In this document: piece by piece, positions 1 through 64,000 of the stretch | Position numbering within the stretch: the first letter of the stretch is position 1 | Layout: every line of letters starts with the position of its first letter | Source of the DNA: Pseudooceanicola lipolyticus | Lineage (GTDB): Bacteria; Pseudomonadota; Alphaproteobacteria; Rhodobacterales; Rhodobacteraceae | Direction: 5' to 3' | DNA: 64,000 nt | NCBI RefSeq assembly: GCF_002786325.1 | Contig: NZ_PGTB01000006.1 | Span: 1-64,000, forward strand | Position numbers and translations under genes: made by a program | The notes under the pieces: generated by a model | Told to the model about the DNA's origin: nothing | Databases searched by the model: none | The model's input: only the letters and a program-made list of their open reading frames with translations

Positions 1-230
1 GCCTCGATCTCTTCGGCGATGGCGTCGAGGAACTCGGCCCGCACCGCGCGCGGGCTGTAACCATAGCGCCAGAACGCCGCCTCGGCCGCCGCGCAGGCGC
101 GGTCGACCATCGCCGGCGTGCCGACGGCAAAGTCATGCGCCGGGCCCTCCGCCGGCTCCGAGGGAAAGGTGGCTTCGCCCGCGACCCAGTCGCCGGCGAT
201 CAGGTGCTTGCCATGGGGGGTGAATGTCAT
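1..230 (-). CDS. Aldehyde dehydrogenase, 2,5-dioxopentanoate (alpha-ketoglutaric semialdehyde) type, N-terminal part
   Basis: Only the first 76 codons lie in the window; the gene runs off the left edge. The protein starts MTFTPHGKHLIAGDWVAG, which is the usual N-terminal strand of NADP-dependent aldehyde dehydrogenases that oxidise alpha-ketoglutaric semialdehyde to 2-oxoglutarate. The helix rich in Ala and Glu that follows (AAEAAFWRYGYSPRAVRAEF) fits the same group. It is the last visible gene of a leftward operon and starts 23 bases after a DapA-type dehydratase whose product would be this semialdehyde. That context supports the substrate. The catalytic Cys and Glu are outside the window, so the substrate is inferred. 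Confidence 0.8.
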   Translation of the reverse strand, partial: MTFTPHGKHLIAGDWVAGEATFPSEPAEGPAHDFAVGTPAMVDRACAAAEAAFWRYGYSPRAVRAEFLDAIAEEIE

Positions 231-253
231 GTCGTCTCCAGTCTTGGTGTGGC

Positions 254-1165
254 CTAGCGGCCCCATTTCAGAACCAGCGGATCGAGCGGCTGCAGCAGGT
301 CGATCATCCGCTGGCGGATCGTCGGATGCAGCGGCGGGATCGGGTGGCGGCAGAACTCGGACCGGATCACCCCGCCCTCGACCATCGCGGCCTTGCAGGA
401 CTGCCAGCCGCATTGCCGATTCTCGTGGTTGATCGCCATGGCGACGCGGCCATACGCGGCGGTGGCGCCGGCGATATCACCGGCATGGTGTTTTTCGATC
501 ACCGGCTTGATCTGGTCAACGATCATCCCGCTGGTCATCGAGCCGGTGGCGCCGGCATCGAGATCCGCCAGCAGGGTGATCCCCTCCTCGCCGTCGAACG
601 GCCCTTCGATGGCGTCGCCGCCCTCGGCGATCAGCGCGCGCAGCTTGTTGGCGGCTTTCGGGCATTCGATCTTGAACAAGCGCACCTCTTCGATCTCGCG
701 CGCCATCCGCACCAGCAGCGAGACCGGCAGGTCGACACCGGAAAGCGGCGCATCCTGCACCATGATCGGGATGCCGACCTCGCCCACCGCGCGGAACTGC
801 TCAAAGGTCTGCTCGGCCGTGCCCTTCAGCAGGGCGCCGTGATAGGGCGGCATCATCATCACCATGCCGGCGCCCAGCGACTTGGCAAAACGTGCCCGCT
901 CGACCGCGATCGGGGTGGCGAAATGGCTGATCGTCACGATCACCGGCACCCGGCCGGCGACATGCTCCAGGCATAGCCGCGTCAGCACCTCGCGTTCCGC
1001 GTCGGACAGCAGGAACTGCTCGGAAAAATTCGCCAAAATGCAGATGCCGTCGGCGCCCTGATCGATCAGGCAGTCCAGCACCCGTTTCATCCCGTCCAGG
1101 TCCAGCGTGCCGTCATCATGAAACGGCGTCGGGGCGACGGGCCAGATTCCGGAATAACGGGTCAT
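254..1165 (-). CDS. DapA-superfamily 2-keto-3-deoxy-aldonate dehydratase (L-KDA dehydratase-like)
   Basis: This 303-aa protein has the length and (beta/alpha)8 pattern of the DHDPS/NAL superfamily. The Schiff-base lysine is K165 in LFKIECP. The strand that normally carries the catalytic Tyr (YNxP) reads IMVQDAP, so that Tyr is missing. An acidic residue, E167, lies two positions after the lysine. This combination is what I expect of L-2-keto-3-deoxyarabonate dehydratases, which make alpha-ketoglutaric semialdehyde, rather than of true DapA or of aldolases. The start overlaps the stop of the upstream enolase-superfamily dehydratase (ATGA), so the two are translationally coupled. The exact keto-deoxy acid is inferred from the neighbours. 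Aldolase activity is the alternative. Confidence 0.82.
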
Positions 1166-2337
1166 TCGACGATCTCGAAATTGGCGAGGTGCTTGTCGGA
1201 GATGGTGATGCCCAGGCCCGGTTTGTCGTCGTCCAGCTGCAGGAAGCCGTCCACCGCCTCGGGGTCGCCCTCGAAGATGTAATAGAACAGCTCGTTGCCG
1301 ACCTCGACATCGAAGACCGGGAAATATTCGCTGATCGGGCAGTTGGTGTTGGCCATGGTCAGGTGATAGTTGTGCATCTGCCCGGCATGGGGGATCACCG
1401 GGATCTGCGCCGCCTCGGCAATGGCGTTGATCTTCTGCGCCGCGGTGATGCCGCCGACCCGGTTGGTGTCGTATTGCAGCACGCTGACCGCCTTGCGGTT
1501 GATCAGCTCGGCACAGCCGATCACCGAGAATTCATGCTCGCCGCCCGAGATCGGCACGATGTTCATCGCGTTCAGCTCGGCATAACCCGCGACATCATCG
1601 GCGATCACCGGCTCTTCCAGCCAGCGCGGTTCATACTTGGCCAGCTTGGGCAGCATCCGCTTGGCGTAATCGAGATTCCAGCCCATGTAGCATTCCAGCA
1701 TGAGATCGTTGTCATAGCCGATCACCTCGCGCAGCGCCTCGACCCGTTTCAGGTTCTCGCGCATCCCCGCCATGCCGTCCTTGGGCCCATAGCCGAAGCG
1801 TGACTTGAAGCCGGTATAACCGTGTTTCATCGCCTCCTCGGCCTCGGCCTGCATGCTCTCCACCGGGCCGGCATAAAGCTTGGAGTAATAGACCGGGATC
1901 TTTTCCTTGGTGCGCCCGCCCAGCAGCTTGAACACCGGCTTGCCGGTCAGCTTGCCCATCAGGTCCCAGATGGCGATGTCGATGGCCGAAATCGCCGTCA
2001 TGCCGATGCCCTTGCGGCCCCAGGCATGGGTGCGGCGGTACATCTTTTCCCACAGATAGGCATAGTCGAACGGATCCTCGCCCACCACCAGCGGCGCGTA
2101 CCAGTCGTCGATGGCCTGTTTCACCACCGTCGGGGCCAGTGCGGCATTGCCGATGCCGATGGTGCCGTCCTCGGTCTCGACCTCGCAGGTCAGCCACTGA
2201 TGGAACCGGAACGAGGCCATGGCATCGCCCTTCATCCACAGCGCGTCGCTGGCATTGGTGCAGAAATTGCCGGTGGGCGGCACGGTGGGCCCGGTCCAGT
2301 TCCAGACACGGGTGCGCACGGATTTGATCTTGGTCAT
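1162..2337 (-). CDS. Enolase-superfamily sugar-acid dehydratase, L-rhamnonate/L-lyxonate dehydratase-like
   Basis: The protein is 391 aa, mandelate-racemase/muconate-lactonising type. The three metal ligands at the ends of barrel strands are visible: E215 (LMLECYMGW), E241/E242 (WLEEPV) and E267 (SGGEHE). The general-acid/base His is H317 in IPHAGQ, and the barrel also shows K178-x-R180. The C-terminal stretch around [11 protein letters not shown] matches the rhamnonate-dehydratase (RhamD) branch. The reaction is loss of water from an L-aldonate to give a 2-keto-3-deoxy acid. Because a KDA-dehydratase-like enzyme and a semialdehyde dehydrogenase follow, a pentonate such as L-lyxonate is as plausible as L-rhamnonate. 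Substrate assignment is inference; the family is clear. Confidence 0.85.
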
Positions 2338-2351
2338 GTGAGTTTCCTTAG

Positions 2352-3368
2352 TCAGGCGGCTGCGCGGCTGGCACGGTGGTTGCGTGCCATGCGGACGAGA
2401 AGATTGAAGGCCTGGAGCGTCGCGCCGACATTGGCCTTGTTCTGGCCGGCGATGTCGAAGGCGGTGCCGTGGGCCGGCGTGGTCACCGGCACCGGCAGCC
2501 CGCCGGCCACGGTTACGCCGCGGTCGAAGCCCATCAGCTTGATCGCGATCTGGCCCTGGTCGTGATACATGGTGACGATGGCGTCGACCTCGCCCTGTTT
2601 GGCCTTCAGGAACACGGTGTCCGAGGGCCAGGGCCCGGTGACATGTTTCTGGCTGGCCTGCGCCGCGTCGATCACCGGTTGCAGAATGTCGATTTCCTCG
2701 CGCCCGAACTTGCCATTGTCCCCCGCATGGGGGTTGAGCGCGGCAACGGCGATGTGCGGCCGCTGTTTTCCGGCGCGGCGGCAGGTATCTTCGGCCAGGC
2801 CAATAGCCTGTTCCACCGCCTCGGGGGTGATCCGTTCGGCCACGTCGCGCAGGCCGATATGGCTGGTGACGCGGGTGGTCATCAGATCGTCCAGCACGTT
2901 GATCTCGCTGTGATACCCGTCGAAGCCGATATAGCGCGCCATATAGCGGTGTTCGTCCTCGGCGTTCAGGCCGGCGCTGGTCAGCGCCGCCTTGTTGAAC
3001 GGCCCGAACAGCACACCGTCGACCTTGTCGGCCATCGCCAGGTCCAGCGCCTTGTCCAGACAGCGCAGGCTGCAGGTGCCGCCGGCCTGGGTGACTTCGG
3101 CGATCTTCACCGCGTCGGGCTCGATCGTCTGCATCGGCAGCCAGGCCAGCCCGGTCTGGCTGTCGATGGCGGCTTCATCGATCTGCGACAGCGCGATGGG
3201 CAATCCGGCCTGGTCGGCGCCCTGCTGCCAGACATGGTCGTCGCCGATCAGCAGGATGTCGGCGGCCTCGGTCACGCCCTCTTCGTGCAGCAGCTTGGCG
3301 ATCAGTTCCGGCCCGATCCCGGACGGGTCGCCGGGAATGATGGCGATGCGTGGTTTCGGATCGGTCAT
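2352..3368 (-). CDS. pdxA2: PdxA2-type 4-phospho-hydroxyacid dehydrogenase (4-hydroxythreonine-4-phosphate dehydrogenase family)
   Basis: The 338-aa protein opens with [18 protein letters not shown], the PdxA signature. It keeps the three metal-binding histidines, H170 (TSHIGLRDV), H214 (NPHAGDNG) and H269 (MYHDQGQ). Canonical PdxA oxidises 4-phosphohydroxy-L-threonine in vitamin B6 synthesis. Paralogues in catabolic operons (PdxA2) oxidise 4-phosphorylated four-carbon acids such as threonate or erythronate phosphate. Its place between a TRAP transporter and sugar-acid dehydratases points to the catabolic role. The usual partner kinase (DUF1537) is not visible here. It overlaps the upstream dctM by ATGA and is followed after 14 bases by the dehydratase. 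Confidence 0.88.
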
Positions 3369-4645
3369 TGAATGTACCCCGTAAGAGCGAGAGATACCTG
3401 CGGCACGTAGGTGACCAGCAAGAGGATGAAGGCAAGCACGCCGATGAACGGCAGGTTCGCGCGCGAGGTTTCCCAGATTCCCGCCTTTGCGATGGAACAG
3501 GAGGTGATCAGCACCGAGGCCACCGGCGGCGTCTGCTGGCCGATGGCCAGGTTCAGCGTCACCATGATCCCGAAATGGATCGGGTCGATCCCGACGGCAT
3601 TGACCAGCGGCATCACCACCGGCACCACCAGAATGATCGCCGCCGCGCCGTGCAGGAACATGCCCAGCACCAGCAGCAGCAGGTTCAGCAGCGCCAGCAC
3701 GATCAGCGGATTGGTCGTCAGCTCGGTGATCTGCTGCGCCAGCTGCTGCGGCACCTGCGCCTGGGTCAGGAACAGACCCAGTGCCGCCGAAGTTGCCACC
3801 AGCAGCATCACGACGCCGGTCTGGCTGATGCCTTCCAGCATCACCCGGCGCAGGCGCGACACGTCGAGGTCACGATAGATGAACAGCCCGATGACCAGCG
3901 CCGCCAGCACCGCAAGCCCGGCGCCTTCGGTGGCGGTGACGATCCCGGAAAAGATACCGCCCAGAATGATCACCGGCATGGCCAGCGCCCAGATCGCCTC
4001 TTTGAACGACTTCCAGACGTGGCACAGGTCAAAACCTTCAGCGCGCGGCAGGTCATAGCGCAGCGCGAGGACATAAGTGACTGCCATCAGCAGCGCGCCG
4101 CCCATCACCCCCGGCACCACCCCTGCCACGAAGAGTTTCAGCACCGAGGTTTCGGCGATAGCCCCGTACAGGATCATCGGGATCGAAGGTGGAATGATGA
4201 TGGCCAGCGAGGCCGAGGACGAGGTGATCGCCGCGGCCAGCGTGCGGGAATAGCCGCGTTTCTTCATCTCGGGGATCAGCACCGTACCGGTGGCGGCAAC
4301 ATCGGCCACGGCAGAGCCCGAGATCTCGGCAAAGACCATCGAAACCCCGATATTGACCATTCCCAGACCGCCGCGGACAAACCCGATCAGCGCGGTGACG
4401 AAGTTGATCAGCCGGACCGAGATGCCCGAGGTGTTCATCAGGTTGCCCGCCAGGATGAACAGCGGGATGGCGATCAGCGGGAAGGAGGTTGCCCCGGAAT
4501 ACAGCGCGATGGCCATGTCATACAGCGTGGCGCCGCCCGGAGTCAGGACCAGCCCGCCAAGCGCGACGATGCCAATGGCAACGGCAATCGGCACGTTGAT
4601 CAGGATCAGCGCGATCAGCGCAACTGTGGTGAACAGCAGGATCAT
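3365..4645 (-). CDS. dctM: TRAP transporter large permease (DctM)
   Basis: This 426-aa protein consists almost entirely of hydrophobic segments, consistent with about 11-13 membrane helices, and is of normal length for DctM. Typical family stretches are visible, for example GSAVADVAATGTVLIPEMKKRGY and PPSIPMILYGAIAE. It forms the sodium-driven translocation subunit with the small permease encoded upstream, with which it shares an ATGA overlap; the substrate is handed over by the periplasmic DctP. The operon enzymes suggest an aldonate substrate, which is inference. Downstream it overlaps pdxA2, so transport and catabolism are translated together. Confidence 0.95.
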   Translation of the reverse strand: MILLFTTVALIALILINVPIAVAIGIVALGGLVLTPGGATLYDMAIALYSGATSFPLIAIPLFILAGNLMNTSGISVRLINFVTALIGFVRGGLGMVNIGVSMVFAEISGSAVADVAATGTVLIPEMKKRGYSRTLAAAITSSSASLAIIIPPSIPMILYGAIAETSVLKLFVAGVVPGVMGGALLMAVTYVLALRYDLPRAEGFDLCHVWKSFKEAIWALAMPVIILGGIFSGIVTATEGAGLAVLAALVIGLFIYRDLDVSRLRRVMLEGISQTGVVMLLVATSAALGLFLTQAQVPQQLAQQITELTTNPLIVLALLNLLLLVLGMFLHGAAAIILVVPVVMPLVNAVGIDPIHFGIMVTLNLAIGQQTPPVASVLITSCSIAKAGIWETSRANLPFIGVLAFILLLVTYVPQVSLALTGYIQ

Positions 4646-5205
4646 TTGGTGTCGTCCTTTTCAGACGCCTGGGCGTTTTCGCGCTCGGCCTCGGCGATGG
4701 CCTGTTCGATTTCGGCGTGGTCGGTATCGATCCCGGCGGCGGCGTTTCTCAGCGCGCGCGGCATGGTCAGGAAGGTGCCGATGATCATCAGCACGGCGGT
4801 GATCGGGATCACCGACTGCACGATGTCCAGCGTCATCCAGCGAATGCTGAGCAGCGAGTCCCATTTCGCCACGGCCAGCACCGCGTTGCCGTACCAGGCG
4901 ACAACGGCAAAAAAGCCGACCACCAGGAATTCAGAAAACAGCGCCAGCGCGATTGCGGCCCGTCTGGGCAACGCGGTCACGATGCCGCCAAAACTCATGT
5001 GGTGACGCAGAAACAGCGCATATGTGGCGCCGAAATAGGTCAGCCAGGCCAACAGAACGCTGGCGATCTCATCGTACCAGGACGGGGACGCGCCAAGATA
5101 GCGCATCGTCGTCGAATAGATCACCGCCAGCGCCAGCGCGATCAGCAGCGCAAGGCAGATCGTCTCGATCAACCACAAAAGCGCGGTTTCGATTTTCGCG
5201 ACCAT
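4642..5205 (-). CDS. dctQ: TRAP transporter small permease (DctQ)
   Basis: The protein is 187 aa with four predicted membrane helices, starting with LLWLIETICLALLIALALAV and including the family-typical SWYDEIASVLLAWLTYFGA. It is the DctQ subunit that pairs with the large permease encoded immediately downstream (ATGA overlap). The C-terminal tail, about 35 residues, is charged and rich in Glu, Ala and Lys and should be cytoplasmic. The gene is separated from the upstream dctP by 65 bases containing a strong hairpin, so it is probably made in smaller amounts than the binding protein. Confidence 0.93.
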   Translation of the reverse strand: MVAKIETALLWLIETICLALLIALALAVIYSTTMRYLGASPSWYDEIASVLLAWLTYFGATYALFLRHHMSFGGIVTALPRRAAIALALFSEFLVVGFFAVVAWYGNAVLAVAKWDSLLSIRWMTLDIVQSVIPITAVLMIIGTFLTMPRALRNAAAGIDTDHAEIEQAIAEAERENAQASEKDDTK

Positions 5206-5232
5206 CGCGTTAATTCCTTCGATTCAGAAGAA

Positions 5233-5257
5233 GGCCGGCCGGAAAACCCGGCCGGCC
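5233..5257 (-). terminator. GC-rich hairpin between dctP and dctQ
   Basis: A perfect 10-bp stem (GGCCGGCCGG / CCGGCCGGCC) closes a 5-nt loop 13 bases beyond the dctP stop. On the transcribed strand it is followed by TTCTTCT. It may act as a partial terminator or as a 3' stabiliser for the dctP message, giving excess binding protein over permease. Whether it terminates was not tested. Confidence 0.7.
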
Positions 5258-5270
5258 CAAGACCTGCGGA

Positions 5271-6254
5271 TCAGTCGGCCAGCGCCTGCGCGCGGCTGAC
5301 CAGGGCGTCACCGCCCTCGATCTGGCTTGCAAAGGCGGCATAAACCGGGGCCGAAGCCGCGATGAAGGCCTGCTTGTCGGCCTGGTTGATCTCCATCCCG
5401 GCGGCTTTGACCTTGTCGACCAGGTCATTGTCGGCGGCTTCGCCCTGGGCCAGCGACCAGTCCTGTACCGAGGCGGCAACGGTTGTGACCGCACCCTTCA
5501 CATCGTCAGGCAGGTCGTTCCACGTGCCCAGCCCGGCGGTCAGGTAGGTCGGGGAATACACGTGGCCGGTCAGGCTGAGATATTTCTGCACTTCCTGGAA
5601 ATTTGCGCCGGTGATATTGGTCAGCGGGTTTTCCTGGCCGTCCATGGTGCCGGTCTGCAACGCGACGAACACCTCCGAGAAGGACATCGGAGTCGGGTTG
5701 GCACCCCATTCCTTGAACATCGACACCCGCCATTCCGACGACGGCGTACGGATCTTCAGCCCCTTCAGATCCTCCGGTGTGTTGATCGGGCGGGTGTTGT
5801 TGGTGATCTGACGGAACCCGTTTTCCCAGGTCGACAGCACCTTGAGACCGGCCTCTTCGGCTTTCGGCGCCAGTTCGTTCTGCACGATCTCGGCATCGAT
5901 CGCCTTCAGATGCGTGCGGTCCTGCACCAGGAACGGCATGTCGAACAGCGCGAATTCCGGCGCCACGTTGGTCATGATCGACGAGATCAAAGTGAACTGA
6001 ACCGTGCCCAGCCGCAGCTTTTGCATCAGCTCCTTTTCATCGCCCAGCTGCCCGTCGGCATAGAATTCGACGGTATGCGCATCGCCCAGTTCGGCTTGCA
6101 GATCCTCGGCGAACTTGGCGGCGCTGCGGCCCTGAAGGCTGTTCGACGCGGCACCGACCGCGACGATGTAGGTGTCAGCCAGCACCGGCGCCGATGCCAC
6201 CGACATCGCGCAGACCAACAGGCCGGCGGACACGCCATTTCTTAGGGTTGTCAT
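5271..6254 (-). CDS. dctP: TRAP transporter substrate-binding protein (DctP)
   Basis: The start is placed at the ATG preceded by GGAGAGGAG, giving 327 aa that begin MTTLRNGVSAGLLVCAMSV, a clear Sec signal peptide with likely cleavage near residue 26 (VLA|DT). An upstream in-frame ATG would add ten charged residues and has no such ribosome site. The mature part is a DctP-family fold: FYADGQLGDEKELMQKLRLG near the N-terminus, the conserved helix region around GLKIRTP with the ligand-binding Arg, and FSEVFVALQTGTMDGQENP. It binds the organic or sugar acid in the periplasm and feeds DctQM. It is the first gene of the operon and is divergent from a GntR regulator. Confidence 0.93.
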   Translation of the reverse strand: MTTLRNGVSAGLLVCAMSVASAPVLADTYIVAVGAASNSLQGRSAAKFAEDLQAELGDAHTVEFYADGQLGDEKELMQKLRLGTVQFTLISSIMTNVAPEFALFDMPFLVQDRTHLKAIDAEIVQNELAPKAEEAGLKVLSTWENGFRQITNNTRPINTPEDLKGLKIRTPSSEWRVSMFKEWGANPTPMSFSEVFVALQTGTMDGQENPLTNITGANFQEVQKYLSLTGHVYSPTYLTAGLGTWNDLPDDVKGAVTTVAASVQDWSLAQGEAADNDLVDKVKAAGMEINQADKQAFIAASAPVYAAFASQIEGGDALVSRAQALAD

Positions 6255-6307
6255 TGAAAATCTCCTCTCCCGGGCGGTCTGCATTTTGCATATCCGCGCA
6301 ATGAATT

Positions 6308-6317
6308 ATGTATACAT
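6308..6317. promoter_or_regulatory. Palindrome ATGTATACAT between dctP and gntR
   Basis: This perfect 10-bp palindrome sits in the AT-rich 153-bp divergent promoter region, with related AT-rich text (TTTGTATATATTC) 29 bases further on. FCD-GntR proteins bind short palindromes of this type, so it is a candidate operator for the adjacent regulator. The match is by form only; no consensus for this regulator is known. Confidence 0.45.
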
Positions 6318-6407
6318 GCATAAAGTATGGACGAGCAAGCTGTTTGTATATATTCTGCGTCAGCGCAAACGCGTTAAAATACATGAAATAAAAACAGAGG
6401 TTTAGCG

Positions 6408-7061
6408 ATGGGAGCCTCCATTGCCATCACCAACCGCTCGCTACACGACCAGGTCGCCGGCCGGATTCGTGACCTGATTATCGAAGGCACGCTGGAACCG
6501 GGCAGTCGGATCGACGAGGCGCATCTGATCGAGGAACTGGGCGTGTCGCGCACCCCCTTTCGCGAAGCGCTGCGCACCCTCGCCGCAGAGGGGCTGGTGA
6601 TCGTGCGGCCATCTAAGGGCAGCATCGTGCGCAAGCTGACCCCGGAAGATGTCTTCTCGATGCTGGAAGTGCTTGCCAATCTCGAAAAGCTTGCTGGCGA
6701 GTTGGCCTGCGAACGGGCCAGCGCCGAAGAGATCGATGCGCTTGTCGATGTGCATGAAAGGATGATGGAGTGCTATCGCGCCCGCGATCGCATGCCCTAT
6801 TACAAGCTGAACCAGGAATTCCATTCCCGCCTGGCCGAACTGTCGAAAAACGAAACGCTGCAAGAGGTGCAGGCCAACATCCAGGCGCGGCTGAAGCGCA
6901 TCCGCTATATCAGCAACGAAAAGCCCGATTTCTGGGCCGGGGCGGTGGCCGATCACGAGGAAATGGTTAAGGCCCTGAAAGAACGCGATGGCCAAAGGCT
7001 GGGCGAGGCCATGTCGACACATCTAAAGCGGACCTGGGACCGGGTCAGGCAAAGCCTCTAG
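6408..7061 (+). CDS. GntR family transcriptional regulator, FCD subfamily
   Basis: The protein is 217 aa. An N-terminal winged helix-turn-helix (about residues 10-75, with LIEELGVSRTPFREALRTLAAEGLV as the recognition region) is followed by an all-helical FCD ligand domain. Metal-binding residues of that domain appear as the H in QEFHSRL, the H in DHEEM and the H in MSTHLKR. Such regulators usually bind the acid substrate of the neighbouring operon and release DNA. It is transcribed away from dctP across a shared 153-bp promoter region containing a palindrome, so it probably represses the sugar-acid operon. Whether it represses or activates cannot be read from the sequence. Confidence 0.92.
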   Translation: MGASIAITNRSLHDQVAGRIRDLIIEGTLEPGSRIDEAHLIEELGVSRTPFREALRTLAAEGLVIVRPSKGSIVRKLTPEDVFSMLEVLANLEKLAGELACERASAEEIDALVDVHERMMECYRARDRMPYYKLNQEFHSRLAELSKNETLQEVQANIQARLKRIRYISNEKPDFWAGAVADHEEMVKALKERDGQRLGEAMSTHLKRTWDRVRQSL

Positions 7062-7160
7062 GCCAGGATTGCCCGCCTCGGCGCGCACAAGCGCGGCACA
7101 TCGCGCCTTGCGCGGGGCCGCCCGCACCCCCCATGGGTGAGGATCAGCTTGGGATCAATG

Positions 7161-8003
7161 TCAGGCGTTGTGGCGCAGGAAGTCGCCAAAGGCCTGCGAC
7201 ATGTCCTCGGCAGCCGCTTTCATGGTTTCAAGATTGGCCTCGATAAGCCCGGCCAATGATGTCCGTGTCGTCATGCTGGAGGTGATGAGTGCCATCGTGG
7301 TCGTTCCCTTGTTGTCCCGGACCGGAACCGCAAGCGACAGAACCCCTTCTTCAAGCTCGCTCTCCGTGACGGCGTAGCCCAGTTTGCGGATCTTTCGAAT
7401 CTCGGCCAGCAAGGCCGGGTAGGACTGGATGGTACGCGATGCCAGCGGTGCCGCGGTGACAGTGCCGAACCAGGCCCGAAGCGCATCGTCTGCAAGATTG
7501 GCCAGCAACAGCTTGCCGCCGGCAGAGGCATGCGCCGGCAGGCGATCTCCAAGCGCCAATCGCGATGCATAGACCCGGCGCGAGGGGTCGCGGCACAGGA
7601 ACATCACATCGCTCCGGTCGAGCGAGACCAGGGAACACGGGCATTCCAGGCGGGCCGCCAGGTCGCGCACCATGTCCCCCAGGATCGACAGGACGCTGTT
7701 TATCCCCAGATAGGCCCGGGAAATCGCCAGGCACTTGGAACTCAGGGTATAGCCGTCCCGACCCTTCTCGACATAGCCGGCAATTTCCAGGGTCATGATC
7801 AGCCGCCGCGCGGTGGCACGGCTTGTCGACAGGTGATCGGCCACGCCTTGCAGGGTGACGGCTTTTACATCCTCCGAAAACAACTCGAGGATCGCCAACC
7901 CCTTGGCCAGGGTCAGCGAATAGTCTTTGGGATTGTCGCTGCCAAGGATATCCGCCGGAATCGATGAAACGACAGGTTCGGACACGGAACGCCCCGGCTT
8001 CAC
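7161..8003 (-). CDS. IclR family transcriptional regulator
   Basis: The protein is 280 aa with an N-terminal winged HTH (about residues 28-85: LTLAKGLAILELFS, then LSTSRATARRLIMTLEIAGY) and a C-terminal IclR effector domain (about 95-270), of the PcaR/PcaU/PobR branch type. It begins with GTG. That codon overlaps the TGA of a 42-aa ORF, so the regulator is translationally coupled to the TRAP operon it follows. It therefore appears to be the last gene of the ilvD-dctPQM operon and so to be co-expressed with its targets. A likely binding site, an inverted repeat close to the PcaR consensus, lies upstream of that operon at 13106-13122. Confidence 0.9.
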   Translation of the reverse strand: MKPGRSVSEPVVSSIPADILGSDNPKDYSLTLAKGLAILELFSEDVKAVTLQGVADHLSTSRATARRLIMTLEIAGYVEKGRDGYTLSSKCLAISRAYLGINSVLSILGDMVRDLAARLECPCSLVSLDRSDVMFLCRDPSRRVYASRLALGDRLPAHASAGGKLLLANLADDALRAWFGTVTAAPLASRTIQSYPALLAEIRKIRKLGYAVTESELEEGVLSLAVPVRDNKGTTTMALITSSMTTRTSLAGLIEANLETMKAAAEDMSQAFGDFLRHNA

Positions 8004-8128
8004 CGCAATGCGCCGGAAAAGGCAAACATCAGGAAGATCACCAAGGCAACCGCTGCGTAGCCTGCGATGTCGGCCAGCAGGCCAGCGCGCGGGCCGAGAT
8101 CTTCGTCGGGCTGTGGATCAGGCGTCAT
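8000..8128 (-). CDS. 42-aa single-pass membrane micro-protein, unknown
   Basis: This 43-codon ORF starts at an ATG overlapping the dctM stop (ATGA) and ends in a TGA overlapping the iclR GTG start. Such two-sided coupling is unlikely by chance. The product starts MTPDPQPDEDLGPRAG and continues with a single hydrophobic segment of about 20 residues (ADIAGYAAVALVIFLMFAFS). The acidic, proline-rich N-terminus and one membrane helix suggest a small accessory subunit of the DctQM permease or a membrane-tethered peptide. I do not recognise a family and assign no function. Confidence 0.65.
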   Translation of the reverse strand: MTPDPQPDEDLGPRAGLLADIAGYAAVALVIFLMFAFSGALR

Positions 8129-9435
8129 TTCAAAAGGAGCTCCGGCAAGGTGGTTGCAATCTGCGGGATAAACAGGACCAGAAGCAATCCGCCGATCTGC
8201 ATCAGGACAAAGGGCCAGACCGAGGCAAAGATCTCCTGCAACGTCACGTCAGGGGGAGCGACGCTTTTGAGGAAAAAGCAGGCCGGTCCGAACGGCGGAG
8301 ACAGATAGTAAATCTGGATGTTCATCGCGAAGAGCACACCAAACCATACCGGATCATAACCGAAGCTGGCCACCACCGGGGCAAAGATCGGCACGGTGAT
8401 GAACACGATGGCAATCCACTCCATAAAGGTGCCAAGCAGGAAGACGATCGCCATCATCAGCATGATGATGAGGATCGGGTGCCAGTCGAGACCGGTCAGG
8501 ATGCCCTGCAGGAACCGGCTGCCGCCGATGATGTTATAGATGCCAACAAGGCTGACCGCGCCCAGCACCAGCCAGATCACCGACCCCACAGTCAGCACGG
8601 TCTGGCGGAACACGTCCCGCACCATGCGATAGCTCAGGCGCTTGCGCATCGCCGCGACAACCGCTGCCGCGCAGGCGCCGATGGCCGCCGCTTCGGTCAC
8701 CGAGGCAATGCCCGAGTAGATCGTGCCCATCACGCTGCCGATGACGAAGAACGGCGCGATCAGCTTGCGCATCGCCCGGCCGCGCGGCGCCGTGTCGGCC
8801 GCGTCGTGCACGACAGCCGGGGCCATGGCCGGATTGATGCGGCAACGGGTATAAATGTAGATCATATAGATGCCCGCCAGCAGAAGCCCGGGCCCGATCC
8901 CCGCAACGAACAGGTCGGATATCGAGACATTCGCCGTCACGCCGTAGATGATCATGACGATGCTCGGGGGAATAAGCGTTGCAAGCGCCCCCGCCGCGCA
9001 GATGATGCCGATCGACATCTTGCGATCATATCCGAGCCGGAACATCTGCGGCAGGGCGATCATGCCGAGCATCACGATTTCGCCGCCCATGATCCCGCTC
9101 ATCGCGGCCAGGAACACCGCGACGACGCAGGTCTGGATCCCGAGAGAACCGGGAAAGTTGCCGCCCAATGTCGCCATCGCGTCGAACAGATCCTCGGCGA
9201 TCCCCGATCGTTCCAGAATGCCCGCCATAAAAACGAACAGTGGCACCGCCACCAACGAGTAGTTTTCCAGAACGTGAAAAACGTTGGAGGAGATGAGGAA
9301 CAGACCCGGCACACCGAAATAGATCAGGGATGTGGCGACTGAAACCAGCAGGGTCGCGACACCGAGCGGCGTGCCCAGCAGCATCAGGACCAACAACGCC
9401 CCGACGATCAGAAGGGTGACGATTGCAATACTCAT
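8125..9435 (-). CDS. dctM: TRAP transporter large permease (DctM)
   Basis: This 436-aa polytopic protein has DctM features: VSVATSLIYFGVPGLF at the N-terminus, the GILERSGIAEDLFDAM segment, PPSIVMIIYGVTANVSISDLF, and many hydrophobic helices. It overlaps the upstream dctQ by ATGA and the downstream micro-protein by ATGA. With dctP and dctQ it forms a complete tripartite importer. The operon is headed by an IlvD-type aldonate dehydratase, so an aldonate or related hydroxy acid is the likely cargo (inference). Confidence 0.95.
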   Translation of the reverse strand: MSIAIVTLLIVGALLVLMLLGTPLGVATLLVSVATSLIYFGVPGLFLISSNVFHVLENYSLVAVPLFVFMAGILERSGIAEDLFDAMATLGGNFPGSLGIQTCVVAVFLAAMSGIMGGEIVMLGMIALPQMFRLGYDRKMSIGIICAAGALATLIPPSIVMIIYGVTANVSISDLFVAGIGPGLLLAGIYMIYIYTRCRINPAMAPAVVHDAADTAPRGRAMRKLIAPFFVIGSVMGTIYSGIASVTEAAAIGACAAAVVAAMRKRLSYRMVRDVFRQTVLTVGSVIWLVLGAVSLVGIYNIIGGSRFLQGILTGLDWHPILIIMLMMAIVFLLGTFMEWIAIVFITVPIFAPVVASFGYDPVWFGVLFAMNIQIYYLSPPFGPACFFLKSVAPPDVTLQEIFASVWPFVLMQIGGLLLVLFIPQIATTLPELLLK

Positions 9436-9926
9436 TTCCGGGTCTCGTCTTTGCGCAGCGTGTCTATGAGGTTGGCGAGGCTTTGCAGCGCTCCGAGGCA
9501 GGCCCCCAGAAAGAGCGCCGGCTTGAGGATCGCGGGCATGGGCGGATTAAAGGCGCTTCCGGTCCGCTCAACGGATTTCAACGCGTGAAGGCCCGGGCCG
9601 AACGTGGCGTAGGCCAAGGCAATGAAAGCGATGAGGGTCAGCGTCAACGTGACCACGTCCAGCCATCGCTGGCGCGGGGCCGGACTGAAGTCGCGCACGA
9701 ATGTGATTGCGATATGCCGGTTCTGTTGCCCGACATAGCCGACGGAGAACACCCAGGCGATCGCGCACAGGGTCAGCGTTACTTCGAAGGCCCAGTCCGA
9801 CGGGGCATTGAAAAAATAACGCATGATCACTTCGCGTACTGCGATCAGGAGGGCCACGAAATAAAAGGGGGCGCAGGCATAGCCGATGGCCAGGCTCATG
9901 CGAGAGATGATGCGGCTGATCTTCAT
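9432..9926 (-). CDS. dctQ: TRAP transporter small permease (DctQ)
   Basis: The protein is 164 aa with four hydrophobic segments and the DctQ core text AFEVTLTLCAIAWVFSVGYV. It lies between dctP (53-bp gap containing a hairpin) and dctM (ATGA overlap). It should anchor and assist the large permease. Its N-terminus, KISRIISRMSLAIGYACAPF, enters the first helix directly, so there is no signal peptide beyond the first membrane span. Confidence 0.92.
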   Translation of the reverse strand: MKISRIISRMSLAIGYACAPFYFVALLIAVREVIMRYFFNAPSDWAFEVTLTLCAIAWVFSVGYVGQQNRHIAITFVRDFSPAPRQRWLDVVTLTLTLIAFIALAYATFGPGLHALKSVERTGSAFNPPMPAILKPALFLGACLGALQSLANLIDTLRKDETRK

Positions 9927-9947
9927 GTTTTGACACCCGGGAAGTTT

Positions 9948-9970
9948 GCCGGGGCGTCAGCCGCCCCGGC
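9948..9970 (-). terminator. GC-rich hairpin between dctP and dctQ (second TRAP operon)
   Basis: A perfect 9-bp stem (GCCGGGGCG / CGCCCCGGC) with a 5-nt loop lies 9 bases after the dctP stop. It is placed as in the first TRAP operon. It probably reduces transcription into dctQ or protects the dctP message. Confidence 0.68.
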
Positions 9971-9979
9971 GATTGAGGA

Positions 9980-11005
9980 TCAGTTGTCCAGAAGGCCCGC
10001 CTTGTGGAGGTAATCCTGCTGGGCGGCCCATACCATCGCGGCGTCGTCGCTCTGTTGAGACACGCGCTCCCACACATTGCGGGCGGCCGCGCGGAACGCC
10101 TGGCGGTCGGCCGCCGACCAGTCGATCACCTGCACGCCTTCACGGGTCGCAAGGTCGGCCGCGGTGGCCCGGTCCTCGAGATCGGCGGCTCGGCGCAGAT
10201 CGTCATAGGCCGCGTTGTACCACACCTCCAGAATGCTCCGCTCCTGCTCGCTCAGGCTCTCCCACTTCGACTTGTTCATGGCAAAATGCGCCATCGCCTG
10301 CGAGTGGATGCCCGGGTAGATCGGGTAAGGCGCGATCTTGTGGAAGCCGAGCTGTTCGTTGTTGACCAGGGCGCTGGCGTCCGCCGCGTCAACCAGTCCG
10401 GTTTCCAGTGCGGTATAGACTTCGCTGAACGGGATCGAGACGGGCGTCGCTCCGACCTCGCGGAAGATCTCGGCCGCCAAGCCCTCGGGTGCGCGCACCT
10501 TGACCCCCTTCATGTCGGCCAGGGTCGGAATCGGCTTGGCCACGACGAGCGCTTCACGCGAATAAGGTCCGCAACCGACCACATGCAGGTTCGACCCGAA
10601 ATGCTTGTCGTAGAGCGATTGCAGGATGTCGCGGCCTTGGTGATTGCGGCAGAAGGTCTGGGCCTGGTCCGGCGTATCGTAGGCGGCGATCAGATCGCCG
10701 AACATCGCAAAGGCTGGATCGGTCCCAGCGAAATAGTTCGACACGGTGAACTCGCCGTCGAGAATGCCGGCCGACACCGCCTGCGGCGTCTCCCGGTGCG
10801 GCACCACCGCGCCGATGGGCAACAGCTCGACACTTAGCGCGCCGCCGCTCATCGCGCTCAGCTTCGGCACCCATATCTTGTTCAGCCGGGTCAGCACGAA
10901 ATCGCCGGAATTCTGCGCCGTCTGGATCCGCAGCGTTGTTTCGGCTGTCACCGGAATGGCGATCATGGTCGCGACCAGTCCCGCCAGGAAAGTCTTCAAT
11001 TTCAT
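9980..11005 (-). CDS. dctP: TRAP transporter substrate-binding protein (DctP)
   Basis: The start is set at the ATG with GGAGG upstream; it gives 341 aa with a signal peptide MKLKTFLAGLVATMIAIPVTA cleaved near residue 21. A longer open frame upstream has no signal sequence and is rejected. The mature protein has the DctP layout, including GVKVRAPEGLAAEIFREVG with the substrate-contacting Arg, and PFSEVYTALETGLVDAADAS. It is the second gene of the ilvD-dctPQM-iclR operon, 130 bases after the dehydratase. Three Cys residues are present, two near CRNHQG and VVGCGPYS, possibly a disulfide pair in the periplasm. Confidence 0.93.
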   Translation of the reverse strand: MKLKTFLAGLVATMIAIPVTAETTLRIQTAQNSGDFVLTRLNKIWVPKLSAMSGGALSVELLPIGAVVPHRETPQAVSAGILDGEFTVSNYFAGTDPAFAMFGDLIAAYDTPDQAQTFCRNHQGRDILQSLYDKHFGSNLHVVGCGPYSREALVVAKPIPTLADMKGVKVRAPEGLAAEIFREVGATPVSIPFSEVYTALETGLVDAADASALVNNEQLGFHKIAPYPIYPGIHSQAMAHFAMNKSKWESLSEQERSILEVWYNAAYDDLRRAADLEDRATAADLATREGVQVIDWSAADRQAFRAAARNVWERVSQQSDDAAMVWAAQQDYLHKAGLLDN

Positions 11006-11086
11006 CGTCTTGGCTCCTCCGCTGATGCCGGGCACATCGGTGCCCGATTGAAAGGGTTGGCTTTGGCCGAGCCACGGCACGGGACA

Positions 11087-11104
11087 GGACTTCCTCAGGA
11101 GTCC
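11087..11104 (-). other. Small hairpin between ilvD-like gene and dctP
   Basis: GGAC(T)TCCT / AGGA-GTCC forms an 8-bp stem with one bulged T and a 1-nt loop as drawn, so in practice a slightly opened loop. It lies in the 130-bp leader of dctP. No T-run follows. It could be an RNA processing or stability element; evidence is weak. Confidence 0.3.
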
Positions 11105-11135
11105 CGCGCGCGCCGAAGCTCTGTCGCCGGTGATG

Positions 11136-12863
11136 TCAGTAGATTTCCGGCTCCGGCGCGGTGCGCCCGAAGTCGGTTTGCAGGTAATCGAAGTCACAGC
11201 CCTTGTCGGCCTGCTGGATGTGTTGCGCATACATCCAGTCGTATCCCCGGGTTGCCTTCGGCTCGGGCGGTGTCCATTCCGCGCGCCGCCTTTCCAGTTC
11301 CGCGTCGGAAACCAGCATCTCGATCTTGCGATTGGGCACGTCGATGCGGATGCGGTCCCCGGTTTTTACCAGCGCCAGCGGCCCGCCGATGGCCGCCTCG
11401 GGCGCCACGTGCAGGATACAGGCGCCATAGGATGTCCCCGACATCCGGGCATCGGAAATCCTCACCATGTCGCGGACACCCTGCTTTACCAGCTTGGTGG
11501 GGATCGGCAGCATGCCCCATTCCGGCATGCCCGGCGCCCCGATCGGACCCGCGCCGCGGAAGATCATCACGTGATCCGCGGTCACGTCGAGATCCTCGTC
11601 ATAGACCGAAGCGCGCATTTCCGGATAGCTGTCGAACACCAGCGCCGGACCTTCGTGCACCATCAGCCGTTCCTCCATTGCGGCGGGCTTGATGACACAT
11701 CCGTCGGGCGCAAGGTTCCCTCGCAACACGGCCAGCGAACCTTCGGGATAGATCGCGGTGTCGACGCTGCGGATCACATCGTCGTTGAACACTTCGGCAC
11801 CTTCCAGCGTCTCTCCCATCGTCTTGCCAGACACAGTCAGCGCATCGAGCTTGAGGTGATCGGTGATGCGGCTCATCAATGCCCGAAGCCCCCCGGCATA
11901 GTAAAAGTCCTCCATCATGTATTTCTTTCCCGACGGCATGATGTTGGCGATCACCGGGATTTCACGCCCCGCCTTGTCAAGATCGTCCATCGTCAGCTCG
12001 ACGCCGGCGCGCCGGGCCATGGCGATCAGATGGATGATCGCATTGGTCGAACAGCCGGTCGCCATCGCGACCACGACAGCGTTGGAGACGGCATCGGCGG
12101 TCAGGATCTTGTCGGGCGTCAGATCCTCGCGCACCATCTCGACGATGCGCCGCCCACAGGCCGCGGACATCCGGATGTGGTTGGCATCGGCCGCCGGGAT
12201 GGAGATGGCATTGGGCAGGGTCAGACCCAGCGCTTCTGCGATCGAGCCCATGGTGGAGGCCGTGCCCATCGTCATGCAATGGCCATAGGAGCGCGCCACG
12301 CCGGCCTCGACCCCCTGCCATTCCTCCTCGCTGATATTGCCGGCGCGCTTCTCGTCCCAGTACTTCCAGAACGACGTTCCCGACCCCAGAGGCTCGCCGC
12401 GGTAATTGCCCCGCAGCATCGGCCCGGCTGGCAGAAAGACAAAGGGCAGCCCCATCGAGGTTGCCCCCATGATCAGCGCCGGGGTGGTCTTGTCGCACCC
12501 GCCCATCAGCACCGCGCCATCGATGGGATGCGAGCGCAGCAGCTCCTCGGTCTCGATCGCCAGAAGGTTGCGGTAGAGCATCGTCGTCGGTTTCACGATC
12601 GGCTCCGACAGCGAGATCGCGGGCAGTTCCAAAGGAAAGCCACCGGCCTGAAACACACCGCGTTTCACGTCTTCGACGCGGTGCTTGAAATGGGAATGGC
12701 ACTGGTTGATGTCCGACCAGGTGTTGATGATCGCGATGACCGGGCGCCCATGCCAGTCTTCCCGGCTGTAGCCCATCTGCATGAAGCGCGAACGATGGTT
12801 CGAGGAGCGCATCTCGTTCGAGGCGTACCAGCGCGCGGAACGATAGGTGGCTGGATCTTTCAT
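11136..12863 (-). CDS. IlvD/Edd family sugar-acid dehydratase
   Basis: The protein is 575 aa. The three cysteines that hold a [2Fe-2S] cluster in pentonate dehydratases are at C55 (NQCHSHF), C123 (MGGCDKTTP) and C196 (YGHCMTMGTAS). K125 occupies the place of the carbamylated lysine, and the catalytic Ser is in DARMSGTSYG. The reaction would be dehydration of an aldonate to a 2-keto-3-deoxy acid. It resembles L-arabinonate/D-xylonate dehydratases more than housekeeping IlvD. It heads the operon that continues into dctPQM and iclR. A second paralogue with different flanks is at 57466-59208, so the two probably serve different acids. Confidence 0.88.
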   Translation of the reverse strand: MKDPATYRSARWYASNEMRSSNHRSRFMQMGYSREDWHGRPVIAIINTWSDINQCHSHFKHRVEDVKRGVFQAGGFPLELPAISLSEPIVKPTTMLYRNLLAIETEELLRSHPIDGAVLMGGCDKTTPALIMGATSMGLPFVFLPAGPMLRGNYRGEPLGSGTSFWKYWDEKRAGNISEEEWQGVEAGVARSYGHCMTMGTASTMGSIAEALGLTLPNAISIPAADANHIRMSAACGRRIVEMVREDLTPDKILTADAVSNAVVVAMATGCSTNAIIHLIAMARRAGVELTMDDLDKAGREIPVIANIMPSGKKYMMEDFYYAGGLRALMSRITDHLKLDALTVSGKTMGETLEGAEVFNDDVIRSVDTAIYPEGSLAVLRGNLAPDGCVIKPAAMEERLMVHEGPALVFDSYPEMRASVYDEDLDVTADHVMIFRGAGPIGAPGMPEWGMLPIPTKLVKQGVRDMVRISDARMSGTSYGACILHVAPEAAIGGPLALVKTGDRIRIDVPNRKIEMLVSDAELERRRAEWTPPEPKATRGYDWMYAQHIQQADKGCDFDYLQTDFGRTAPEPEIY

Positions 12864-13062
12864 GGTCTGTCTTCCTCTACGTTGCCGGCCATCGACCAGA
12901 CAGACCGATCCGGTTCGAAACCGCGCCCGGTCTCGCCTGAAATCGGCCCGGCCATCTGCCCGAGCTCAACTGATTGTTTGTCGAATTGCGGCGCCTCGTC
13001 CTCCCGAGCCGACCGCTTTGTTCCTCCGATTCACGACGGCCAAAGGACCCTCGTGTCGACAG

Positions 13063-13091
13063 ATTTGAGACACGCATACACCCGCTGTCAA
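13063..13091 (-). promoter_or_regulatory. Predicted sigma70-type promoter for the ilvD-dctPQM-iclR operon
   Basis: Reading leftward, a perfect TTGACA (13086-13091) is followed by a 17-bp spacer and TCAAAT (13063-13068, 4 of 6 to TATAAT). Transcription would start near 13056, giving a leader of about 190 nt before the dehydratase ATG, which has GAGGAAG upstream. The adjoining inverted repeat ends 15 bases upstream of the -35 box. Confidence 0.55.
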
Positions 13092-13105
13092 ACTTCTAGT
13101 AAGCG

Positions 13106-13122
13106 CGTTCGATTATCGAACG
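13106..13122. promoter_or_regulatory. IclR-type operator CGTTCGATTATCGAACG
   Basis: A perfect inverted repeat, 8-bp arms about one central base, is centred near -58 of the predicted start. Its core GTTCGATTATCGAAC is nearly the known PcaR site GTTCGATAATCGCAC of Pseudomonas, an IclR-family regulator. The only IclR gene in the window lies at the end of the operon driven from here. Position upstream of -35 suggests activation rather than simple blocking. Confidence 0.65.
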
Positions 13123-13167
13123 AAATGGCGCGGGCACGGCCAGACTCTGCGGCCCGGGCCAGCGGGA

Positions 13168-13860
13168 TCAGACGCCTTTCAGTTCAGCTTCGGCGATGAG
13201 CGCCTGGATCCGGTCCGGCAATTTGCGCTGGCGCGACAGGTCATCGTCGCGCTTGCGTTCCAGTTCCCGAACGATTTCAAGACGCGCGATGACTTCGCCG
13301 ATCCGGGCAAAGGGCACGACGACAACGCCATCCTCGTCGCCAACCACGATATCGCCGGTCGACACCGGCACCCCCCCAAGCAGAATGGGCAGTCCAACGC
13401 TGCCTGGCCCGTGCGAATGCGGCGAATTGGGATGAGCCCCGGCGGCAAAGACCGGCAGCCCCACCTCGCGAATGCCCGCCCGGTCGCGTACCAGCCCGTC
13501 AGTGACGATCGCCGTGGCGCCAGCGATTTGCGCCATCCTGGCCACCCGGTCGCCCAGCACCGCACAACCGGTCCACGCCTCGGTTGCTGCCATGATCACA
13601 TCGCCGGGCTCGGCCTTGCCGAGGCTGGCCAGCAGTCCGAGGATGTCGGCCGGTCCGACCCAGCAGGTCAGCGCGGGGCCATGAAAACGGTCAGGCGTGC
13701 CCGGGACGGGCTTAATGCGGTAATCAAGCGCCCCAACTCCGTCCATGGCATCGGCGACGAAGCCGGTGGGTGTATCGGCAAAGGCGGCGATCTGATCGGA
13801 TGTCGGCCGGTTCCGCCCCACCGGATCGGCGATTGTTAGATTGGGCAATTTCTCGATCAC
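13168..13860 (-). CDS. RraA-family aldolase/decarboxylase (HMG aldolase-like)
   Basis: The protein is 230 aa, starting at GTG with GGGAGGAG upstream. The active-site signature of 4-hydroxy-4-methyl-2-oxoglutarate/4-carboxy-4-hydroxy-2-oxoadipate aldolases is present: G103-D104, then R125-D126 after 20 residues (LGDRVARM ... GLVRDRAG). Family members use a divalent metal for retro-aldol cleavage or oxaloacetate decarboxylation; true RraA proteins that inhibit RNase E lack part of this motif. It follows the E1 gene by 121 bases on the same strand. Cleavage of a catabolic 4-hydroxy-2-oxo acid to pyruvate is a reasonable guess, the substrate being unknown. Confidence 0.82.
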   Translation of the reverse strand: MIEKLPNLTIADPVGRNRPTSDQIAAFADTPTGFVADAMDGVGALDYRIKPVPGTPDRFHGPALTCWVGPADILGLLASLGKAEPGDVIMAATEAWTGCAVLGDRVARMAQIAGATAIVTDGLVRDRAGIREVGLPVFAAGAHPNSPHSHGPGSVGLPILLGGVPVSTGDIVVGDEDGVVVVPFARIGEVIARLEIVRELERKRDDDLSRQRKLPDRIQALIAEAELKGV

Positions 13861-13981
13861 TGCGCTGTCTCCTCCCGTCGCGATTGATTGTATGCCCCCG
13901 GATCCGGTCCGCGGGCCCCAGCACCTGCCACCCCGCAGAACCGGCCGCCCTGCCGCGGCCCGGGCGCTTGCGGCGCCGGGC

Positions 13982-16363
13982 CTACTCGGCCGCGGCGAGC
14001 CTGATGTTTGCGCCGTCGGTCATCGCGTCCACCGTCGCCGCGATCGAGGCCGCGTCAATCCCATAGTGGCGGTAGAGATCGCCGATCGTGCCGGTCTGGC
14101 CGAAGTGCTCGACCCCCAGCGGGCTGGTGCGATGCCCGCCGACCGCGCCCAGCCAGGACAGTGTCGCCGGGTGGCCGTCGATCACCGTGACCAGATGGCA
14201 ATGCGGCGGAAGCTGTCGCAGCAGGCATTCGACGTGCGACCGGGCGGCGGGATTGCCGCGCTTGCGCTCTCGCTGGGCTGCGGTCCAACCGGCGTTGAGC
14301 CGGTCGGCCGAGGTGACCGCGAGCACACCGACATCGCGCCGGTATTCGCCGATCATCCCGGCGGCGGCGATCGCCTCGTCGGCAACCGCGCCCTGATAGG
14401 CAATTACGACGCTGCAATTCGGTCCTGGTTTGCGCAACCAGTAGGCACCATCGATGGCGCCCTGCCGGAAGGAGTCATCGACCCGTTTCGCAGGCTGTTC
14501 CAGTGGCTTGGTCGACAGGCGGAGATAGACCGCGCCCCCGGTTTCATCCCGAAGCCAGGTGCGTTCGTCCGGATCGCCATCGCCGTCGCGCTGCATATAG
14601 TCGAAGGCCCATTCCATGATCACCGCCAGTTCGTCGGCAAAGGCCGGCTCGAACGCCGCCAGACCGTCCTGCGCCAGGCCGGTCAGCGGCGTGCCGACCG
14701 ACTGGTGCGCCCCGCCCTCGGGCGCCAGTGTCGCGCCCGAGGGCGTGCCGACGATCATAAAGCGTGCGTCCTGGTAACAGGCATAGTTCAGCGCATCGAG
14801 CCCCCGGTGCACGAAGGGATCGTAAACCGTGCCGATGGGAAGCAGACGTTTGCCCCAGAGGCTGTGCGACAGCCCCTGCGCCGCGAGCAGCAGGAACAGG
14901 TTCATTTCGGCGATCCCCAGTTCAACATGCTGACCGTCCGGCGCGAATTCCCATTTCGCGGTCGAGGGGATGCTGTGCGTCTTAAACGTATCGGCGATCG
15001 CTTCGCGGGCGAATAGCTTGCGCCGGTTCACCCAGGGGCCCAGGCTCGTCGTTCCGGTCACGTCGGGCGAAGAGGTTACGATCCGCTCTGCCAGAGCGCT
15101 GTCCTGGCGCGCGATCTTGTCCAGAATCTTGCCAAAGGCGGTCTGGGTCGAAATCTCCCGGTCCGTCGCAATCTCGATATTGGGCACGGCGACCTGCGCA
15201 TCCGAATACCGCCGGGGATGTTCGGCAAAGAACGGAACCCGCGCAAGGAATTCGCGCAGAGCCGCAGGGTCCGCGACCCCTGCCATCGGCTCCCATTCCT
15301 GGCCTTCCGGCACGCCCATATGCGCCTGCCAGTCGGCCATCTGCGCCTTGGTCATCAATCCGCCGTGGTTGTCCTTGTGCCCCGCGATCGGGGTGCCCCA
15401 GCCCTTGATCGTATAGGCCAGGAAACAGGTTGGCCGGTCGTGCCGCACCGCGGCAAAGGTCTCGGCCATGGTGTCCACGCAGTTTCCACCGAGATTCTCC
15501 ATCAGTTCGGCCAGCTCGTCATCGCTGCGCCGATCGATGAGCGCGCTCACCTCTCCCTGGTCCCCCAGATCATCCAGAAGGCGTTGCCGCCACACGGCCC
15601 CGCCCATGTAGGTCAGCGCGGAATATTCCGGGTTTGGACAGGCGTCGATCCAGTCGCGCAGCGCCTTGCCACCCGGCTCCTCGAAGGCGGCGCGCTGAAG
15701 GCGCCCGTACTTGACCCGCACCACGTCCCAACCGAAGGCGTCGAAGATCTTCTCGATGCGCTGCCACAGCCCCTCGCGGATCACACCGTCGAGCGATTGC
15801 CGGTTATAGTCGATCACCCACCACACGTTGCGCAGATCGTGTTTCCAGCCCTCTTGGAGACATTCATAGATATTGCCTTCATCCAGCTCGGCATCGCCCA
15901 TCAGCGCGATCATCCGGCCCGGTTTCACCTCCGCGCCCCATGGTTTCGCCCGGATATAGTCCTGCACCATCGACGCAAACGACGTCACCGCGACACCAAG
16001 CCCGACCGAGCCGGTGGAAAAATCGACATCATCGACGTCCTTGGTGCGCGAAGGATAGGACTGCACACCTCCGAAGCCGCGAAAATTCTCCATCTTCTCG
16101 CGCGGGATATGCCCCATGAGATACTGCATGGCATGAAACACCGGCGAGGCATGAGGTTTCACCGCCACCCGGTCTTCAGGGCGCAGGGCTGAGAAATACA
16201 GCGCCGTCATCATCGACACCATCGAAGCCGAGGACGCCTGATGTCCTCCGACCTTGATGTCGTCCGTCTTTGGCCGGACATGGTTGGCATTGTGGATCAT
16301 CCAATGCGACAGCCACAGAAGCCGCTGCTCGATCGTGCGAAGGTGCGATGTGTCGTCGGTCAT
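13982..16363 (-). CDS. Homodimeric 2-oxoacid dehydrogenase E1-like / transketolase-like ThDP enzyme (MdeB/AceE-like)
   Basis: The start is set at the ATG after a GGGAG site, giving 793 aa. The N-terminal domain has GGHQASSASM (H41) and a ThDP site GDAELDEGN (from G156) ending at N187 in IDYNRQ. The middle has the pyrimidine domain with ELGIAEMNLFLLLAAQG, including the catalytic-type Glu, and the C-terminal domain is transketolase-like. The length and single-chain form are those of AceE-type E1 rather than two-chain E1. The best analogue I know is MdeB of Pseudomonas putida (2-oxobutyrate dehydrogenase E1). Like mdeB, it is divergent from an Lrp-type regulator. No lipoyl E2 or E3 gene is nearby, so it must borrow these or act alone. 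Confidence 0.8.
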   Translation of the reverse strand: MTDDTSHLRTIEQRLLWLSHWMIHNANHVRPKTDDIKVGGHQASSASMVSMMTALYFSALRPEDRVAVKPHASPVFHAMQYLMGHIPREKMENFRGFGGVQSYPSRTKDVDDVDFSTGSVGLGVAVTSFASMVQDYIRAKPWGAEVKPGRMIALMGDAELDEGNIYECLQEGWKHDLRNVWWVIDYNRQSLDGVIREGLWQRIEKIFDAFGWDVVRVKYGRLQRAAFEEPGGKALRDWIDACPNPEYSALTYMGGAVWRQRLLDDLGDQGEVSALIDRRSDDELAELMENLGGNCVDTMAETFAAVRHDRPTCFLAYTIKGWGTPIAGHKDNHGGLMTKAQMADWQAHMGVPEGQEWEPMAGVADPAALREFLARVPFFAEHPRRYSDAQVAVPNIEIATDREISTQTAFGKILDKIARQDSALAERIVTSSPDVTGTTSLGPWVNRRKLFAREAIADTFKTHSIPSTAKWEFAPDGQHVELGIAEMNLFLLLAAQGLSHSLWGKRLLPIGTVYDPFVHRGLDALNYACYQDARFMIVGTPSGATLAPEGGAHQSVGTPLTGLAQDGLAAFEPAFADELAVIMEWAFDYMQRDGDGDPDERTWLRDETGGAVYLRLSTKPLEQPAKRVDDSFRQGAIDGAYWLRKPGPNCSVVIAYQGAVADEAIAAAGMIGEYRRDVGVLAVTSADRLNAGWTAAQRERKRGNPAARSHVECLLRQLPPHCHLVTVIDGHPATLSWLGAVGGHRTSPLGVEHFGQTGTIGDLYRHYGIDAASIAATVDAMTDGANIRLAAAE

Positions 16364-16504
16364 CGAAAGTCTCCCGTTTCTTCTTGAATACACCGTCGCA
16401 AACCGAGAAAAGCATCGAACATTACCCAATATTTCTTCATTTGTGGTGGTATCAGGCGCAGATTTAGGAAATGGTAGCGGAAATCGCCGCATCAGAGGCC
16501 TATC

Positions 16505-16957
16505 ATGGATAGTCTGGACCACAAGATTCTGCGGGAGCTTCAGGCCGAGGGGCGGCTTTCTCACCAGGAACTGGCCGAACGGATCGGCCTGTCCCCTTCC
16601 CCCTGCGCCCGCCGTATTCGCAAGCTCGAAACCGAGGGCTACATCACCGGCTACGGCGCCGAGATTGACGAGACAAAACTCGGCTTCGCCTTCAGCGTGT
16701 TCATTTCAGTACGGCTTGACCGCCAGATCGATGACCGCCTCGTCGCCTTCGAGCGAGAGGTCGGGCGCTGCCCGGAAGTGGTGGATTGCTGGCTCATGAC
16801 CGGCAGTTTCGATTACCTGCTGCGCGTCGCGGTGCGCGATCTCGAGGAATTCGAGCACTTCCTCACCCGCCGCCTGACCAAACTGCCGGGCGTCGCCTCG
16901 CTGGAATCCTCGATCCCGATCAGACGGGTCAAGCACACGGCGGCGCGGATCGCCTGA
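16505..16957 (+). CDS. Lrp/AsnC family transcriptional regulator
   Basis: The protein is 150 aa: an N-terminal HTH (residues 3-47, LDHKILRELQAEGRLS and LAERIGLSPSPCARRIRKLE) and a RAM ligand domain (about 65-140). It is transcribed divergently from the E1-like gene, 141 bases apart. Proteins of this kind sense amino acids or their 2-oxo derivatives. The arrangement copies mdeR/mdeB, so it is probably the activator or repressor of the E1 gene. The final MTGSFDYLLRVAV segment is the typical RAM effector loop. Confidence 0.92.
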   Translation: MDSLDHKILRELQAEGRLSHQELAERIGLSPSPCARRIRKLETEGYITGYGAEIDETKLGFAFSVFISVRLDRQIDDRLVAFEREVGRCPEVVDCWLMTGSFDYLLRVAVRDLEEFEHFLTRRLTKLPGVASLESSIPIRRVKHTAARIA

Positions 16958-17130
16958 GCGGTCCTGTCTCCGGTCCGCGGGCCGAAACCCAGCGCGATCG
17001 GCCGAAAGATTGGCGGGATCCGGCGCATATCAGGCTGAACCGTTCAGTCTTTGCCGAAAATCACCCGACAGCGCCAAGTATGCTGGCGTGAGGCAAGGCA
17101 ATAGACGCCCTGCAGCGGGAGGATCACAAA

Positions 17131-17862
17131 TTGGCAGGCACTATCCTGATCACCGGGGCCAGCTCGGGCATTGGGCGGGCGACCGCAGATCTGTTCCTTG
17201 AGCAAGGCTGGACCGTCGGACTGCTCGCCCGCAGTCTGGACAAGCTCGAAGCGGTCGCCGCCGGCCATGCAAAAGCCGTGGTGCTGGCCGCAAACGTGAC
17301 GCGCCCGGACGAGATCGCCGCAGCCGTCAACGATTTCGCCGACCGCGCCGGCCACCTTGATGCCGTGTTCAACAACGCGGGCATCTTTGCACCGGCGGCG
17401 GCGCTGGACGAAATCCGCCTCGAGCATTGGGAGCAATCGGTTTCTGTAAACCTGACCGGCATGTTCCTCACTGCCCGCGCCGCCTTTGCGCGCATGCGGC
17501 ACCAGGCGCCGCAAGGCGGGCGGATCATCAACAATGGTTCAATCTCGGCCCATGCCCCGCGCGAAGGGTCGGCCTGCTACACCACGACCAAACATGCCAT
17601 CACCGGGCTGACCAAATCCATCAGCCTCGATGGCCGCCCGTTTGACATCGCCTGCGGACAGATCGATATCGGCAACGCCAGGACCGACCTGCTCGACGGC
17701 ATCATCACGCGCTCGATCGAGAATGGCGAGGCCCCGCCACCGACGATGGACGTGCACCATGCCGCAGAGGCGGTCTTGCATATGGCCCGTCTTCCTCTTG
17801 AGGCGAACGTGCAGTTCATGACGGTCATGGCAACAAAAATGCCCTATATCGGGCGCGGATAA
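17131..17862 (+). CDS. Short-chain dehydrogenase/reductase
   Basis: The protein is 243 aa, with TTG start supported by GGGAGGATCACAAA. The Rossmann motif TGASSGIG (residues 9-16), NNAG near 91 and the catalytic Ser and Tyr-x3-Lys (YTTTK near 150) are all present, so it should be an active NAD(P)-dependent alcohol/ketone oxidoreductase. It is co-directional with the HpaI-type aldolase 40 bases later. The pair could reduce or oxidise a hydroxy-aldehyde or a 3-keto acid that the aldolase makes or consumes. No closer assignment is justified. Confidence 0.88.
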   Translation: MAGTILITGASSGIGRATADLFLEQGWTVGLLARSLDKLEAVAAGHAKAVVLAANVTRPDEIAAAVNDFADRAGHLDAVFNNAGIFAPAAALDEIRLEHWEQSVSVNLTGMFLTARAAFARMRHQAPQGGRIINNGSISAHAPREGSACYTTTKHAITGLTKSISLDGRPFDIACGQIDIGNARTDLLDGIITRSIENGEAPPPTMDVHHAAEAVLHMARLPLEANVQFMTVMATKMPYIGRG

Positions 17863-17902
17863 CGACCGGCCCGGACATGGGCCACCAGGAGAAATTACCA
17901 CA

Positions 17903-18646
17903 ATGCTCAAGTCCAGAATCGCCGCCGGAGATCGCCTGGTCGGCACCGTGCTGAAGACACCCCACTACGGCCTGATCGAGGTGTTGGGGGGCACGGATTT
18001 GGATTTCGTCATGATCGACACCGAACACTCGCCTTTCTCCACCGCCGAACTCGACAGATGTATCCTCGCCTCCCGCGCGGTGGATCTGCCGGTTCTGGTC
18101 CGATTGGTGGAAGGGACGCCGGCCGCGATATTACAGGTTCTCGACATGGGTGCAGCCGGCATCGTCGTGCCGCAGGTCGACACCGCCGCCGAGGCCAAAG
18201 CTATCGTTCAGGCAACCCGCTATGGGCCGGGTGGGCGCGGGTTTGCCGGAACCACACGCGCCGGCGGCTTCGGCACAATCCCCGCTTCGGACCTGATCGA
18301 GCGCGCAAACGACGTGGTGGTCGTGGTACAGATTGAAAGCGCGGAAGGTGTCGCAAACGCCTCGGCAATCGCGCAGACATCCGGCGTGGATGCATGTTTC
18401 GTCGGGCGCGCGGACCTGGCCGTTTCCCAGGGGCTGCCTTTGAACGCGCCAGTCATCGAAAGCGCGACGGAAGAGACCTTTCAGGCCTGCATGCGCAACA
18501 ATGTCGCTCCCATGATGTTCGTGTCCGACATCTCGGAATGTGCAGGCTGGTTCGGTCGCGGCGCGCGGATCATCGCGGTCGGAAGCGAGCACAAGGCCAT
18601 GCAGTCGTATTTTTCCGCCGGCACCATCGGGTCCGCCAAGGGATAG
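17903..18646 (+). CDS. HpcH/HpaI family class II aldolase
   Basis: The protein is 247 aa, matching 2-keto-3-deoxy-acid and 4-hydroxy-2-oxo-acid aldolases (HpaI, GarL, YfaU). Visible motifs are FVMIDTEHSPFS near the N-terminus, the Arg in VLVRLVEG, the metal ligands E in VVQIESAEG and D in VGRADLAVS, and VVPQVDTAAEA. The usual reaction is reversible cleavage to pyruvate and an aldehyde, and the partner SDR could handle that aldehyde. A GGAG-like site precedes the ATG. The substrate is not predictable from the sequence. Confidence 0.87.
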   Translation: MLKSRIAAGDRLVGTVLKTPHYGLIEVLGGTDLDFVMIDTEHSPFSTAELDRCILASRAVDLPVLVRLVEGTPAAILQVLDMGAAGIVVPQVDTAAEAKAIVQATRYGPGGRGFAGTTRAGGFGTIPASDLIERANDVVVVVQIESAEGVANASAIAQTSGVDACFVGRADLAVSQGLPLNAPVIESATEETFQACMRNNVAPMMFVSDISECAGWFGRGARIIAVGSEHKAMQSYFSAGTIGSAKG

Positions 18647-18652
18647 GTGCAA

Positions 18653-18682
18653 CCGCGCTCCTGCCCCTCGGCCGGAGCGCGG
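18653..18682 (+). terminator. Rho-independent terminator after the HpaI-type aldolase
   Basis: A 9-bp stem CCGCGCTCC / GGAGCGCGG with a 12-nt loop starts 7 bases after the stop and is followed by CGCTTTGATGCTTTT. It separates the aldolase from the convergent glutathione-transferase operon. Confidence 0.7.
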
Positions 18683-18766
18683 CGCTTTGATGCTTTTCAC
18701 ATCACCAGGGCAACGGAACCCTGTTTCTGGCGCCGACGGGGATCGGCGGCGCCAGCAGTCCGAAGA

Positions 18767-19444
18767 TCAGGCCGGCGCGAAGTTGCTGGGATAAAGCGCC
18801 CGCATCGAGGCTTCGTCGCCGGGGGTCTTGAACGTTTTGCCTTCGGCGATCTTGTGCGCCTTTTCCACGGCGGGACGCGCATTGATCTTCTCGAACCAGC
18901 GCGCGACCTCGGGAAAACGCGCCAGACCGTCACCGCCGAGAACACGCTCGCCTCGGATGGCCCAACCCCAGACCGACATGTCCGCGATCGAATAGGTATC
19001 TCCGACCACGAATTCACGGCCCTTGAGATGGTCGTTCAGAACCTGGTAATGCCTTTCGATCTCGCGCATATAGCGGTTCTTGGCATAAGGCACGTCTTCC
19101 GGGGCGACGTGGTGGAAATGCACCGACTGACCCGAGAACGGGCCCAGTCCGGTCGCGACAAACATCAGCCAGGACAGAAGTGCACCGCGTTCCTCGGGTG
19201 CCACGCCGAATTGGCCGGTCTTCTCCGACAGGTAGATCAGGATCGCCGTGCTGTCGAAAACCGCGATATCTCCGTCCAGGATGGCAGGGACCTTGCCATT
19301 GGGATTGATGGCCCGGAACTCGGGCGTGTGCTGCTCTCCCTTTGCCGTGTCCACTGGGACCAGTTCGAACGGCATTCCGGTTTCGGCCAGGAACAACGCG
19401 ACCTTCATGGGGTTCGGCGTCGGGTGGTAGAAGAATTTCAGCAT
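18767..19444 (-). CDS. Glutathione S-transferase family protein
   Basis: The protein is 225 aa from the ATG following GGAG. The N-terminal thioredoxin-like domain (1-80) contains HPTPNPMKVALFLAETG, the cis-Pro motif GKVPAILDG and FDSTAILIYLSEK. The C-terminal helical domain contains VGDTYSIADMSVWGW, the N-capping/hydrophobic-staple motif of GSTs. It lies 26 bases after the yghU-like gene and appears to be in one operon with it, both facing a divergent TetR regulator. The likely role is glutathione-dependent detoxification of an electrophile or of a disulfide. Confidence 0.9.
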   Translation of the reverse strand: MLKFFYHPTPNPMKVALFLAETGMPFELVPVDTAKGEQHTPEFRAINPNGKVPAILDGDIAVFDSTAILIYLSEKTGQFGVAPEERGALLSWLMFVATGLGPFSGQSVHFHHVAPEDVPYAKNRYMREIERHYQVLNDHLKGREFVVGDTYSIADMSVWGWAIRGERVLGGDGLARFPEVARWFEKINARPAVEKAHKIAEGKTFKTPGDEASMRALYPSNFAPA

Positions 19445-19470
19445 GGTGTCTCCGTTTCGGTGTGAATTCA

Positions 19471-20331
19471 TCAGTTCGCAGGTTCGAGCTTGTCCTGTGT
19501 TCTCAGATCGAAATCCGAGGCGTCGTGGCGTTCACGCAGCTGCTCGTGGAGCGGGCCGGACGTGCGATTGACGATCCGGCCGCGCTGGACAGCCGGCCGC
19601 GCCAGAATGTTCTGCGCCCAGCGGCGCAGGTGCGTGTAGCTTTCGACATCCAGAAATTCTCCGGCGTCGTAGGCATTGCCCAGGGCAAGGTTGCCGTACC
19701 AGGGCCAGGTCAGCATGTCCGCGATCGAATAAGTCTGGCCTGCCAGGTACGGGCGTTCGGCCAATGTCCGATCCAGCACGTCCATCTGGCGCTTCACTTC
19801 CATCGTGAAGCGGTTGATGGGGTATTCGAACTTCTCGGGCGCGTAGAAATAGAAATGGCCGAAACCGCCGCCAAGGTAGGGTGCCGAGCCCTGCAGCCAG
19901 AAAACCCAGTTCATCACCTCGGTCCGTTGCGCCGGATCATCGGGAAGGAAGGCGCCGAACTTCTCCGCCAGATAAAGCAGGATCGCCCCGCTTTCGAAAA
20001 CGCGGCTGCCGGTGTCGCGATCGAACATGACCGGGATCTTGGAATTCGGGTTCAGGGCAACGAAGCCCGACGAGAACTGATCTCCTTTGCCGATGCGGAT
20101 CAGATGCGCGTCGTATTCGGCACCGCTCTCTCCGATGGCCAGCAGCTCTTCGAGCATGATGGTCACCTTCTGCCCGTTCGGCGTGCCCATCGAATAAAGC
20201 TGGATCGGATGCCGCCCCACGGGCAATTCCGCGTCATGCGTCGCGCCGGAAATCGGGCGGTTTATGTTGGCCCAGTTGCCGCCGTTTTCGGCGTCCCAAG
20301 TCCAGACTTTCGGTGGGATGTACTGCGCCAT
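19471..20331 (-). CDS. yghU: Glutathione-dependent disulfide-bond oxidoreductase, YghU-type GST
   Basis: The protein is 286 aa and nearly colinear with E. coli YghU along its whole length: KVWTWDAENGG, ANINRPISGATH, GTPNGQKVTIMLEELLA, IRIGKGDQFSSGFV, GGGFGHFYFYAPEKFEYPI and HDASDF at the C-terminus. YghU (nu-class) binds two glutathione molecules and reduces small disulfides and organic peroxides. It is the first gene of the pair under the TetR operators. The N-terminal extension before the thioredoxin fold, about 40 residues, is a hallmark of the class. Confidence 0.93.
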   Translation of the reverse strand: MAQYIPPKVWTWDAENGGNWANINRPISGATHDAELPVGRHPIQLYSMGTPNGQKVTIMLEELLAIGESGAEYDAHLIRIGKGDQFSSGFVALNPNSKIPVMFDRDTGSRVFESGAILLYLAEKFGAFLPDDPAQRTEVMNWVFWLQGSAPYLGGGFGHFYFYAPEKFEYPINRFTMEVKRQMDVLDRTLAERPYLAGQTYSIADMLTWPWYGNLALGNAYDAGEFLDVESYTHLRRWAQNILARPAVQRGRIVNRTSGPLHEQLRERHDASDFDLRTQDKLEPAN

Positions 20332-20430
20332 GTTCTGGACTCCTCGAATAATGACTCGTTGCTTACGGCCCTGAACCCAACTGGCATCACGGCCGGCTTT
20401 CGGTATCTTCCAATCTGCTGCTAGCCATTG

Positions 20431-20469
20431 TTGAGCAACTGCTCAAGTATTTTCTGAGTAACCGCTCAA
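20431..20469. promoter_or_regulatory. Double operator for the divergent TetR regulator
   Basis: Two related 16-bp sites start 23 bases apart: TTGAGCAACTGCTCAA (20431-20446, perfect 7-bp arms) and CTGAGTAACCGCTCAA (20454-20469, degenerate). They lie between yghU and tetR, about 55-95 bases upstream of the tetR start. Two tandem palindromes of this size are typical of TetR-family repressors. Confidence 0.7.
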
Positions 20470-20523
20470 GAAAAATGCACGCCGTCCTCTTCTGCCCGGC
20501 GTCAGGATGGGTATATTCCTGCC

Positions 20524-21165
20524 ATGGCACGCACAGCTTCATATGATCGGGATGCCGCACTGGACGCCGCCATGACCCTGTTCTGGGTCAAGGGGTACCA
20601 GGCGACTTCGCTGAAAGATCTTGAGGACGCGTTGAAAATGCGACCCGGATCGATCTATGCGGCGTTCCAGAGCAAGGAAGCCCTGTTCCGCGCCACGCTG
20701 GAGCGGTATTCCCATCGCATCGCGGATGAGCTTGGGCAATTGGTCGCCTCCGCCCCCTCCCCGCTTGCCGCCTTGCAGGCCCATCTGGAAAGACTGGCGG
20801 AGCTCGACCCGTGCGATCGCCCCTCGACGGCCTGCATGCTGGTCAAGTCTCTGCTGGAGATTCCCCAGGAAACGGAGTTGCGCGCCGTCGTGCTCGAACA
20901 TCTGGCCCGTGTCGAAGACCAGTTGGCCACGGTCTTCCAGCGGGCGCGCGACCGGGGAGAACTGCCTCCCGACGCCGATCCCTCTCGGCTGGCTCAACGC
21001 ATCCAGACCTACATCTTCGGGCTGAAGATCCAGGCGCAACGCCGGACCGATCCGGTGCAGATGCAACTGCTCTGCGCGGATCTTGCCGAAGAAATCGGGC
21101 GCCTTGGCACCGGGTGGTCCACCCGGCAGGCGACCGGGGATACACTGCCGCGCATCGGCTCCTGA
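20524..21165 (+). CDS. TetR/AcrR family transcriptional regulator
   Basis: The protein is 213 aa. The N-terminal HTH (about residues 10-55) reads DAAMTLFWVKGYQATSLKDLEDALKM then GSIYAAFQSKEALF. The C-terminal domain is helical with AVVLEHLARVEDQLATVFQ at the likely dimer interface. It is divergent from the GST pair across a 190-bp region with two operator-like palindromes, so it most likely represses the GST operon and itself. An electrophile or quinone-type inducer is a guess based on the GSTs. Confidence 0.9.
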   Translation: MARTASYDRDAALDAAMTLFWVKGYQATSLKDLEDALKMRPGSIYAAFQSKEALFRATLERYSHRIADELGQLVASAPSPLAALQAHLERLAELDPCDRPSTACMLVKSLLEIPQETELRAVVLEHLARVEDQLATVFQRARDRGELPPDADPSRLAQRIQTYIFGLKIQAQRRTDPVQMQLLCADLAEEIGRLGTGWSTRQATGDTLPRIGS

Positions 21166-21191
21166 AGCCAGCGGATGCACGAGGGCCGCAT

Positions 21192-22112
21192 TTGGAACAG
21201 CTCAAGAACATCAAATCCGTACAGGTCTTCCTCGCGGTGGCCAGTTTCGGCAATGCAACCCGCGCTGCCGCGTTCCTGAATACCAGCCAGAGTTCTGTCA
21301 GCTACCACATCAAGAAGCTTGAAGACGAAGTCGGCGTGCCCCTGTTCGAGCGGACACCGACCGGGCTGATCCTGACCGAGGAAGGTACGGTGCTTGCCTC
21401 CTATGCCGAACGCGGGCTCACCTTGATCCAGACCGGTCTGGCCAAGGTCGGGGATATGGTCGACTCGGTCAGGGTCGCGTTGCTGCCGATGTTCGCCAGC
21501 CGCTGGCTGTCATCCCGGTTAGGCGATTTCTGGGAACGCTACCCGAGCCTCCAGCTCTCGGCGCAGACCCACAACAATTCCTATGCCGACCTCGATCACC
21601 CCGAGGGCTTTGCCGATCTCGGAATCCAATGGGGCAGAGGGGGTTGGAAACGGTTCGAGACCAAGCGGCTGTGGCCCGAGAAGATGGTAGTGGTCTGCAA
21701 CCCGGATTACCTGGCCGAACATTGCATCCGGGAACCTGCGGACCTGGCCCGTTGCACCCTGCTGCATGTCGACGACGAGAACATGTGGCAGGAATGGTGC
21801 TCGAACAATGGCCTGACGCTGTCGCGGGCTCAGTCGCAGATGATGCTGGAAGACCGGCACTTCCAGCTCAGTTCGACAATCAATGGCCTGGGCGTATCGC
21901 TGTTTGCCAAATGGCTGGTCACCCGAGAAATCAACGACGGCGTGCTGGTGGATGTGTTCGGCCGCGATTTCGACACGTCTTTCGCCTATCACCTGCTCGT
22001 GCCCAGAGACACGCCGCTGTCCCATTCGTCGCAGGTGTTCCTGGAATGGTTCTTTCGCCAGTGCGACGAACATGACCCCCACAGGTCCGCCTTGGGCTCC
22101 GGCGCAGCGTGA
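21192..22112 (+). CDS. LysR family transcriptional regulator
   Basis: The start is placed at a TTG (Leu-Glu-Gln-Leu-Lys...) after GAGGG; no in-frame ATG precedes the HTH, and the open frame upstream overlaps tetR in another frame. The product is 306 aa: HTH in residues 1-60 (ATRAAAFLNTSQSSVSYHIKKLE) and a periplasmic-binding-like effector domain, of the GcvA-like branch (DLGIQWGRGGW). It begins 26 bases after the tetR stop and ends 21 bases before the convergent glpK stop. Its target is not obvious; the tetR-GST locus or the glp genes are candidates. Confidence 0.85.
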   Translation: MEQLKNIKSVQVFLAVASFGNATRAAAFLNTSQSSVSYHIKKLEDEVGVPLFERTPTGLILTEEGTVLASYAERGLTLIQTGLAKVGDMVDSVRVALLPMFASRWLSSRLGDFWERYPSLQLSAQTHNNSYADLDHPEGFADLGIQWGRGGWKRFETKRLWPEKMVVVCNPDYLAEHCIREPADLARCTLLHVDDENMWQEWCSNNGLTLSRAQSQMMLEDRHFQLSSTINGLGVSLFAKWLVTREINDGVLVDVFGRDFDTSFAYHLLVPRDTPLSHSSQVFLEWFFRQCDEHDPHRSALGSGAA

Positions 22113-22133
22113 CCAGATCACCCGAGGCGGTGG

Positions 22134-23633
22134 TCAGGACGGATCGGCCATTGCCAGCGTCGCCTGTACCGCCTGCTTCCAGCCGGCATATCTGCGGCTT
22201 CTTTCCTGCGCCGCCATTTCCGGCTCGAAGGCGCGGTCCAGTGCCCAGCGTTCGGCAAAGCCCTGCATATCGGGATAGAGATCGGCCTTCATCCCGGCCA
22301 GCCATGCCGCGCCAAGCGCCGTGGTTTCCCGGATCTTCGGCCTGTCGACCCGGGTTGCGAGGATGTCGGACAGGAACTGCATGGCCCAGTCGTTGGCCGA
22401 GAGGCCCCCATCGACGCGCAGCACGCTGTCATCGCCAGCGGGGCTCCAATCGGCGTGCATTGCTTCCAGCAGGTCCCGTGTCTGCAGGCCAACGCTTTCC
22501 AGCGCGGCGCGGGCCAGTTCCGCCGGACCCGTGTTGCGGGTCAGCCCGAACACCGCCCCCCGGCATTGTGGCTGCCAGTACGGCGCGCCGAGCCCCGTGA
22601 AGGCGGGCACCAGCACAACCTCCTGTTGCGCGTCCGCACGCTCCGCAAGCGGCTGGCTCTGGGCCGCGCTGTCGAGAACGCCAAGGCCGTCGCGCAGCCA
22701 TTGCACCGCCGCACCGGCGATGAAGATCGATCCTTCCAGCGCATAGCAGGGCCGGCCGTCCAGCTGATAGGCAATCGTCGTCAGCAGCCGGTTGCGCGAC
22801 CGAACCGGTGTCGCTCCGGTGTTGAGGAGGGCAAAGCAGCCGGTGCCATAGGTCGATTTCAGCATGCCGGGCAGGAAACAGGCCTGCCCGATCGTGGCCG
22901 CCTGCTGGTCGCCGGCCACGCCCAGGATCGGGATCTCGGCACCCAGAATATCGCGCCGCGCAACGCCGAAGTCGCCGGCGCTGTCGCGCACTGTCGGCAA
23001 CATCGCCATCGGAATACCCAGCATCTCGCAGATCGGTTCCGACCACCGGCCCTCGTGGATGTCATAAAGCAGCGTGCGCGCGGCATTGGTTGCATCGGTG
23101 GCATGGACCGCGCCGCCGGTGAGGTTCCAGATCAGCCAGGTATCGACGGTACCGAACAGCAACTCACCGGCGCGCGCCCGAGCCCGGGCGCCCTCGACGT
23201 GATCCAGCAGCCAGGCCAGCTTGGTCCCCGAAAAATAGGGGTCCAGCAACAACCCGGTGCGCGCGCTCACCATGTCCTCGAAGCCCCGGCCCTTCAGCGC
23301 CTCGCACAGGTCGGCGGTGCGGCGGTCCTGCCAGACGATGGCGCGATGGATCGGCCGGCCGGTCGCGCGGTCCCAGACCAAGGTGGTCTCACGCTGGTTG
23401 GTGATGCCGAGGGCGGCAATCTCGGCCGGCCTGAGACCCGCCCTGGCGATCGCCGTCCGCGCGGTGCGCAGCATCGTCTGCCACAGGTCGTCCGGCTCGT
23501 GTTCGACCCAGCCGGAGGCCGGGTAATGCTGCGCGAATTCTTCCTGCGCCGAGGCCACGGGCTGCATCTGCCCGTCAAACAGGATTGCGCGGGTCGAGGT
23601 GGTGCCCTGGTCGATGGCGAGAACATAGGTCAT
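22134..23633 (-). CDS. glpK: Glycerol kinase
   Basis: The protein is 499 aa, matching GlpK in length. FGGY-family motifs are clear: [18 protein letters not shown] at the N-terminus, [27 protein letters not shown], and [11 protein letters not shown] further on. It phosphorylates glycerol to sn-glycerol 3-phosphate, the substrate of the GlpD encoded just upstream (ATGA overlap). The pair has no glpF or glpR here. A longer open frame running into the glpD region is an artefact of the overlap. Confidence 0.96.
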
Positions 23634-25249
23634 CCGGCGGCTCCCGTCCGATCGGCAACCGAGGCCCCGGCCGCACCCTGCATCCAGCTGTCCAGAGCGG
23701 CCATCTGTTCGGCGCTCATCCGCAGCCCCAGCTTGCTGCGGCGCCAGGCGACATCCTCGGCCCGGCGTGCGAATTCCCGTTCCATCAGCCAGCGGACCTC
23801 GCGCTCGCTCAGCGTGGCGCCAAAGTCCCGGCCCAGCTCGGCGGCGCTGCGCGCCTGCCCCAGCAGCACCCGCGCCTCGGTGCCATAGGCGCGGAACAGG
23901 CGCCGGGCCCAGGCGGCATCCAGGAACGGGTAATCGCGGCGCAAATCCGCCGTCATCCGGTCCACCTCTGCCACGGCAAAATCGCCGCCCGGCAACGCGG
24001 CGCCTGCCGTCCACGGGCCTTTGGCCGCCGCGCAATAGGGCGCTAGCTTGGCCATCGCCGCTTCGGCCAGCTTGCGATAGGTGGTGATCTTGCCGCCGAA
24101 CACGTTCAGCGCCGGCAACCCGTCCGCGACGTCCAGCTTCAGGACGTAGTCCCGCGTCGCCGCCGTGGCCGAACCCGCCCCGTCATTGTAGAGCGGGCGC
24201 ACGCCGGAATAGCTCCAGAGGATATCCTCCGGTCGCACCGGCACCTTGAAATAGCGCGCGGCGAAGGCGCAGAGATATTCCTGCTCCGCCTCGGTGCAGA
24301 CCGGCGGTGTATCGGGATCGGCGTGATCGGCATCGGTGGTGCCGATCAGGGTAAAATCCTCCTCGTAGGGGATCGCGAAGATGATCCGCCCGTCGGTGCC
24401 CTGCAGGAAATAGGCTTTGTCATGGGCGAACAGCCTATTGGTCACGATATGGCTGCCCCGCACCAGCCGTATGGCGGCCGGGCTTTCGCTATGGGTCACG
24501 TCCCGGATGACCTCTCCCACCCAGGGCCCGGCCGCGTTGACCAGCATGCGGGCCCGGTGGTGACTCACGGCGCCGGTTTCCACATCCCGGACCACGACAT
24601 GCCAGCAGCCGTCGCCGCGCTCGGCCCGCTCGACCCGGGCGCCCGTCAGGATCGTCGCCCCGCGCTCTTGCGCATCGCGGGCGTTCAGCGAGACCAGCCG
24701 CGCGTCATCAACCCAGCAATCCGAATAGACATAGGCGGCCCGGAATTCGTCGGACAGCGGCAGGCCTGCCGGATCCCGCGCCAGGTCCACCCGTTCGGTC
24801 CCCGGCAGGATCTGCCGCCCGCCCATATGGTCATAGAGAAACAGCCCCAGCCGGATCAGCCAGGCCGGCCGCCGTCCCCGCATCCACGGCATGATCGCCG
24901 CCAGCAGCCGCGAGGTCGGTGTGTCGCTCTCGAAGCGCATCTCGGGATGACAGGGCAGCACGAAGCGCATCGGCCGGCTGATATGCGGCATCGCCCGCAG
25001 CAGCACCTCGCGTTCGCGCAGGGCCTCGCGCACCAGCCGGAATTCGAAGAATTCCAGGTAGCGCAGGCCGCCGTGGAACAGCTTGGTCGAGGCCGAGGAG
25101 GTCGCCCCCGCCAGATCGCCCTTCTCGGCCAGGGTCACCGAAAGGCCCCGGCCCGCCGCGTCCCTGGCGATGCCGCAGCCGTTGATCCCGCCGCCAATGA
25201 CGAAGAGATCGACAGGCCCGTCCCGGCCGGAATGGACTTGATGGATCAT
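23630..25249 (-). CDS. glpD: Aerobic glycerol-3-phosphate dehydrogenase (FAD)
   Basis: The protein is 539 aa, starting [27 protein letters not shown]. It has the FAD-binding [17 protein letters not shown] motif (about 19-35), [17 protein letters not shown], and the [14 protein letters not shown] segment typical of GlpD. It is a peripheral membrane flavoprotein that oxidises glycerol 3-phosphate to DHAP and passes electrons to quinone. It sits at the end of a long leftward run of acyl-CoA and Liv genes, 47 bases after the acyl-CoA synthetase stop, with glpK coupled behind it. Confidence 0.95.
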
Positions 25250-25296
25250 CTCGAGCCTCCGTTTCGAAAGAGCAGAAGATCGGCCGCGCCGGTCGC

Positions 25297-26865
25297 TCAG
25301 CCTTGCCCGGCCGGTTTCTGCGCCGCGGCCCGGTATTCGTCCCGCAGCCGCCGCTTATAGAGCTTGCCGGTGGCCTCGCGTGGCAGCTTGTCGCGGAAAT
25401 CGACGCTGCGCGGGCACTTGATCGCCGACAGCCTGCTCCGGCAGAAGGCCACCATCTGCTCCGCCAGTTCCGGCGTGGGCGCGGTGCCCGGCATCAGCTG
25501 CACCACCGCTTTCACCTCCTCGCCGAACTCCTCGTTGGGCACGCCGATCACCGCCGCATCCTCGACCGCCGGATGCGACAGCAGCACGTCCTCGGTCTCC
25601 TGCGGGTAGATGTTCACCCCGCCCGAGATGATGACGAAGGACTTGCGGTCGGTCAGATACAGATAGCCCTCGTCATCCAGCCGCCCGATATCGCCCAGCG
25701 TCGTCCAGCCCATGGCATTGCGGCTGCGCGCGGTCTTGTCGGGATCGTTGTGATATTCGAACTGGTGACCGTTCTCGAAATAGATCTCGCCCTCGGCGCC
25801 CACGGGAAGTTCCGCCCCGGACTCGTCGCATACGTGAATCACGCCCAGCTTGGCCTGGCCGACCGAGCCCACATGGGTCAGCCATTCCGCCGTGTTCAGC
25901 GCGGTGAACCCGTTGTTTTCGGTCCCGGCGTAATATTCATGGATGATCGGCCCCCACCAATCGATCATCTGATGCTTGACATCGACGGGACAGGGGGCGG
26001 CAGCGTGCAGCGCCATGGTCATCGACGACAGGTCGAACGCCTCGCGCTCGGCCTGCGGCAGCTTGAGCAGGCGCACGAACATGGTGGGCACCCATTGGCT
26101 GTGGGTGATCCGATGCTCTTCGATCAGGCGCAAGGCGCCCATGGCATCGAACCTGTCCATGATGAACGCCGCACCGCCCATGCGGATCGTGACCATCGAA
26201 TGCCGCAGTGGGGCGGCATGATAGAGCGGTGCCGGACATAGGTAACGCGTGTCGGCATCGTAGCCGAACAGCCCGGCCAGCAGGTCGATCAGCATCGACC
26301 GGCTGCCCGCCGGTTCTCCTGTCAGCGGCCATTTGATCCCCTTGGGCCGGCCGGTGGTGCCGGAGGAGTACAGCATGTCGAGGCCCTGGATCTCGTCGAC
26401 GATGGGCGTTTCGGGCTGAGCGGCCAGGGCGTCCTGCCAGCTGTCGCAGCCCGGCACCGAACCGCCGACCGCGTAAACGGTGATTTCCGGCGGCAGGTCG
26501 GCGCGCAACCGGGCAAGCGTTTCCGCGAACCGGTCCGACCCGATCACCACCTGCGCCCCGCAATCGCCGATGATGTAGTGGATTTCCTCGAAGGTGAAAT
26601 GCGTGCTGACGGTGGTGTAATACAGCCCCGCGCGGTCGGCGGCAAAGCAGGTTTCGAGGAACTCGCGCCGGTTGTCCATGAGGATGACGATGTGATCGCC
26701 CGCCCGCAGCCCCGCCTTCCGGAACAGCTGCGCGCCCTGGTTGGCGCGGGCCTCGAGCTGGCCAAAGGTCACCTCTTCGCCGGTGGCGCACATCCGGTAG
26801 GCCAAGCGGTTTGGGTCACGTTCGGCATGATACCGCGTGTGATAGCGTTGCGTTTCGCTGAGCAT
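25297..26865 (-). CDS. AMP-forming acyl-CoA synthetase
   Basis: The protein is 522 aa of the ANL superfamily. The P-loop-like motif YSSGTTGRPKGIKW, the YAGTENNG region, GWTTLGDIGRLDDEGYLYLTDR with its hinge Asp, and the C-terminal catalytic Lys in PREATGKLYKRRL are all present, so it should be active. It makes an acyl-CoA (or aryl-CoA) from a carboxylic acid. The following substrate-oxidising genes (acyl-CoA dehydrogenase, MDR reductase) and the Liv-type importer suggest a short or branched carboxylic acid. It is 2 bases from the MDR gene. Confidence 0.9.
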   Translation of the reverse strand: MLSETQRYHTRYHAERDPNRLAYRMCATGEEVTFGQLEARANQGAQLFRKAGLRAGDHIVILMDNRREFLETCFAADRAGLYYTTVSTHFTFEEIHYIIGDCGAQVVIGSDRFAETLARLRADLPPEITVYAVGGSVPGCDSWQDALAAQPETPIVDEIQGLDMLYSSGTTGRPKGIKWPLTGEPAGSRSMLIDLLAGLFGYDADTRYLCPAPLYHAAPLRHSMVTIRMGGAAFIMDRFDAMGALRLIEEHRITHSQWVPTMFVRLLKLPQAEREAFDLSSMTMALHAAAPCPVDVKHQMIDWWGPIIHEYYAGTENNGFTALNTAEWLTHVGSVGQAKLGVIHVCDESGAELPVGAEGEIYFENGHQFEYHNDPDKTARSRNAMGWTTLGDIGRLDDEGYLYLTDRKSFVIISGGVNIYPQETEDVLLSHPAVEDAAVIGVPNEEFGEEVKAVVQLMPGTAPTPELAEQMVAFCRSRLSAIKCPRSVDFRDKLPREATGKLYKRRLRDEYRAAAQKPAGQG

Positions 26866-26867
26866 GG

Positions 26868-27884
26868 TCAGAATCCGATAAGTGTCTTGCCGATATGTCC
26901 GCCAGTCTTGAGATGATCGAGCGCGGGGAGCAGATCTTCGAAGGCGAAGGTTTCGCCGAGGACCGGGTGGATTTCATGCTGCTGCATGGCGGCCAGCATC
27001 GCCTCGAACCCGTCGCGATGGCCGACGGTCACGCCCTGCAGGCGCACCTGCCGCGCAACGATGGGCCCAAGCGAAGCATTCAGGTTCAGCCCCGACAACA
27101 CCCCGATCATCGAAATCGTGCCGCCCGGCCGGATCGCCCTCAGCGACAGCGGCAGGGTCGCTTCGCCCCCCAGTTCGATAATGTTGTCGAAACCGCCACG
27201 ATCCGCGGTGATCTGCCGGCTGGCGCGCGCCCAATCCTCGGTTTCGCGATAATTGATGACCTCGTCCGCGCCCATGCCGCGGACCATGGCCAGCTTGTCA
27301 TCGCTGGAGGAAATGACGGTGACATGGGCACCGTGAATCTTGGCGAAGGCCAGGGCGAACAGCGCGACGCCGCCAGTGCCCTGGATCAGGATGCGATCGC
27401 CGGCGCGGGTGTTGCCTTGGGTGGCAATGGCGCTCCAGGCGGTCAGAGCCGCGCAAGGCAGCGTCGCGGCCTCGGCATCGGTCAGATAGTCGGGAATTCG
27501 GACAACACCTTCCTGCGACAGGCAGACCAGGTCAGCCATCACCCCGTCCAGCGGCCCGCCCAGGGCCGAAGCAAACCGGTCGGGGCTGGGATCGCCCGCC
27601 GTCCAGTTCTGGAAATAGGTCGGGCAGACGCGGTCGCCGATCGCCACGCGGGTCACGCCGGAACCGGTTGCCACCACCTCGCCGACGCCGTCGGAGACCG
27701 GTATCAGGGGCAACTCGCCCGTGGCACGGCCATAGCCCCGCAGGGGTACAATCAGATCCCGTGCATTCAGCGCGGCCATCTTCATCCTGACAACCACCTG
27801 CCCTGGTCCCGGCTCGGGCTCCGGTCGTTCGGCCAGCTTCAGGTTGTCAAAGCTCCAGTTGCCTTCAATCTGGAATACACGCAT
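26868..27884 (-). CDS. Zinc-independent MDR-family NAD(P)H-dependent reductase/dehydrogenase
   Basis: The protein is 338 aa. It has a GroES-like N-terminal domain (GQVVVRMKMAALNARDLIVPLRGYG) and a Rossmann domain with GTGGVALFALAFAK (about residue 170). The catalytic zinc ligands of alcohol dehydrogenases (Cys-His-Glu) and the four-Cys structural zinc lobe are absent, so it belongs with quinone reductase/enoyl reductase-like MDR proteins. It sits 3 bases after the acyl-CoA dehydrogenase and 2 bases before the acyl-CoA synthetase. It probably acts on a ketone or enoyl intermediate of that pathway; the substrate is unknown. Confidence 0.85.
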   Translation of the reverse strand: MRVFQIEGNWSFDNLKLAERPEPEPGPGQVVVRMKMAALNARDLIVPLRGYGRATGELPLIPVSDGVGEVVATGSGVTRVAIGDRVCPTYFQNWTAGDPSPDRFASALGGPLDGVMADLVCLSQEGVVRIPDYLTDAEAATLPCAALTAWSAIATQGNTRAGDRILIQGTGGVALFALAFAKIHGAHVTVISSSDDKLAMVRGMGADEVINYRETEDWARASRQITADRGGFDNIIELGGEATLPLSLRAIRPGGTISMIGVLSGLNLNASLGPIVARQVRLQGVTVGHRDGFEAMLAAMQQHEIHPVLGETFAFEDLLPALDHLKTGGHIGKTLIGF

Positions 27885-27887
27885 GGG

Positions 27888-29048
27888 TCACCGCCTGTTT
27901 GATTGGGTTGCGCGCACCGTCCCGGCCCGGGTCAGCTGCGCGACACGTTCGAGAAGCATTTCCGTCGAGCCATCTGTCAGCGCCGCGATCTGGGCGGCGG
28001 CAAGGTGACGGGCAAACGGACGTTCGGGCGCCAGGCCCTCGGCGCCCATCGCATGAAGCAGCACCGGCAGCTGCGCCTGGGCGACATCCACCGCATGGAT
28101 CTTGGCCTGTGCTGACAGCAGCTGGGCCTCGCTGTCGGTTTCGATGGCCGCGATCGCCTGCGCCACCAACGCGCGCGCTGCCGCCAGCTGCGTGGCGCAG
28201 CGCGCCAGATCCAACCGCCAGGCCTGATGGCCGGCCAACGGGCGGCCAAAGCTCTGCCGTTCCGCACCGTATTCGGTTGCGGCCTCCAAGGCCGCCTGCA
28301 CCATCCCACAGCACATCGCCGCAACATAGACCCGGGCGCCGTTGATCTCGGACAAGATCGACCGAAACGCCGTCCCCGGCTCAAGCAGCAGGTTCGACTC
28401 GTCCAGCCGATACCGGTTCAGCCGGAAGCCGCCCGTCCCGGTGCCAACCTGCGAAAAGGCCGATTCCCGGGCGAAGCGCTCGGCGCCCGGGGCTTTCAGG
28501 TCCACCACGAAGGCCCCGATACCGTCCCGGTCACCGAGTTCGCCGCATTGGGCGTAAACGATGGCAAGGCCGGCATGACGCGCATTGGTGATCCAGGTCT
28601 TTTCGCCATCGAGGATCCAGTCGCCGCCATCGCGCCGCGCCGTCATCCGGATCGCCGCGAAATCGGATCCGGCACCGGGTTCGGTCAGGGCGGTGCAGGC
28701 ACTGATGCGCCCGTCCAGCAGGTCGGGAAGCCAGCGGGCCTTCACCTCAGAGGCAGCGCACAACGCCAGCTTGGCCGCCACGTTGTGGGTGTTGACCACC
28801 GACATGGCAAAACCGAAATCCGCCGCTGCCAGCACCTCGCAGGCCCTCGCCTTGGCCCCGAAGGGCAAGCCCAGCCCGCCCTCGGCCACCGGCAGCTCGA
28901 TCCCGGTCAGGCCCAGCAGGGCAGCCGGGGGCAGCAGGTCCCGCCCCGGCCGGTCCGCCGGCCCCCAGGCGCCCGCAACCGGGGCAACCTGGTGGGTGGC
29001 GAAGGCCGCGACCTGGCTTAGCCAATCGGTCTGCGCCAACCCCGACAT
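27888..29048 (-). CDS. Acyl-CoA dehydrogenase family flavoprotein
   Basis: The protein is 386 aa with the usual three-part fold: N-terminal helical domain, middle beta domain with CTALTEPGAGSDFAAIRMTA and DWILDGEKTWITNA, and a C-terminal four-helix domain with RQSFGRPLAGHQ. The position that is usually the catalytic Glu (YEGTSEI motif) reads TDGSTEM, so Asp359 replaces it. This is unusual and may alter the substrate or rate. It overlaps the livM stop by one base and precedes the MDR gene by 3 bases. It probably oxidises the acyl-CoA made by the synthetase in the same operon, passing electrons to ETF. Confidence 0.85.
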   Translation of the reverse strand: MSGLAQTDWLSQVAAFATHQVAPVAGAWGPADRPGRDLLPPAALLGLTGIELPVAEGGLGLPFGAKARACEVLAAADFGFAMSVVNTHNVAAKLALCAASEVKARWLPDLLDGRISACTALTEPGAGSDFAAIRMTARRDGGDWILDGEKTWITNARHAGLAIVYAQCGELGDRDGIGAFVVDLKAPGAERFARESAFSQVGTGTGGFRLNRYRLDESNLLLEPGTAFRSILSEINGARVYVAAMCCGMVQAALEAATEYGAERQSFGRPLAGHQAWRLDLARCATQLAAARALVAQAIAAIETDSEAQLLSAQAKIHAVDVAQAQLPVLLHAMGAEGLAPERPFARHLAAAQIAALTDGSTEMLLERVAQLTRAGTVRATQSNRR

Positions 29049-30007
29049 TATGCGCGGCCCCGCCCGGCGACTTTTGCCCAGAGGTCGGACACCACACCGA
29101 CGATCCCGCGCGGCATGAAGATCGTCGCCAGCACCAGCACCAGCCCGTAGATGATCAGCCGGAAGCTGTCGGCAAAGCGAAGGTATTCCGGCAGAAAGAC
29201 CACGATGAAAGCGCCGATAACCGGCCCAGTGATCGTTCCCGATCCGCCCATGATGACCGCCAAGATGGCATCAAGCGACTGGGCGACCCCAAAGATCTCG
29301 GGATTGATGAAGCTTTGGTAATGGGCATAGATCGCGCCGGCCAGGCCCGCGAACATGGCGCTGACGACAAAGGCAAAGAGCTTGTATTTCCAGGTGGGAA
29401 TGCCGATGGCGCCCACGAGGTCCTCGTTTTGGCGGATCGCCACGAGGATCTGGCCGATGCGCGAATGCACGATGCGGGCGGCGACGATGACCATCAGCAC
29501 GGCGACGGCCAGGACGAAGTAGTAATAGACCATCCGATCGCTGAAATCGATCAGCCCGCCTTCGCCGCCGGGCTTGGGTATGCCCATAAGACCGGCCTCG
29601 CCATTGGTCAGATGCGAGAAGTTCATCAGCACGATGAAGATCACCATGTTGAAGGCCAGCGTCACGATGGCAAAGTAGTGGCCCTTGACCCGCAGGCTCG
29701 GATATCCGGTGGCCAGCGCGAAGACGGCGGTGACCAGCGGCGCAAGCAGGATGGTCAGCCAGACCGGCAGATCAAAGTTCAGCCCAAGGAGCGCGGTGGT
29801 ATAGGCACCAATCCCCATGAACCCGGCCTGCACGATCGAGACATAGCCGGTGTAGCCCTGGATCAGGTTCTGACCCTGCGCCATGATCACCCAAACCAGC
29901 GCGAGAATGCTGAGATGCAGGTAATACTTGACCGTTATCAGCTGCGGTAGCGCGATGAAGAAGGCCAGCGCCACGGCATAGAAAATATAGTTGGAAGACT
30001 TGCTCAC
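29048..30007 (-). CDS. livM: Branched-chain-type ABC transporter permease LivM
   Basis: The protein is 319 aa with about eight to ten membrane segments and the Liv permease text GQNLIQGYTGYVSIVQAGFMGIGAYTTALL near residue 50 and DLVGAIGIPTWKYKLFAFVVSAMFAGLAG in the C-terminal half, where the EAA-like loop contacts the ATPases. It pairs with LivH (ATGA overlap). The transporter has both ATPases and a binding protein encoded in the same operon. The name follows the family; the true cargo may be a carboxylic acid rather than an amino acid, given the acyl-CoA genes downstream. Confidence 0.95.
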   Translation of the reverse strand: MSKSSNYIFYAVALAFFIALPQLITVKYYLHLSILALVWVIMAQGQNLIQGYTGYVSIVQAGFMGIGAYTTALLGLNFDLPVWLTILLAPLVTAVFALATGYPSLRVKGHYFAIVTLAFNMVIFIVLMNFSHLTNGEAGLMGIPKPGGEGGLIDFSDRMVYYYFVLAVAVLMVIVAARIVHSRIGQILVAIRQNEDLVGAIGIPTWKYKLFAFVVSAMFAGLAGAIYAHYQSFINPEIFGVAQSLDAILAVIMGGSGTITGPVIGAFIVVFLPEYLRFADSFRLIIYGLVLVLATIFMPRGIVGVVSDLWAKVAGRGRA

Positions 30008-30864
30008 GACGTTTTCCCCATCAGCCCCTGCGGGCGCACCAGAAGCACGGCGATCATCACCACAAAGGCGATGACATCCTTGTAGGCGGACGAAATGAAC
30101 CCGGCGGCCAGCGATTCCGTGATCCCCAGGACGACGCCGCCAATGATGGCACCCGGGAAGGAGCCCAGCCCGCCCAGGATCAGCACGGCAAACCCCTTGA
30201 CGACGAGTCCCTCGCCGATGCCCGGCGCAATGGCGAAAAGCGAGCCCACCATGACACCGGCCGTTACACCGAGCGCCGTCGAGATGCCGAAGACAATCAA
30301 CGGGATGGTGTTGACGTTGACCCCCATCAGGATCGCCGCATCGCGGTTCTCGGCCAGCGCGCGGATCGCCTGCCCCGCCTTGGTGCGTTCGACGAAGATG
30401 GCCATCGCAGCGACCAGGATCGCAGCTGACAGGATCACATAGAGCCGCAGTTCCGGGATCGTCACGCCGCCGATGTTGAAGACCCGGCTGGCGCTGGTCG
30501 GAATCACAACTTGCTCGGCACCGAAGAACTGCAGGTTGATGCCCTCGACCATCATGGTCAGGCCCAGGGCGACGATGAAGGCGTTGATATGGTTGGCGTT
30601 TCGCACGGGCCGATACGCCAGGAATTCGATCACCACGCCGAGGGCAAAGCCCGTGATCACGGCGATGGCGATGGCTCCGAACAGCGGAACCCCCTGCGAT
30701 GCGACCAGGAAGTAGGTCAGGTAACCGCCGAACATGGACACCGATCCATGTGCGAAATGGGCAATGCCCAGGATGCCGAAAACGGTGGTCAGGCCCAGAG
30801 CGATCAGGACATAGACCCCTCCGATCGCGACCCCGTTAACGATTTGCTGGAAGATTTCGATCAT
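30004..30864 (-). CDS. livH: Branched-chain-type ABC transporter permease LivH
   Basis: This 286-aa membrane protein opens with IEIFQQIVNGVAIGGVYVLIALGLTTVFG, the LivH signature, and contains RALAENRDAAILMGVNVN, the coupling-helix region. It forms the heterodimeric channel with LivM, encoded next to it. It lies 110 bases after livK, with a strong hairpin in between, so it is probably expressed below the binding protein. Confidence 0.95.
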   Translation of the reverse strand: MIEIFQQIVNGVAIGGVYVLIALGLTTVFGILGIAHFAHGSVSMFGGYLTYFLVASQGVPLFGAIAIAVITGFALGVVIEFLAYRPVRNANHINAFIVALGLTMMVEGINLQFFGAEQVVIPTSASRVFNIGGVTIPELRLYVILSAAILVAAMAIFVERTKAGQAIRALAENRDAAILMGVNVNTIPLIVFGISTALGVTAGVMVGSLFAIAPGIGEGLVVKGFAVLILGGLGSFPGAIIGGVVLGITESLAAGFISSAYKDVIAFVVMIAVLLVRPQGLMGKTS

Positions 30865-30941
30865 CTCTAAGGCTTTCGTTGCGCACAGACCGGGCGATCG
30901 GCGGAAGGGCCGCCGTCATGCGGGCCGGATTACGAAAGCGG

Positions 30942-30965
30942 GCGGGTCGCCACCGGGCGACCCGC
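30942..30965 (-). terminator. GC-rich hairpin between livK and livH
   Basis: A perfect 10-bp stem (GCGGGTCGCC / GGCGACCCGC) with a 4-nt loop begins 9 bases beyond the livK stop. On the transcribed strand it is followed by CCGCTTTCG. It is the same arrangement as in the two TRAP operons to the left and probably sets a higher level for the binding protein. Confidence 0.68.
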
Positions 30966-30974
30966 GCCGCATCT

Positions 30975-32189
30975 TCAGTCAAGCGTGCTCAGGAATTCCG
31001 AGTAGGCCGCGGCGTCCGACGGCAGATCCTCGACAAAGACCCAGTGCCCGTCCTGCCACTGGAAGGCGCCGTTCGAGGTGTAGGCCTGGCCGTTGCTGTC
31101 GAACATCTTGCCGTCGACCGGCAGATACTGCATCACCACTTCGTCCGGCACCGGCAGGTCGCGCAGTGCGGCGGCCACGGCCTCGGTGTCCTCGACCGTT
31201 CCGGCGGCTTCCAGCGCATCTTTCAGCGCATAGGTCTGGTCATAGGCATAGGGCGAACTTGGCGAGGGCGAGATGCCGAATTTCTCGGAATAGTTCTCGT
31301 GGTAGGCGATGCCGTTTTCGGTTGCTGACAACAGGGTAAGTTCGGTGGGGCGCAGGTCCCAGACACCTTCCATCTGCTCCGAGGTGGCAACCCGCAGGAA
31401 CTGTTCCTCGCTGCCGCTGGTGAACCCATAGCGCGGCACGTCGATGCCAAGCTCGACCGCCTGGCGATATACGAAGGCCGCCGGTTCCACATAGCCCACC
31501 ACCAGGATCGCATCCGGCTCCATGCCGCGGATCTTGGTCAACTGGGGCGTCATGTCCCGGTCCTTGAGCGCAAAAAGCTCCTTGGTGATGATCTCGCCAC
31601 CGGCGGCGTTCAGCTCCGCCTCGAAGGCGTCGACATAGCTGGCATAGAACCCGACTTCGAGCGCGCCCAGCACGGCCACCCGCTTGTGGCCCTTGCCGGC
31701 CACGAACTTGCCGGCAGCCGCACCGGTATAGTCCGCTGGCGGCCGCGTCCGCACCAGGTTTTCGATTCCCTGCGTGGTGATCGAGCGTTCGGCCGCGTTG
31801 CCCACCAGCATCACCGCATCTTCGTTCGAGATGAACGAGGCGACGGCCCCGGTTGCACCCGAACAGCAGAAACCAAGGATGTACTTGACCCCGTCGCGGT
31901 CGATCAGCTTGCGCACAGCATTCGACGCTTCTGTCGGATTGGCCTTGTCGTCATAGGCGATGACGTTGAGCTTGTAGACGTCGTCGCCCACCTTGATGCC
32001 GCCGGCGGCGTTGATCTCCTCGGCGGCCATCTGCACCGCATTGGCCTGCGGCAGTCCGTAAACGGCTGCACCACCGGTCAGGGCATCGGTGACGCCGATG
32101 TCCAGCGTTCGGTCCTTGGCCAGGGACGCGGTCGCGCCCAGGGCCAGTGCCACGAGGGCAGTAGTGAACTTGAATGTACCGAGACTCAT
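30975..32189 (-). CDS. livK: ABC transporter substrate-binding protein, LivK family
   Basis: The protein is 404 aa with a signal peptide (FKFTTALVALALGATASLA, cleavage near residue 24). The mature part is a two-lobe type I binding protein of the leucine-binding family: IGVTDALTGGAAVYGLPQANAVQMAAEEINAAGG is diagnostic. It delivers cargo to LivHM. Two adjacent Cys residues in ILGFCCSGATGAVAS lie in the ligand cleft, at the position where family members hold Ser/Thr contacts. That hints at a modified ligand, but this is speculation. Confidence 0.93.
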   Translation of the reverse strand: MSLGTFKFTTALVALALGATASLAKDRTLDIGVTDALTGGAAVYGLPQANAVQMAAEEINAAGGIKVGDDVYKLNVIAYDDKANPTEASNAVRKLIDRDGVKYILGFCCSGATGAVASFISNEDAVMLVGNAAERSITTQGIENLVRTRPPADYTGAAAGKFVAGKGHKRVAVLGALEVGFYASYVDAFEAELNAAGGEIITKELFALKDRDMTPQLTKIRGMEPDAILVVGYVEPAAFVYRQAVELGIDVPRYGFTSGSEEQFLRVATSEQMEGVWDLRPTELTLLSATENGIAYHENYSEKFGISPSPSSPYAYDQTYALKDALEAAGTVEDTEAVAAALRDLPVPDEVVMQYLPVDGKMFDSNGQAYTSNGAFQWQDGHWVFVEDLPSDAAAYSEFLSTLD

Positions 32190-32245
32190 GTCGGTTTCCT
32201 CCTCCGTTGAATTCGCGCGACGGGCTTTCCCAAGTCCCGCCCGCT

Positions 32246-32947
32246 TCAGTGGCCCAGGTAGGCCTTGGCGACCTCGGGGTGGGATTGCAGCTCCTCCCCG
32301 GTGCCCTCCAGTACGATTTCGCCGGCCTCGAACAGATAGGCGCGGTCGGCCAGCCGGAGCGCCATCAGCGAGTTCTGTTCCACCAGCAGAATTGTCTTAC
32401 CCATCCCCTTGACCCGCTCGATGGTCTCGCCGACCTCGGCAACGATCTTGGGCGCCAGGCCCAGCGACGGTTCATCAAAGATGCAGAGCTTTGGCCGCGC
32501 CATCAGCGCCCGGCCGATTGCCAGCATCTCCTGTTCCCCGCCCGACAGCGTGCCCGCTGCCTGACCGGCCCGCTGTCGCAGGATCGGGAACATGTCCATC
32601 ATCTCTTCGAGGTCGCTGGCCTGGGCATCGTCGGTACGGGCATAGGCGCCCATGCGCAGGTTCTTCACCACGTTCATCTGCGGGAACACCTGCCGGCCTT
32701 CGGGGCACATGGTGATCCCCGCCCGAACGATGGCATGGCCCGCCTGGTTGGTGATGTCCTGTCCGTCGAAGCGGATCGACCCGTCCCGCGCCTTGATCAA
32801 CCCACAGATCGCCTTCAGCGTCGAAGACTTGCCGGCCCCGTTGGCGCCGATCAACGCCACGCATTCGCCTTCCTTGACATCCAAATCGATGCCATGCACC
32901 ACCTCGATCGGGCCATAGCTGACCCGCAAACCGCGTACTTCCAGCAT
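32246..32947 (-). CDS. livF: ABC transporter ATP-binding protein LivF
   Basis: The protein is 233 aa. Walker A is GANGAGKSS (about 34-42), the signature is LSGGEQEMLAIGRALMARP (with E in place of Q at position 5) and Walker B is LCIFDEPSLGL. The C-terminus has the LivF-type LVEQNSLMALRLADRAYLFEAG. It overlaps the upstream livG stop by one base (TGATG) and forms the ATPase pair with LivG. Confidence 0.95.
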   Translation of the reverse strand: MLEVRGLRVSYGPIEVVHGIDLDVKEGECVALIGANGAGKSSTLKAICGLIKARDGSIRFDGQDITNQAGHAIVRAGITMCPEGRQVFPQMNVVKNLRMGAYARTDDAQASDLEEMMDMFPILRQRAGQAAGTLSGGEQEMLAIGRALMARPKLCIFDEPSLGLAPKIVAEVGETIERVKGMGKTILLVEQNSLMALRLADRAYLFEAGEIVLEGTGEELQSHPEVAKAYLGH

Positions 32948-33714
32948 CAGACGGATTCCCCCAGATAGGCGTCGATCACCGCCTGGCTGCTCCGGATCTC
33001 GGCCGGTGTGCCATCGGCGATCTTGGAGCCGAAATTGAGCACGACGATGCGGTCGCAGACCTCCATGATCAGGGCCATGTGGTGTTCAATCACCAGCACG
33101 GCGATCCCCCGGTCGCGGATGGATTTGATCAACTCGCTCAGCGTCTTGCGCTCGTGCGAGACAAGTCCTGCCGCCGGTTCGTCAAGCAGAACGATCTTCG
33201 GTTCCGACGCCAGCGCCGTGGCAATCATCAGGAAGCGCTGCTGCGCCGAGGAAATGGTGCCGACCGCATCATCGGCAACGGCGGCGAGCCCGGTGACCTC
33301 GAGCAGATCCTGCACGCGGGCCTCGATCGCTTCGACCTCGCCCTGGTGCCGGCCAATGCCGAAAATCGAGGACAGCGGCGGAGATTTGAGCGTTGGTTCG
33401 CAGCCCAGCGTGATCTGCTGCCGCACCGTGAACTCCGGAAACACGCTGGCGGTCTGAAAGGTGCGTGCCAGGCCCAGTTCCACCCGTTCGGGTTCCGGCA
33501 GGTGCTGGATATGCGCACCGGCCAGCAGGATCTCACCGGATGTCACCGGGAATAGCCCGGCAAGGGAATTCACCGTTGTCGACTTGCCGGACCCGTTGGG
33601 ACCGATCAGCCCCATCACCTCTCCGGGCTGCACTTCAAAGGTGAGATCCCTGATCGCGTGCACGCCACCAAAGGACTTGCACAACCGCTCGACGCGCAAA
33701 ACCGCTGTCGTCAT
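32947..33714 (-). CDS. livG: ABC transporter ATP-binding protein LivG
   Basis: The protein is 255 aa with Walker A GPNGSGKST (about 37-45), Walker B IVLLDEPAAGL and the LivG-type C-terminus with VCDRIVVLNFGSKIADGTPAEI. The signature motif reads ISSAQQRFLMIATALASEP, lacking the LSGG core; only SSAQQ remains. The sequence is otherwise normal. It is the first gene of the long leftward run that includes livF-livK-livH-livM, the acyl-CoA genes and glpDK. GGAGG precedes the start. Confidence 0.93.
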   Translation of the reverse strand: MTTAVLRVERLCKSFGGVHAIRDLTFEVQPGEVMGLIGPNGSGKSTTVNSLAGLFPVTSGEILLAGAHIQHLPEPERVELGLARTFQTASVFPEFTVRQQITLGCEPTLKSPPLSSIFGIGRHQGEVEAIEARVQDLLEVTGLAAVADDAVGTISSAQQRFLMIATALASEPKIVLLDEPAAGLVSHERKTLSELIKSIRDRGIAVLVIEHHMALIMEVCDRIVVLNFGSKIADGTPAEIRSSQAVIDAYLGESV

Positions 33715-33800
33715 GAGTGGCCTCCTCCCTGCCTACTCGGACATTTCCTAGTGGGTATCCGAACGGTGCGAGGGCCGGAAACGCAAAGATTGGGAGGCTT

Positions 33801-33817
33801 CATCTAATTTTTAGATG
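33801..33817. promoter_or_regulatory. Inverted repeat CATCTAAtttTTAGATG upstream of livG
   Basis: Perfect 7-bp arms around a 3-nt spacer lie 87 bases upstream of livG in otherwise GC-rich DNA. Its position fits an operator for the liv/acyl-CoA operon. There is no regulator gene next to it, so the binding protein would be encoded elsewhere. A small RNA hairpin is the alternative. Confidence 0.45.
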
Positions 33818-34176
33818 CCCCTGACAGGGCCAGCCTTGTCCGGACGCACCGAGCAAAGCAACCATGTGACCACCACTGATTTGGCGCCCCTGCATCGGGT
33901 TAAAAACTGTTTCTGCCCCAAGGCATGGCAGGCAGTGGGACGCTCTCCGGGGATGAAGGCAAACAACCGGCGCGGACACCAGAACGCCCCGGCGCCGGAT
34001 CCGGGCAACTGCCACCGCGTGGGGTGACCGCCATCCGGCGCCTCTAGGATGATGACAGCATCATTGTCGCGAAGATGACCCTGGCCAAGCCGCCAGCAAT
34101 CCTGCGCTTGGTCCGCGAACCCAATATGTGACCCCAGCCGCACATGGCAGCCCTGCGGTCACCCAGAGTTAAATGC
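33818..34176. other. Intergenic stretch with no supported gene
   Basis: About 360 bases between the liv operon promoter region and the terminator of the sugar ABC operon. Short open frames occur on both strands, but none has a ribosome site, a sensible start or recognisable similarity. I see no RNA gene. Confidence 0.5.
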
Positions 34177-34199
34177 GCCCCGCCCTTTAGCGGCGGGGC
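34177..34199 (-). terminator. Terminator-like hairpin at the end of the sugar ABC operon
   Basis: A perfect 8-bp stem GCCCCGCC / GGCGGGGC with a 7-nt loop lies 20 bases beyond the stop of the binding-protein gene. In the transcribed direction it is followed by GCATTTAAC, a weak U-rich tail. It probably ends the leftward operon 39692-34219. Confidence 0.65.
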
Positions 34200-34218
34200 A
34201 CCTGCCGTGTCTCAGGCC

Positions 34219-35352
34219 CTATTTGCCACCCCAGCGCTCGGGATAGTTCTCCATCCCCTCGCAACCGCACATGGCATAGTGCAGCGGCGGCATGTCCGGG
34301 TTGACGTATTCGGACAGGTTCTCGTTGGTGATCGCGGGTTGCGGCAGGTTCCAGGACGGGCCCGGGATCTCTTCGCCGTTCATGATCTTGACGGCGGCGA
34401 TGATCGGGCTGCGCCACTGATAGGTGGGATAGGTGGGCGCGATGGTGTTCATGCCCAACTCCTGCCATTTCTGCAGGAAATCCTGCTGGTCCTCGCCAGT
34501 GACGATGGGCACCGGCATGCCCATATCCTCGAAGGCCTCGATCGCGGCAACCGAAGTGGCACCTGCATCCATCCAAACCGCGTCAAGCTGCCCTTCGCGC
34601 TGGATGTAATCTTCGACGATCGACTTTGTCTTCGCACGATCCCCATCGGTGAACTCGGCGCCGACAATCTCCAAACCTGCTTCTTCCAGGATCCGGCGCG
34701 CCGCGGAATGACGGGTTTCCAGAACATCGACACCGGGCAGGATGCGCAGCATCAGAACCTTGCCATTCTCCGGCGCGTTTTCGGCGATGAACTCGGCGGA
34801 TTGGATCCCGAAACCATAGCCGCCCACCGGCTTGATGAAAGTCACCGGGCAATCGGTGTTCACGCCGCGGTCAAAGACGATCACCGGCACCTGCTCGCAG
34901 GCCCTTTCCACCGCGGGTGTCAGCGCCGCCGTGGTGTTGGGCGAGACGATCAGGACATTGCACTGCCCACCTGCCAGCAAGTCGTCGATATCGGCGATCT
35001 GCTTGTCATCCGAACCTTCCGCGTCGGTGACGATGAAATCGGCAATCTTGTCCGGATGGCGCTCGACCTCGGCCTGCATGGTGGTCCAGCCGACCACCCG
35101 CCAGGGGTTGTTGACCCCGGCGTTCGAAAAGCAGACCGTGCCGGCTCCATCAACGGCATGGGCGCTGGTATCCACCATCTCCTCGCCGAAATACTGCATC
35201 CAGGGTTCCTGCTCTGGCCCGTTCGGTTCGGAGTTCAGCAACTCTTGCTGCCGGGCGAACTCCTCGGGATCGTCGAAGTTTTGCGCCACGGCCGGCAGGG
35301 CCAGCATGGCCATTACCGCGACTGCGCTGGTTGTCGTTCTGAAAATTCCCAT
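34219..35352 (-). CDS. Sugar ABC transporter substrate-binding protein (ribose/galactofuranose type)
   Basis: The start is set at the ATG after GAGGAGGAGAAAG, giving 377 aa with a signal peptide (RTTTSAVAVMAMLALPAVA, cleavage near 23). The mature protein is a periplasmic-binding/LacI-type fold with VCFSNAGVNNPWRVVGWTTMQAE, LIVSPNTTAALTPAVERACE, VIVFDRGVNTD and AVWMDAGATSVAAIEAFEDMG. An N-terminal insertion of about 50 residues rich in Pro and Glu comes before the first strand. A CGCEG Cys pair is present near the C-terminus. It is the last gene of the operon. Confidence 0.9.
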   Translation of the reverse strand: MGIFRTTTSAVAVMAMLALPAVAQNFDDPEEFARQQELLNSEPNGPEQEPWMQYFGEEMVDTSAHAVDGAGTVCFSNAGVNNPWRVVGWTTMQAEVERHPDKIADFIVTDAEGSDDKQIADIDDLLAGGQCNVLIVSPNTTAALTPAVERACEQVPVIVFDRGVNTDCPVTFIKPVGGYGFGIQSAEFIAENAPENGKVLMLRILPGVDVLETRHSAARRILEEAGLEIVGAEFTDGDRAKTKSIVEDYIQREGQLDAVWMDAGATSVAAIEAFEDMGMPVPIVTGEDQQDFLQKWQELGMNTIAPTYPTYQWRSPIIAAVKIMNGEEIPGPSWNLPQPAITNENLSEYVNPDMPPLHYAMCGCEGMENYPERWGGK

Positions 35353-35384
35353 TGGCTTTCTCCTCCTCAAAAAGCGGGTCGTAT

Positions 35385-36386
35385 TCATTCAATCCCGTGG
35401 CGCCGCCGCCGAAACGCGGCCAGGGCGACAGCTGTGATCAGGATCAGGCCCTGCACCACGTCGCGCAGCGGTTTCGGCAGGCCCAGGAAATTGAGCAAGG
35501 TGAACAGCGCCTGCAAAACCAGTGCCCCGGTGAAGGCGCCGCCGACCGTGCCATATCCCCCCAGCAGGCGGGCGCCGCCCAACACCGCCGCGGTGATCGA
35601 TTGCAATTCCAGCCCGAGGCCGACATCGGTCGAGACCCCCGCAAACCCGCCCAGCAGTATTCCTGCGATCACCGCGGATACCGATGACAGGACAAAGGCG
35701 GCGATCCGAACCCGCGCCACCGGCACACCGGCCAGAAGCGCGGCGCGCGGATTGTCACCAACCGAGTGCAACAGTTTGCCATAGTTGGTGCGATGCATCG
35801 CCCACCAAAGCAGCGCACAGATGATGACCATAACGATCACCGCGATCGGCAGGATGGTGACCAGCGGGACATCCTTGAGAATATAGCGCCCGAAAAAGCG
35901 ATAGCTGTCGGGCAGATAGCCGCGCGGCGCACCGCCGGACCAGGTCAGAGCGATGCCGCCGAGTGAAATCATCATGCCCAGGGTGGCGATGATCGATGGC
36001 ACCTTCAGATAGGACACCACCACGCCGTTGATCACGCCCACAACAACCCCGGCAGCCAGCATGGCCGGGATCACCAGCCAGACCGCCTCTGCGTTGCCGC
36101 CCAACAGGATCGAACTGCCGATCACCGTCAGCGTCACCAGCGCGCCCTGGCTCAGATCGAAACCTCCGGAGGTCAGCACGAAGACCTGCCCGGCGGCCAG
36201 GATCGCGATTGGCGCCGCGCGTTTCAGGAAATTCATATAGCCGAACGGCTGCAGAAAGGCGGGCGACAGGATGACGATGGCGATCAGCAGCACGGCCAGC
36301 AACCAGACCGCGGGATTGACGCGTCCCAAAAGAGCGCCGGGACCGGGCCGGTTGCGCCGCGCGGGATCGATGGCTTTGTCGGTCAT
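35385..36386 (-). CDS. Sugar ABC transporter permease (RbsC/AraH type)
   Basis: The protein is 333 aa with eight to ten membrane segments and the family text FDLSQGALVTLTVIGSSILLGG and NPRAALLAGVPVARVRIAAFVLSSVSAVIAG. It contains GLELQSITAAVLGGARLLGGYGTVGGAFTGALVLQAL, typical of the monosaccharide permease family. It overlaps the second permease by ATGA. Two different permeases in one operon are usual for this YtfT/YjfF-like or LsrC/LsrD-like arrangement. Confidence 0.92.
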   Translation of the reverse strand: MTDKAIDPARRNRPGPGALLGRVNPAVWLLAVLLIAIVILSPAFLQPFGYMNFLKRAAPIAILAAGQVFVLTSGGFDLSQGALVTLTVIGSSILLGGNAEAVWLVIPAMLAAGVVVGVINGVVVSYLKVPSIIATLGMMISLGGIALTWSGGAPRGYLPDSYRFFGRYILKDVPLVTILPIAVIVMVIICALLWWAMHRTNYGKLLHSVGDNPRAALLAGVPVARVRIAAFVLSSVSAVIAGILLGGFAGVSTDVGLGLELQSITAAVLGGARLLGGYGTVGGAFTGALVLQALFTLLNFLGLPKPLRDVVQGLILITAVALAAFRRRRHGIE

Positions 36387-37339
36387 GCCGTGATCCTTTT
36401 GCTGCGTGCCACGTAAAAGGCGACGGCGGCGATAATTATGACGCCGCGCAAGATCTGTTTCGCAAAGGCGTCGATACCGGCGAGATTGAAAGTGGCATCA
36501 ATCAGCGAAAAGATCATCACCCCCATAAGTGTGCCCCAGACACCGCCGCGCCCCCCCGCAAGCACGGTGCCCCCGATCACCACGACAGCGATGGATTCCA
36601 GGTCATAGACACCATCCCGGCCGATCCAGGGTGCCCCGGAACGCAGGCGGCTGGCCAGATAGAGGCCGGCGATCGCCGCGCAGGTCGAACACAGGACATG
36701 CGCCATGATCTTGACCCGGTCCGTCGCAATGCCGGCAAGCTTGGCAGCGGCTTCATTCCCGCCCACCGCGTAGAAATTCGACCCCGGCCGGGTAAAGCGC
36801 AGGAAAACCCAGGCGAGCACGGTCAGCGCCAGCAGAAACACCAAGCTGACCGGCAGTCCTGCAACCGTGCCATAGGCAAAGCTCTGGAACGACTCGGGCA
36901 CCGCGCCGGCAAAATTGTTGAATGATGCCGACAGCAGCCCCTGCAGGATCAACGCCATGCCCAGCGTGGCGATCAGCGGGTTCACCTGCAACTTGGCTAT
37001 GACCAGCCCGTTCACCAGCCCGATCAGAACTCCGACGGTCAGCACCAGCGCGATGGCGGGCAACATCCGCGACGGGTCGCCATCCATGACAAAGGATGCC
37101 AGGACCGCGGAAACCGAAATCAGGTTCGCCACCGACAGATCGATCGAGGCAACCAGGATTGCGAAGGTCTGCCCGACGGCGGTGATCCCCAGCGCGATGG
37201 AACGCCCGAGGATGGTCAGGATGTTGTCAAAGCTGAGATATTGCATCTGACCGGTCCCGACGGCGACACCGGCATAGACCGCCAGCGCCGTCGCAAGCAG
37301 CAGAAGCGGGACAAGGGTGGTCAGGCGCAGGCGCGGCAT
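36383..37339 (-). CDS. Sugar ABC transporter permease (RbsC/AraH type), second subunit
   Basis: The protein is 318 aa. It contains LVASIDLSVANLISVSAVLAS, the conserved permease loop NFYAVGGNEAAAKLAGIATDRVKIMAHVL and YDLESIAVVVIGGTVLAGGRGGVWGTLMGV. It is distinct from the permease encoded just downstream but of the same family, and would form a heterodimer with it. The start overlaps the ATPase stop by one base (TGATG). Confidence 0.92.
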   Translation of the reverse strand: MPRLRLTTLVPLLLLATALAVYAGVAVGTGQMQYLSFDNILTILGRSIALGITAVGQTFAILVASIDLSVANLISVSAVLASFVMDGDPSRMLPAIALVLTVGVLIGLVNGLVIAKLQVNPLIATLGMALILQGLLSASFNNFAGAVPESFQSFAYGTVAGLPVSLVFLLALTVLAWVFLRFTRPGSNFYAVGGNEAAAKLAGIATDRVKIMAHVLCSTCAAIAGLYLASRLRSGAPWIGRDGVYDLESIAVVVIGGTVLAGGRGGVWGTLMGVMIFSLIDATFNLAGIDAFAKQILRGVIIIAAVAFYVARSKRITA

Positions 37340-38850
37340 CAGGCGACCCTTTCCTGCGCATGGGCCCCGTGCGTCGCGGCCCGCATCACCGCCGCCTCGG
37401 TCGCGGACCGGTCGAATTCGGCCACGATCCGACCTTCCTGCATCACCAGAATCCGGTCCGAAAGACCCAGCACCTCGGGCAGGTCCGATGACACCACCAG
37501 CACCGCGGCGCCTTCGTCGGCGATCCGGCGCATCTCGGCATAGATTGCGGCCTTGGTGTTCACGTCGATGCCACGGGTCGGCTCGACGAACAGGAACACC
37601 CGTGGCGCCAGCGCCATCCAGCGCGCGACGATGGCTTTCTGCTGGTTGCCGCCCGACAGCGCGCCGATGGGAATGCCGTAATGCGCGGCGCGCAGATCCA
37701 GCGCGTCGAACCGCCGGGACATCGCGGCGGTATCGCCATGCGGGGTCCGTTCCGGCCGGCCGGCCAATGACGAAAAGGCGCGCGGCCCCAGCATTCCGTT
37801 GTCGAGCACCGACTGGGTCAAGGCCAGGCCTTCGGATTTCCGGTCCCCCGGCAGCAATCCGATCCCCGCCTGGATCGCGTCACGCGGACGGGTCATCCGC
37901 AACGCCGTGCCATCGATCGTCACTTCGCCTTGCTGGAACGGCTCTGCGCCGAACAGCGCCATCGCCAGGGCGGCGCGCCCCGCCCCCTGCACCCCCGCCA
38001 GCCCGACGATTTCGCCGCCATGCAAGTCGAGGTCGATGTCATGCAGCCGGTCGTTCCCGCCGCCCCGCACCGTCAGGCGCACCGGGCCGCGCCGCTCGCC
38101 CGCCTCGGGGTAGAATTGCTCGATGTCCCGACCCACCATGGCATTCACGATCCGGTCGGCCGCCGGCACGTGATCGAAGCTCGCCGTCACCGCGCCGTCC
38201 TTGAGCACCGTGACCCGGTCGGCCAGCCGCTGGATCTCGGGCATGCGGTGGCTGATGTAGACGATGGCGTGGCCCTCGTCGCGCAACCGGTCGATCAGGT
38301 CGAAGAGGATGGCGCATTCCGCGTCGTTCAGCGCGGCCGTGGGCTCGTCCATCACGATGACCTTGGCCGCGCGGGACAGCGCCTTGGCGATTTCCACCAT
38401 CTGCTGTTCCGAGATCGCCAGATCCCCCACCCGCGTGTCAGGCCCGAAGCGGCGCATTTCGCCGAAAATCCGCAGCGCCCGCTCGGTATCGGCGGCCATC
38501 CTGCGCCGATCGAGGAACCCATGCCGCTCAGGCTCGCGCCCCAGAAAGATGTTTTCCGCGACCGAGCGGTCGGGCAGCAGCGACAATTCCTGGTGAATGA
38601 CACAGATGCCGGCGTTCAGCGCCTCCAGCGGCGTGGCAAAGCGGCTGGGAGTCCCGCCCATGAGGATCTCGCCGGCATCCGCGTGATAGACACCCGAGAG
38701 GATTTTCATCAGCGTCGATTTTCCGGCGCCGTTCTCGCCCACCAGCGCATGCACTTCGCCGGTTCGGCAAATAAAATCCACCGTCTTGAGGGCGCGCACA
38801 CCGGGAAAGCTTTTCTCGATGCCCCTCAATTCAATGATCGCGCTGCTCAT
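37339..38850 (-). CDS. Sugar ABC transporter ATP-binding protein with two nucleotide-binding domains
   Basis: The protein is 503 aa from the ATG of MSSAIIELRGIEKSFPG. The first domain has a full Walker A GENGAGKST and LAISEQQMVEIAKAL with a VMDEPTAAL Walker B. The second domain has a degenerate Walker A (GVQGAGRAAL, Arg for Lys) with LSGGNQQKAIVARWMAL and FVEPTRGIDV. This asymmetry is normal for RbsA/MglA-type ATPases. It lies between the sugar isomerase-like gene (ATGA overlap) and the permeases. Confidence 0.95.
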   Translation of the reverse strand: MSSAIIELRGIEKSFPGVRALKTVDFICRTGEVHALVGENGAGKSTLMKILSGVYHADAGEILMGGTPSRFATPLEALNAGICVIHQELSLLPDRSVAENIFLGREPERHGFLDRRRMAADTERALRIFGEMRRFGPDTRVGDLAISEQQMVEIAKALSRAAKVIVMDEPTAALNDAECAILFDLIDRLRDEGHAIVYISHRMPEIQRLADRVTVLKDGAVTASFDHVPAADRIVNAMVGRDIEQFYPEAGERRGPVRLTVRGGGNDRLHDIDLDLHGGEIVGLAGVQGAGRAALAMALFGAEPFQQGEVTIDGTALRMTRPRDAIQAGIGLLPGDRKSEGLALTQSVLDNGMLGPRAFSSLAGRPERTPHGDTAAMSRRFDALDLRAAHYGIPIGALSGGNQQKAIVARWMALAPRVFLFVEPTRGIDVNTKAAIYAEMRRIADEGAAVLVVSSDLPEVLGLSDRILVMQEGRIVAEFDRSATEAAVMRAATHGAHAQERVA

Positions 38851-39692
38851 GCCGGCTCCATGGCGGAGCGAATGGCCTGCGCACCGTCGCGAAACAGCGT
38901 CTCGAGATCCGGGAAGAGCGGCCGCCAAACACGGGTCGCCGCGGCCAGATCGGGCAGACCCGACCCGAAGGCCTCGACCACAACGGGCCCGTCGAACCCG
39001 GTGGCCTTCACCGCGTGCAGGATCGCCGGAAAATCCACCTGCCCGGTTCCCGGCACGCCGCGGTCGTTCTCCGACACATGCAGTACGTGGATCGCCTCCC
39101 CCAGATGCGCGATCGCGGCCAGTTGGTCCTTTTCCTCGATATGCGCATGAAAGGTGTCGTACATGATACCGAAGGCCGGATGATCGACCCGTTCCACATA
39201 GGCGCGTGCCTGTTCGGCCGTGTTCAGGAAATGGGTCTCGAAGCGGTTCAGCGGTTCCAGCGCAAGCAACATGCCGCGGCGCTGTGCCTCTTCCGCCATC
39301 TGGTGATGCGCCTCTGCGCCGCGGGCCAACTCCTCCTCGGTCGGACCGGCCCAGCTGAATTCCCCGATAGGCGCGTGGAAAGGGCCGCCCACGGTCTCCG
39401 CCCCCAGCGCCTCGGCACAGTCCAGAATCCAGGCGAGATGCGCGCGCCCGGCCTCGCGAATGGCAGGATCAGCACTGGTCGGATCCGCGTCCGGATGGGT
39501 GATCGCCGTGCACCCCCGGCTTAGGCCGACCTTGTCCAGACGCGCGGCGGCGCGGGCATAGTCCTGCGGACCTCCTGACAGCATGGGCAGTTCGATATGA
39601 TCGAACCCCGCCTCCTCCGCCAGCTCAAACAGCGAAAACTGTTCCGGCCCGACATGACCGGAAGCGCACAGCAGATTGATGCCGAGCCGCAT
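38847..39692 (-). CDS. Xylose-isomerase-like TIM barrel (sugar phosphate isomerase/epimerase family)
   Basis: The protein is 281 aa of the AP-endonuclease-2 superfamily. Metal ligands can be followed along the barrel: LALEPLNRFETHFLN (Glu), MYDTFHAHIEE (Asp and His), IHVLHVSENDRG (His) and GPVVVEAFGSG (Glu near the end). It is the first gene of the ABC operon and is divergent from a LacI regulator whose operator lies just upstream. It probably isomerises or epimerises the imported sugar. Tagatose/psicose 3-epimerase or hydroxypyruvate-isomerase-like activity cannot be told apart here. Confidence 0.85.
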   Translation of the reverse strand: MRLGINLLCASGHVGPEQFSLFELAEEAGFDHIELPMLSGGPQDYARAAARLDKVGLSRGCTAITHPDADPTSADPAIREAGRAHLAWILDCAEALGAETVGGPFHAPIGEFSWAGPTEEELARGAEAHHQMAEEAQRRGMLLALEPLNRFETHFLNTAEQARAYVERVDHPAFGIMYDTFHAHIEEKDQLAAIAHLGEAIHVLHVSENDRGVPGTGQVDFPAILHAVKATGFDGPVVVEAFGSGLPDLAAATRVWRPLFPDLETLFRDGAQAIRSAMEPA

Positions 39693-39752
39693 GGTTCCTC
39701 CCCCTGCCGGATTTCCCGGCCTTAGGTTGAGATGAGCATAGGAACCGCCCTG

Positions 39753-39766
39753 TGTAAAGGTTTACA
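39753..39766. promoter_or_regulatory. LacI-family operator TGTAAAGGTTTACA
   Basis: 6-bp perfect arms around GG, 14 bases in all, in the 112-bp divergent region between the isomerase-like gene and lacI. The form is like other LacI/GalR sites (TGTAAACGTTTACA). It lies 60 bases upstream of the leftward start and 38 bases upstream of lacI, so both could be controlled. Confidence 0.75.
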
Positions 39767-39804
39767 TTCGACTTCTGCAGCGCGCGCCCCTAAGATCACC
39801 CGCG

Positions 39805-40833
39805 ATGAAACCGCCCGAAAAGAAAGCCACGATTGCCGACGTCGCCCGCATGGCCGGGGTGTCGACCGCAACGGTCAGCCGCAGCCTGAGCGCCCCCGGC
39901 ATCGTGTCGGCGGAAACCCGGGCGCGGGTGACCGCCGCAGTCTCGCAGACGGGCTATATCGCGAATTCCGCCGCCCAGACCCTGCGCCGCCGCCGGGCGG
40001 ATGCTGTTGTGGTGGCGGTCCCGGATCTCGGCAATACGTTCTTTTCCGAAATCATCTCGGGAATAGAAACCCTGGCCCGCGAACGTGGTGTTGCGGTCCT
40101 GGTTTCCGATGTGCCCCGAGGCGGCAACGCCGGTCAGCGCCTGTCCGACCTGCTCGACGCCGGGCGTGCCGACGGTGCGCTGGTTCTGCATGGTGCGCTC
40201 TTGCCCGGCGCCGCCGCAAAGGGGCGGCACTGGAAACTTGTCACCGTGTCAGAACAGCTTCCCGCGTCCGGTGAAGAGGAAGCGACCTTTGCACATGTGG
40301 GGATCGACAACACCGCCGCCGCCGCAGATGCGACGCGCTTTCTGATCGGGCTGGGTCACCGGCAGATTCTGCATCTCACCGGCCCGACAAACTCGATTCT
40401 GACAAGCCAGCGCGCCGCAGGGTACCAGCAGGCCATGCAAGAGGCGGGACTTGCCACGGCGTTGGCAAGCAGAGGCGGCGACTTCACCATTGCCAGCGGC
40501 TACAAGGCCGCCCGCGCCTTGTTGGCCACGGGCGACCTTCCCGATGCACTGTTCTGCGCCAATGACGAAATGGCGATTGGCGCGATGAACGCCCTGGTCG
40601 GTGGCGGCATTTCCGTTCCCGGAGATATTTCGGTGATCGGACTGGATGATATCGCCTTCGCCGCCTGGTCCAATCCGCCGCTGACGACGATCCGACAGCC
40701 GCGCCGCACAATCGGACAACTAGCCATGAAAGAACTGCTTGCGCAGATCGACGGCGCTCCCCCCTCGGCACCGGTTCACGTCGCGCATGACATCATAGAA
40801 CGAAACAGCACCCGCTTGCGGCGGACCAGCTGA
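39805..40833 (+). CDS. LacI family transcriptional regulator
   Basis: The protein is 342 aa with an N-terminal HTH and hinge helix (residues 6-63: ATIADVARMAGVSTATVSRSLSAPGIVS ... TLRRRR) and a periplasmic-binding-like effector domain containing VVAVPDLGNTFFSEIISGIE and GLDDIAFAAWSNPPLTTIRQP. It should repress the divergent sugar ABC operon until the sugar is bound. The adjacent palindrome supports this. It is followed by a cupin gene 104 bases later on the same strand. Confidence 0.95.
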   Translation: MKPPEKKATIADVARMAGVSTATVSRSLSAPGIVSAETRARVTAAVSQTGYIANSAAQTLRRRRADAVVVAVPDLGNTFFSEIISGIETLARERGVAVLVSDVPRGGNAGQRLSDLLDAGRADGALVLHGALLPGAAAKGRHWKLVTVSEQLPASGEEEATFAHVGIDNTAAAADATRFLIGLGHRQILHLTGPTNSILTSQRAAGYQQAMQEAGLATALASRGGDFTIASGYKAARALLATGDLPDALFCANDEMAIGAMNALVGGGISVPGDISVIGLDDIAFAAWSNPPLTTIRQPRRTIGQLAMKELLAQIDGAPPSAPVHVAHDIIERNSTRLRRTS

Positions 40834-40937
40834 ACCTGTCAGCACATTTTTCTTAACAGATAAGTTTGCATCGGTCAGGCTGCGCCCGTCGGACAACACA
40901 TCGAGATGCGACAACGACGCCAATGGGAGGAAACAAG

Positions 40938-41507
40938 ATGTCGAACGCGCCTGAAACCTATCAGTCGGGGCCAAACGGAATGATCCCGAACAGCCGTTTT
41001 CCGCTGCTGATCCATCGCAACGCGGTTCCCGGCGGCGGCGAGAAAGCCGTTCGGCAACTGTTTCAGAAGCATGGCTGGCTGAACAACTGGAGCTATCCGG
41101 GCATTTATACCTACGGCCATTTTCACTCAACGACGCATGAATGCCTGGGCTGCGCCGCGGGGTTTATGGAGATCGAAATCTTTGGCATGGGGGGCACCCG
41201 CGTTCGAGTAGATGCGGGCGATGTCATTGTCATGCCCGCGGGGGTGTCGCATGCGATGACCGACAATTCCGACGACGTTCTGATGGTTGGCGGTTATCCC
41301 GACGGGCGCGAGTGGGACAACCTGCCCGATGACAGCCTCACCCCCAGGTCGCGCTATCTGGCGGCGAAGCTGATCATGTCCCTGCCGATCCCTTCCCGCG
41401 ATCCGGTCACCGGCGGAGCCATGCGGGAATGGCTGGACCTGCCCTCTTCGGTCGATTCCGGCTGGAACGACTATCGCGACACCTTGGATTCCGAACGGGA
41501 CTGGTGA
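40938..41507 (+). CDS. Cupin-domain protein (YjlB-like)
   Basis: The protein is 189 aa from the ATG after GGGAGG; the long reading upstream of it is not supported. It contains one cupin barrel: GHFHSTTHECLGCAAG corresponds to the first metal-binding motif, with a Cys after the His-Glu, and DAGDVIVMPAGVSHAMTDNS to the second, with the His. The C-terminus has a short tail with LDSERDW. Its function is not known; a metal-dependent isomerase or binding protein for a sugar derivative would fit the neighbouring ABC operon. It may be co-transcribed with lacI. Confidence 0.75.
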   Translation: MSNAPETYQSGPNGMIPNSRFPLLIHRNAVPGGGEKAVRQLFQKHGWLNNWSYPGIYTYGHFHSTTHECLGCAAGFMEIEIFGMGGTRVRVDAGDVIVMPAGVSHAMTDNSDDVLMVGGYPDGREWDNLPDDSLTPRSRYLAAKLIMSLPIPSRDPVTGGAMREWLDLPSSVDSGWNDYRDTLDSERDW

Positions 41508-41826
41508 ATGGCAGGGCGGGCGCCGATCTGCGAGGTCCTCAACAGGATCCGCAGCGGTTTTCATGTTGCCAAACATTATCCAGAACCAGCCACGTGGCGG
41601 TGTTCACGCATCGCGGGGGAATATGCGTTTGCCGATTAACTGGTGATCAATTCTCCGCAATTGAAGCCTCCGGCAAACGCGGCGCGAATAACTGCCACAG
41701 CAATTGATGTCTTGACTCCAACAAGCAATCCAAGGTCTTGAGAATTGGGGGACAATCCTGACCTCTTGTGTGTTTAACAGTGCAAGGCTCAGCTTGGCTG
41801 GCCTGTGATTTGTAGAAAGGCTTAAT
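41508..41826. other. Intergenic region before the RTX gene
   Basis: This 319-bp region is lower in GC than its surroundings. A TTGACT box at about 41714 may be the promoter for the RTX gene, and AGAAAGG at 41815 is its ribosome site. I see no gene. Confidence 0.4.
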
Positions 41827-42888
41827 ATGACCATTATCTCTGGCACCCGTTTTGATGACGTAATCAGTGCAACTTCGCGCCAGGGTGACATCTTGAAGGG
41901 ACTGGTTGGAAACGACACGTTCGAATTTTACGGCATGAGCCAAGAGGATCGATTTGTCGGTGGGCGCGGGGATGACACGCTCACCGGTATCGAGATCGAT
42001 ATCGAAGCGGCAGCATTTGAAACGCAGGCGCTTGGAACCACATTTGTCGGTGGCCGGGGGGTGGACACCGTCGAATACTCGATATCGGTCACTCTGCCCA
42101 CGCTGAAGCTGAGCAGCTTTGGCATGAAACTAAATAGCGTCGAATTCCGCGACTACGATCTTACGCTCACGGGGAATTACGCGGGCCCGGAAGATACGTT
42201 TAAGATTCTCGGAAAAAACGCGGCGGAGATTGTAGCGATCCGCGATGTGCTTCTTCTCAGTGATATCGACACGCTGAAGGTTAATCTTCGCGGCGGCAAT
42301 GACACGCTCACGGTGGATGTCGGGTCGCTCGACCATATCTTTGTCAACACCGGCGGCGGCGGCGATACCGTGGTGATGCACAGTTCCGTCGACGGTGCCG
42401 TCATCAATCTCGGGGCCGGCAATGACCGGATCATCATGGACAGCTATCACCGTGAAACGGTCAAGGCGGGCAAGGGCAATGACACCATCGTCCTGGACCA
42501 CGCACTTTGGACCGTTCACACCGATACGGTGACGACCGGTGGCGGCCGCGACAAGATTATCGTTGGCGGACAGCCAATCGTGACGGCTCCTCTGGGCAAC
42601 GTGGTCGATTTCAATGCCAAGCGCGACAAGATCGGCCTGGCGGTTGATGGCAATGGCACCAAGCCTTTCGATGTCGTGTATTCGCAACAGGAACTCACCC
42701 AAGAACTCGCGACCAATCCCGATGCCTATCGCACCGAGTATTGGTTGATGGACAACAAGGCCGGCACGCTTGGCTTTGTCTATAACGGGGCGGTCAAGGA
42801 AGTCCTGGATTTCGGCGGGTCGATCGCGCTTGATGATCAGAACTTCTTCAAGGTCGACGAGAATTACGGCTATGATTTCCTGCTCTAA
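41827..42888 (+). CDS. Small RTX (hemolysin-type calcium-binding repeat) protein, putative type I secreted
   Basis: The protein is 353 aa. There are several GGxGxDxhx-type repeats: GGRGDDTLTG, GGRGVDTVEY, RGGNDTLTV, GGGGDTVVM, GAGNDRIIM, GKGNDTIVL and GGGRDKII. These form calcium-binding beta-roll turns, and the spacing between them is irregular. There is no N-terminal signal peptide. The extreme C-terminus is GYDFLL: an acidic residue followed by three hydrophobic ones, the form of type I secretion signals in RTX proteases. No ABC/MFP exporter genes are visible in the window, so export would use a system encoded elsewhere. No enzymatic domain was recognised. Confidence 0.8.
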   Translation: MTIISGTRFDDVISATSRQGDILKGLVGNDTFEFYGMSQEDRFVGGRGDDTLTGIEIDIEAAAFETQALGTTFVGGRGVDTVEYSISVTLPTLKLSSFGMKLNSVEFRDYDLTLTGNYAGPEDTFKILGKNAAEIVAIRDVLLLSDIDTLKVNLRGGNDTLTVDVGSLDHIFVNTGGGGDTVVMHSSVDGAVINLGAGNDRIIMDSYHRETVKAGKGNDTIVLDHALWTVHTDTVTTGGGRDKIIVGGQPIVTAPLGNVVDFNAKRDKIGLAVDGNGTKPFDVVYSQQELTQELATNPDAYRTEYWLMDNKAGTLGFVYNGAVKEVLDFGGSIALDDQNFFKVDENYGYDFLL

Positions 42889-43101
42889 CGCCGTGGCCTG
42901 AGCCGGGTGGCCGACCTTGGCGCTGCCCGGTTCCGGGGGCGGCGCCCATCACGTCGTGAGCACCGGGATATTCGCCGTCGTGAACGGCATCCGCGAATTG
43001 TTTCCGCCGCACCGAGACGAGCGAACCGTCAGGGCCTTGCGCGGTCATTCCGGCGTCAGAGGTGGTGCGGGGGGCGCGGCAAAGGAAGGCCAGTCAGACT
43101 G

Positions 43102-43818
43102 TCAGGCAATGCCGGCGTGGTCAGTGATGCGCGCCCTCGCCTGCAGCAAGTGATAGGCCATCGCGACACCCGCGGCCTCGCCGTCACCCGCGCGGATCGC
43201 CTCCAAAATCTGCCGGTGTTCGCTGATCACCACGTCGATCCGGGCCTGCGTGCCCTCGCGAGTCAGCTTTTGCGCCACATCGATACCCTGTTCGATAGCA
43301 TCGCGCGCGCAATCGAGCATTTGCACGAAAACGTCGTTGCCCGAGGCAATGGCGATGGCGTGGTGAAACTGGTAATCGGCTTCAAAGGAGGGCGTGCGCG
43401 CCTGCATGGAATCCTCAAGCGCCTGCAGCGCCGCTTCGATCCGCGCGATGTCCTTGGAATTTGCACGCAACGCGGCCATGCGGGCCGTCGCCTGCTCGAC
43501 CGTGATGCGCGCCTCTACCGCGCGCATCAAGCCTGCGACGGAACCGGCCGTGGCATATTCGATCAGCTTTTCCGACGGGCGGCGTCGCACGAAGGTCCCG
43601 ACCCCGCGACGCGCCTCGACCAGCCCGTCTTCCTGCAGCTTGCGCAAGGCCTCGCGCACAACCGGCCGCGACACGCCGAAGGCGGTGGCGATCTGGTTTT
43701 CTGAGGGCAGCTTCTCGCTCTGGGCGAGCTTGTTTGAGACGATCTGCTCGAGGATCTGCCCGTAGAGCTGATCGGCCAGCGTCTGGCGCTTCTTGATCTT
43801 CAGTTTTGGCGCATCCAC
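43102..43818 (-). CDS. GntR family regulator, FCD subfamily (end of the larEB operon)
   Basis: The protein is 238 aa, starting at GTG with GGGGGAG upstream. The wHTH (about residues 10-80) has LPSENQIATAFGVSRPVVREALRKLQEDGLV; the FCD domain has FEADYQFHHAIAIASGND (ligand/metal His) and ISEHRQILEAIRAGDG. It begins three bases after the larB stop, so it is transcribed with larE and larB. A second FCD regulator heads the same operon, so the NPN-biosynthesis genes sit between two regulators. Confidence 0.9.
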   Translation of the reverse strand: MDAPKLKIKKRQTLADQLYGQILEQIVSNKLAQSEKLPSENQIATAFGVSRPVVREALRKLQEDGLVEARRGVGTFVRRRPSEKLIEYATAGSVAGLMRAVEARITVEQATARMAALRANSKDIARIEAALQALEDSMQARTPSFEADYQFHHAIAIASGNDVFVQMLDCARDAIEQGIDVAQKLTREGTQARIDVVISEHRQILEAIRAGDGEAAGVAMAYHLLQARARITDHAGIA

Positions 43819-43821
43819 CGG

Positions 43822-44523
43822 TTACTCCCCCGATTTCGCGCGGCGCATCATATTGGCCAGTCTCAACGCCGAAGTCGCCGCGCCATAGCCATTGTCGATG
43901 TTCACCACCGTCACACCCGGTGCACAGCTGGCCAATATCGAATCGAGCGCGACCCTCCCGCCGCGGGCAACACCATAACCGACCGAGGTTGGCACACCAA
44001 TAACCACCCCCGGAACCAGCCCGGCAACAACCGACGGCAGCGCCGCATCCATCCCCGCGAAGACGATCACCACATCCATCTCGCGCAGCAATTGCTCGCG
44101 CGCGAGCAGGCGCCAGAGGCCTGCGACGCCTACATCCGAGACTTCACTTGCGTCCATCCCGCCATAGGCCAGCGTGCGTTTCGCTTCGGCCAGCGGGACA
44201 TAATCAGAGGTACCGGCACTGACCAAGGCGATGCGCGGATTCTTGGACAAAGGTCCGATTTTGCCCAGAATGGCGGTGCGGGATGCCGCGCAATAGTCGA
44301 CCGATCGGCGCAGGTCGTCCGGCAATGCGGCAAATTGGTCAGCCGTCAGCCGCGTCAGCAGAAGCCGGCGGTCCTCGTCCCGCGCATCCGCCAGAATACC
44401 GGCGATCTGGCTGACCGACTTTTGCCCGCAGAGCACCGCCTCCTCGATCCCGATCCGGTGGCCTCGGCCCCGGTCGAAGGTCACGTCAGGATGCCTGTCC
44501 GGGCCTGCCTCATTGATGGACAA
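43822..44523 (-). CDS. larB: LarB: pyridinium-3,5-biscarboxylic acid mononucleotide synthase (first NPN cofactor enzyme)
   Basis: The protein is 233 aa if it starts at the TTG eight bases after AGAGGAA, inside the last codons of larE; a GTG two codons upstream is possible. LarB carboxylates and hydrolyses nicotinic acid adenine dinucleotide to form the biscarboxylate precursor of the nickel-pincer nucleotide. The C-terminal half has the PurE-like fold: ALVSAGTSDYVPLAEAKRTL, DVVIVFAGMDAALPSVVAGLV, GVPTSVGYGV and VVNIDNGYGAATSALRLANM, all LarB hallmarks. It overlaps larE and is followed by gntR. Confidence 0.9.
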   Translation of the reverse strand: MSINEAGPDRHPDVTFDRGRGHRIGIEEAVLCGQKSVSQIAGILADARDEDRRLLLTRLTADQFAALPDDLRRSVDYCAASRTAILGKIGPLSKNPRIALVSAGTSDYVPLAEAKRTLAYGGMDASEVSDVGVAGLWRLLAREQLLREMDVVIVFAGMDAALPSVVAGLVPGVVIGVPTSVGYGVARGGRVALDSILASCAPGVTVVNIDNGYGAATSALRLANMMRRAKSGE

Positions 44524-45295
44524 ATGCACTTCCTCTCGAATAGGCGCGCAGGCGTATCGGCCGGTCATCGGCGGTGAACCGCTGCACCTGCGCCACGATT
44601 TCCGCGCGCTTCTGCGCGGAAAGGCTGGCCAGCGCAAGCCGATCGAGTTCAACAGCCCAGCCGCCGCGCAGCAGGCGGCAGCGCAGGGTCACGTTGCCCA
44701 AAAGCCCTCTGAGCATCATCTCGACCCGGTCGATCACCTGCAGATCCGCAGGTTCCACCCGCAGACCGGTTTCGATCCGGCTGGCCAGACAGGGCGCCGC
44801 GGGCAATTCCGCCAGATCGCCAAGCCCGAGCATACGCGCCAGCACCCGCACATCCGCCTTGGACATTTCCGCATCGACGAAAGGATGCAGCACCCCATGT
44901 TCCGCTGCCGCCTGCAATCCGGGTCGGTAATCGGACAGGTCATCGGTATTTGTTCCCGCCGCCACCAGCGGCCCCATGCGGGCAAGCGTGCCATAGAGGT
45001 TCGACTTGCAGAAATAGCAGCGGTTCACCGGATTGGCGCGATAGGCCGGATCGGCGAATTCTCCCGCATCGACCAGTTCGAGATGCAGCCCCCGGTCTGC
45101 CGAAAACGCCTTGACCCGCGCCGTGGCGGCGGCGGGCACAGCGGCAGAGACAGCATGGCAAAGCGTTACCCTATCGGCGCCACGCACATCGGCCGCGGCG
45201 GCGGACAGGGTCAGGCTGTCGATCCCACCGCTCAGGGCAATGGTCAAGGACGCGGGTGCCTCGAGCGCAGCGTAGAGGGCCGCCGGTACGCTCAT
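44510..45295 (-). CDS. larE: LarE: ATP-dependent sacrificial sulfur transferase for NPN synthesis
   Basis: The protein is 261 aa of the PP-loop ATP pyrophosphatase family. The ATP motif is ALSGGIDSLT (about 20-29). Sulfur-insertion cysteines are C93 and C96 in NRCYFCKSNLYG and C169 in AAPCLASR. LarE converts the two carboxylates of LarB's product into thiocarboxylates. Lactobacillus LarE uses one Cys (equivalent of C169) and is consumed. Having three Cys suggests the [4Fe-4S]-dependent, catalytic kind, which is inference. It overlaps the upstream gntR by ATGA and larB downstream. Confidence 0.9.
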   Translation of the reverse strand: MSVPAALYAALEAPASLTIALSGGIDSLTLSAAAADVRGADRVTLCHAVSAAVPAAATARVKAFSADRGLHLELVDAGEFADPAYRANPVNRCYFCKSNLYGTLARMGPLVAAGTNTDDLSDYRPGLQAAAEHGVLHPFVDAEMSKADVRVLARMLGLGDLAELPAAPCLASRIETGLRVEPADLQVIDRVEMMLRGLLGNVTLRCRLLRGGWAVELDRLALASLSAQKRAEIVAQVQRFTADDRPIRLRAYSRGSAFVHQ

Positions 45296-46047
45296 CCGCT
45301 CAGGCCATCTTTCATCTTGAACCGCGCCAGCAGCCGCGCGCTCGACATCTGCAAATGGTCCCGCATCCGCTGCCGCGCGCTCTCGGCGTCGCCCTTGGCG
45401 ATGGCGGCGGCGACGGCGTGGTGTTCCTGCACGGCATCCCGGCTTTCGCCGCCGACCTTGATGGCCTGCAGCCGCCCGGCCAGCATGGTCTCGCGCAGGC
45501 TGGCGCCTAGGTAGTTGAACAGGCTCAGGTAATAGCTGTTCCCGGTCGCCTCGCAGACCGCACGGTGAAAAGCCAGATCGGCGTTCACCCCCGTATCCAC
45601 AGCGGGGCCGGCGCCACGGATGGCGCGGCCATAGGCGTCCGCGGCGCGCTGGATGCCTTCCCGCGCCTCGGGCGTGGCGCGGGCGGCGGCAATCGCCGCG
45701 GCCTCGATCTCCAGCCCCATGCGCAATTCGAGAATCTGTTCCAGCTTGCGCTGGCTCTCCATATCGCGTTCGGAAATCGCAAAGCCTTGACGGGGCCGGT
45801 TGCTTTCCACGAAGGCCCCGCGCCCCTGTCGGCTGGACAACATGCCTTCGGCCTTCAGCCGCGCTACGGCTTCGCGGATCACGGTGCGGCTGACATCGAA
45901 ATAACCCGCCAGCGTGCTTTCGGAAGGCAGCACCTCTCCGACGCTCCAGACACCGTTTACAACGTTCTGCCGCAGGACCTCGGTCACCTGGTCGCTGAGC
46001 GTCGCCCCGTCGACAAGCGGCGCTGGCGCCTGAAGATTTCCTGTCAT
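45292..46047 (-). CDS. GntR family regulator, FCD subfamily (head of the larEB operon)
   Basis: The protein is 251 aa from the ATG after AAGGAAG. The HTH (about 15-80) has LPSESTLAGYFDVSRTVIREAVARLKAEGML and the FCD domain has NADLAFHRAVCEATGNSYY and VQEHHAVAAAIAKGDAESAR, carrying the metal-binding His residues. It is divergent from the TAXI-TRAP operon. The 253-bp shared region has two palindromes (46084-46096, 46167-46176). It probably controls both the importer operon and its own lar operon in response to the imported acid. Confidence 0.92.
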   Translation of the reverse strand: MTGNLQAPAPLVDGATLSDQVTEVLRQNVVNGVWSVGEVLPSESTLAGYFDVSRTVIREAVARLKAEGMLSSRQGRGAFVESNRPRQGFAISERDMESQRKLEQILELRMGLEIEAAAIAAARATPEAREGIQRAADAYGRAIRGAGPAVDTGVNADLAFHRAVCEATGNSYYLSLFNYLGASLRETMLAGRLQAIKVGGESRDAVQEHHAVAAAIAKGDAESARQRMRDHLQMSSARLLARFKMKDGLSG

Positions 46048-46083
46048 GGTATCAACTTCCTTTTGCCGAATGGTACTCCTGTA

Positions 46084-46096
46084 TGACAAGTTGTCA
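46084..46096. promoter_or_regulatory. Palindrome TGACAAGTTGTCA upstream of gntR
   Basis: A perfect 6-bp inverted repeat about a central G, 37 bases upstream of the gntR start. The TTGTC/GACAA half-sites resemble those of other FCD-GntR operators. It lies in a position to autoregulate gntR-larE-larB. Confidence 0.55.
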
Positions 46097-46166
46097 ATAC
46101 TGACGCTTTTCCGCTAAAATCCCCGCTTTCAGCCGCATACAACATGACAGGGACCGCGATTTTTCC

Positions 46167-46176
46167 ACAAATTTGT
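46167..46176. promoter_or_regulatory. Palindrome ACAAATTTGT near the TAXI-operon promoter
   Basis: A perfect 10-bp palindrome, with TTGACA eight bases further right (46185-46190) as a possible -35 box of the rightward operon. A good -10 was not identified. It shares ACAA/TTGT half-sites with the palindrome at 46084. Confidence 0.45.
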
Positions 46177-46300
46177 ATTTATTATTGACAGGCTATTGAA
46201 ACCACCGCAGTCTGCAAAATCACGGCAAGCGGGTGTCAGGGAGGGCCCGGAACCCATCCAGATTCTGCCGACACACAGTCAAAACTCGGGAGGAGTTTCA

Positions 46301-47260
46301 ATGTCACTTATCTTCAAGACGATTCGCCAGACAGCGGCGGCCACCATCCTTTTCACCGCCACCGGCATGGCCGCACAGGCGCAAGACATAGTCATGGCCA
46401 CCGGCCAGCAGGGCGGCTCCTGGTATCCGGTGGGCGGGGCCATCAAGGCGATCATGGAGCGTGAAAACCCCGACATGGACATCACCGTGATGCCGGGCGC
46501 CGGCGTCTCCAACGTGGTGGGCGTGGATGCGGGCCGCTTTGGCATCGCCTTTGCCAATTCGATCTCCACCGTGGACAGCATGTCCGGCAAGGAGCCCTTC
46601 CGCAAGGCCACCACAAATGTGTGCAACCTTGGCATCCTCTACCCGCAATATTTCCAGATCGTCGCGCTGGCCGATTCCGGCATCGAGACGGTCGCCGACA
46701 TGAAGGGCAAGCGCCTGACCACGCAGCAGCTGGGCAACACGGGCGAATTCCTGACCCGTGAACTGCTCTCCACCGCCGGCATGACATTCGACGACCTGTC
46801 GAGCGTGGCCAACACCTCCTATTCCGACTCCGCCTCGCAGATGAAGGACGGCCAGGCCGATTTCTTCACGCTGGGCTCGTCGCTGCCGACGGGTTCGGTG
46901 ATGGATCTGGCCTCCTCACGCAAAATTCGCCTGATCGATGTGGATGAGGAAACCTTTAAATACTTCAAGGACAAGAATGCGGCCTTCCAGCGTCGTGAAG
47001 TCAAGGCCGGTGCCTATCCGGGCTTCGACGAAACCGTCCATGCCATCAGCTATGACACGCATCTGGTCGCACCCTGCGACTTTGACGGCGAGATCGTCAA
47101 ATCCGCGCTCGCCGCGATTGCCGACAACAACGACAGCTTTGCCGCCATCAGCAAATCCATGGCGAACCTGACCGTCGAGGAAATGGCCACCGACATCGGC
47201 GTGCCGTTCCACCCTGCCGCAAAGGAGTTCTACGCCGAGCGCGGCGTTTCGGGGATGTAA
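46301..47260 (+). CDS. TRAP transporter substrate-binding protein, TAXI family
   Basis: The protein is 319 aa starting at the ATG after GGGAGGAG; residues 1-27 are a signal peptide (QTAAATILFTATGMAAQA|QD). The mature part carries the TAXI-type text VMATGQQGGSWYPVGGAIKAIME, ITVMPGAGVSNVVGVDAGRFGIAFANS and LTTQQLGNTGEFLTRELLSTAGMTFDDL. It binds the solute for the fused 4TM/12TM permease encoded next. Its operon also encodes a ThDP enzyme and a GlcD-like dehydrogenase, so the cargo is probably a 2-hydroxy acid or related. Confidence 0.93.
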   Translation: MSLIFKTIRQTAAATILFTATGMAAQAQDIVMATGQQGGSWYPVGGAIKAIMERENPDMDITVMPGAGVSNVVGVDAGRFGIAFANSISTVDSMSGKEPFRKATTNVCNLGILYPQYFQIVALADSGIETVADMKGKRLTTQQLGNTGEFLTRELLSTAGMTFDDLSSVANTSYSDSASQMKDGQADFFTLGSSLPTGSVMDLASSRKIRLIDVDEETFKYFKDKNAAFQRREVKAGAYPGFDETVHAISYDTHLVAPCDFDGEIVKSALAAIADNNDSFAAISKSMANLTVEEMATDIGVPFHPAAKEFYAERGVSGM

Positions 47261-47279
47261 TCCACCGCTGACAAACAAA

Positions 47280-47311
47280 GGGCCGGCCGGGGAATGTGCT
47301 CCGCCCGGCCC
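47280..47311 (+). terminator. GC-rich hairpin after the TAXI binding-protein gene
   Basis: GGGCCGG (47280-47286) pairs with CCGGCCC (47305-47311), and the inner CGGGG can pair with CTCCG (one GU). It begins 20 bases after the stop. No T-run follows, so partial attenuation or RNA protection is more likely than full termination. Confidence 0.6.
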
Positions 47312-47388
47312 ACAGTCACCAGTTCCATGGCGCGGACGGCTGCAATCCGGCGCGCATGGCTGCCCCCACTCTAGACGCGAGAACCCCC

Positions 47389-49263
47389 ATGCAACTGTCG
47401 ATCTTTTTTGACAAGATGCCCCTGATTACCCGCATCGCAAGGCTGATCCTGATTGGCATGGCGGTCTGGCATCTCTACGTCGCCTTCGTCGGCCCGCCCA
47501 ACCCCTATATCATGCGCGGCGTTCACGTCGCCCTGGCGCTGCTGCTGATCTTCATCACCGTAAACCGCAAAGGCCTGCGCCATGAAGTCCCGCGCTGGTA
47601 CGACGTGGTGCTCGGTCTGGTGGCCATGGGTGCGGCGCTCTATCCTTCACTCAATCTCGACTACATCACGCAGCGGTTTCTCTATGTCGACCCGCTGCTG
47701 CCGATCGACATCGTGGTGGGGATCATCCTTGTCGTCCTGCTGCTCGAAGCGACGCGCAGGATGCTCGGGCCGATGCTGCCCATCACCGCGATTCTCTTCA
47801 TGGCCTACGGGCTGACCTTCACCTCCACACTCCCTTCGGTGATCCTCGAACAACTGTTCATGACGCCCGAAGGCATCTTCGGCATCCCGATCGCGGTCTC
47901 GGCCACCTATATGGTGCTCTTCATCCTCTTCGGCTCGCTCGTCGAACGTATGGGCGTCGGCCAGCTGTTCATGGATTTCGCCGTGGCGCTTACCGGACGT
48001 CAGGTCGGCGGCCCGGCCAAGGTGGCCTGCGTGACCTCGGGCCTCTTCGGCTCTGTGTCCGGCTCGGCGGTGGCCAATGTGATGACCACCGGCACCTTTT
48101 CCATCCCGCTGATGAAGCGCATGGGCTTCAAGCCCGCCTTCTCTGGCGCGGTCGAAGCCGTGGCCTCCACCGGTGGCCAGATCATGCCTCCGGTCATGGG
48201 TGCGGCGGCCTTTGTCATGGCCGAATACCTCGGTGTCGGCTACCTGACGGTGGCGAAATACGCGCTTGCCCCGGCCATTCTGTTCTATGTCGCCCTCTTT
48301 GCCGCGGTGCATTTCGAAGCCAAGCGCAAGGGCATCGGCTCGGTCCCGAAAGAAGACCAGGTGCCGCTCAAGCAGGTGCTGACGGAACGCGGGCATCTGT
48401 TCCTGCCGCTGGCGATCATTGTCGGTGTGCTGATGATGGGCTATTCCGCGCCCTACGCCGCGCTCTGCGGGATCATCTCGATCGTGCCGGTTGCCGCCTT
48501 GCGCAAGACCACGCGGCACTACGTCAATATCGACAACATCCTCGACGCGCTTGAAAGCGGCGCGCGCAATGTGCTGTCGATTGCCGCGGCCTGTGCCTGT
48601 GCGGGCATCGTCGTTGGCGTGATCGACATCACCGGCCTCGGCCTGACCTTCTCCAACTTCGTCATCGAAGCGGCGCAGGACACGCTGGTTATCGCGCTCT
48701 TCCTGTCGATGATCGCCGGCATCATCCTTGGCATGGGGATGCCGACGACACCGGCTTATATCGTGCAGGTTGCCCTTCTGGTGCCGGCGCTGGTGAAACT
48801 GGGCGTGCAGGTCGAAGCGGCGCATCTCTTCGTCTTCTACTTCGCGATCCTCTCGGCCATCACCCCGCCCGTGGCCATGGCGGTCTATGCGGCCAACACC
48901 CTGTCGCAAGCCAAGATCGTCGCGGCAAGCTGGGCTGCCGTGAAACTCGGGGCCACCGGCTTCATCGTGCCTTTCATGTTCGTCTATGAACCGGCGATCC
49001 TAATGCAGGGCTCGGCCATGCAAGTGACGCTTGTGCTGCTGCAGGCCACCATCGGGGTGATTTTGCTGGCCGCCGCCCTCCAGCGTTACTACTTTGGCAG
49101 GCTATCCAGCGCATTGTCGGTCGTCCTCTTCGGCGCCTCGCTGCTGCTGATCTATCCCGATCTGCGGCTTACCGCCTCGGGCCTGGTCATCGCGGCGATC
49201 ATCCTGGCCTTCCAGGTGGCCAGGAACCGCAATGTGAACAGCCAGCCTGCCACACATTTCTGA
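47389..49263 (+). CDS. TRAP transporter fused permease (4TM/12TM)
   Basis: The protein is 624 aa if the start is the ATG of MQLSIFFDKMPLITRIARL; an ATG 11 codons upstream is possible, and neither has a strong ribosome site. It is a fused DctQM permease as expected for the TAXI subfamily: about four N-terminal helices then about twelve in the large domain. Conserved stretches are TSGLFGSVSGSAVANVMTTGTFSIPLMKRMGF, AVASTGGQIMPPVMGAAAFVMAEYLGV and MGMPTTPAYIVQVALL. It partners the TAXI binding protein encoded upstream. Confidence 0.93.
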   Translation: MQLSIFFDKMPLITRIARLILIGMAVWHLYVAFVGPPNPYIMRGVHVALALLLIFITVNRKGLRHEVPRWYDVVLGLVAMGAALYPSLNLDYITQRFLYVDPLLPIDIVVGIILVVLLLEATRRMLGPMLPITAILFMAYGLTFTSTLPSVILEQLFMTPEGIFGIPIAVSATYMVLFILFGSLVERMGVGQLFMDFAVALTGRQVGGPAKVACVTSGLFGSVSGSAVANVMTTGTFSIPLMKRMGFKPAFSGAVEAVASTGGQIMPPVMGAAAFVMAEYLGVGYLTVAKYALAPAILFYVALFAAVHFEAKRKGIGSVPKEDQVPLKQVLTERGHLFLPLAIIVGVLMMGYSAPYAALCGIISIVPVAALRKTTRHYVNIDNILDALESGARNVLSIAAACACAGIVVGVIDITGLGLTFSNFVIEAAQDTLVIALFLSMIAGIILGMGMPTTPAYIVQVALLVPALVKLGVQVEAAHLFVFYFAILSAITPPVAMAVYAANTLSQAKIVAASWAAVKLGATGFIVPFMFVYEPAILMQGSAMQVTLVLLQATIGVILLAAALQRYYFGRLSSALSVVLFGASLLLIYPDLRLTASGLVIAAIILAFQVARNRNVNSQPATHF

Positions 49264-49296
49264 TAATCTGAACGATCGGAACGGAGCACTTTCAAC

Positions 49297-51003
49297 ATGC
49301 TGCAAAAAGTATCCCTCAAGGCGCGGACGGGCGGACAGATCCTCGTGGATCAACTGCTGATCCACGGTGCCGACACCGCCTATTGCGTGCCTGGTGAAAG
49401 CTATCTTGAGGTGCTCGATGCGCTCCATGACGTGCAGGACAGGTTCAAGCTGGTCAACGCGCGGCACGAGGCAGGGGCGGCCAATATGGCCGAGACCTAT
49501 GGCAAGCTGACGGGCAAGCCGGGGATTTGCATGGTCACGCGTGGCCCCGGCGCCTGCCACGCGGCCATCGGCGTGCATATCGCGCAACAAGACAGCACGC
49601 CGATGATCCTGCTGGTCGGTCAGATCGCCCGTGAAACCACCGATCGCGAAGCCTTTCAGGAAATCGATTACCGCGCGATGTTCGGCCCCATTGCCAAATG
49701 GGCCACCCAGATCGACGATCCGGCCCGCGTGCCCGAATATATGGCCCGCGCCTTTCGCGTGGCCACTTCGGGCCGCCCCGGCCCGGTGGTGATCGGCCTG
49801 CCCGAGGACATGTTGACCGAGGTTGTCTCGGTCCCGGACGCGCGGCCCTACAGTGCCACCCATGCGGCGCTTTCGGCCGAAAATCTCGCCATGCTGAAAA
49901 CCCAGCTTGTGCAGGCCGAGCGCCCCCTGATGCTGCTTGGCGGGTCCGGCTGGTCGGATGAAAGCGCCGCAGCCATCACCCGCTTTGCCGAGACGAACCA
50001 GATCCCGGTTGCGACCTCCTTCCGCCGTCAGGACATCGTCGACAATCTCTCGCCGGTCTTTGCCGGGGATTTCGGCACCTCCACCGCACCCAGCCTCTAT
50101 GCGCATCAACGCGAGGCCGACCTTCTGCTCGTCATCGGCGCACGTTTGGGCGAAATGACGACCAAGACCTATACCACCATCCAATCGCCCAACCCGGCAA
50201 CACGTCTGGTGCATCTCTATCCCGACCCGGATGAGATCGGCCGCGTCTATTCGCCGGATCTTGGCATCGCCGCGGCCCCTGTCTCGGTGGCCGCCGCGTT
50301 GGACGGCGTCGATCTGGGCCGAGCGCAGGCCTGGGGCGGCTGGTGCGAAACTTTGCACGCCGATTACCTGGCCGATACCGAAGCACCCAATGGCGGCGAA
50401 TGGGATCTCGACATGGGCGTGGCCCTTGCCCAGCTGCGTGATCTACTGCCCGATGATGTCGTGGTGACGCTGGACGCCGGCAATCACACCGGCTGGGCGC
50501 AGCGGTTTTTGCGGTTTGGCCGGCCCGGCCGCATCATCGGCTCGACCTGCGGCGCAATGGGCTATTCCGTGCCGGCGGCCGTTGCCGCATCGATTGCCCG
50601 GCCGGACCGCCTGACCCTGTCTTTCGTCGGCGACGGCGGTTTCATGATGAGCGGCAACGAACTGGCCACCGCCGCACAATATGGCGGACGTCCCATCGTG
50701 CTGCTGTTCAACAACGGCATCTACGGCACGATCCGCATGCATCAGGAACGCGACCACCCCGAGCGGGTTTCAGGCACCACGCTGCAGAACCAGGATTTCG
50801 TCAAGATGGCCGAGGGGCTTGGTGCCCATGCCGAGCGGGTCACCAGGACCGCCGATTTCGCCGATGCTTTTGCCCGCGCCCGCGACAGTGGCCGCCCGGC
50901 CTTGATCGAACTGGTGACCGATCCCGAACAAATCTCGACTCGCACCACCATCAGCAAGCTGCGCGAGGCAGCTCGGAAAAAGGCCGAAGCCGGCCAGCGT
51001 TGA
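49297..51003 (+). CDS. ThDP-dependent 2-oxoacid decarboxylase/carboligase-like enzyme
   Basis: The protein is 568 aa with the three-domain fold of acetolactate synthase, benzoylformate decarboxylase and relatives. The catalytic Glu is E58 in NARHEAGAANMAETYGKLTG. The Mg/ThDP site is GDGGFMMSGNELATAAQYG followed by LLFNNGIYGT. A ribosome site GGAG precedes the ATG, and the gene lies between the fused TRAP permease and a GlcD-like oxidase. It could decarboxylate a 2-oxo acid made by the next enzyme. Carboligation (acetolactate type) is an alternative; the anabolic IlvB regulatory partner is absent. Confidence 0.85.
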   Translation: MLQKVSLKARTGGQILVDQLLIHGADTAYCVPGESYLEVLDALHDVQDRFKLVNARHEAGAANMAETYGKLTGKPGICMVTRGPGACHAAIGVHIAQQDSTPMILLVGQIARETTDREAFQEIDYRAMFGPIAKWATQIDDPARVPEYMARAFRVATSGRPGPVVIGLPEDMLTEVVSVPDARPYSATHAALSAENLAMLKTQLVQAERPLMLLGGSGWSDESAAAITRFAETNQIPVATSFRRQDIVDNLSPVFAGDFGTSTAPSLYAHQREADLLLVIGARLGEMTTKTYTTIQSPNPATRLVHLYPDPDEIGRVYSPDLGIAAAPVSVAAALDGVDLGRAQAWGGWCETLHADYLADTEAPNGGEWDLDMGVALAQLRDLLPDDVVVTLDAGNHTGWAQRFLRFGRPGRIIGSTCGAMGYSVPAAVAASIARPDRLTLSFVGDGGFMMSGNELATAAQYGGRPIVLLFNNGIYGTIRMHQERDHPERVSGTTLQNQDFVKMAEGLGAHAERVTRTADFADAFARARDSGRPALIELVTDPEQISTRTTISKLREAARKKAEAGQR

Positions 51004-51015
51004 AGGATTGAAGAG

Positions 51016-52464
51016 ATGACCACTCTGAGCGCGCCGCCGACCGCGCCCGAAGCGGACGGTCGGGACCACACCGCCCTGCTGGCAAGCCTGCGCGAAGCCA
51101 TCGGTGCCGCCCATGTCGTGACCGAGGCCCAGGACATGGCCGCCCGGCTCGTCGAGGATCGCGGCTTGCGGCAGGGCACGGCGCTGGCCTTGCTGCGGCC
51201 CGGCAGCACCGAAGAGGTCGCCACCTGCCTGCGCCTGTGCAAGGCGGCCAAGATGCCGGTCACCCCGCAGGGCGGCAACACGGGCCTTGCGGGCGGCGGT
51301 GTGCCGGATGGTGGGATCATCCTGACCACCGACCGGCTGAACCGCATCCGCCAGGTCGATCCGACCAATGCCACGATCACGGTCGAAGCGGGCTGCATCC
51401 TTGCCAATATCCAAGCCGCCGCCGATGCGGTTGACGCCCTTTTCCCGCTGTCACTGGCCTCTGAGGGCTCTTGCCAGATCGGCGGCAACCTCTCGACAAA
51501 CGCAGGCGGCACCGCGGTGCTGCGCTATGGCAATGCCCGTGATCTGGTGCTCGGCATCGAAGCGGTGCTGCCCGATGGCCGGGTGCTGAACGACCTCAAC
51601 GGGCTGCGCAAGAACAACACGGGATTTGACCTCAAGAACCTCTTCATCGGCGCCGAAGGCACCCTGGGGATCATCACCACCGCGGTTCTGAAACTCTTTC
51701 CAAAACCCAGCGCCCGTGCCACGGCGCTGGTGGCCTGTACCGGCCCGGACCCGGCGCTTGCGCTTTACGCGAGGATGCGCAGCCAGACCGCCGATACGCT
51801 CTCGACCTTCGAATATGTCGAACGGCTTGGCCTGGAAATGGTGATCGACCACACCCCGGGCTGCAGCGATCCGATGAGCGAAGCGCATCCGGCCTATTGC
51901 CTGATTGAACTTACCGGCAATGGCGCGCAGGCCGACCTCGACACACGGCTCGAAGGCGCACTCGAAGTGGCCTTTGAAGCCGACCAGATTGTCGACGCCG
52001 TGATCGGCGCATCCGAGGCGCAGAAAGACGCGCTTTGGGCATTGCGCGAAAACCTGTCGGAAGCGCAGAAACATGAGGGCGCCTCGATCAAGCACGATGT
52101 GTCGGTCCCGGTGTCCCGCGTTGCAGATTTTATCAAGGTCGCAACCCAGGCCTGTATGGATCACATGCCCGGCCTGCGCCCCTGTCCCTTCGGGCATTTC
52201 GGCGACGGCAATCTGCATTTCAACCTGACGCGCCCGGTGGACATGGCGGATGCCGACTTCCTCGCCGAGTACGGCGCATTTAATCGCATCGTGCATGACA
52301 TCGTACACGAGATGGGCGGGTCCTTCTCGGCCGAACACGGGATCGGCACCTTCAAGCGGGCCGAGCTGCGCCGCTACAAGGATCCGGTGGCGCTTGAACT
52401 CATGGCCCAGATCAAGGCCACCCTGGACCCCGATGATCTGATGAACCCGGGCAAGGTGCTCTGA
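51016..52464 (+). CDS. FAD-linked 2-hydroxyacid dehydrogenase (GlcD/D-2-hydroxyglutarate dehydrogenase family)
   Basis: The protein is 482 aa. The FAD-binding domain (about 40-220) has TPQGGNTGLAGGGVPDGG and QIGGNLSTNAGGTAVLRYGNARDLVLG. The C-terminal substrate domain has the metal-binding HFGDGNLHFNLTRPV and the terminal SAEHGIGTFKR motif. It oxidises (R)-2-hydroxy acids such as lactate, glycolate or 2-hydroxyglutarate with a quinone or cytochrome acceptor. It follows the ThDP gene by 12 bases. With a racemase-like LarA next door, both isomers of a 2-hydroxy acid could be used. Confidence 0.9.
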   Translation: MTTLSAPPTAPEADGRDHTALLASLREAIGAAHVVTEAQDMAARLVEDRGLRQGTALALLRPGSTEEVATCLRLCKAAKMPVTPQGGNTGLAGGGVPDGGIILTTDRLNRIRQVDPTNATITVEAGCILANIQAAADAVDALFPLSLASEGSCQIGGNLSTNAGGTAVLRYGNARDLVLGIEAVLPDGRVLNDLNGLRKNNTGFDLKNLFIGAEGTLGIITTAVLKLFPKPSARATALVACTGPDPALALYARMRSQTADTLSTFEYVERLGLEMVIDHTPGCSDPMSEAHPAYCLIELTGNGAQADLDTRLEGALEVAFEADQIVDAVIGASEAQKDALWALRENLSEAQKHEGASIKHDVSVPVSRVADFIKVATQACMDHMPGLRPCPFGHFGDGNLHFNLTRPVDMADADFLAEYGAFNRIVHDIVHEMGGSFSAEHGIGTFKRAELRRYKDPVALELMAQIKATLDPDDLMNPGKVL

Positions 52465-52596
52465 ATCCCCGTGCGGTATCGGGCATCGACATTGCCTAAA
52501 CGGTCACAAAGCTCGCCTTCGTGGGCGCGACGGACTTAACCGTTGGCATACGCGGCTGGGTGGCGGGCAAGCAGGAATATCCAAAGTGCCCACGCG

Positions 52597-53778
52597 TCAG
52601 GTCTCTGCCGCACGGGCCCGCATCCGCCGCTCGTGCAGCGTTTCGGCATCGGCCAGATCGTCGCTTTCGGCCTTGATGGTTTCCTGCCCGCCGGGCCGCT
52701 GCGCCCGCTTGCGCCGCACCGCGCCAGCCATGTCACTTTCGCGCGGCAGGATCAGGCGGTCCACGACCGCACGCCTCAGCCCGAGCGTCGAGGTCAGCTC
52801 GAACAGCCGCGTGGCGATGGCGTCTGCGGACGCGGGCCGCACCAGCAATTCCATCCGAGTGACCGGGCGGGATTTCTTCCCCTGCCCGGACAGCAGCAGC
52901 AGATCGACCACCCCCGGCAGATCGCGCAGCCTGTCAACCGCCGCACCAAGCTCCTCGCCCGTCATATCGTCGATGTCGCAGGCCAGCTGGACCAGGCTGT
53001 CCTGATGAAACCCCGCCTCATCGGTGTCGAAGACGCTGACGCGCAGGATATTGGGCAGCCCTTTCATCACCCGAGTCCCGGCCCCCGATCCGGTGCCGCG
53101 CAGCCGCCCCGGCGGGCGGCTCACCGTCGGGCAACCGCCGGTGACATGGGCGAGGATCGCGGCCCCGGTGGGGGTAACGCGCTCGCCCGGCACACCGTCG
53201 TCATGCCAGTCAAAGCCCTGCAGGATAAGCGCTGTGGCGGGTGCGGGCACCGGCATTTTGCCATGTGCCGTATCGACCAGCCCGCCCCCGAGCGGAAGGG
53301 GGGCGAGCGAGAATGTTGCCCCGCTGAGCGCGGCGCAGATGCTCCCGGCGGCGGTGACATCCATCAGCGCGTCCCAATCGGCAATCTCGTGAAAATGTAC
53401 CCGGTCGATGGGAATGCCGTGCACTTGTGCCTCGGCCTCGGCGATCCGGTGCAGGATGGCACAGGCCGCCGCGGCGGTGCCCTCCAACAGCGGCGCCCGC
53501 TCCAGAAGGTCGCGCATCGCGCGGTAGGTGGTCTCGGCCCCGTGGCGCGATCCCGCGCCTTCGGCTGCCAGCACCAGTTCAAACCGTCGGGCGGTGATGC
53601 CCGAGGCGATATGTTCGGACAGTTCTGCCCGCCCCACCTCTGCCGGCAGCACCGCGGCCACATCGGCCAGCGCGCGCTCGACGAGATCGGGGAAGGCATC
53701 GAGCATCGCCGCGATGAACATGTCTCCCGCAGCGCCCCCGACCGGGTCGAGATGCAGGTGCAGTCCCTGCCCTCCCAT
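52597..53778 (-). CDS. larC: LarC: nickel insertion protein for the nickel-pincer nucleotide
   Basis: The protein is 393 aa as one continuous frame, starting MGGQGLHLHLDPVGGAAGDMFIAAML. The ATG overlaps the larA stop (TGATG) and has GGAGG seven bases upstream. LarC uses CTP to put Ni into the pincer nucleotide, forming (SCS)Ni-P2TMN. Motifs seen include DRVHFHEIADWDALMDV, VDTAHGKMPVPAPATALIL, ERVTPTGAAILAHVT and the C-terminal DDMTGEELGAAVDRL, FELTSTLGLRRA. In Lactobacillus larC needs a frameshift between larC1 and larC2; here none is needed. It ends in a charged tail. Confidence 0.92.
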   Translation of the reverse strand: MGGQGLHLHLDPVGGAAGDMFIAAMLDAFPDLVERALADVAAVLPAEVGRAELSEHIASGITARRFELVLAAEGAGSRHGAETTYRAMRDLLERAPLLEGTAAAACAILHRIAEAEAQVHGIPIDRVHFHEIADWDALMDVTAAGSICAALSGATFSLAPLPLGGGLVDTAHGKMPVPAPATALILQGFDWHDDGVPGERVTPTGAAILAHVTGGCPTVSRPPGRLRGTGSGAGTRVMKGLPNILRVSVFDTDEAGFHQDSLVQLACDIDDMTGEELGAAVDRLRDLPGVVDLLLLSGQGKKSRPVTRMELLVRPASADAIATRLFELTSTLGLRRAVVDRLILPRESDMAGAVRRKRAQRPGGQETIKAESDDLADAETLHERRMRARAAET

Positions 53779-55091
53779 CAATGTACCTCCGGCCATGGAT
53801 TGTGCAGAAGTCCAGCGCTGAACTGCATCTCTTGCAGCGCGCCAATCACCTCCAGCCCCGGCCGCTCGCGCAGTTCCGGCAGCATGGCCTCCGAGGCATA
53901 GATATATTCCAGCTTCAGCGTGTTCGGGATCCGCAGCAGACGCACCTTGGCGATATCCTCGGCTCCGCATGTCTTGATCGCCGTCTGAATCGCAGTGCGG
54001 TCACACGGCATGACCATCGGGATCTTGGCCTGTTTCACCACCTGCGAGGTGATCGCATTGGCATAGACCGCCTCGCGATCGAAATCCGCCTCCAACCGCC
54101 GGGTGATGACATCCGCCCGCGCGGCGCCGTTGCCATTGCCGTTGCTGCGCGGCGACAGGCCAAGCGCCACCAGCCGCGCGATATGCAGGTGCACCTGCAT
54201 CTTGTCGCTGGTGAAGCGATGGGTGATGTTCGGATCCATCCCGGTACCCGAAAATTCCTTGCCGATCTCATCGACCACCAACACGTCGAGATCTCCCGAG
54301 GCGGTCGGCGCCTCGAGTGGCCCCAGCGGCAGGCGCGGCATGTTGCGCATCGCCTCCTGCAACAGCGGCGCTTCGGCCTCCAGCATGCCCTCGCTGTCCA
54401 GTGCCACGACCCGCGCCAGCCCGTCATAGGCGTTCTCGATCGTGCCGATCCCGAACAGCACCTTGCAACGCGCCAGCTTCATCCGCGCCATTTCGGCCAC
54501 GAAGGTACCGACATTGTCGATGCCCCGCGAATGGCAGGTCTCGGCCCCCGACTGCTTGCCCAGGCCAATTGAGAGCATCTTGGCCAGCCCGCTCTCATTG
54601 GGTGCGCGGAACGACGTATGCGGTTTGATCCGGTTGAACAGGATGATGCCGTCGGCGGAATTGGCATGACGGTCCATCCGCACCGACAGACCATTGTCGA
54701 GCACGCCGATCTCGTCCGTATCCATCGACGAACGGATCTCGCAGCCGAGGCTTTCTTCAGTCACGCCCAGCTTGGCCAGCAATGCGGTCTGCCCCTCGGC
54801 GGTGGCACCGCCGTGGCTGCCCATGGCGGGAACGACGAAGGGATGCGCGCCGCGCTCGCGAACCTCGTGGACAATCGCGGCCAGCAGTTCCGGCAGGTTG
54901 GCCAGCCCGCGGCTTCCGGCGGTGATGGCGATGGACATACCGGGGCGCACCTTGTCCACGCAGGCGGCTTTCATCGCCTCGGCCACGGCGGCCTGCGGCA
55001 CCTCGATCTGGGTGGCTGCGAATTCCTGGCGGCACAGCGCAATGCGCGGCAGCGGCGTGTTTTCGACCAGTTTCACATAGTTCGGTTTCAT
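53778..55091 (-). CDS. larA: LarA-family nickel-pincer-nucleotide-dependent racemase/epimerase
   Basis: The protein is 437 aa with the LarA N-terminal domain followed by the C-terminal domain. Compared with Lactobacillus LarA, the expected residues fall in place: R61 (AGSRGL), H93 (GSHGGA), H158 (IKPHTSF), K171 (LAKML) as the NPN-attachment Lys, and H187 (ETCHSRG) sixteen residues later, the spacing of K184 to H200. It should carry out proton or hydride transfer at the C2 of a 2-hydroxy acid. The substrate is open: lactate, malate, other 2-hydroxy acids or an aldonate are known for the family. It shares a promoter region with a divergent GntR. Confidence 0.85.
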   Translation of the reverse strand: MKPNYVKLVENTPLPRIALCRQEFAATQIEVPQAAVAEAMKAACVDKVRPGMSIAITAGSRGLANLPELLAAIVHEVRERGAHPFVVPAMGSHGGATAEGQTALLAKLGVTEESLGCEIRSSMDTDEIGVLDNGLSVRMDRHANSADGIILFNRIKPHTSFRAPNESGLAKMLSIGLGKQSGAETCHSRGIDNVGTFVAEMARMKLARCKVLFGIGTIENAYDGLARVVALDSEGMLEAEAPLLQEAMRNMPRLPLGPLEAPTASGDLDVLVVDEIGKEFSGTGMDPNITHRFTSDKMQVHLHIARLVALGLSPRSNGNGNGAARADVITRRLEADFDREAVYANAITSQVVKQAKIPMVMPCDRTAIQTAIKTCGAEDIAKVRLLRIPNTLKLEYIYASEAMLPELRERPGLEVIGALQEMQFSAGLLHNPWPEVH

Positions 55092-55490
55092 CTGCGCTGT
55101 CCTTCCAGACGTTTACCCAGTTCAGCCCATGACCCCGATGGGCCAGGGTGCCATTTCTCTTCGCCGGGACGAAACGCCTCGGGTATTGCTTTGCTCACCC
55201 GAGGCATTGGCCAGGATAGGTTCGATGCGTGCTGGCCCCAGTTCTTCGAGGCTCTGTTCGCCGCCGACACCGGGCCGCCGGCGGTGTCCCTATCGTCGCA
55301 CAGCCTCCTTGCCTTCCGCGATGTGCGCGCCGTACCGCCGAGATGCTGCGCCGAACGGGTCGCGACAACGCCACTCTCCGTGGGTGACAGCAGCATCACC
55401 CTTGCCTCCCTGTCTTCTGGCATGGTCTGGCTGCCCATCGGATGCTTTCTTTCGGGGGCCAAAAAAATCGCTTCGGTCAGATGCGATCAA
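55092..55490. other. Divergent promoter region between larA and gntR
   Basis: About 400 bases. The only structured element is the near-palindrome at 55491-55502. The open frames here have no ribosome sites or similarity. No terminator was found. An extra-long larA leader is possible. Confidence 0.45.
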
Positions 55491-55502
55491 CTGATATATT
55501 AG
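55491..55502. promoter_or_regulatory. Near-palindrome CTGATATATTAG before gntR
   Basis: It differs by one base from the palindrome CTAATATATTAG. It lies 25 bases upstream of the gntR start, so it would overlap the -10 region and give autoregulation. The same sequence, with one different mismatch, lies upstream of the ilvD-like gene at 59268-59279. Confidence 0.5.
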
Positions 55503-55527
55503 ATTTAACAGCTATGGAAGAGCCCGC

Positions 55528-56304
55528 ATGACTTCATTGAACAAGCCTGCAGCGCAGAGTGCACAGGCTTTTGCCAAAAGCATCCTCGGCGGCGGAGCAG
55601 GTTTGGGCTTGTTTGAAGGCGGCCCAACCGGGCGTGGGGTCTATGACACGCTGCGCGATCAAATCGTCAAGCTCGACCTGCCGCCGGGCACGCCACTTTT
55701 GCGGGCCGAGCTCGCGGAAATCCATGGCGTCAGCCTCACCCCCTTGCGCGACGCGCTGCAGCAGCTGGCCAAAGAGGGGCTGGTCAAAATCTACCCCCAG
55801 TCCCGCACATTGGTCACCCCCATCGACATGTCGGCCATCCGCGAGGCGCAGTTCATGCGCATCGCGCTGGAAACCGAGGTGGTGCGCCGCCTTGCCGAGG
55901 AAATCGCAGCCGAGGCGCTGACTCGTCTGCGCAGCATCGTTGCCCTGCAAAGCAGCATCATGGATCAGCCCGGCGACGTGCTGACCTTTCAGGAACTCGA
56001 CGAAGTGTTTCACCAGACCCTGTTTGTCGCGGCGGGTCATGTTCAGAGCCAGCGCATCATGCGCAGCCATGCAGGCCATCTGGAACGCCTGCGCCGCCTG
56101 AACCTGGAAGACAGCGACGACGCAGGGCGCCTTCTGAACAACAGGGAAGTCATCCAGGGCCATAGCCAGATCCTCGACGGCATCGAAGCAGGCGATGCGG
56201 CGCGCGCGATGGATGCCTTGCGCCAACACCTGCAGCGCACGGTTGACCGGATGTCGGAAAAGCAGGCGGCTTTTCCGGAGTACTTCACGCCGGAAAAACC
56301 CTGA
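55528..56304 (+). CDS. GntR family regulator, FCD subfamily
   Basis: The protein is 258 aa. The first 35 residues are an Ala/Gly-rich extension. The HTH is about residues 38-105 (VYDTLRDQIVKLDLPPGTPLLRAELAEIHGVSLTPLRDALQQLAKEGLV). The FCD ligand domain has ELDEVFHQTLFVAAGH and VIQGHSQILDGIEAGDAARAMDALRQHLQRT. It is divergent from larA-larC and convergent with the dapA-ilvD pair. It probably controls both, since both promoters carry the AT-rich near-palindrome. Confidence 0.9.
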   Translation: MTSLNKPAAQSAQAFAKSILGGGAGLGLFEGGPTGRGVYDTLRDQIVKLDLPPGTPLLRAELAEIHGVSLTPLRDALQQLAKEGLVKIYPQSRTLVTPIDMSAIREAQFMRIALETEVVRRLAEEIAAEALTRLRSIVALQSSIMDQPGDVLTFQELDEVFHQTLFVAAGHVQSQRIMRSHAGHLERLRRLNLEDSDDAGRLLNNREVIQGHSQILDGIEAGDAARAMDALRQHLQRTVDRMSEKQAAFPEYFTPEKP

Positions 56305-56533
56305 CGCCGCGCTTGCCCTCTGGGTCCGGTCTCGAAGGTCACCCGCGGCGGAGTTTCGGCGACGCGAAACGTGCCCGCCTGGTTTCAATCTTCACGCGTG
56401 GGAATGTCGCCCAGGGTGATGGCGGGCCGACCCGAATTGCGCGCCTTGCCTGCCAATGGCTCGCCCCAAGGCCCCCTGATTGCGCAAGCTGCGCTTGTGA
56501 AATCAGCGGCCGGTTTCTCCCGCCCGGCTGGGT

Positions 56534-57454
56534 TTATGCCGGCTCTTCGCTCAGCTGATCCAATCGGTTTTCAGCTATGAATTGATCAAGCGCCGCCTGC
56601 TGCCGTTCAGTCAAAGGCCAGGCAGAGGGCGGCCGTGTCGCGCCGCAGTCCTGCCCGATCGCCATCAGCGCGGCCTTGACACCGGTGACATTGGTGCCGT
56701 TGTGTTCTTCCGCGCGGATGTCCTCGAACAGACGCATTCCAGCAATCAGCCGGTTCGCCTGTGCATAGTCACCCGCATCTAGGGCGGCGTGAATCGCGAC
56801 CGACCGCTCTGGCCAGACATTGATCAACCCCGAGGTAAAGCCGCGCGCCCCCACCGCATAAAGCGGCGGCGCCCAGACCTCGGCCAAGCCGCCGACCCAG
56901 ACGATATGATCAGGGGCGGCGCTGATGGCGCGGGCAAGGTTCAGCGGGTGGGGCGTGGCCCATTTGACGCCCATGACTCCCTCAATCTCGCAGAGGCGCG
57001 CGATGCCCTCCGGCCCCATCGCGTCATTGCGCAGATACAGCATGATCGGCAGCCCGCCCGAAGCATCGCGCACGGCACGCACGTAATCCACCGTGCCACG
57101 GGGCGAGACGAACGGGTCCGGCGGCTGGTGGATCATCAGCGCATCCGCGCCCGCATCGGCGCTGGCCCGCGCCAATGCACAAGCATCGCGTATGCCGCGA
57201 CCGACCCCGGCCAGCAGCGGCGCGCGCCCGTCGACCATTCCGGCCACTTCGCGCACCATGGTGCAGGCCTCTTCGTTGGTCAGCGCGTAATATTCGCCGG
57301 TATTGCCGTTCACGACCGGGATATGCACCCCGGCCTCGAGCGCCCGGTCGATGACCGGCGCAAGCTTGCCCGGGGCGATTTCCCCTTCCGCATCATAGGG
57401 TGTCACGAGGATACCCGAGATTCCGGTCAGCGCCTTTTTCAGATCATGTGTCAT
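56534..57454 (-). CDS. DapA-superfamily aldolase/dehydratase for a 2-keto-3-deoxy sugar acid
   Basis: The protein is 306 aa with the DHDPS/NAL fold. The active-site lysine is in GVKWATP, and a Tyr is present in the preceding IMLYLRND strand. GNTGEYYALTNEE near residue 50 is the carboxylate-binding loop. It differs from the DapA-type protein at 254-1165, in which that Tyr is missing. It follows an L-arabinonate-dehydratase-like gene by 11 bases and is convergent with the gntR. It would dehydrate or cleave the 2-keto-3-deoxy acid produced by that enzyme. Confidence 0.85.
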   Translation of the reverse strand: MTHDLKKALTGISGILVTPYDAEGEIAPGKLAPVIDRALEAGVHIPVVNGNTGEYYALTNEEACTMVREVAGMVDGRAPLLAGVGRGIRDACALARASADAGADALMIHQPPDPFVSPRGTVDYVRAVRDASGGLPIMLYLRNDAMGPEGIARLCEIEGVMGVKWATPHPLNLARAISAAPDHIVWVGGLAEVWAPPLYAVGARGFTSGLINVWPERSVAIHAALDAGDYAQANRLIAGMRLFEDIRAEEHNGTNVTGVKAALMAIGQDCGATRPPSAWPLTERQQAALDQFIAENRLDQLSEEPA

Positions 57455-57465
57455 CCTCGCCCCCT

Positions 57466-59208
57466 TCAGAAAATGTCCGGCTCACCGGCCGCCCTGCCAA
57501 AGCCCGAGGTTAGGTAATCAAAGTCACAGCCCTTGTCGGCCTGGCCCACATGGCGCTGGAACATATAGCCCCAGCCGCGTTCGAACCGGGGTTCCGGCGC
57601 CTGCCATGCGGCGCGGCGGGCGGCAAGTTCTTCCTCATCCACCAGCATATCCAGGCTCCGCGCCTCCAGGTCCATGCGCACGATATCCCCGGTCTTGAGC
57701 AACGCCAGCGGCCCGCCGACAAAGGATTCCGGTGCCACATGCAAGATGCAGGCGCCGTAGGACGTGCCCGACATCCGCGCGTCCGAGATGCGCAGCATGT
57801 CGCGGTGCCCCTGTTTGAGCAGCGCCTTGGGCATCGGGAGCATCCCCCATTCGGGCATGCCTGGGCCACCTTGCGGCCCGGCGTTGCGCAGCACCAGCAC
57901 ATGATCCGGCGTCACATCGAGGTTTTCGTCGTCGATCGCCTGCTTCATCTCGGGGTAGCTGTCAAAAACCAGCGCCGGGCCTTCGTGGCGGTGGAACTTC
58001 GGGTTGCAGGCGGCGGGTTTGATCACCGCTCCGTCGGGGCAGAGATTGCCCTTGAGCACCGCGAGCGACCCTTCCTTGTAGACCGGGTTCGACAGCGGGC
58101 GGATCACATCGTCATTATGAACCGGCGCTCCGGCGATACCTGTTTCCAGTGGCTTGCCCGTGCAGGTGATCGCCGTGCGGTCCAGCTTGTCGCCCAATTG
58201 ATCCATCAGCGCCCGCAGCCCGCCCGCGAAATAGAAATCCTCCATCAGGTAGTTACTGCTACCGAGGGGCCGGATATTGGCGATCAGCGGCGTGATCCGG
58301 CCCAATGCATCCAGATCATCGAGGTTCAGCTCGACCCCGGCGCGGTGCGCCATGGCCAGCAGATGCACCACCGCATTGGTTGAACAGCCCGTCGCCATCG
58401 CCACCGTCGCCGCATTCTGAACGGCGGCCGGCGTGATGATCTTGTCCGGCGTCAGATCCTCCCAGACCATGTCGACGATCCGCCGCCCGCAGGCCGCGCT
58501 CATCCGCTTGTGGCCCGCATCCGCCGCAGGAATCGACGAGGCCCCGGGCAGGGTCAGCCCCATCGCCTCGGCAATGGCCGTCATGGTCGAGGCCGTGCCC
58601 ATCGTCATGCAATGCCCATAGGATCGCGCGATGCCGCCCTCGATACCGACCCATTGCTCGGCCGAAATCGTGCCGGCGCGGCGCTCATCCCAGAATTTCC
58701 AGGCATCCGAACCCGAGCCAAGCGCCTGCCCAGCATAGTTGCCGCGCAGCATCGGACCGGCAGGCAGAAAGATGAAAGGCACGCCCGCGCTGATCGCACC
58801 CATGGTCAGACCGGGGGTGGATTTGTCACAGCCCCCCATCAGCACCACGCCGTCCAGGGGATGCGAACGGATCGTCTCTTCGGTCTCCATGGCGATCATG
58901 TTGCGATAGAGCATCGAGGTCGGTTTGGTGAAACTCTCGTCGATGGAGATTGTCGGAACCTCCAGCCCCAGGCCGCCGGCCTGGGCGATCCCCTTTTTCA
59001 CATCTTCCGCACGGTCGCGGAAATGCAGGTGGCAGGGGTTCAGCTCGGACCAGGTGTTCAGGATGCCGATCACGGGCCGGCCCTCCCAATCCTCGGGCGC
59101 CAGCCCCATCTGCATCATCCGGGAACGATGCCCAAAACTGCGCAGATCGTCGGGTCCGAACCAGCGCGCGCTGCGCAATTGGTCGGCGGTCTTTTTGTCA
59201 TCGGCCAT
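57466..59208 (-). CDS. araD: L-arabinonate dehydratase-like IlvD/Edd family enzyme
   Basis: The protein is 580 aa from the ATG five bases after GAGG; an in-frame GTG two codons earlier has no spacing for a ribosome site. The [2Fe-2S] cysteines are C59, C127 and C200, with K129 in MGGCDKSTP. This is the same numbering as in Rhizobium L-arabinonate dehydratase, where Lys129 is carbamylated. The Ser in DARMSGTSYG is the catalytic base. It should dehydrate L-arabinonate or a related aldonate to a 2-keto-3-deoxy acid. It is a paralogue of 11136-12863 and is coupled to the DapA-type gene downstream. Confidence 0.9.
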   Translation of the reverse strand: MADDKKTADQLRSARWFGPDDLRSFGHRSRMMQMGLAPEDWEGRPVIGILNTWSELNPCHLHFRDRAEDVKKGIAQAGGLGLEVPTISIDESFTKPTSMLYRNMIAMETEETIRSHPLDGVVLMGGCDKSTPGLTMGAISAGVPFIFLPAGPMLRGNYAGQALGSGSDAWKFWDERRAGTISAEQWVGIEGGIARSYGHCMTMGTASTMTAIAEAMGLTLPGASSIPAADAGHKRMSAACGRRIVDMVWEDLTPDKIITPAAVQNAATVAMATGCSTNAVVHLLAMAHRAGVELNLDDLDALGRITPLIANIRPLGSSNYLMEDFYFAGGLRALMDQLGDKLDRTAITCTGKPLETGIAGAPVHNDDVIRPLSNPVYKEGSLAVLKGNLCPDGAVIKPAACNPKFHRHEGPALVFDSYPEMKQAIDDENLDVTPDHVLVLRNAGPQGGPGMPEWGMLPMPKALLKQGHRDMLRISDARMSGTSYGACILHVAPESFVGGPLALLKTGDIVRMDLEARSLDMLVDEEELAARRAAWQAPEPRFERGWGYMFQRHVGQADKGCDFDYLTSGFGRAAGEPDIF

Positions 59209-59267
59209 GGGCACCTCGCCAGCAGAAACTCTATTGCAAAATGGGTCGAACTCTCGTTCATCTGAAA

Positions 59268-59279
59268 CTAATATATTAC
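59268..59279. promoter_or_regulatory. Near-palindrome CTAATATATTAC upstream of the L-arabinonate dehydratase-like gene
   Basis: It differs by one base from CTAATATATTAG and is the partner of the site at 55491-55502. It lies 59 bases upstream of the ATG, in the AT-rich core of an otherwise GC-rich region. Candidate operator for the GntR encoded at 55528-56304. Confidence 0.5.
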
Positions 59280-59840
59280 AGTATCAACCCGAATGTCGAT
59301 ACCGCGGGTTGGATTCGATCCCTTTTGCAATGCGGGAGCATACGCCGGCATGTCCGGGTAGGCGGGCAATGCGTTGCGAGATCTGAACGGGTATCATGCC
59401 ACGATTTCTCGGACAGGTATGAGAAGCGGCACGCGCGAACCCTCACAAGATGGTCGTTCACCCCGAGCCGAGGGCCGCCATCCAGGATCGGCTCAAGGCT
59501 GGTTGGTCACGAGCACAGATCGCGGATCGCCGCGACGCGCATGTCTGTCGCACTTTCCCCAAGCACCGTCGCCGCCCCAGACCAAGTGGCCATCGCAGCA
59601 CCAACGGAAGGCAAATTTTCGAGGTGCTGAGATTCTTGCTCAAGCCAGAAAACTTCTCTGGGCGTGGAAAGTTTGGCGACTGGGCGCGCGGCCTGAGGCA
59701 GTTTCGCAAAGCATATTGCAAGATGAAGGGCACCCCCGGTGGGCGAACCCATCAGAAACCATGAGGTTGTCACTCACAATCGCGCCGCGGCAAACGGATA
59801 TCCAAACGCGCCCCGAGGCGAAACGACATCGACAATCCCG
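59280..59840. other. Non-coding or degraded stretch
   Basis: About 560 bases without a supported gene. On the + strand near 59465-59530 one frame gives AAIQDRLKAGWSRAQIADRR, which resembles the N-terminal helix of IS30-type transposases (GWSPEQIAGR). It breaks off after about 25 residues. This could be a worn insertion-sequence remnant. Confidence 0.35.
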
Positions 59841-60025
59841 TCAAAACGGCTTCATAAAATCCGGTCGGGCGAGTTTTTCCCGAAAGGCCTTTTTCATGTG
59901 CGACGGGTCCCAGTCAATTTTTGGGCAGACATCGAATTTGACTTCGGCAATCTCTGGCAGCTGCTCAAGTTTCGCTTTGGCCTCGATGGCAAAATGCGGC
60001 GCCATCATACAGCAGGGCGATCGAT
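59841..60025 (-). pseudogene. C-terminal fragment of a MIP18/DUF59-like (Fe-S assembly, PaaD-type) gene
   Basis: Leftward, 55 codons from a Met-Met pair end at a TGA at 59841. Translation of the tail gives MAPHFAIEAKAKLEQLPEI, then AEVKFDVCPKIDWDPSH, then KKAFREKLARPDF. The pattern PxCP-like (here SPCC just upstream of the Met), V/I...LP.I..V, then WDP.HM..A fits the C-terminal half of MIP18-family proteins. An in-frame TAG lies just before the SPCC codons and the N-terminal half is missing. Probably a truncated gene or the scar of a rearrangement. Function, if any, is lost. Confidence 0.5.
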
Positions 60026-60141
60026 GGCGCCCCTATCCTGCCGTCTGACTTGCCCTCGCTGCACGCGATGTTCCGCGTCCCGGTCAGTGATCGGAATAAC
60101 CGGGACGCCTGCGAAGGGGTATCGGACGGAGCGGGCTTGGA

Positions 60142-61083
60142 TCAGGCGCCGCGCACCACCCGGTTGCGCAGCGTTCCGATGCCGTCGACGGTCAGTTCCA
60201 CCTCATCGCCGTCGGACAGGAACTCGAACCGCTCCAGGCCACAGCCATCATCAACCGTGCCGCCGCCGATGATCTCGCCCGCGTGCAACGTCTCGGCGTT
60301 GGAGATGAAGGCGATCATGTCCTCGAAGCCGTGCAGCATCGCGCCGAGGCGGCTGTCGGTCACCAGCTTGCCGTTGATCTTGGCGACACAGCGCAGGTCG
60401 CGGTAATCCGCGATCTCGTCACGGGTGACAATCCAGGGGCCAAAGACATTCCCGGCGTCAAAGCTCTTGCCCTTTGCGGGCCCAAGCATGCCCTGCATCT
60501 CGCGCAGCTGGGTGTCGCGGGCGGAGAAGTCGTTGAAGATGGTGAAGCCGAAAACATGCTCCATCGCGTCGGCGGCGGCGATGTCGCGCCCCCCCTTGCC
60601 GATCACCACCGCGACCTCGAGCTCGTAATCCATATAGTCGGAATAGCGTGGCCAGGTGATGGTATCGCCGTGGCCCGCCACGCTGAAACGGTTGGTGATA
60701 TAGAAGATCGGCTGTGCCTTGTAGATGTCCGGCACGGTGCCCTCAAACGGGCCGGGATCACCATCGCCCGTCAGCACCGCCGCAAGGCGCCGCATTCCGA
60801 CCGGCGCGTTGGCGATATGGCGCGGTGCCGTCGACGCGTCGCGGATCTGCGGCGGCAGCGGCAGGGGCGCCAGCAAACGGACATCGGCCAGCGGAACGGT
60901 CTCTGCGGCCTCTTCCAAGGCGGCCCGCGCGGCTGCAAGCCCCTCGGCCCCGGCCTCGATCAGCGCCTGCATCGAGGCAAGCATCGGCTGGCCGGTGGAG
61001 GTGAGGCAGACGAGTGTCTCGCCATCTGCCGCCAGGGCGCCCAGGCGGGCGCCGCGCCCGCCCTCGAATGTTGCGAGTTTCAT
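60142..61083 (-). CDS. Fumarylacetoacetate hydrolase (FAH) family protein
   Basis: The protein is 313 aa from the ATG of MKLATFEGGRG; the longer frame upstream lies in the cyclase gene. Metal-binding features of the FAH domain are seen in WPRYSDYMDYELEVAVVIG (Glu ligands) and FTIFNDFSARDTQ (Asp). Members hydrolyse C-C bonds of 1,3-diketo acids or decarboxylate/hydrate 2-oxo acids. It lies 11 bases after the cyclase-family gene and downstream of a TRAP importer, and may use the opened-ring product. The specific reaction is not predictable. Confidence 0.87.
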   Translation of the reverse strand: MKLATFEGGRGARLGALAADGETLVCLTSTGQPMLASMQALIEAGAEGLAAARAALEEAAETVPLADVRLLAPLPLPPQIRDASTAPRHIANAPVGMRRLAAVLTGDGDPGPFEGTVPDIYKAQPIFYITNRFSVAGHGDTITWPRYSDYMDYELEVAVVIGKGGRDIAAADAMEHVFGFTIFNDFSARDTQLREMQGMLGPAKGKSFDAGNVFGPWIVTRDEIADYRDLRCVAKINGKLVTDSRLGAMLHGFEDMIAFISNAETLHAGEIIGGGTVDDGCGLERFEFLSDGDEVELTVDGIGTLRNRVVRGA

Positions 61084-61094
61084 GTCGGTCTCCT

Positions 61095-61865
61095 TCAGTC
61101 CCGGATGATGGCGACAGGGCGGCACCAGCCGGCCGAAGCCCCCTTGATCTTGACGGGGAAGCATTGCACCTCGAACCCGGTGGCCGGAAGCTGTTCGAGA
61201 TTGGCAAGCTTCTCGATATGGCAATAGCCGCGATCCATCCCGGCGCGGTGGCCTTCCCAGATCAGCGAGGCATCGCCGGTTTCGGCCACCTTCTTCGCGG
61301 TGTGGACAAAAGGCGCGTCCCAGCTCCAGGCGTCGGTGCCGCAAACCCGCATGCCCCGCTCGGTCATCCAGTTGGTTGCCGCGCGGCCGATGCCGCAGCC
61401 CGACGGCACATATTGCGGCGTGCCGTAATGCGCGGCGGCGGCGGTGTTCACCAGCACGATATCACCCGGTTGCAGGTCATGGCCGATGCGCTCGAACTCG
61501 GCCACCACGTCTTCGGGAGTGACAACATATCCGTCCGGCAGCGCCCGGAAATCAAGTTTGACCCCGCGCCCGATGCACCAGTCGAGCGGCACTTCGTCGA
61601 TGGTGATCGCCCGTTTGCCGCCATCCATCGTGGTATGATAATGATACGGCGCGTCAAGATGTGTGCCGTTATGGGTCGACAGGGTCACCTGCTCGACCGC
61701 CCAGCCCTCGCCGCCCGGCAGATCGTCGCGGCTTACCCCGGGAAAGAACGAGAGGATCTGCTCGGCCGTCTCCTGGTGGGCGAAATAGGTGATCTTGGGG
61801 CCAAGCCCCGGCGGATCGGCATAGTCCGTGTTTTCGAGTGGTCGAGAGAGGTCGATCAGGCGCAT
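61095..61865 (-). CDS. Cyclase family protein (kynurenine formamidase-like metal-dependent hydrolase)
   Basis: The protein is 256 aa. The cyclase-superfamily metal motif is STHNGTHLDAPYHYHTTM (HxGTHxDxPxH). The C-terminal region has CHIEKLANLEQLPATGFEVQCFPVKIKGASAGWCRPVAI, which is usual for this family. Known members hydrolyse N-formylkynurenine or open lactones and amides, binding Mn or Zn. It is followed by the FAH-type gene, and the pair may act in series on a cyclic or amide substrate taken in by the TRAP system upstream. Confidence 0.87.
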   Translation of the reverse strand: MRLIDLSRPLENTDYADPPGLGPKITYFAHQETAEQILSFFPGVSRDDLPGGEGWAVEQVTLSTHNGTHLDAPYHYHTTMDGGKRAITIDEVPLDWCIGRGVKLDFRALPDGYVVTPEDVVAEFERIGHDLQPGDIVLVNTAAAAHYGTPQYVPSGCGIGRAATNWMTERGMRVCGTDAWSWDAPFVHTAKKVAETGDASLIWEGHRAGMDRGYCHIEKLANLEQLPATGFEVQCFPVKIKGASAGWCRPVAIIRD

Positions 61866-61879
61866 GAATCTGTCCTTTG

Positions 61880-63181
61880 TCAACGGCCCAAAAGGCCGGT
61901 TGCGATTTGCGGGATGAGGATCAGCGCGACCAGGGTCAGCGTCATGATCAGGGCAAAGGGCGCGGCCCCCCGGAACACCTCGCCCAGGGTGATGCCGGTA
62001 TCCTTGAGGGTTGCGTGGACCACGAAAACCGACAGGCCCAGCGGTGGGGTCAGCAATCCGACCTCGACAGCCAGCACGGTGATCAGGCCGAAATGCACGA
62101 TGTCGATGCCCATCTGCTGGGTCACCGGATAGGCCAGCGGCACCGTCACCAGCATGATCGACGAACTGTCCAGAACGGTGCCCAGCAGCACCAGCAGCCC
62201 GGCAAACAGCATCAGGAAGCCGACGGGCCCGATGCCCGAGCCGATCGCGGCCTCGGTAATCGAGGCAGGCAACCCGGAAAACGCCAGCATGCGGCTGTAG
62301 ATCGAGGCGCCGATGATCAGAAAGCAGACCGCCGCGGTGATATGGCCCGTCTGCACCGCGATCCGCCAGGCAGCCCGGGCGCCGATCCGGCGCAGGACGA
62401 TGCCGATGATCACCGCCGCCGCCGCCCCGACAGCGCCGGCCTCGGTGGGGGTGAAGAAACCCAAGTAGATCCCCGACAACACCAGCGTCGCCAGGCCGAG
62501 CACCGGTAGAATGGTCCAGGTGGGCGTTGTTTCGCCTTCTTCCGCGGGGTTGATCCCTTCGAAGTACTGCGGCCGGGCCACGCCAAGACCGCTGAGATAC
62601 AGGATGTAGGCCCCGGCCAGCAGCAGCCCTGGACCGACGCCGCCGATGAACAGGTCGCCAATCGAGGAATCCGTCAGGATCGCGAAAAGGATCAACAGCA
62701 GCGACGGCGGGATCAGCATGCCCAGCACCGAAGACCCGGCGACAACCCCGACGGCAATGCTGCGATTGGTCCCGGCGCGCACCATTTCGGGCACTGCCAC
62801 CTTGGAAAAGACTGCCGCAGAGGCGATGGAAATGCCCGTGATCGCGGCGAAGACGGCATTGGACAGCACCGTCGCAACCCCGAGGCCGCCGCGCCAACGA
62901 CGCAGTCCGCGCGAGATAACCGCGAAAGTATCGCGGCCCATGCCGCTTTCCGAAACGGCGAGGCCCATCAGCACAAACAGCGGCACAACGCCAAACGTAT
63001 AGTCGGCAATGCTGTCCGTCGCGGCAAGCGCCACGAAGTTCATGGCAAGCTTGAGCTTGCCGGTGATTGCCCAGACCCCGAAGAGCGACACACCGGCCAG
63101 GGCAATCGCAACGTGCAGCCCGGCATAGATGGCAATGCCAATCGCGACCAGCGACAGGTATCCGACGGTGATTGGGTCCAT
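61880..63181 (-). CDS. dctM: TRAP transporter large permease (DctM)
   Basis: The protein is 433 aa, with DctM features: GVVPLFVLMGLAVSESGMGRDTF, TGISIASAAVFSKVAVPEMVRAG, PPSLLLILFAILTDSSIGDLFIGGVGPG. It is preceded by dctQ after two bases and followed by the cyclase gene after 14. Its substrate is probably the compound processed by the cyclase and FAH proteins. Confidence 0.95.
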   Translation of the reverse strand: MDPITVGYLSLVAIGIAIYAGLHVAIALAGVSLFGVWAITGKLKLAMNFVALAATDSIADYTFGVVPLFVLMGLAVSESGMGRDTFAVISRGLRRWRGGLGVATVLSNAVFAAITGISIASAAVFSKVAVPEMVRAGTNRSIAVGVVAGSSVLGMLIPPSLLLILFAILTDSSIGDLFIGGVGPGLLLAGAYILYLSGLGVARPQYFEGINPAEEGETTPTWTILPVLGLATLVLSGIYLGFFTPTEAGAVGAAAAVIIGIVLRRIGARAAWRIAVQTGHITAAVCFLIIGASIYSRMLAFSGLPASITEAAIGSGIGPVGFLMLFAGLLVLLGTVLDSSSIMLVTVPLAYPVTQQMGIDIVHFGLITVLAVEVGLLTPPLGLSVFVVHATLKDTGITLGEVFRGAAPFALIMTLTLVALILIPQIATGLLGR

Positions 63182-63183
63182 GA

Positions 63184-63720
63184 TCAGGCGTTCCGGTGTT
63201 CTTTGAATCGGGTCGCGGCGGTCAGCAGGAAGGACAGCGCCAGCAGGATCGAGCCCAGCACGATCAGGAACAGGAAGGGCCAGACCGGCAGGGTGAAATG
63301 CCCCTGCACCCCCTCCATCTCGCCACGTTCATAGGCGCGCACCACCTTCGGCCAGACCGCCCAGGCCAGCGTCAGGGCGAAGGCCGCGCCGCAAAGCTGC
63401 GCGATCAGGTCCAATGTCAGGCCGGCTGTCGGCCAGCGCCTGCGCACCATGCCCAGGATGCCGTCAGAGCGGATCATCTCGCCCTTGCGGTGGGTATGGG
63501 CGATTTGCAGAAAGACAATGCCGACGATGGAATATTTCACCATCTCCGGCACGCCCGCGATCGGGCGCCCCAATGTCTCGCGCCCCAGCACGTCGGCCAC
63601 GATCAGCACCATCAGCCACAGGATCCACAGCGTCGCCACCACATTGGCAGTGCCCATCACCACGTCTGCAACCTGGTCGAGGCGCCCGCGCGCCCCGACC
63701 CGGGTGATGTCCTGCGTCAT
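63184..63720 (-). CDS. dctQ: TRAP transporter small permease (DctQ)
   Basis: The protein is 178 aa with four hydrophobic segments, including VATLWILWLMVLIVADVLGRE and IVGIVFLQIAHTHRKGEMIRSDG, a DctQ signature. Its start overlaps the dctP stop by ATGA, so unlike the other three-gene systems in this window there is no hairpin between binding protein and permease. Confidence 0.93.
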   Translation of the reverse strand: MTQDITRVGARGRLDQVADVVMGTANVVATLWILWLMVLIVADVLGRETLGRPIAGVPEMVKYSIVGIVFLQIAHTHRKGEMIRSDGILGMVRRRWPTAGLTLDLIAQLCGAAFALTLAWAVWPKVVRAYERGEMEGVQGHFTLPVWPFLFLIVLGSILLALSFLLTAATRFKEHRNA

Positions 63721-64000
63721 TCCGCCGACCAGTCACGCGGCAATGCCACGCCCGCATCTTTGAGGTGGTTGATATAGGTGGTCAGCACCACGGTTCCGGG
63801 GATCCCCTTGCCGTCAAGATCCTTGGCCCAGTCCATCGCGATGTTCGGCAGGGTGTTTGCCCAGTTGCTGCGCTCTTCCTCCGACATTTCGGAAATCTGG
63901 GCGCCGCCCGCTTCCATCGCCTTGAAGGCCCCGGCAACCCGCGCTTCCAGTCCGGTGCGATAATCCGCGGCAAAGGTGTCGGCCGCCGCGCGCAGGGCCT
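63717..64000 (-). CDS. dctP: TRAP transporter substrate-binding protein (DctP), C-terminal part
   Basis: Only the last 94 codons are in the window; the start is beyond the right edge. The visible part, with a helix starting ALRAAADTFAADYRTGLEA, then SEEERSNWANTLPNIAMDWAKDLD and YINHLKDAGVALPRDW, fits the DctP C-terminal helices. Together with dctQ and dctM it completes the fourth TRAP system. Confidence 0.8.
   Translation of the reverse strand, partial: ALRAAADTFAADYRTGLEARVAGAFKAMEAGGAQISEMSEEERSNWANTLPNIAMDWAKDLDGKGIPGTVVLTTYINHLKDAGVALPRDWSAE

Follow-up and report, generated by a model that had tools for sequence, protein, structure and literature searches.

What substrate is handled by the LarA homologue encoded in the window (the whole 64,000-nucleotide stretch of Pseudooceanicola lipolyticus DNA analysed here) is the question raised by this locus. 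LarA-type enzymes carry one of biology's few organometallic cofactors. Just about half of the LarA superfamily had received a predicted function (PMC11770544). The genes between 43 and 59 kb are best explained as a single island for the catabolism of sugar acids (aldonates) that includes a nickel-pincer nucleotide (NPN) enzyme of its own, and the reading preferred here, at a probability of roughly two in three, is that the window LarA is an NPN-dependent aldonate C2-epimerase feeding sugar-acid breakdown. Chance is excluded by the E-values of the matches together with dN/dS ratios of 0.04–0.14 for ten island genes in comparison with Sulfitobacter indolifex.

LarA and the genes for its cofactor

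The product of larA (53778..55091, minus strand) is placed firmly, on its sequence, in group 22 of the NPN-dependent isomerases: the NCBIfam model NF052515 ("nickel pincer cofactor-dependent isomerase, group 22"), whose name carries no substrate, matches residues 14–408 of 437 at 484.1 bits (cut-off 400), and no difference from this family was found in the features tested. The five residues singled out by the earlier note (R61, H93, H158, K171 and H187) were numbered correctly and are invariant in 95 of 95 group-22 sequences, a set that includes the window LarA and in which two entries are one contig met twice; the spacing of 16 residues from K171 to H187 was borne out as well. E166, E219, K278, S281 and D286 are further invariant positions. 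By analogy with LarA, K171 is the predicted cofactor tether, H187 the predicted nickel ligand and H93/H158 the predicted acid–base pair, with R61 also among the residues given predicted roles. Both catalytic histidines and the arginine are kept, and the protein is not the Asn variant described in PMC12611868.

Group 22 does depart from lactate racemase. The LarA proteins of Lactiplantibacillus plantarum and Isosphaera pallida are only 12–19 per cent identical to the window LarA, the distance from H158 to K171 is 13 where the published LarA numbering (H174/K184) gives 10, and the place of the ribose-contacting Asp72 of LarA, sited by spacing from R61 alone, is taken by A58, with Asp found there in 0 of 95 sequences. 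The residues with which LarA binds its substrate include Tyr294, Gln295 and Lys298. A sequence search of solved structures returned nothing reliable for the protein (the best LarA match was 2yjg, E 0.15), and a fold comparison was therefore needed, which confirmed the LarA fold. Malate racemase was considered and rejected, the corresponding model matching at only 23.6 bits against a cut-off of 500.

The full biosynthetic set for the cofactor accompanies larA, as had been proposed, with the LarB, LarE, LarC1 and LarC2 models all exceeding their NCBIfam cut-offs: larB (43822..44517, minus strand; NF033503, 240.5 bits, cut-off 175), larE for an ATP-dependent sulfur transferase (44510..45295, minus strand; TIGR00268, 236 bits, cut-off 150) and larC for nickel insertion (52597..53778, minus strand), which fuses LarC1 (TIGR00299, 160.4 bits, cut-off 90) and LarC2 (NF052512, 93.6 bits, cut-off 50) in one open reading frame. 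Alignment to annotated Sulfitobacter genes puts the larB start near 44517, the open reading frame start at 44652 being too long, and the larC start at 53778, the open reading frame start at 53970 falling within larA; these coordinates imply a one-base overlap between the larC start and the larA stop. The CXXC-C motif in LarE is described as the mark of the [4Fe-4S]-dependent type in PMC9283937, and the window LarE is probably of this type because a motif scan found both the P-loop motif SGGIDS at residue 22 and the cysteines of that motif (CYFC at 93, PCLAS at 168). Together LarB, LarE and LarC would make NPN, an activity established for the families and represented here by the presence of the genes.

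Two modules and their plasmid counterparts

The larE–larB pair lies between two FadR/GntR-type regulators, as the earlier note had it, with larA–larC nearby; gntR1 (43102..43818, minus strand) and gntR2 (45292..46047, minus strand) were recognised by Pfam and NCBIfam profile matches (PF00392 and PF07729 in both). Between the two lar blocks lie genes on the plus strand for a TAXI-type TRAP solute-binding protein (46301..47260; TIGR02122, 209.6 bits, cut-off 84), a fused TRAP permease (47389..49263; TIGR02123, 618 bits, cut-off 321), an acetolactate-synthase-like ThDP-dependent enzyme (49297..51003; PRK08199, 788 bits, cut-off 539) and a GlcD-like FAD-linked D-2-hydroxyacid oxidase (51016..52464; PF01565 and PF02913). 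The starts of gntR2 and of both TRAP genes were taken from S. indolifex alignments. The earlier naming of importer and ThDP enzyme is upheld by these scores; the oxidase matches the GlcD equivalog model only below its cut-off (259 of 568), its best solved relatives being a putative oxidoreductase (3pm9, 478 bits) and D-2-hydroxyglutarate dehydrogenase (6lpn, 313 bits). Beyond larA follow gntR3 (55528..56304, plus strand), a GntR-family regulator of the dehydratase/larA module that is 89 per cent identical to its S. indolifex positional counterpart, and on the minus strand a DHDPS-family lyase/dehydratase gene (56534..57454) and araD (57466..59208), for an IlvD/Edd-family L-arabinonate dehydratase.

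The layout with split lar genes is not one of a kind. The same genes occur as an island on plasmids of Sulfitobacter and Pseudosulfitobacter (S. indolifex pDSM14862_c and others), with LarA 81–90 per cent identical to that of the window; the "split" amounts to a swapped order of two modules. Identities to S. indolifex are 90 per cent for gntR1 (the regulator after larB on pDSM14862_c), 83 per cent for gntR2, 90 per cent for the TAXI solute-binding protein, 93 per cent for the TRAP permease, 91 per cent for the DHDPS-family protein and 94 per cent for araD. A protein search found no counterpart within the window island of the S. indolifex ALDH and NIPSNAP genes, and a partial ALDH match lies outside it (57.5 per cent over 80 residues, window 3–242). 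The ThDP gene is present on all 13 of the 13 Sulfitobacter plasmids that bear this larA, and Pseudosulfitobacter sp. DSM 107133 has a second TAXI system after larC.

The plasmid islands keep an intact uxaA of the altronate-dehydratase family ahead of larA–larC, whereas the window holds an internally deleted remnant directly upstream of larA (altronate/galactarate-dehydratase family; 55125..55438, minus strand). Its 5' end (55349–55438) and 3' end (55125–55297) align at the DNA level to S. indolifex uxaA, of which about 1.3 kb in the middle is unaligned, and its C-terminal portion matches UxaA over 48 residues (56 per cent, E 1e-9). The partner that most directly indicates the substrate class has been deleted except for its ends, and no intact dehydratase is left in the operon of the window larA itself.

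Neighbourhoods of group 22 and the aldonate reading

Sugar-acid genes are recurrent neighbours across the group-22 loci, which makes a substrate other than lactate probable, as the earlier note had suggested, and is the reason that a lactate or 2-hydroxyglutarate racemase is ranked below an aldonate epimerase. An aldonate is the likely substrate class for group 22. Against this, 21 of 73 loci carry no dehydratase, FGGY or DHDPS label nearby (UxaC or 6PGD is found in 4 of them and neither in 17), and, while six relatives from the same family carry a group-22 LarA, four of these (G007, G193, G243 and G152) are among the 21. The loss of an intact dehydratase from the larA operon, the low score of the clade A kinase (below) and the A58 at the Asp72 place also count against the aldonate reading. 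The 73 loci are related, which deprives such counts of independence, and they are skewed to relatives of the window; the labels left out lactate- and malate-specific genes (lactate permease, malic enzyme), and most neighbouring open reading frames carry no label. Co-occurrence of UxaA with group-22 LarA (6 of 6 LarA-bearing relatives) was dropped as evidence, UxaA being found in 91 of 149 family genomes anyway. Genomic context does not always help in assigning an activity (PMC7583248). Literature searches returned no paper on group 22 or its substrate, though Table S1 of PMC7583248 may hold a context note on the group.

Group 22 is found in Alphaproteobacteria, Bacillota and haloarchaea; among 14 control genomes (T. 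maritima and C. glutamicum included) the model matched only in Haloferax volcanii. In Bacillota clade A, which includes Neobacillus drentensis, a mannonate oxidoreductase and a gluconokinase-like FGGY kinase lie by larA in the one member checked, the kinase falling short of the gluconokinase cut-off (486 of 648), and a Salinicola locus has a PdxA/DUF1537-kinase context. The clade A gene set is the one expected for conversion of D-mannonate to D-gluconate, which is the most specific guess for that clade. It may be compared with the reaction of GntE1 and GntE2 (LarAH19 and LarAH20), which are NPN-dependent D-gluconate 2-epimerases (PMC7583248, PMC11770544); these share the cofactor-binding and catalytic residues of LarA and belong to LarA groups other than 22, and groups 19/20 have E, V, A and H at four selectivity positions (PMC11770544).

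In the proposed mechanism, group-22 LarA would bind NPN via K171 (at the thioamide) and H187 (at the nickel) and, by extension from LarA, would invert C2 of an aldonate by passing a hydride to the cofactor and back, while H93 and H158 alternate as acid and base. The resulting epimer should be the substrate of a sugar-acid dehydratase, here the product of araD acting with the adjoining DHDPS-family enzyme, probably a 2-keto-3-deoxy-sugar-acid dehydratase by its sequence, and these steps may lead toward 2-ketoglutarate semialdehyde. The araD product scores 1080 bits against the PRK13016 equivalog (cut-off 882), the only scanned catabolic enzyme of the window to exceed an equivalog cut-off, and its solved relatives are 8ej0, which bears the name dihydroxyacid dehydratase (619 bits), and the L-arabinonate dehydratase 9evv (548 bits). 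Our guess for the window reaction is L-ribonate to L-arabinonate.

IlvD/AraD-type dehydratases take one threo C2–C3 arrangement and UxaA-type enzymes the mirror threo arrangement (substrates L-arabinonate, D-gluconate, D-altronate and galactarate). A tentative and rather speculative extension would make group 22 as a whole a family of aldonate C2-epimerases that serves as a stereochemical funnel beside both dehydratase types. Were it so, epimerisation of the two erythro isomers would allow all four C2/C3 stereoisomers to reach one 2-keto-3-deoxy acid, with different clades serving acids of four carbons in Salinicola, of five in Sulfitobacter and the window, and of six in Bacillota, and the window would be a half-funnel whose UxaA half was lost. 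Apart from the funnel, prediction by clade from context (mannonate/gluconate, pentonates for the clade of the window, four-carbon acids) makes group 22 testable and, if right, would explain how bacteria make use of those epimers of sugar acids that are not substrates of their own dehydratases.

The importer module and alternative substrates

The most durable alternative, though an unlikely one, is that LarA racemises a simple 2-hydroxy acid such as 2-hydroxyglutarate brought in by the TAXI system, after which the GlcD-like oxidase takes the D-form and the ThDP enzyme decarboxylates the keto acid, a scheme near to that of the earlier note. The D-2-hydroxyglutarate dehydrogenase among the solved relatives of the oxidase is in keeping with this, as is the position of larE–larB, divergent from and adjoining the TAXI genes in three plasmids examined. 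In those same plasmids, however, the TAXI genes are not beside larA, which sits in the other module behind a sugar-acid dehydratase (on the S. indolifex plasmid the TAXI module is about 13 kb away). TAXI labels appear within 10 kb of larA at 2 of 73 loci (the window and one Pseudosulfitobacter plasmid), a lower bound since each label rests on similarity to one reference and the S. indolifex module lies beyond 10 kb, and on the same terms ThDP labels appear at 2 and GlcD labels at 1. ThDP relatives (60–72 per cent) moreover occur in six same-family genomes where the search found no group-22 LarA, and in two of the six they are clustered with an araD relative, adjoining it in G088 and sharing a cluster with it in G097. 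An 83 per cent ThDP relative on Sulfitobacter plasmid SK025 is likewise not among the LarA matches and has no adjoining TAXI gene. The TAXI genes were accordingly rejected as the main clue to the substrate; of the aldonate/TAXI context proposed earlier, the aldonate part is well supported by the wider comparison and the importer is not a telling partner. The TAXI–ThDP–GlcD module is probably concerned, as a guess, with import and processing of a related hydroxy acid.

No likelier is epimerisation of an aldarate (galactarate/talarate), with the UxaA relative acting as a galactarate-type and the DHDPS relative as a KdgD-type enzyme. S. indolifex UxaA does match the galactarate dehydratase model TIGR03248, the window DHDPS-family protein is nearest to PRK03620/KdgD, and the G097 cluster that bears the ThDP gene holds an L-talarate/galactarate dehydratase, which scores 609 bits against a cut-off of 500. 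Yet both of the former matches fall far under their equivalog cut-offs (370 of 731 and 139 of 278 bits), in contrast to the L-arabinonate dehydratase, and the context of clade A is that of an aldonate.

That the window LarA has been non-functional or a passenger since the loss of uxaA is very improbable: the deletion directly upstream and a second group-22 LarA elsewhere in the genome, with its own larB, larC and larE, would fit, but all key LarA residues are intact, dN/dS against S. indolifex is 0.079 for larA, 0.086 for larB and 0.094 for larC (averages that include time before the deletion), and an 82 per cent relative (G152) also retains larA–larC without an adjoining uxaA. Contamination, listed at 5.68 per cent for the assembly, was rejected as the origin of the second system; the contigs concerned (C187, which carries the second LarA, and C403) likely belong to one genome because they are similar in GC (65 and 63 per cent) and have a tetranucleotide correlation of 0.992.

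One further gene was noticed. It encodes a protein of 461 residues (hyp26) that appears membrane protein-like by eye, matches no Pfam model and reaches the cut-off of no NCBIfam model; it lies next to larA in Loktanella and beside the ThDP gene in G097, and a relative (28 per cent) is found about 7.5 kb from the ThDP gene in G170.

The lar island and its plasmid counterparts

The earlier note had described larE-larB and larA-larC as a complete nickel-pincer-nucleotide (NPN) set split around a TAXI-TRAP operon, and profile searches of the window recovered every gene that it named. On the minus strand gntR2-larE-larB-gntR1 extends from 46047 to 43102 and larA-larC from 55091 to 52597; between them, on the plus strand (46301 to 52464), lie a TAXI solute-binding protein, a fused TRAP permease, a ThDP enzyme and a GlcD-like oxidase. 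LarA, LarB, LarC and LarE pass their NCBIfam cut-offs, and the NPN gene set in the window is complete. The LarA belongs to NF052515 ("nickel pincer cofactor-dependent isomerase, group 22"; 484 bits, cut-off 400) and is an intact member with a predicted LarA fold. Low dN/dS ratios (larA 0.079, larB 0.086, larC 0.094 and larE 0.140), which average in the time before the uxaA loss described below, speak for four genes that are probably functional. Past 55091, where the earlier note ended, gntR3 (55528-56304), a DHDPS-family gene (56534-57454) and an L-arabinonate dehydratase gene (araD, 57466-59208; 1080 bits, cut-off 882) are assigned to the island because they are the companions of larA on the Sulfitobacter plasmid.

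Searching annotated plasmids with the LarA protein returned 114 records; 60 have at least 80 per cent identity, and the organism tally gives 13 Sulfitobacter and 47 Pseudosulfitobacter. The ThDP gene is present on the same 13 Sulfitobacter plasmids, and an 83 per cent relative occurs on one further Sulfitobacter plasmid (strain SK025) that the LarA search did not return and on which the ThDP gene lacks a TAXI neighbour. Gene order was inspected in S. indolifex pDSM14862_c, Pseudosulfitobacter sp. DSM 107133 and P. pseudonitzschiae P5. All three carry two modules. In the first, a TRAP permease-TAXI pair is divergent from gntR-larE-larB-gntR-NIPSNAP, and the permease is followed by ThDP and GlcD in both plasmids where that stretch was read; the second consists of araD-DHDPS, gntR and an altronate-dehydratase family gene (uxaA) followed by larA-larC. 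Both modules are present in the window too, in swapped order relative to the plasmids, and it is because of this swap that larA-larC adjoins GlcD in the window. The sugar-acid cassette around LarA is conserved in Sulfitobacter. The larE of S. indolifex (L022 2191-2976) is a "hypothetical protein" in the plasmid record, and in DSM 107133 larC is directly followed by another TAXI solute-binding protein and another fused TRAP permease (L025 16496-19978).

No intact dehydratase gene stands directly upstream of larA in the window; two ends of uxaA are left there, forming an internally deleted remnant on the minus strand (55125-55438) of a gene that is intact in S. indolifex. The 5' end of the S. 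indolifex gene aligns with 55349-55438 and the 3' end with 55125-55297; its middle (∼1.3 kb) is unaligned in the window. A further uxaA, the only other one in this genome, is on contig C187. In a same-family relative whose LarA is 82 per cent identical (G152), uxaA was likewise not found adjoining larA, and that genome carries one elsewhere.

Genomic surroundings of group-22 LarA

Labels for the genes around larA came from similarity to proteins encoded in annotated loci and from clustering, with Pfam/NCBIfam searches on representatives; they cover the best 80 of 589 confirmed group-22 stretches (flanks up to 10 kb) and were counted over the 73 loci that have 6 kb or more on each side. Within 10 kb of larA in this best-80 sample, an IlvD- or UxaA-type dehydratase occurs in 30 of 73 loci, a DHDPS-family gene in 24 and an FGGY kinase in 22, and larB, larC and larE in 32, 39 and 35, respectively; TAXI (2/73), ThDP (2/73, one being a distant relative, L036) and GlcD (1/73) are rare. 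The window's own genome (5.23 Mb) has seven IlvD/Edd genes and one UxaA gene, and a rough control on one genome puts the chance of meeting either type in a random 21-kb stretch at ∼3 per cent, related loci not being independent. Against a sugar-acid reading, 21 of the 73 loci lack dehydratase, FGGY and DHDPS labels; of the six same-family relatives that carry a group-22 LarA, four (G007, G193, G243 and G152) fall among these 21. UxaC or 6PGD is present in 4 of the 21.

The group-22 tree separates these genomic contexts. Clade A (29 rows, support 100/93) is entirely Bacillota, and its 25 rows with full flanks feature SDR (23), FGGY (18), ROK (17), UxaC (14) and 6PGD (13). NCBIfam names were assigned in one member, Neobacillus drentensis (L056), which has glucuronate isomerase (641 bits, cut-off 387), 6-phosphogluconate dehydrogenase (792, 413), D-mannonate oxidoreductase (285.8, 281) and a gluconokinase match below its cut-off (486, 648). 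This gene set is that of a glucuronate-fructuronate-mannonate-gluconate-6-phosphogluconate route in which LarA would take the mannonate/gluconate step. The first steps, through fructuronate to mannonate, are familiar biochemistry. For galacturonate, according to PMC6978723, Rodionova et al. proposed a branch that leads from mannonate to gluconate and uses gluconokinase and 6-phosphogluconate dehydrogenase. The mannonate/gluconate step itself is proven for other LarA groups (PMC7583248, PMC11770544).

Clade B (19 rows, support 100/99) has an IlvD-type gene in 14 of 19 rows, and TRAP transporters in 15 and UxaA, DHDPS and ALDH in 11 each of the 18 rows with full flanks; one member (L088) carries 2-ketoglutarate semialdehyde dehydrogenase (854 bits, cut-off 770) and galactonate dehydratase (671, 311). 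Salinicola acroporae shares the window's clade (12 rows, support 100/99) with the Sulfitobacter cassette; in this species larA stands with TctC/TctA near PdxA, a PF17042 kinase C-domain of the DUF1537 type, an NAD-binding dehydrogenase, an Nramp transporter and larC-larB-larE (L039 11438-20927). Gene sets like this one are familiar from four-carbon sugar acids, and the Salinicola neighbours suggest such a substrate.

Sugar-acid breakdown also seems to be the setting of the ThDP gene, whose relatives in two same-family genomes cluster with araD relatives and sugar-acid dehydratases. The ThDP relative adjoins a 77 per cent araD relative in G088 (L135 6426-16662), alongside a member of the 5-dehydro-4-deoxyglucarate dehydratase subfamily (PRK03620, 404 bits, cut-off 278) whose KdgD equivalog match falls just under its cut-off, and in G097 (L138 363-10680) it shares a cluster with a 72 per cent araD relative and an L-talarate/galactarate dehydratase (609 bits, cut-off 500). 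These are two of six such genomes with ThDP-enzyme relatives at 60–72 per cent (also G246, G226, G170 and G056), and genome searches found no group-22 LarA in any of the six. A membrane-like protein without a Pfam match follows larA in Loktanella (L026 11368-12753) and lies beside the ThDP gene in G097 (L138 7549-8961).

Substrate of the window LarA

The window LarA is very probably NPN-dependent, and we place the probability that it is a sugar-acid epimerase at about 0.75 to 0.8. An aldonate is the likely substrate class, and an aldarate is improbable. The enzyme would epimerise C2 of the aldonate, and the resulting epimer would then serve as substrate for a sugar-acid dehydratase. For the exact pair, the conversion of L-ribonate to L-arabinonate is a tentative proposal, the simplest one, made because L-arabinonate dehydratase alone exceeds an equivalog cut-off among the window's catabolic enzymes scanned. 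The group-22 family (as a named family), its kind of chemistry and the layout on many plasmids are already known; predicting aldonates as the substrate class of group 22 is new with respect to the literature searched, supplements aside.

A second NPN system and other genes

The same genome carries a second NPN system on contig C187 (L012 4877-17138), comprising a group-22 LarA that is 51 per cent identical to that of the window, TctC/TctA, an IlvD-type dehydratase, an Ldh-type oxidoreductase, UxaA, larC, larE and larB. Elsewhere in the window, a second L-arabinonate dehydratase gene (11136-12869, minus strand; 1061 bits, cut-off 882) is 66 per cent identical to S. indolifex araD. A 353-aa protein (41827-42888, plus strand), without an NCBIfam match at E 1e-30, has GGxGxD-like repeat stretches by eye. 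Together with ORFs named by eye as sugar-ABC-transporter-like, the stretch 35385-40833 encodes a LacI-type regulator, 29 per cent identical to a LacI reference, and a protein resembling D-psicose 3-epimerase (130 bits, cut-off 300).
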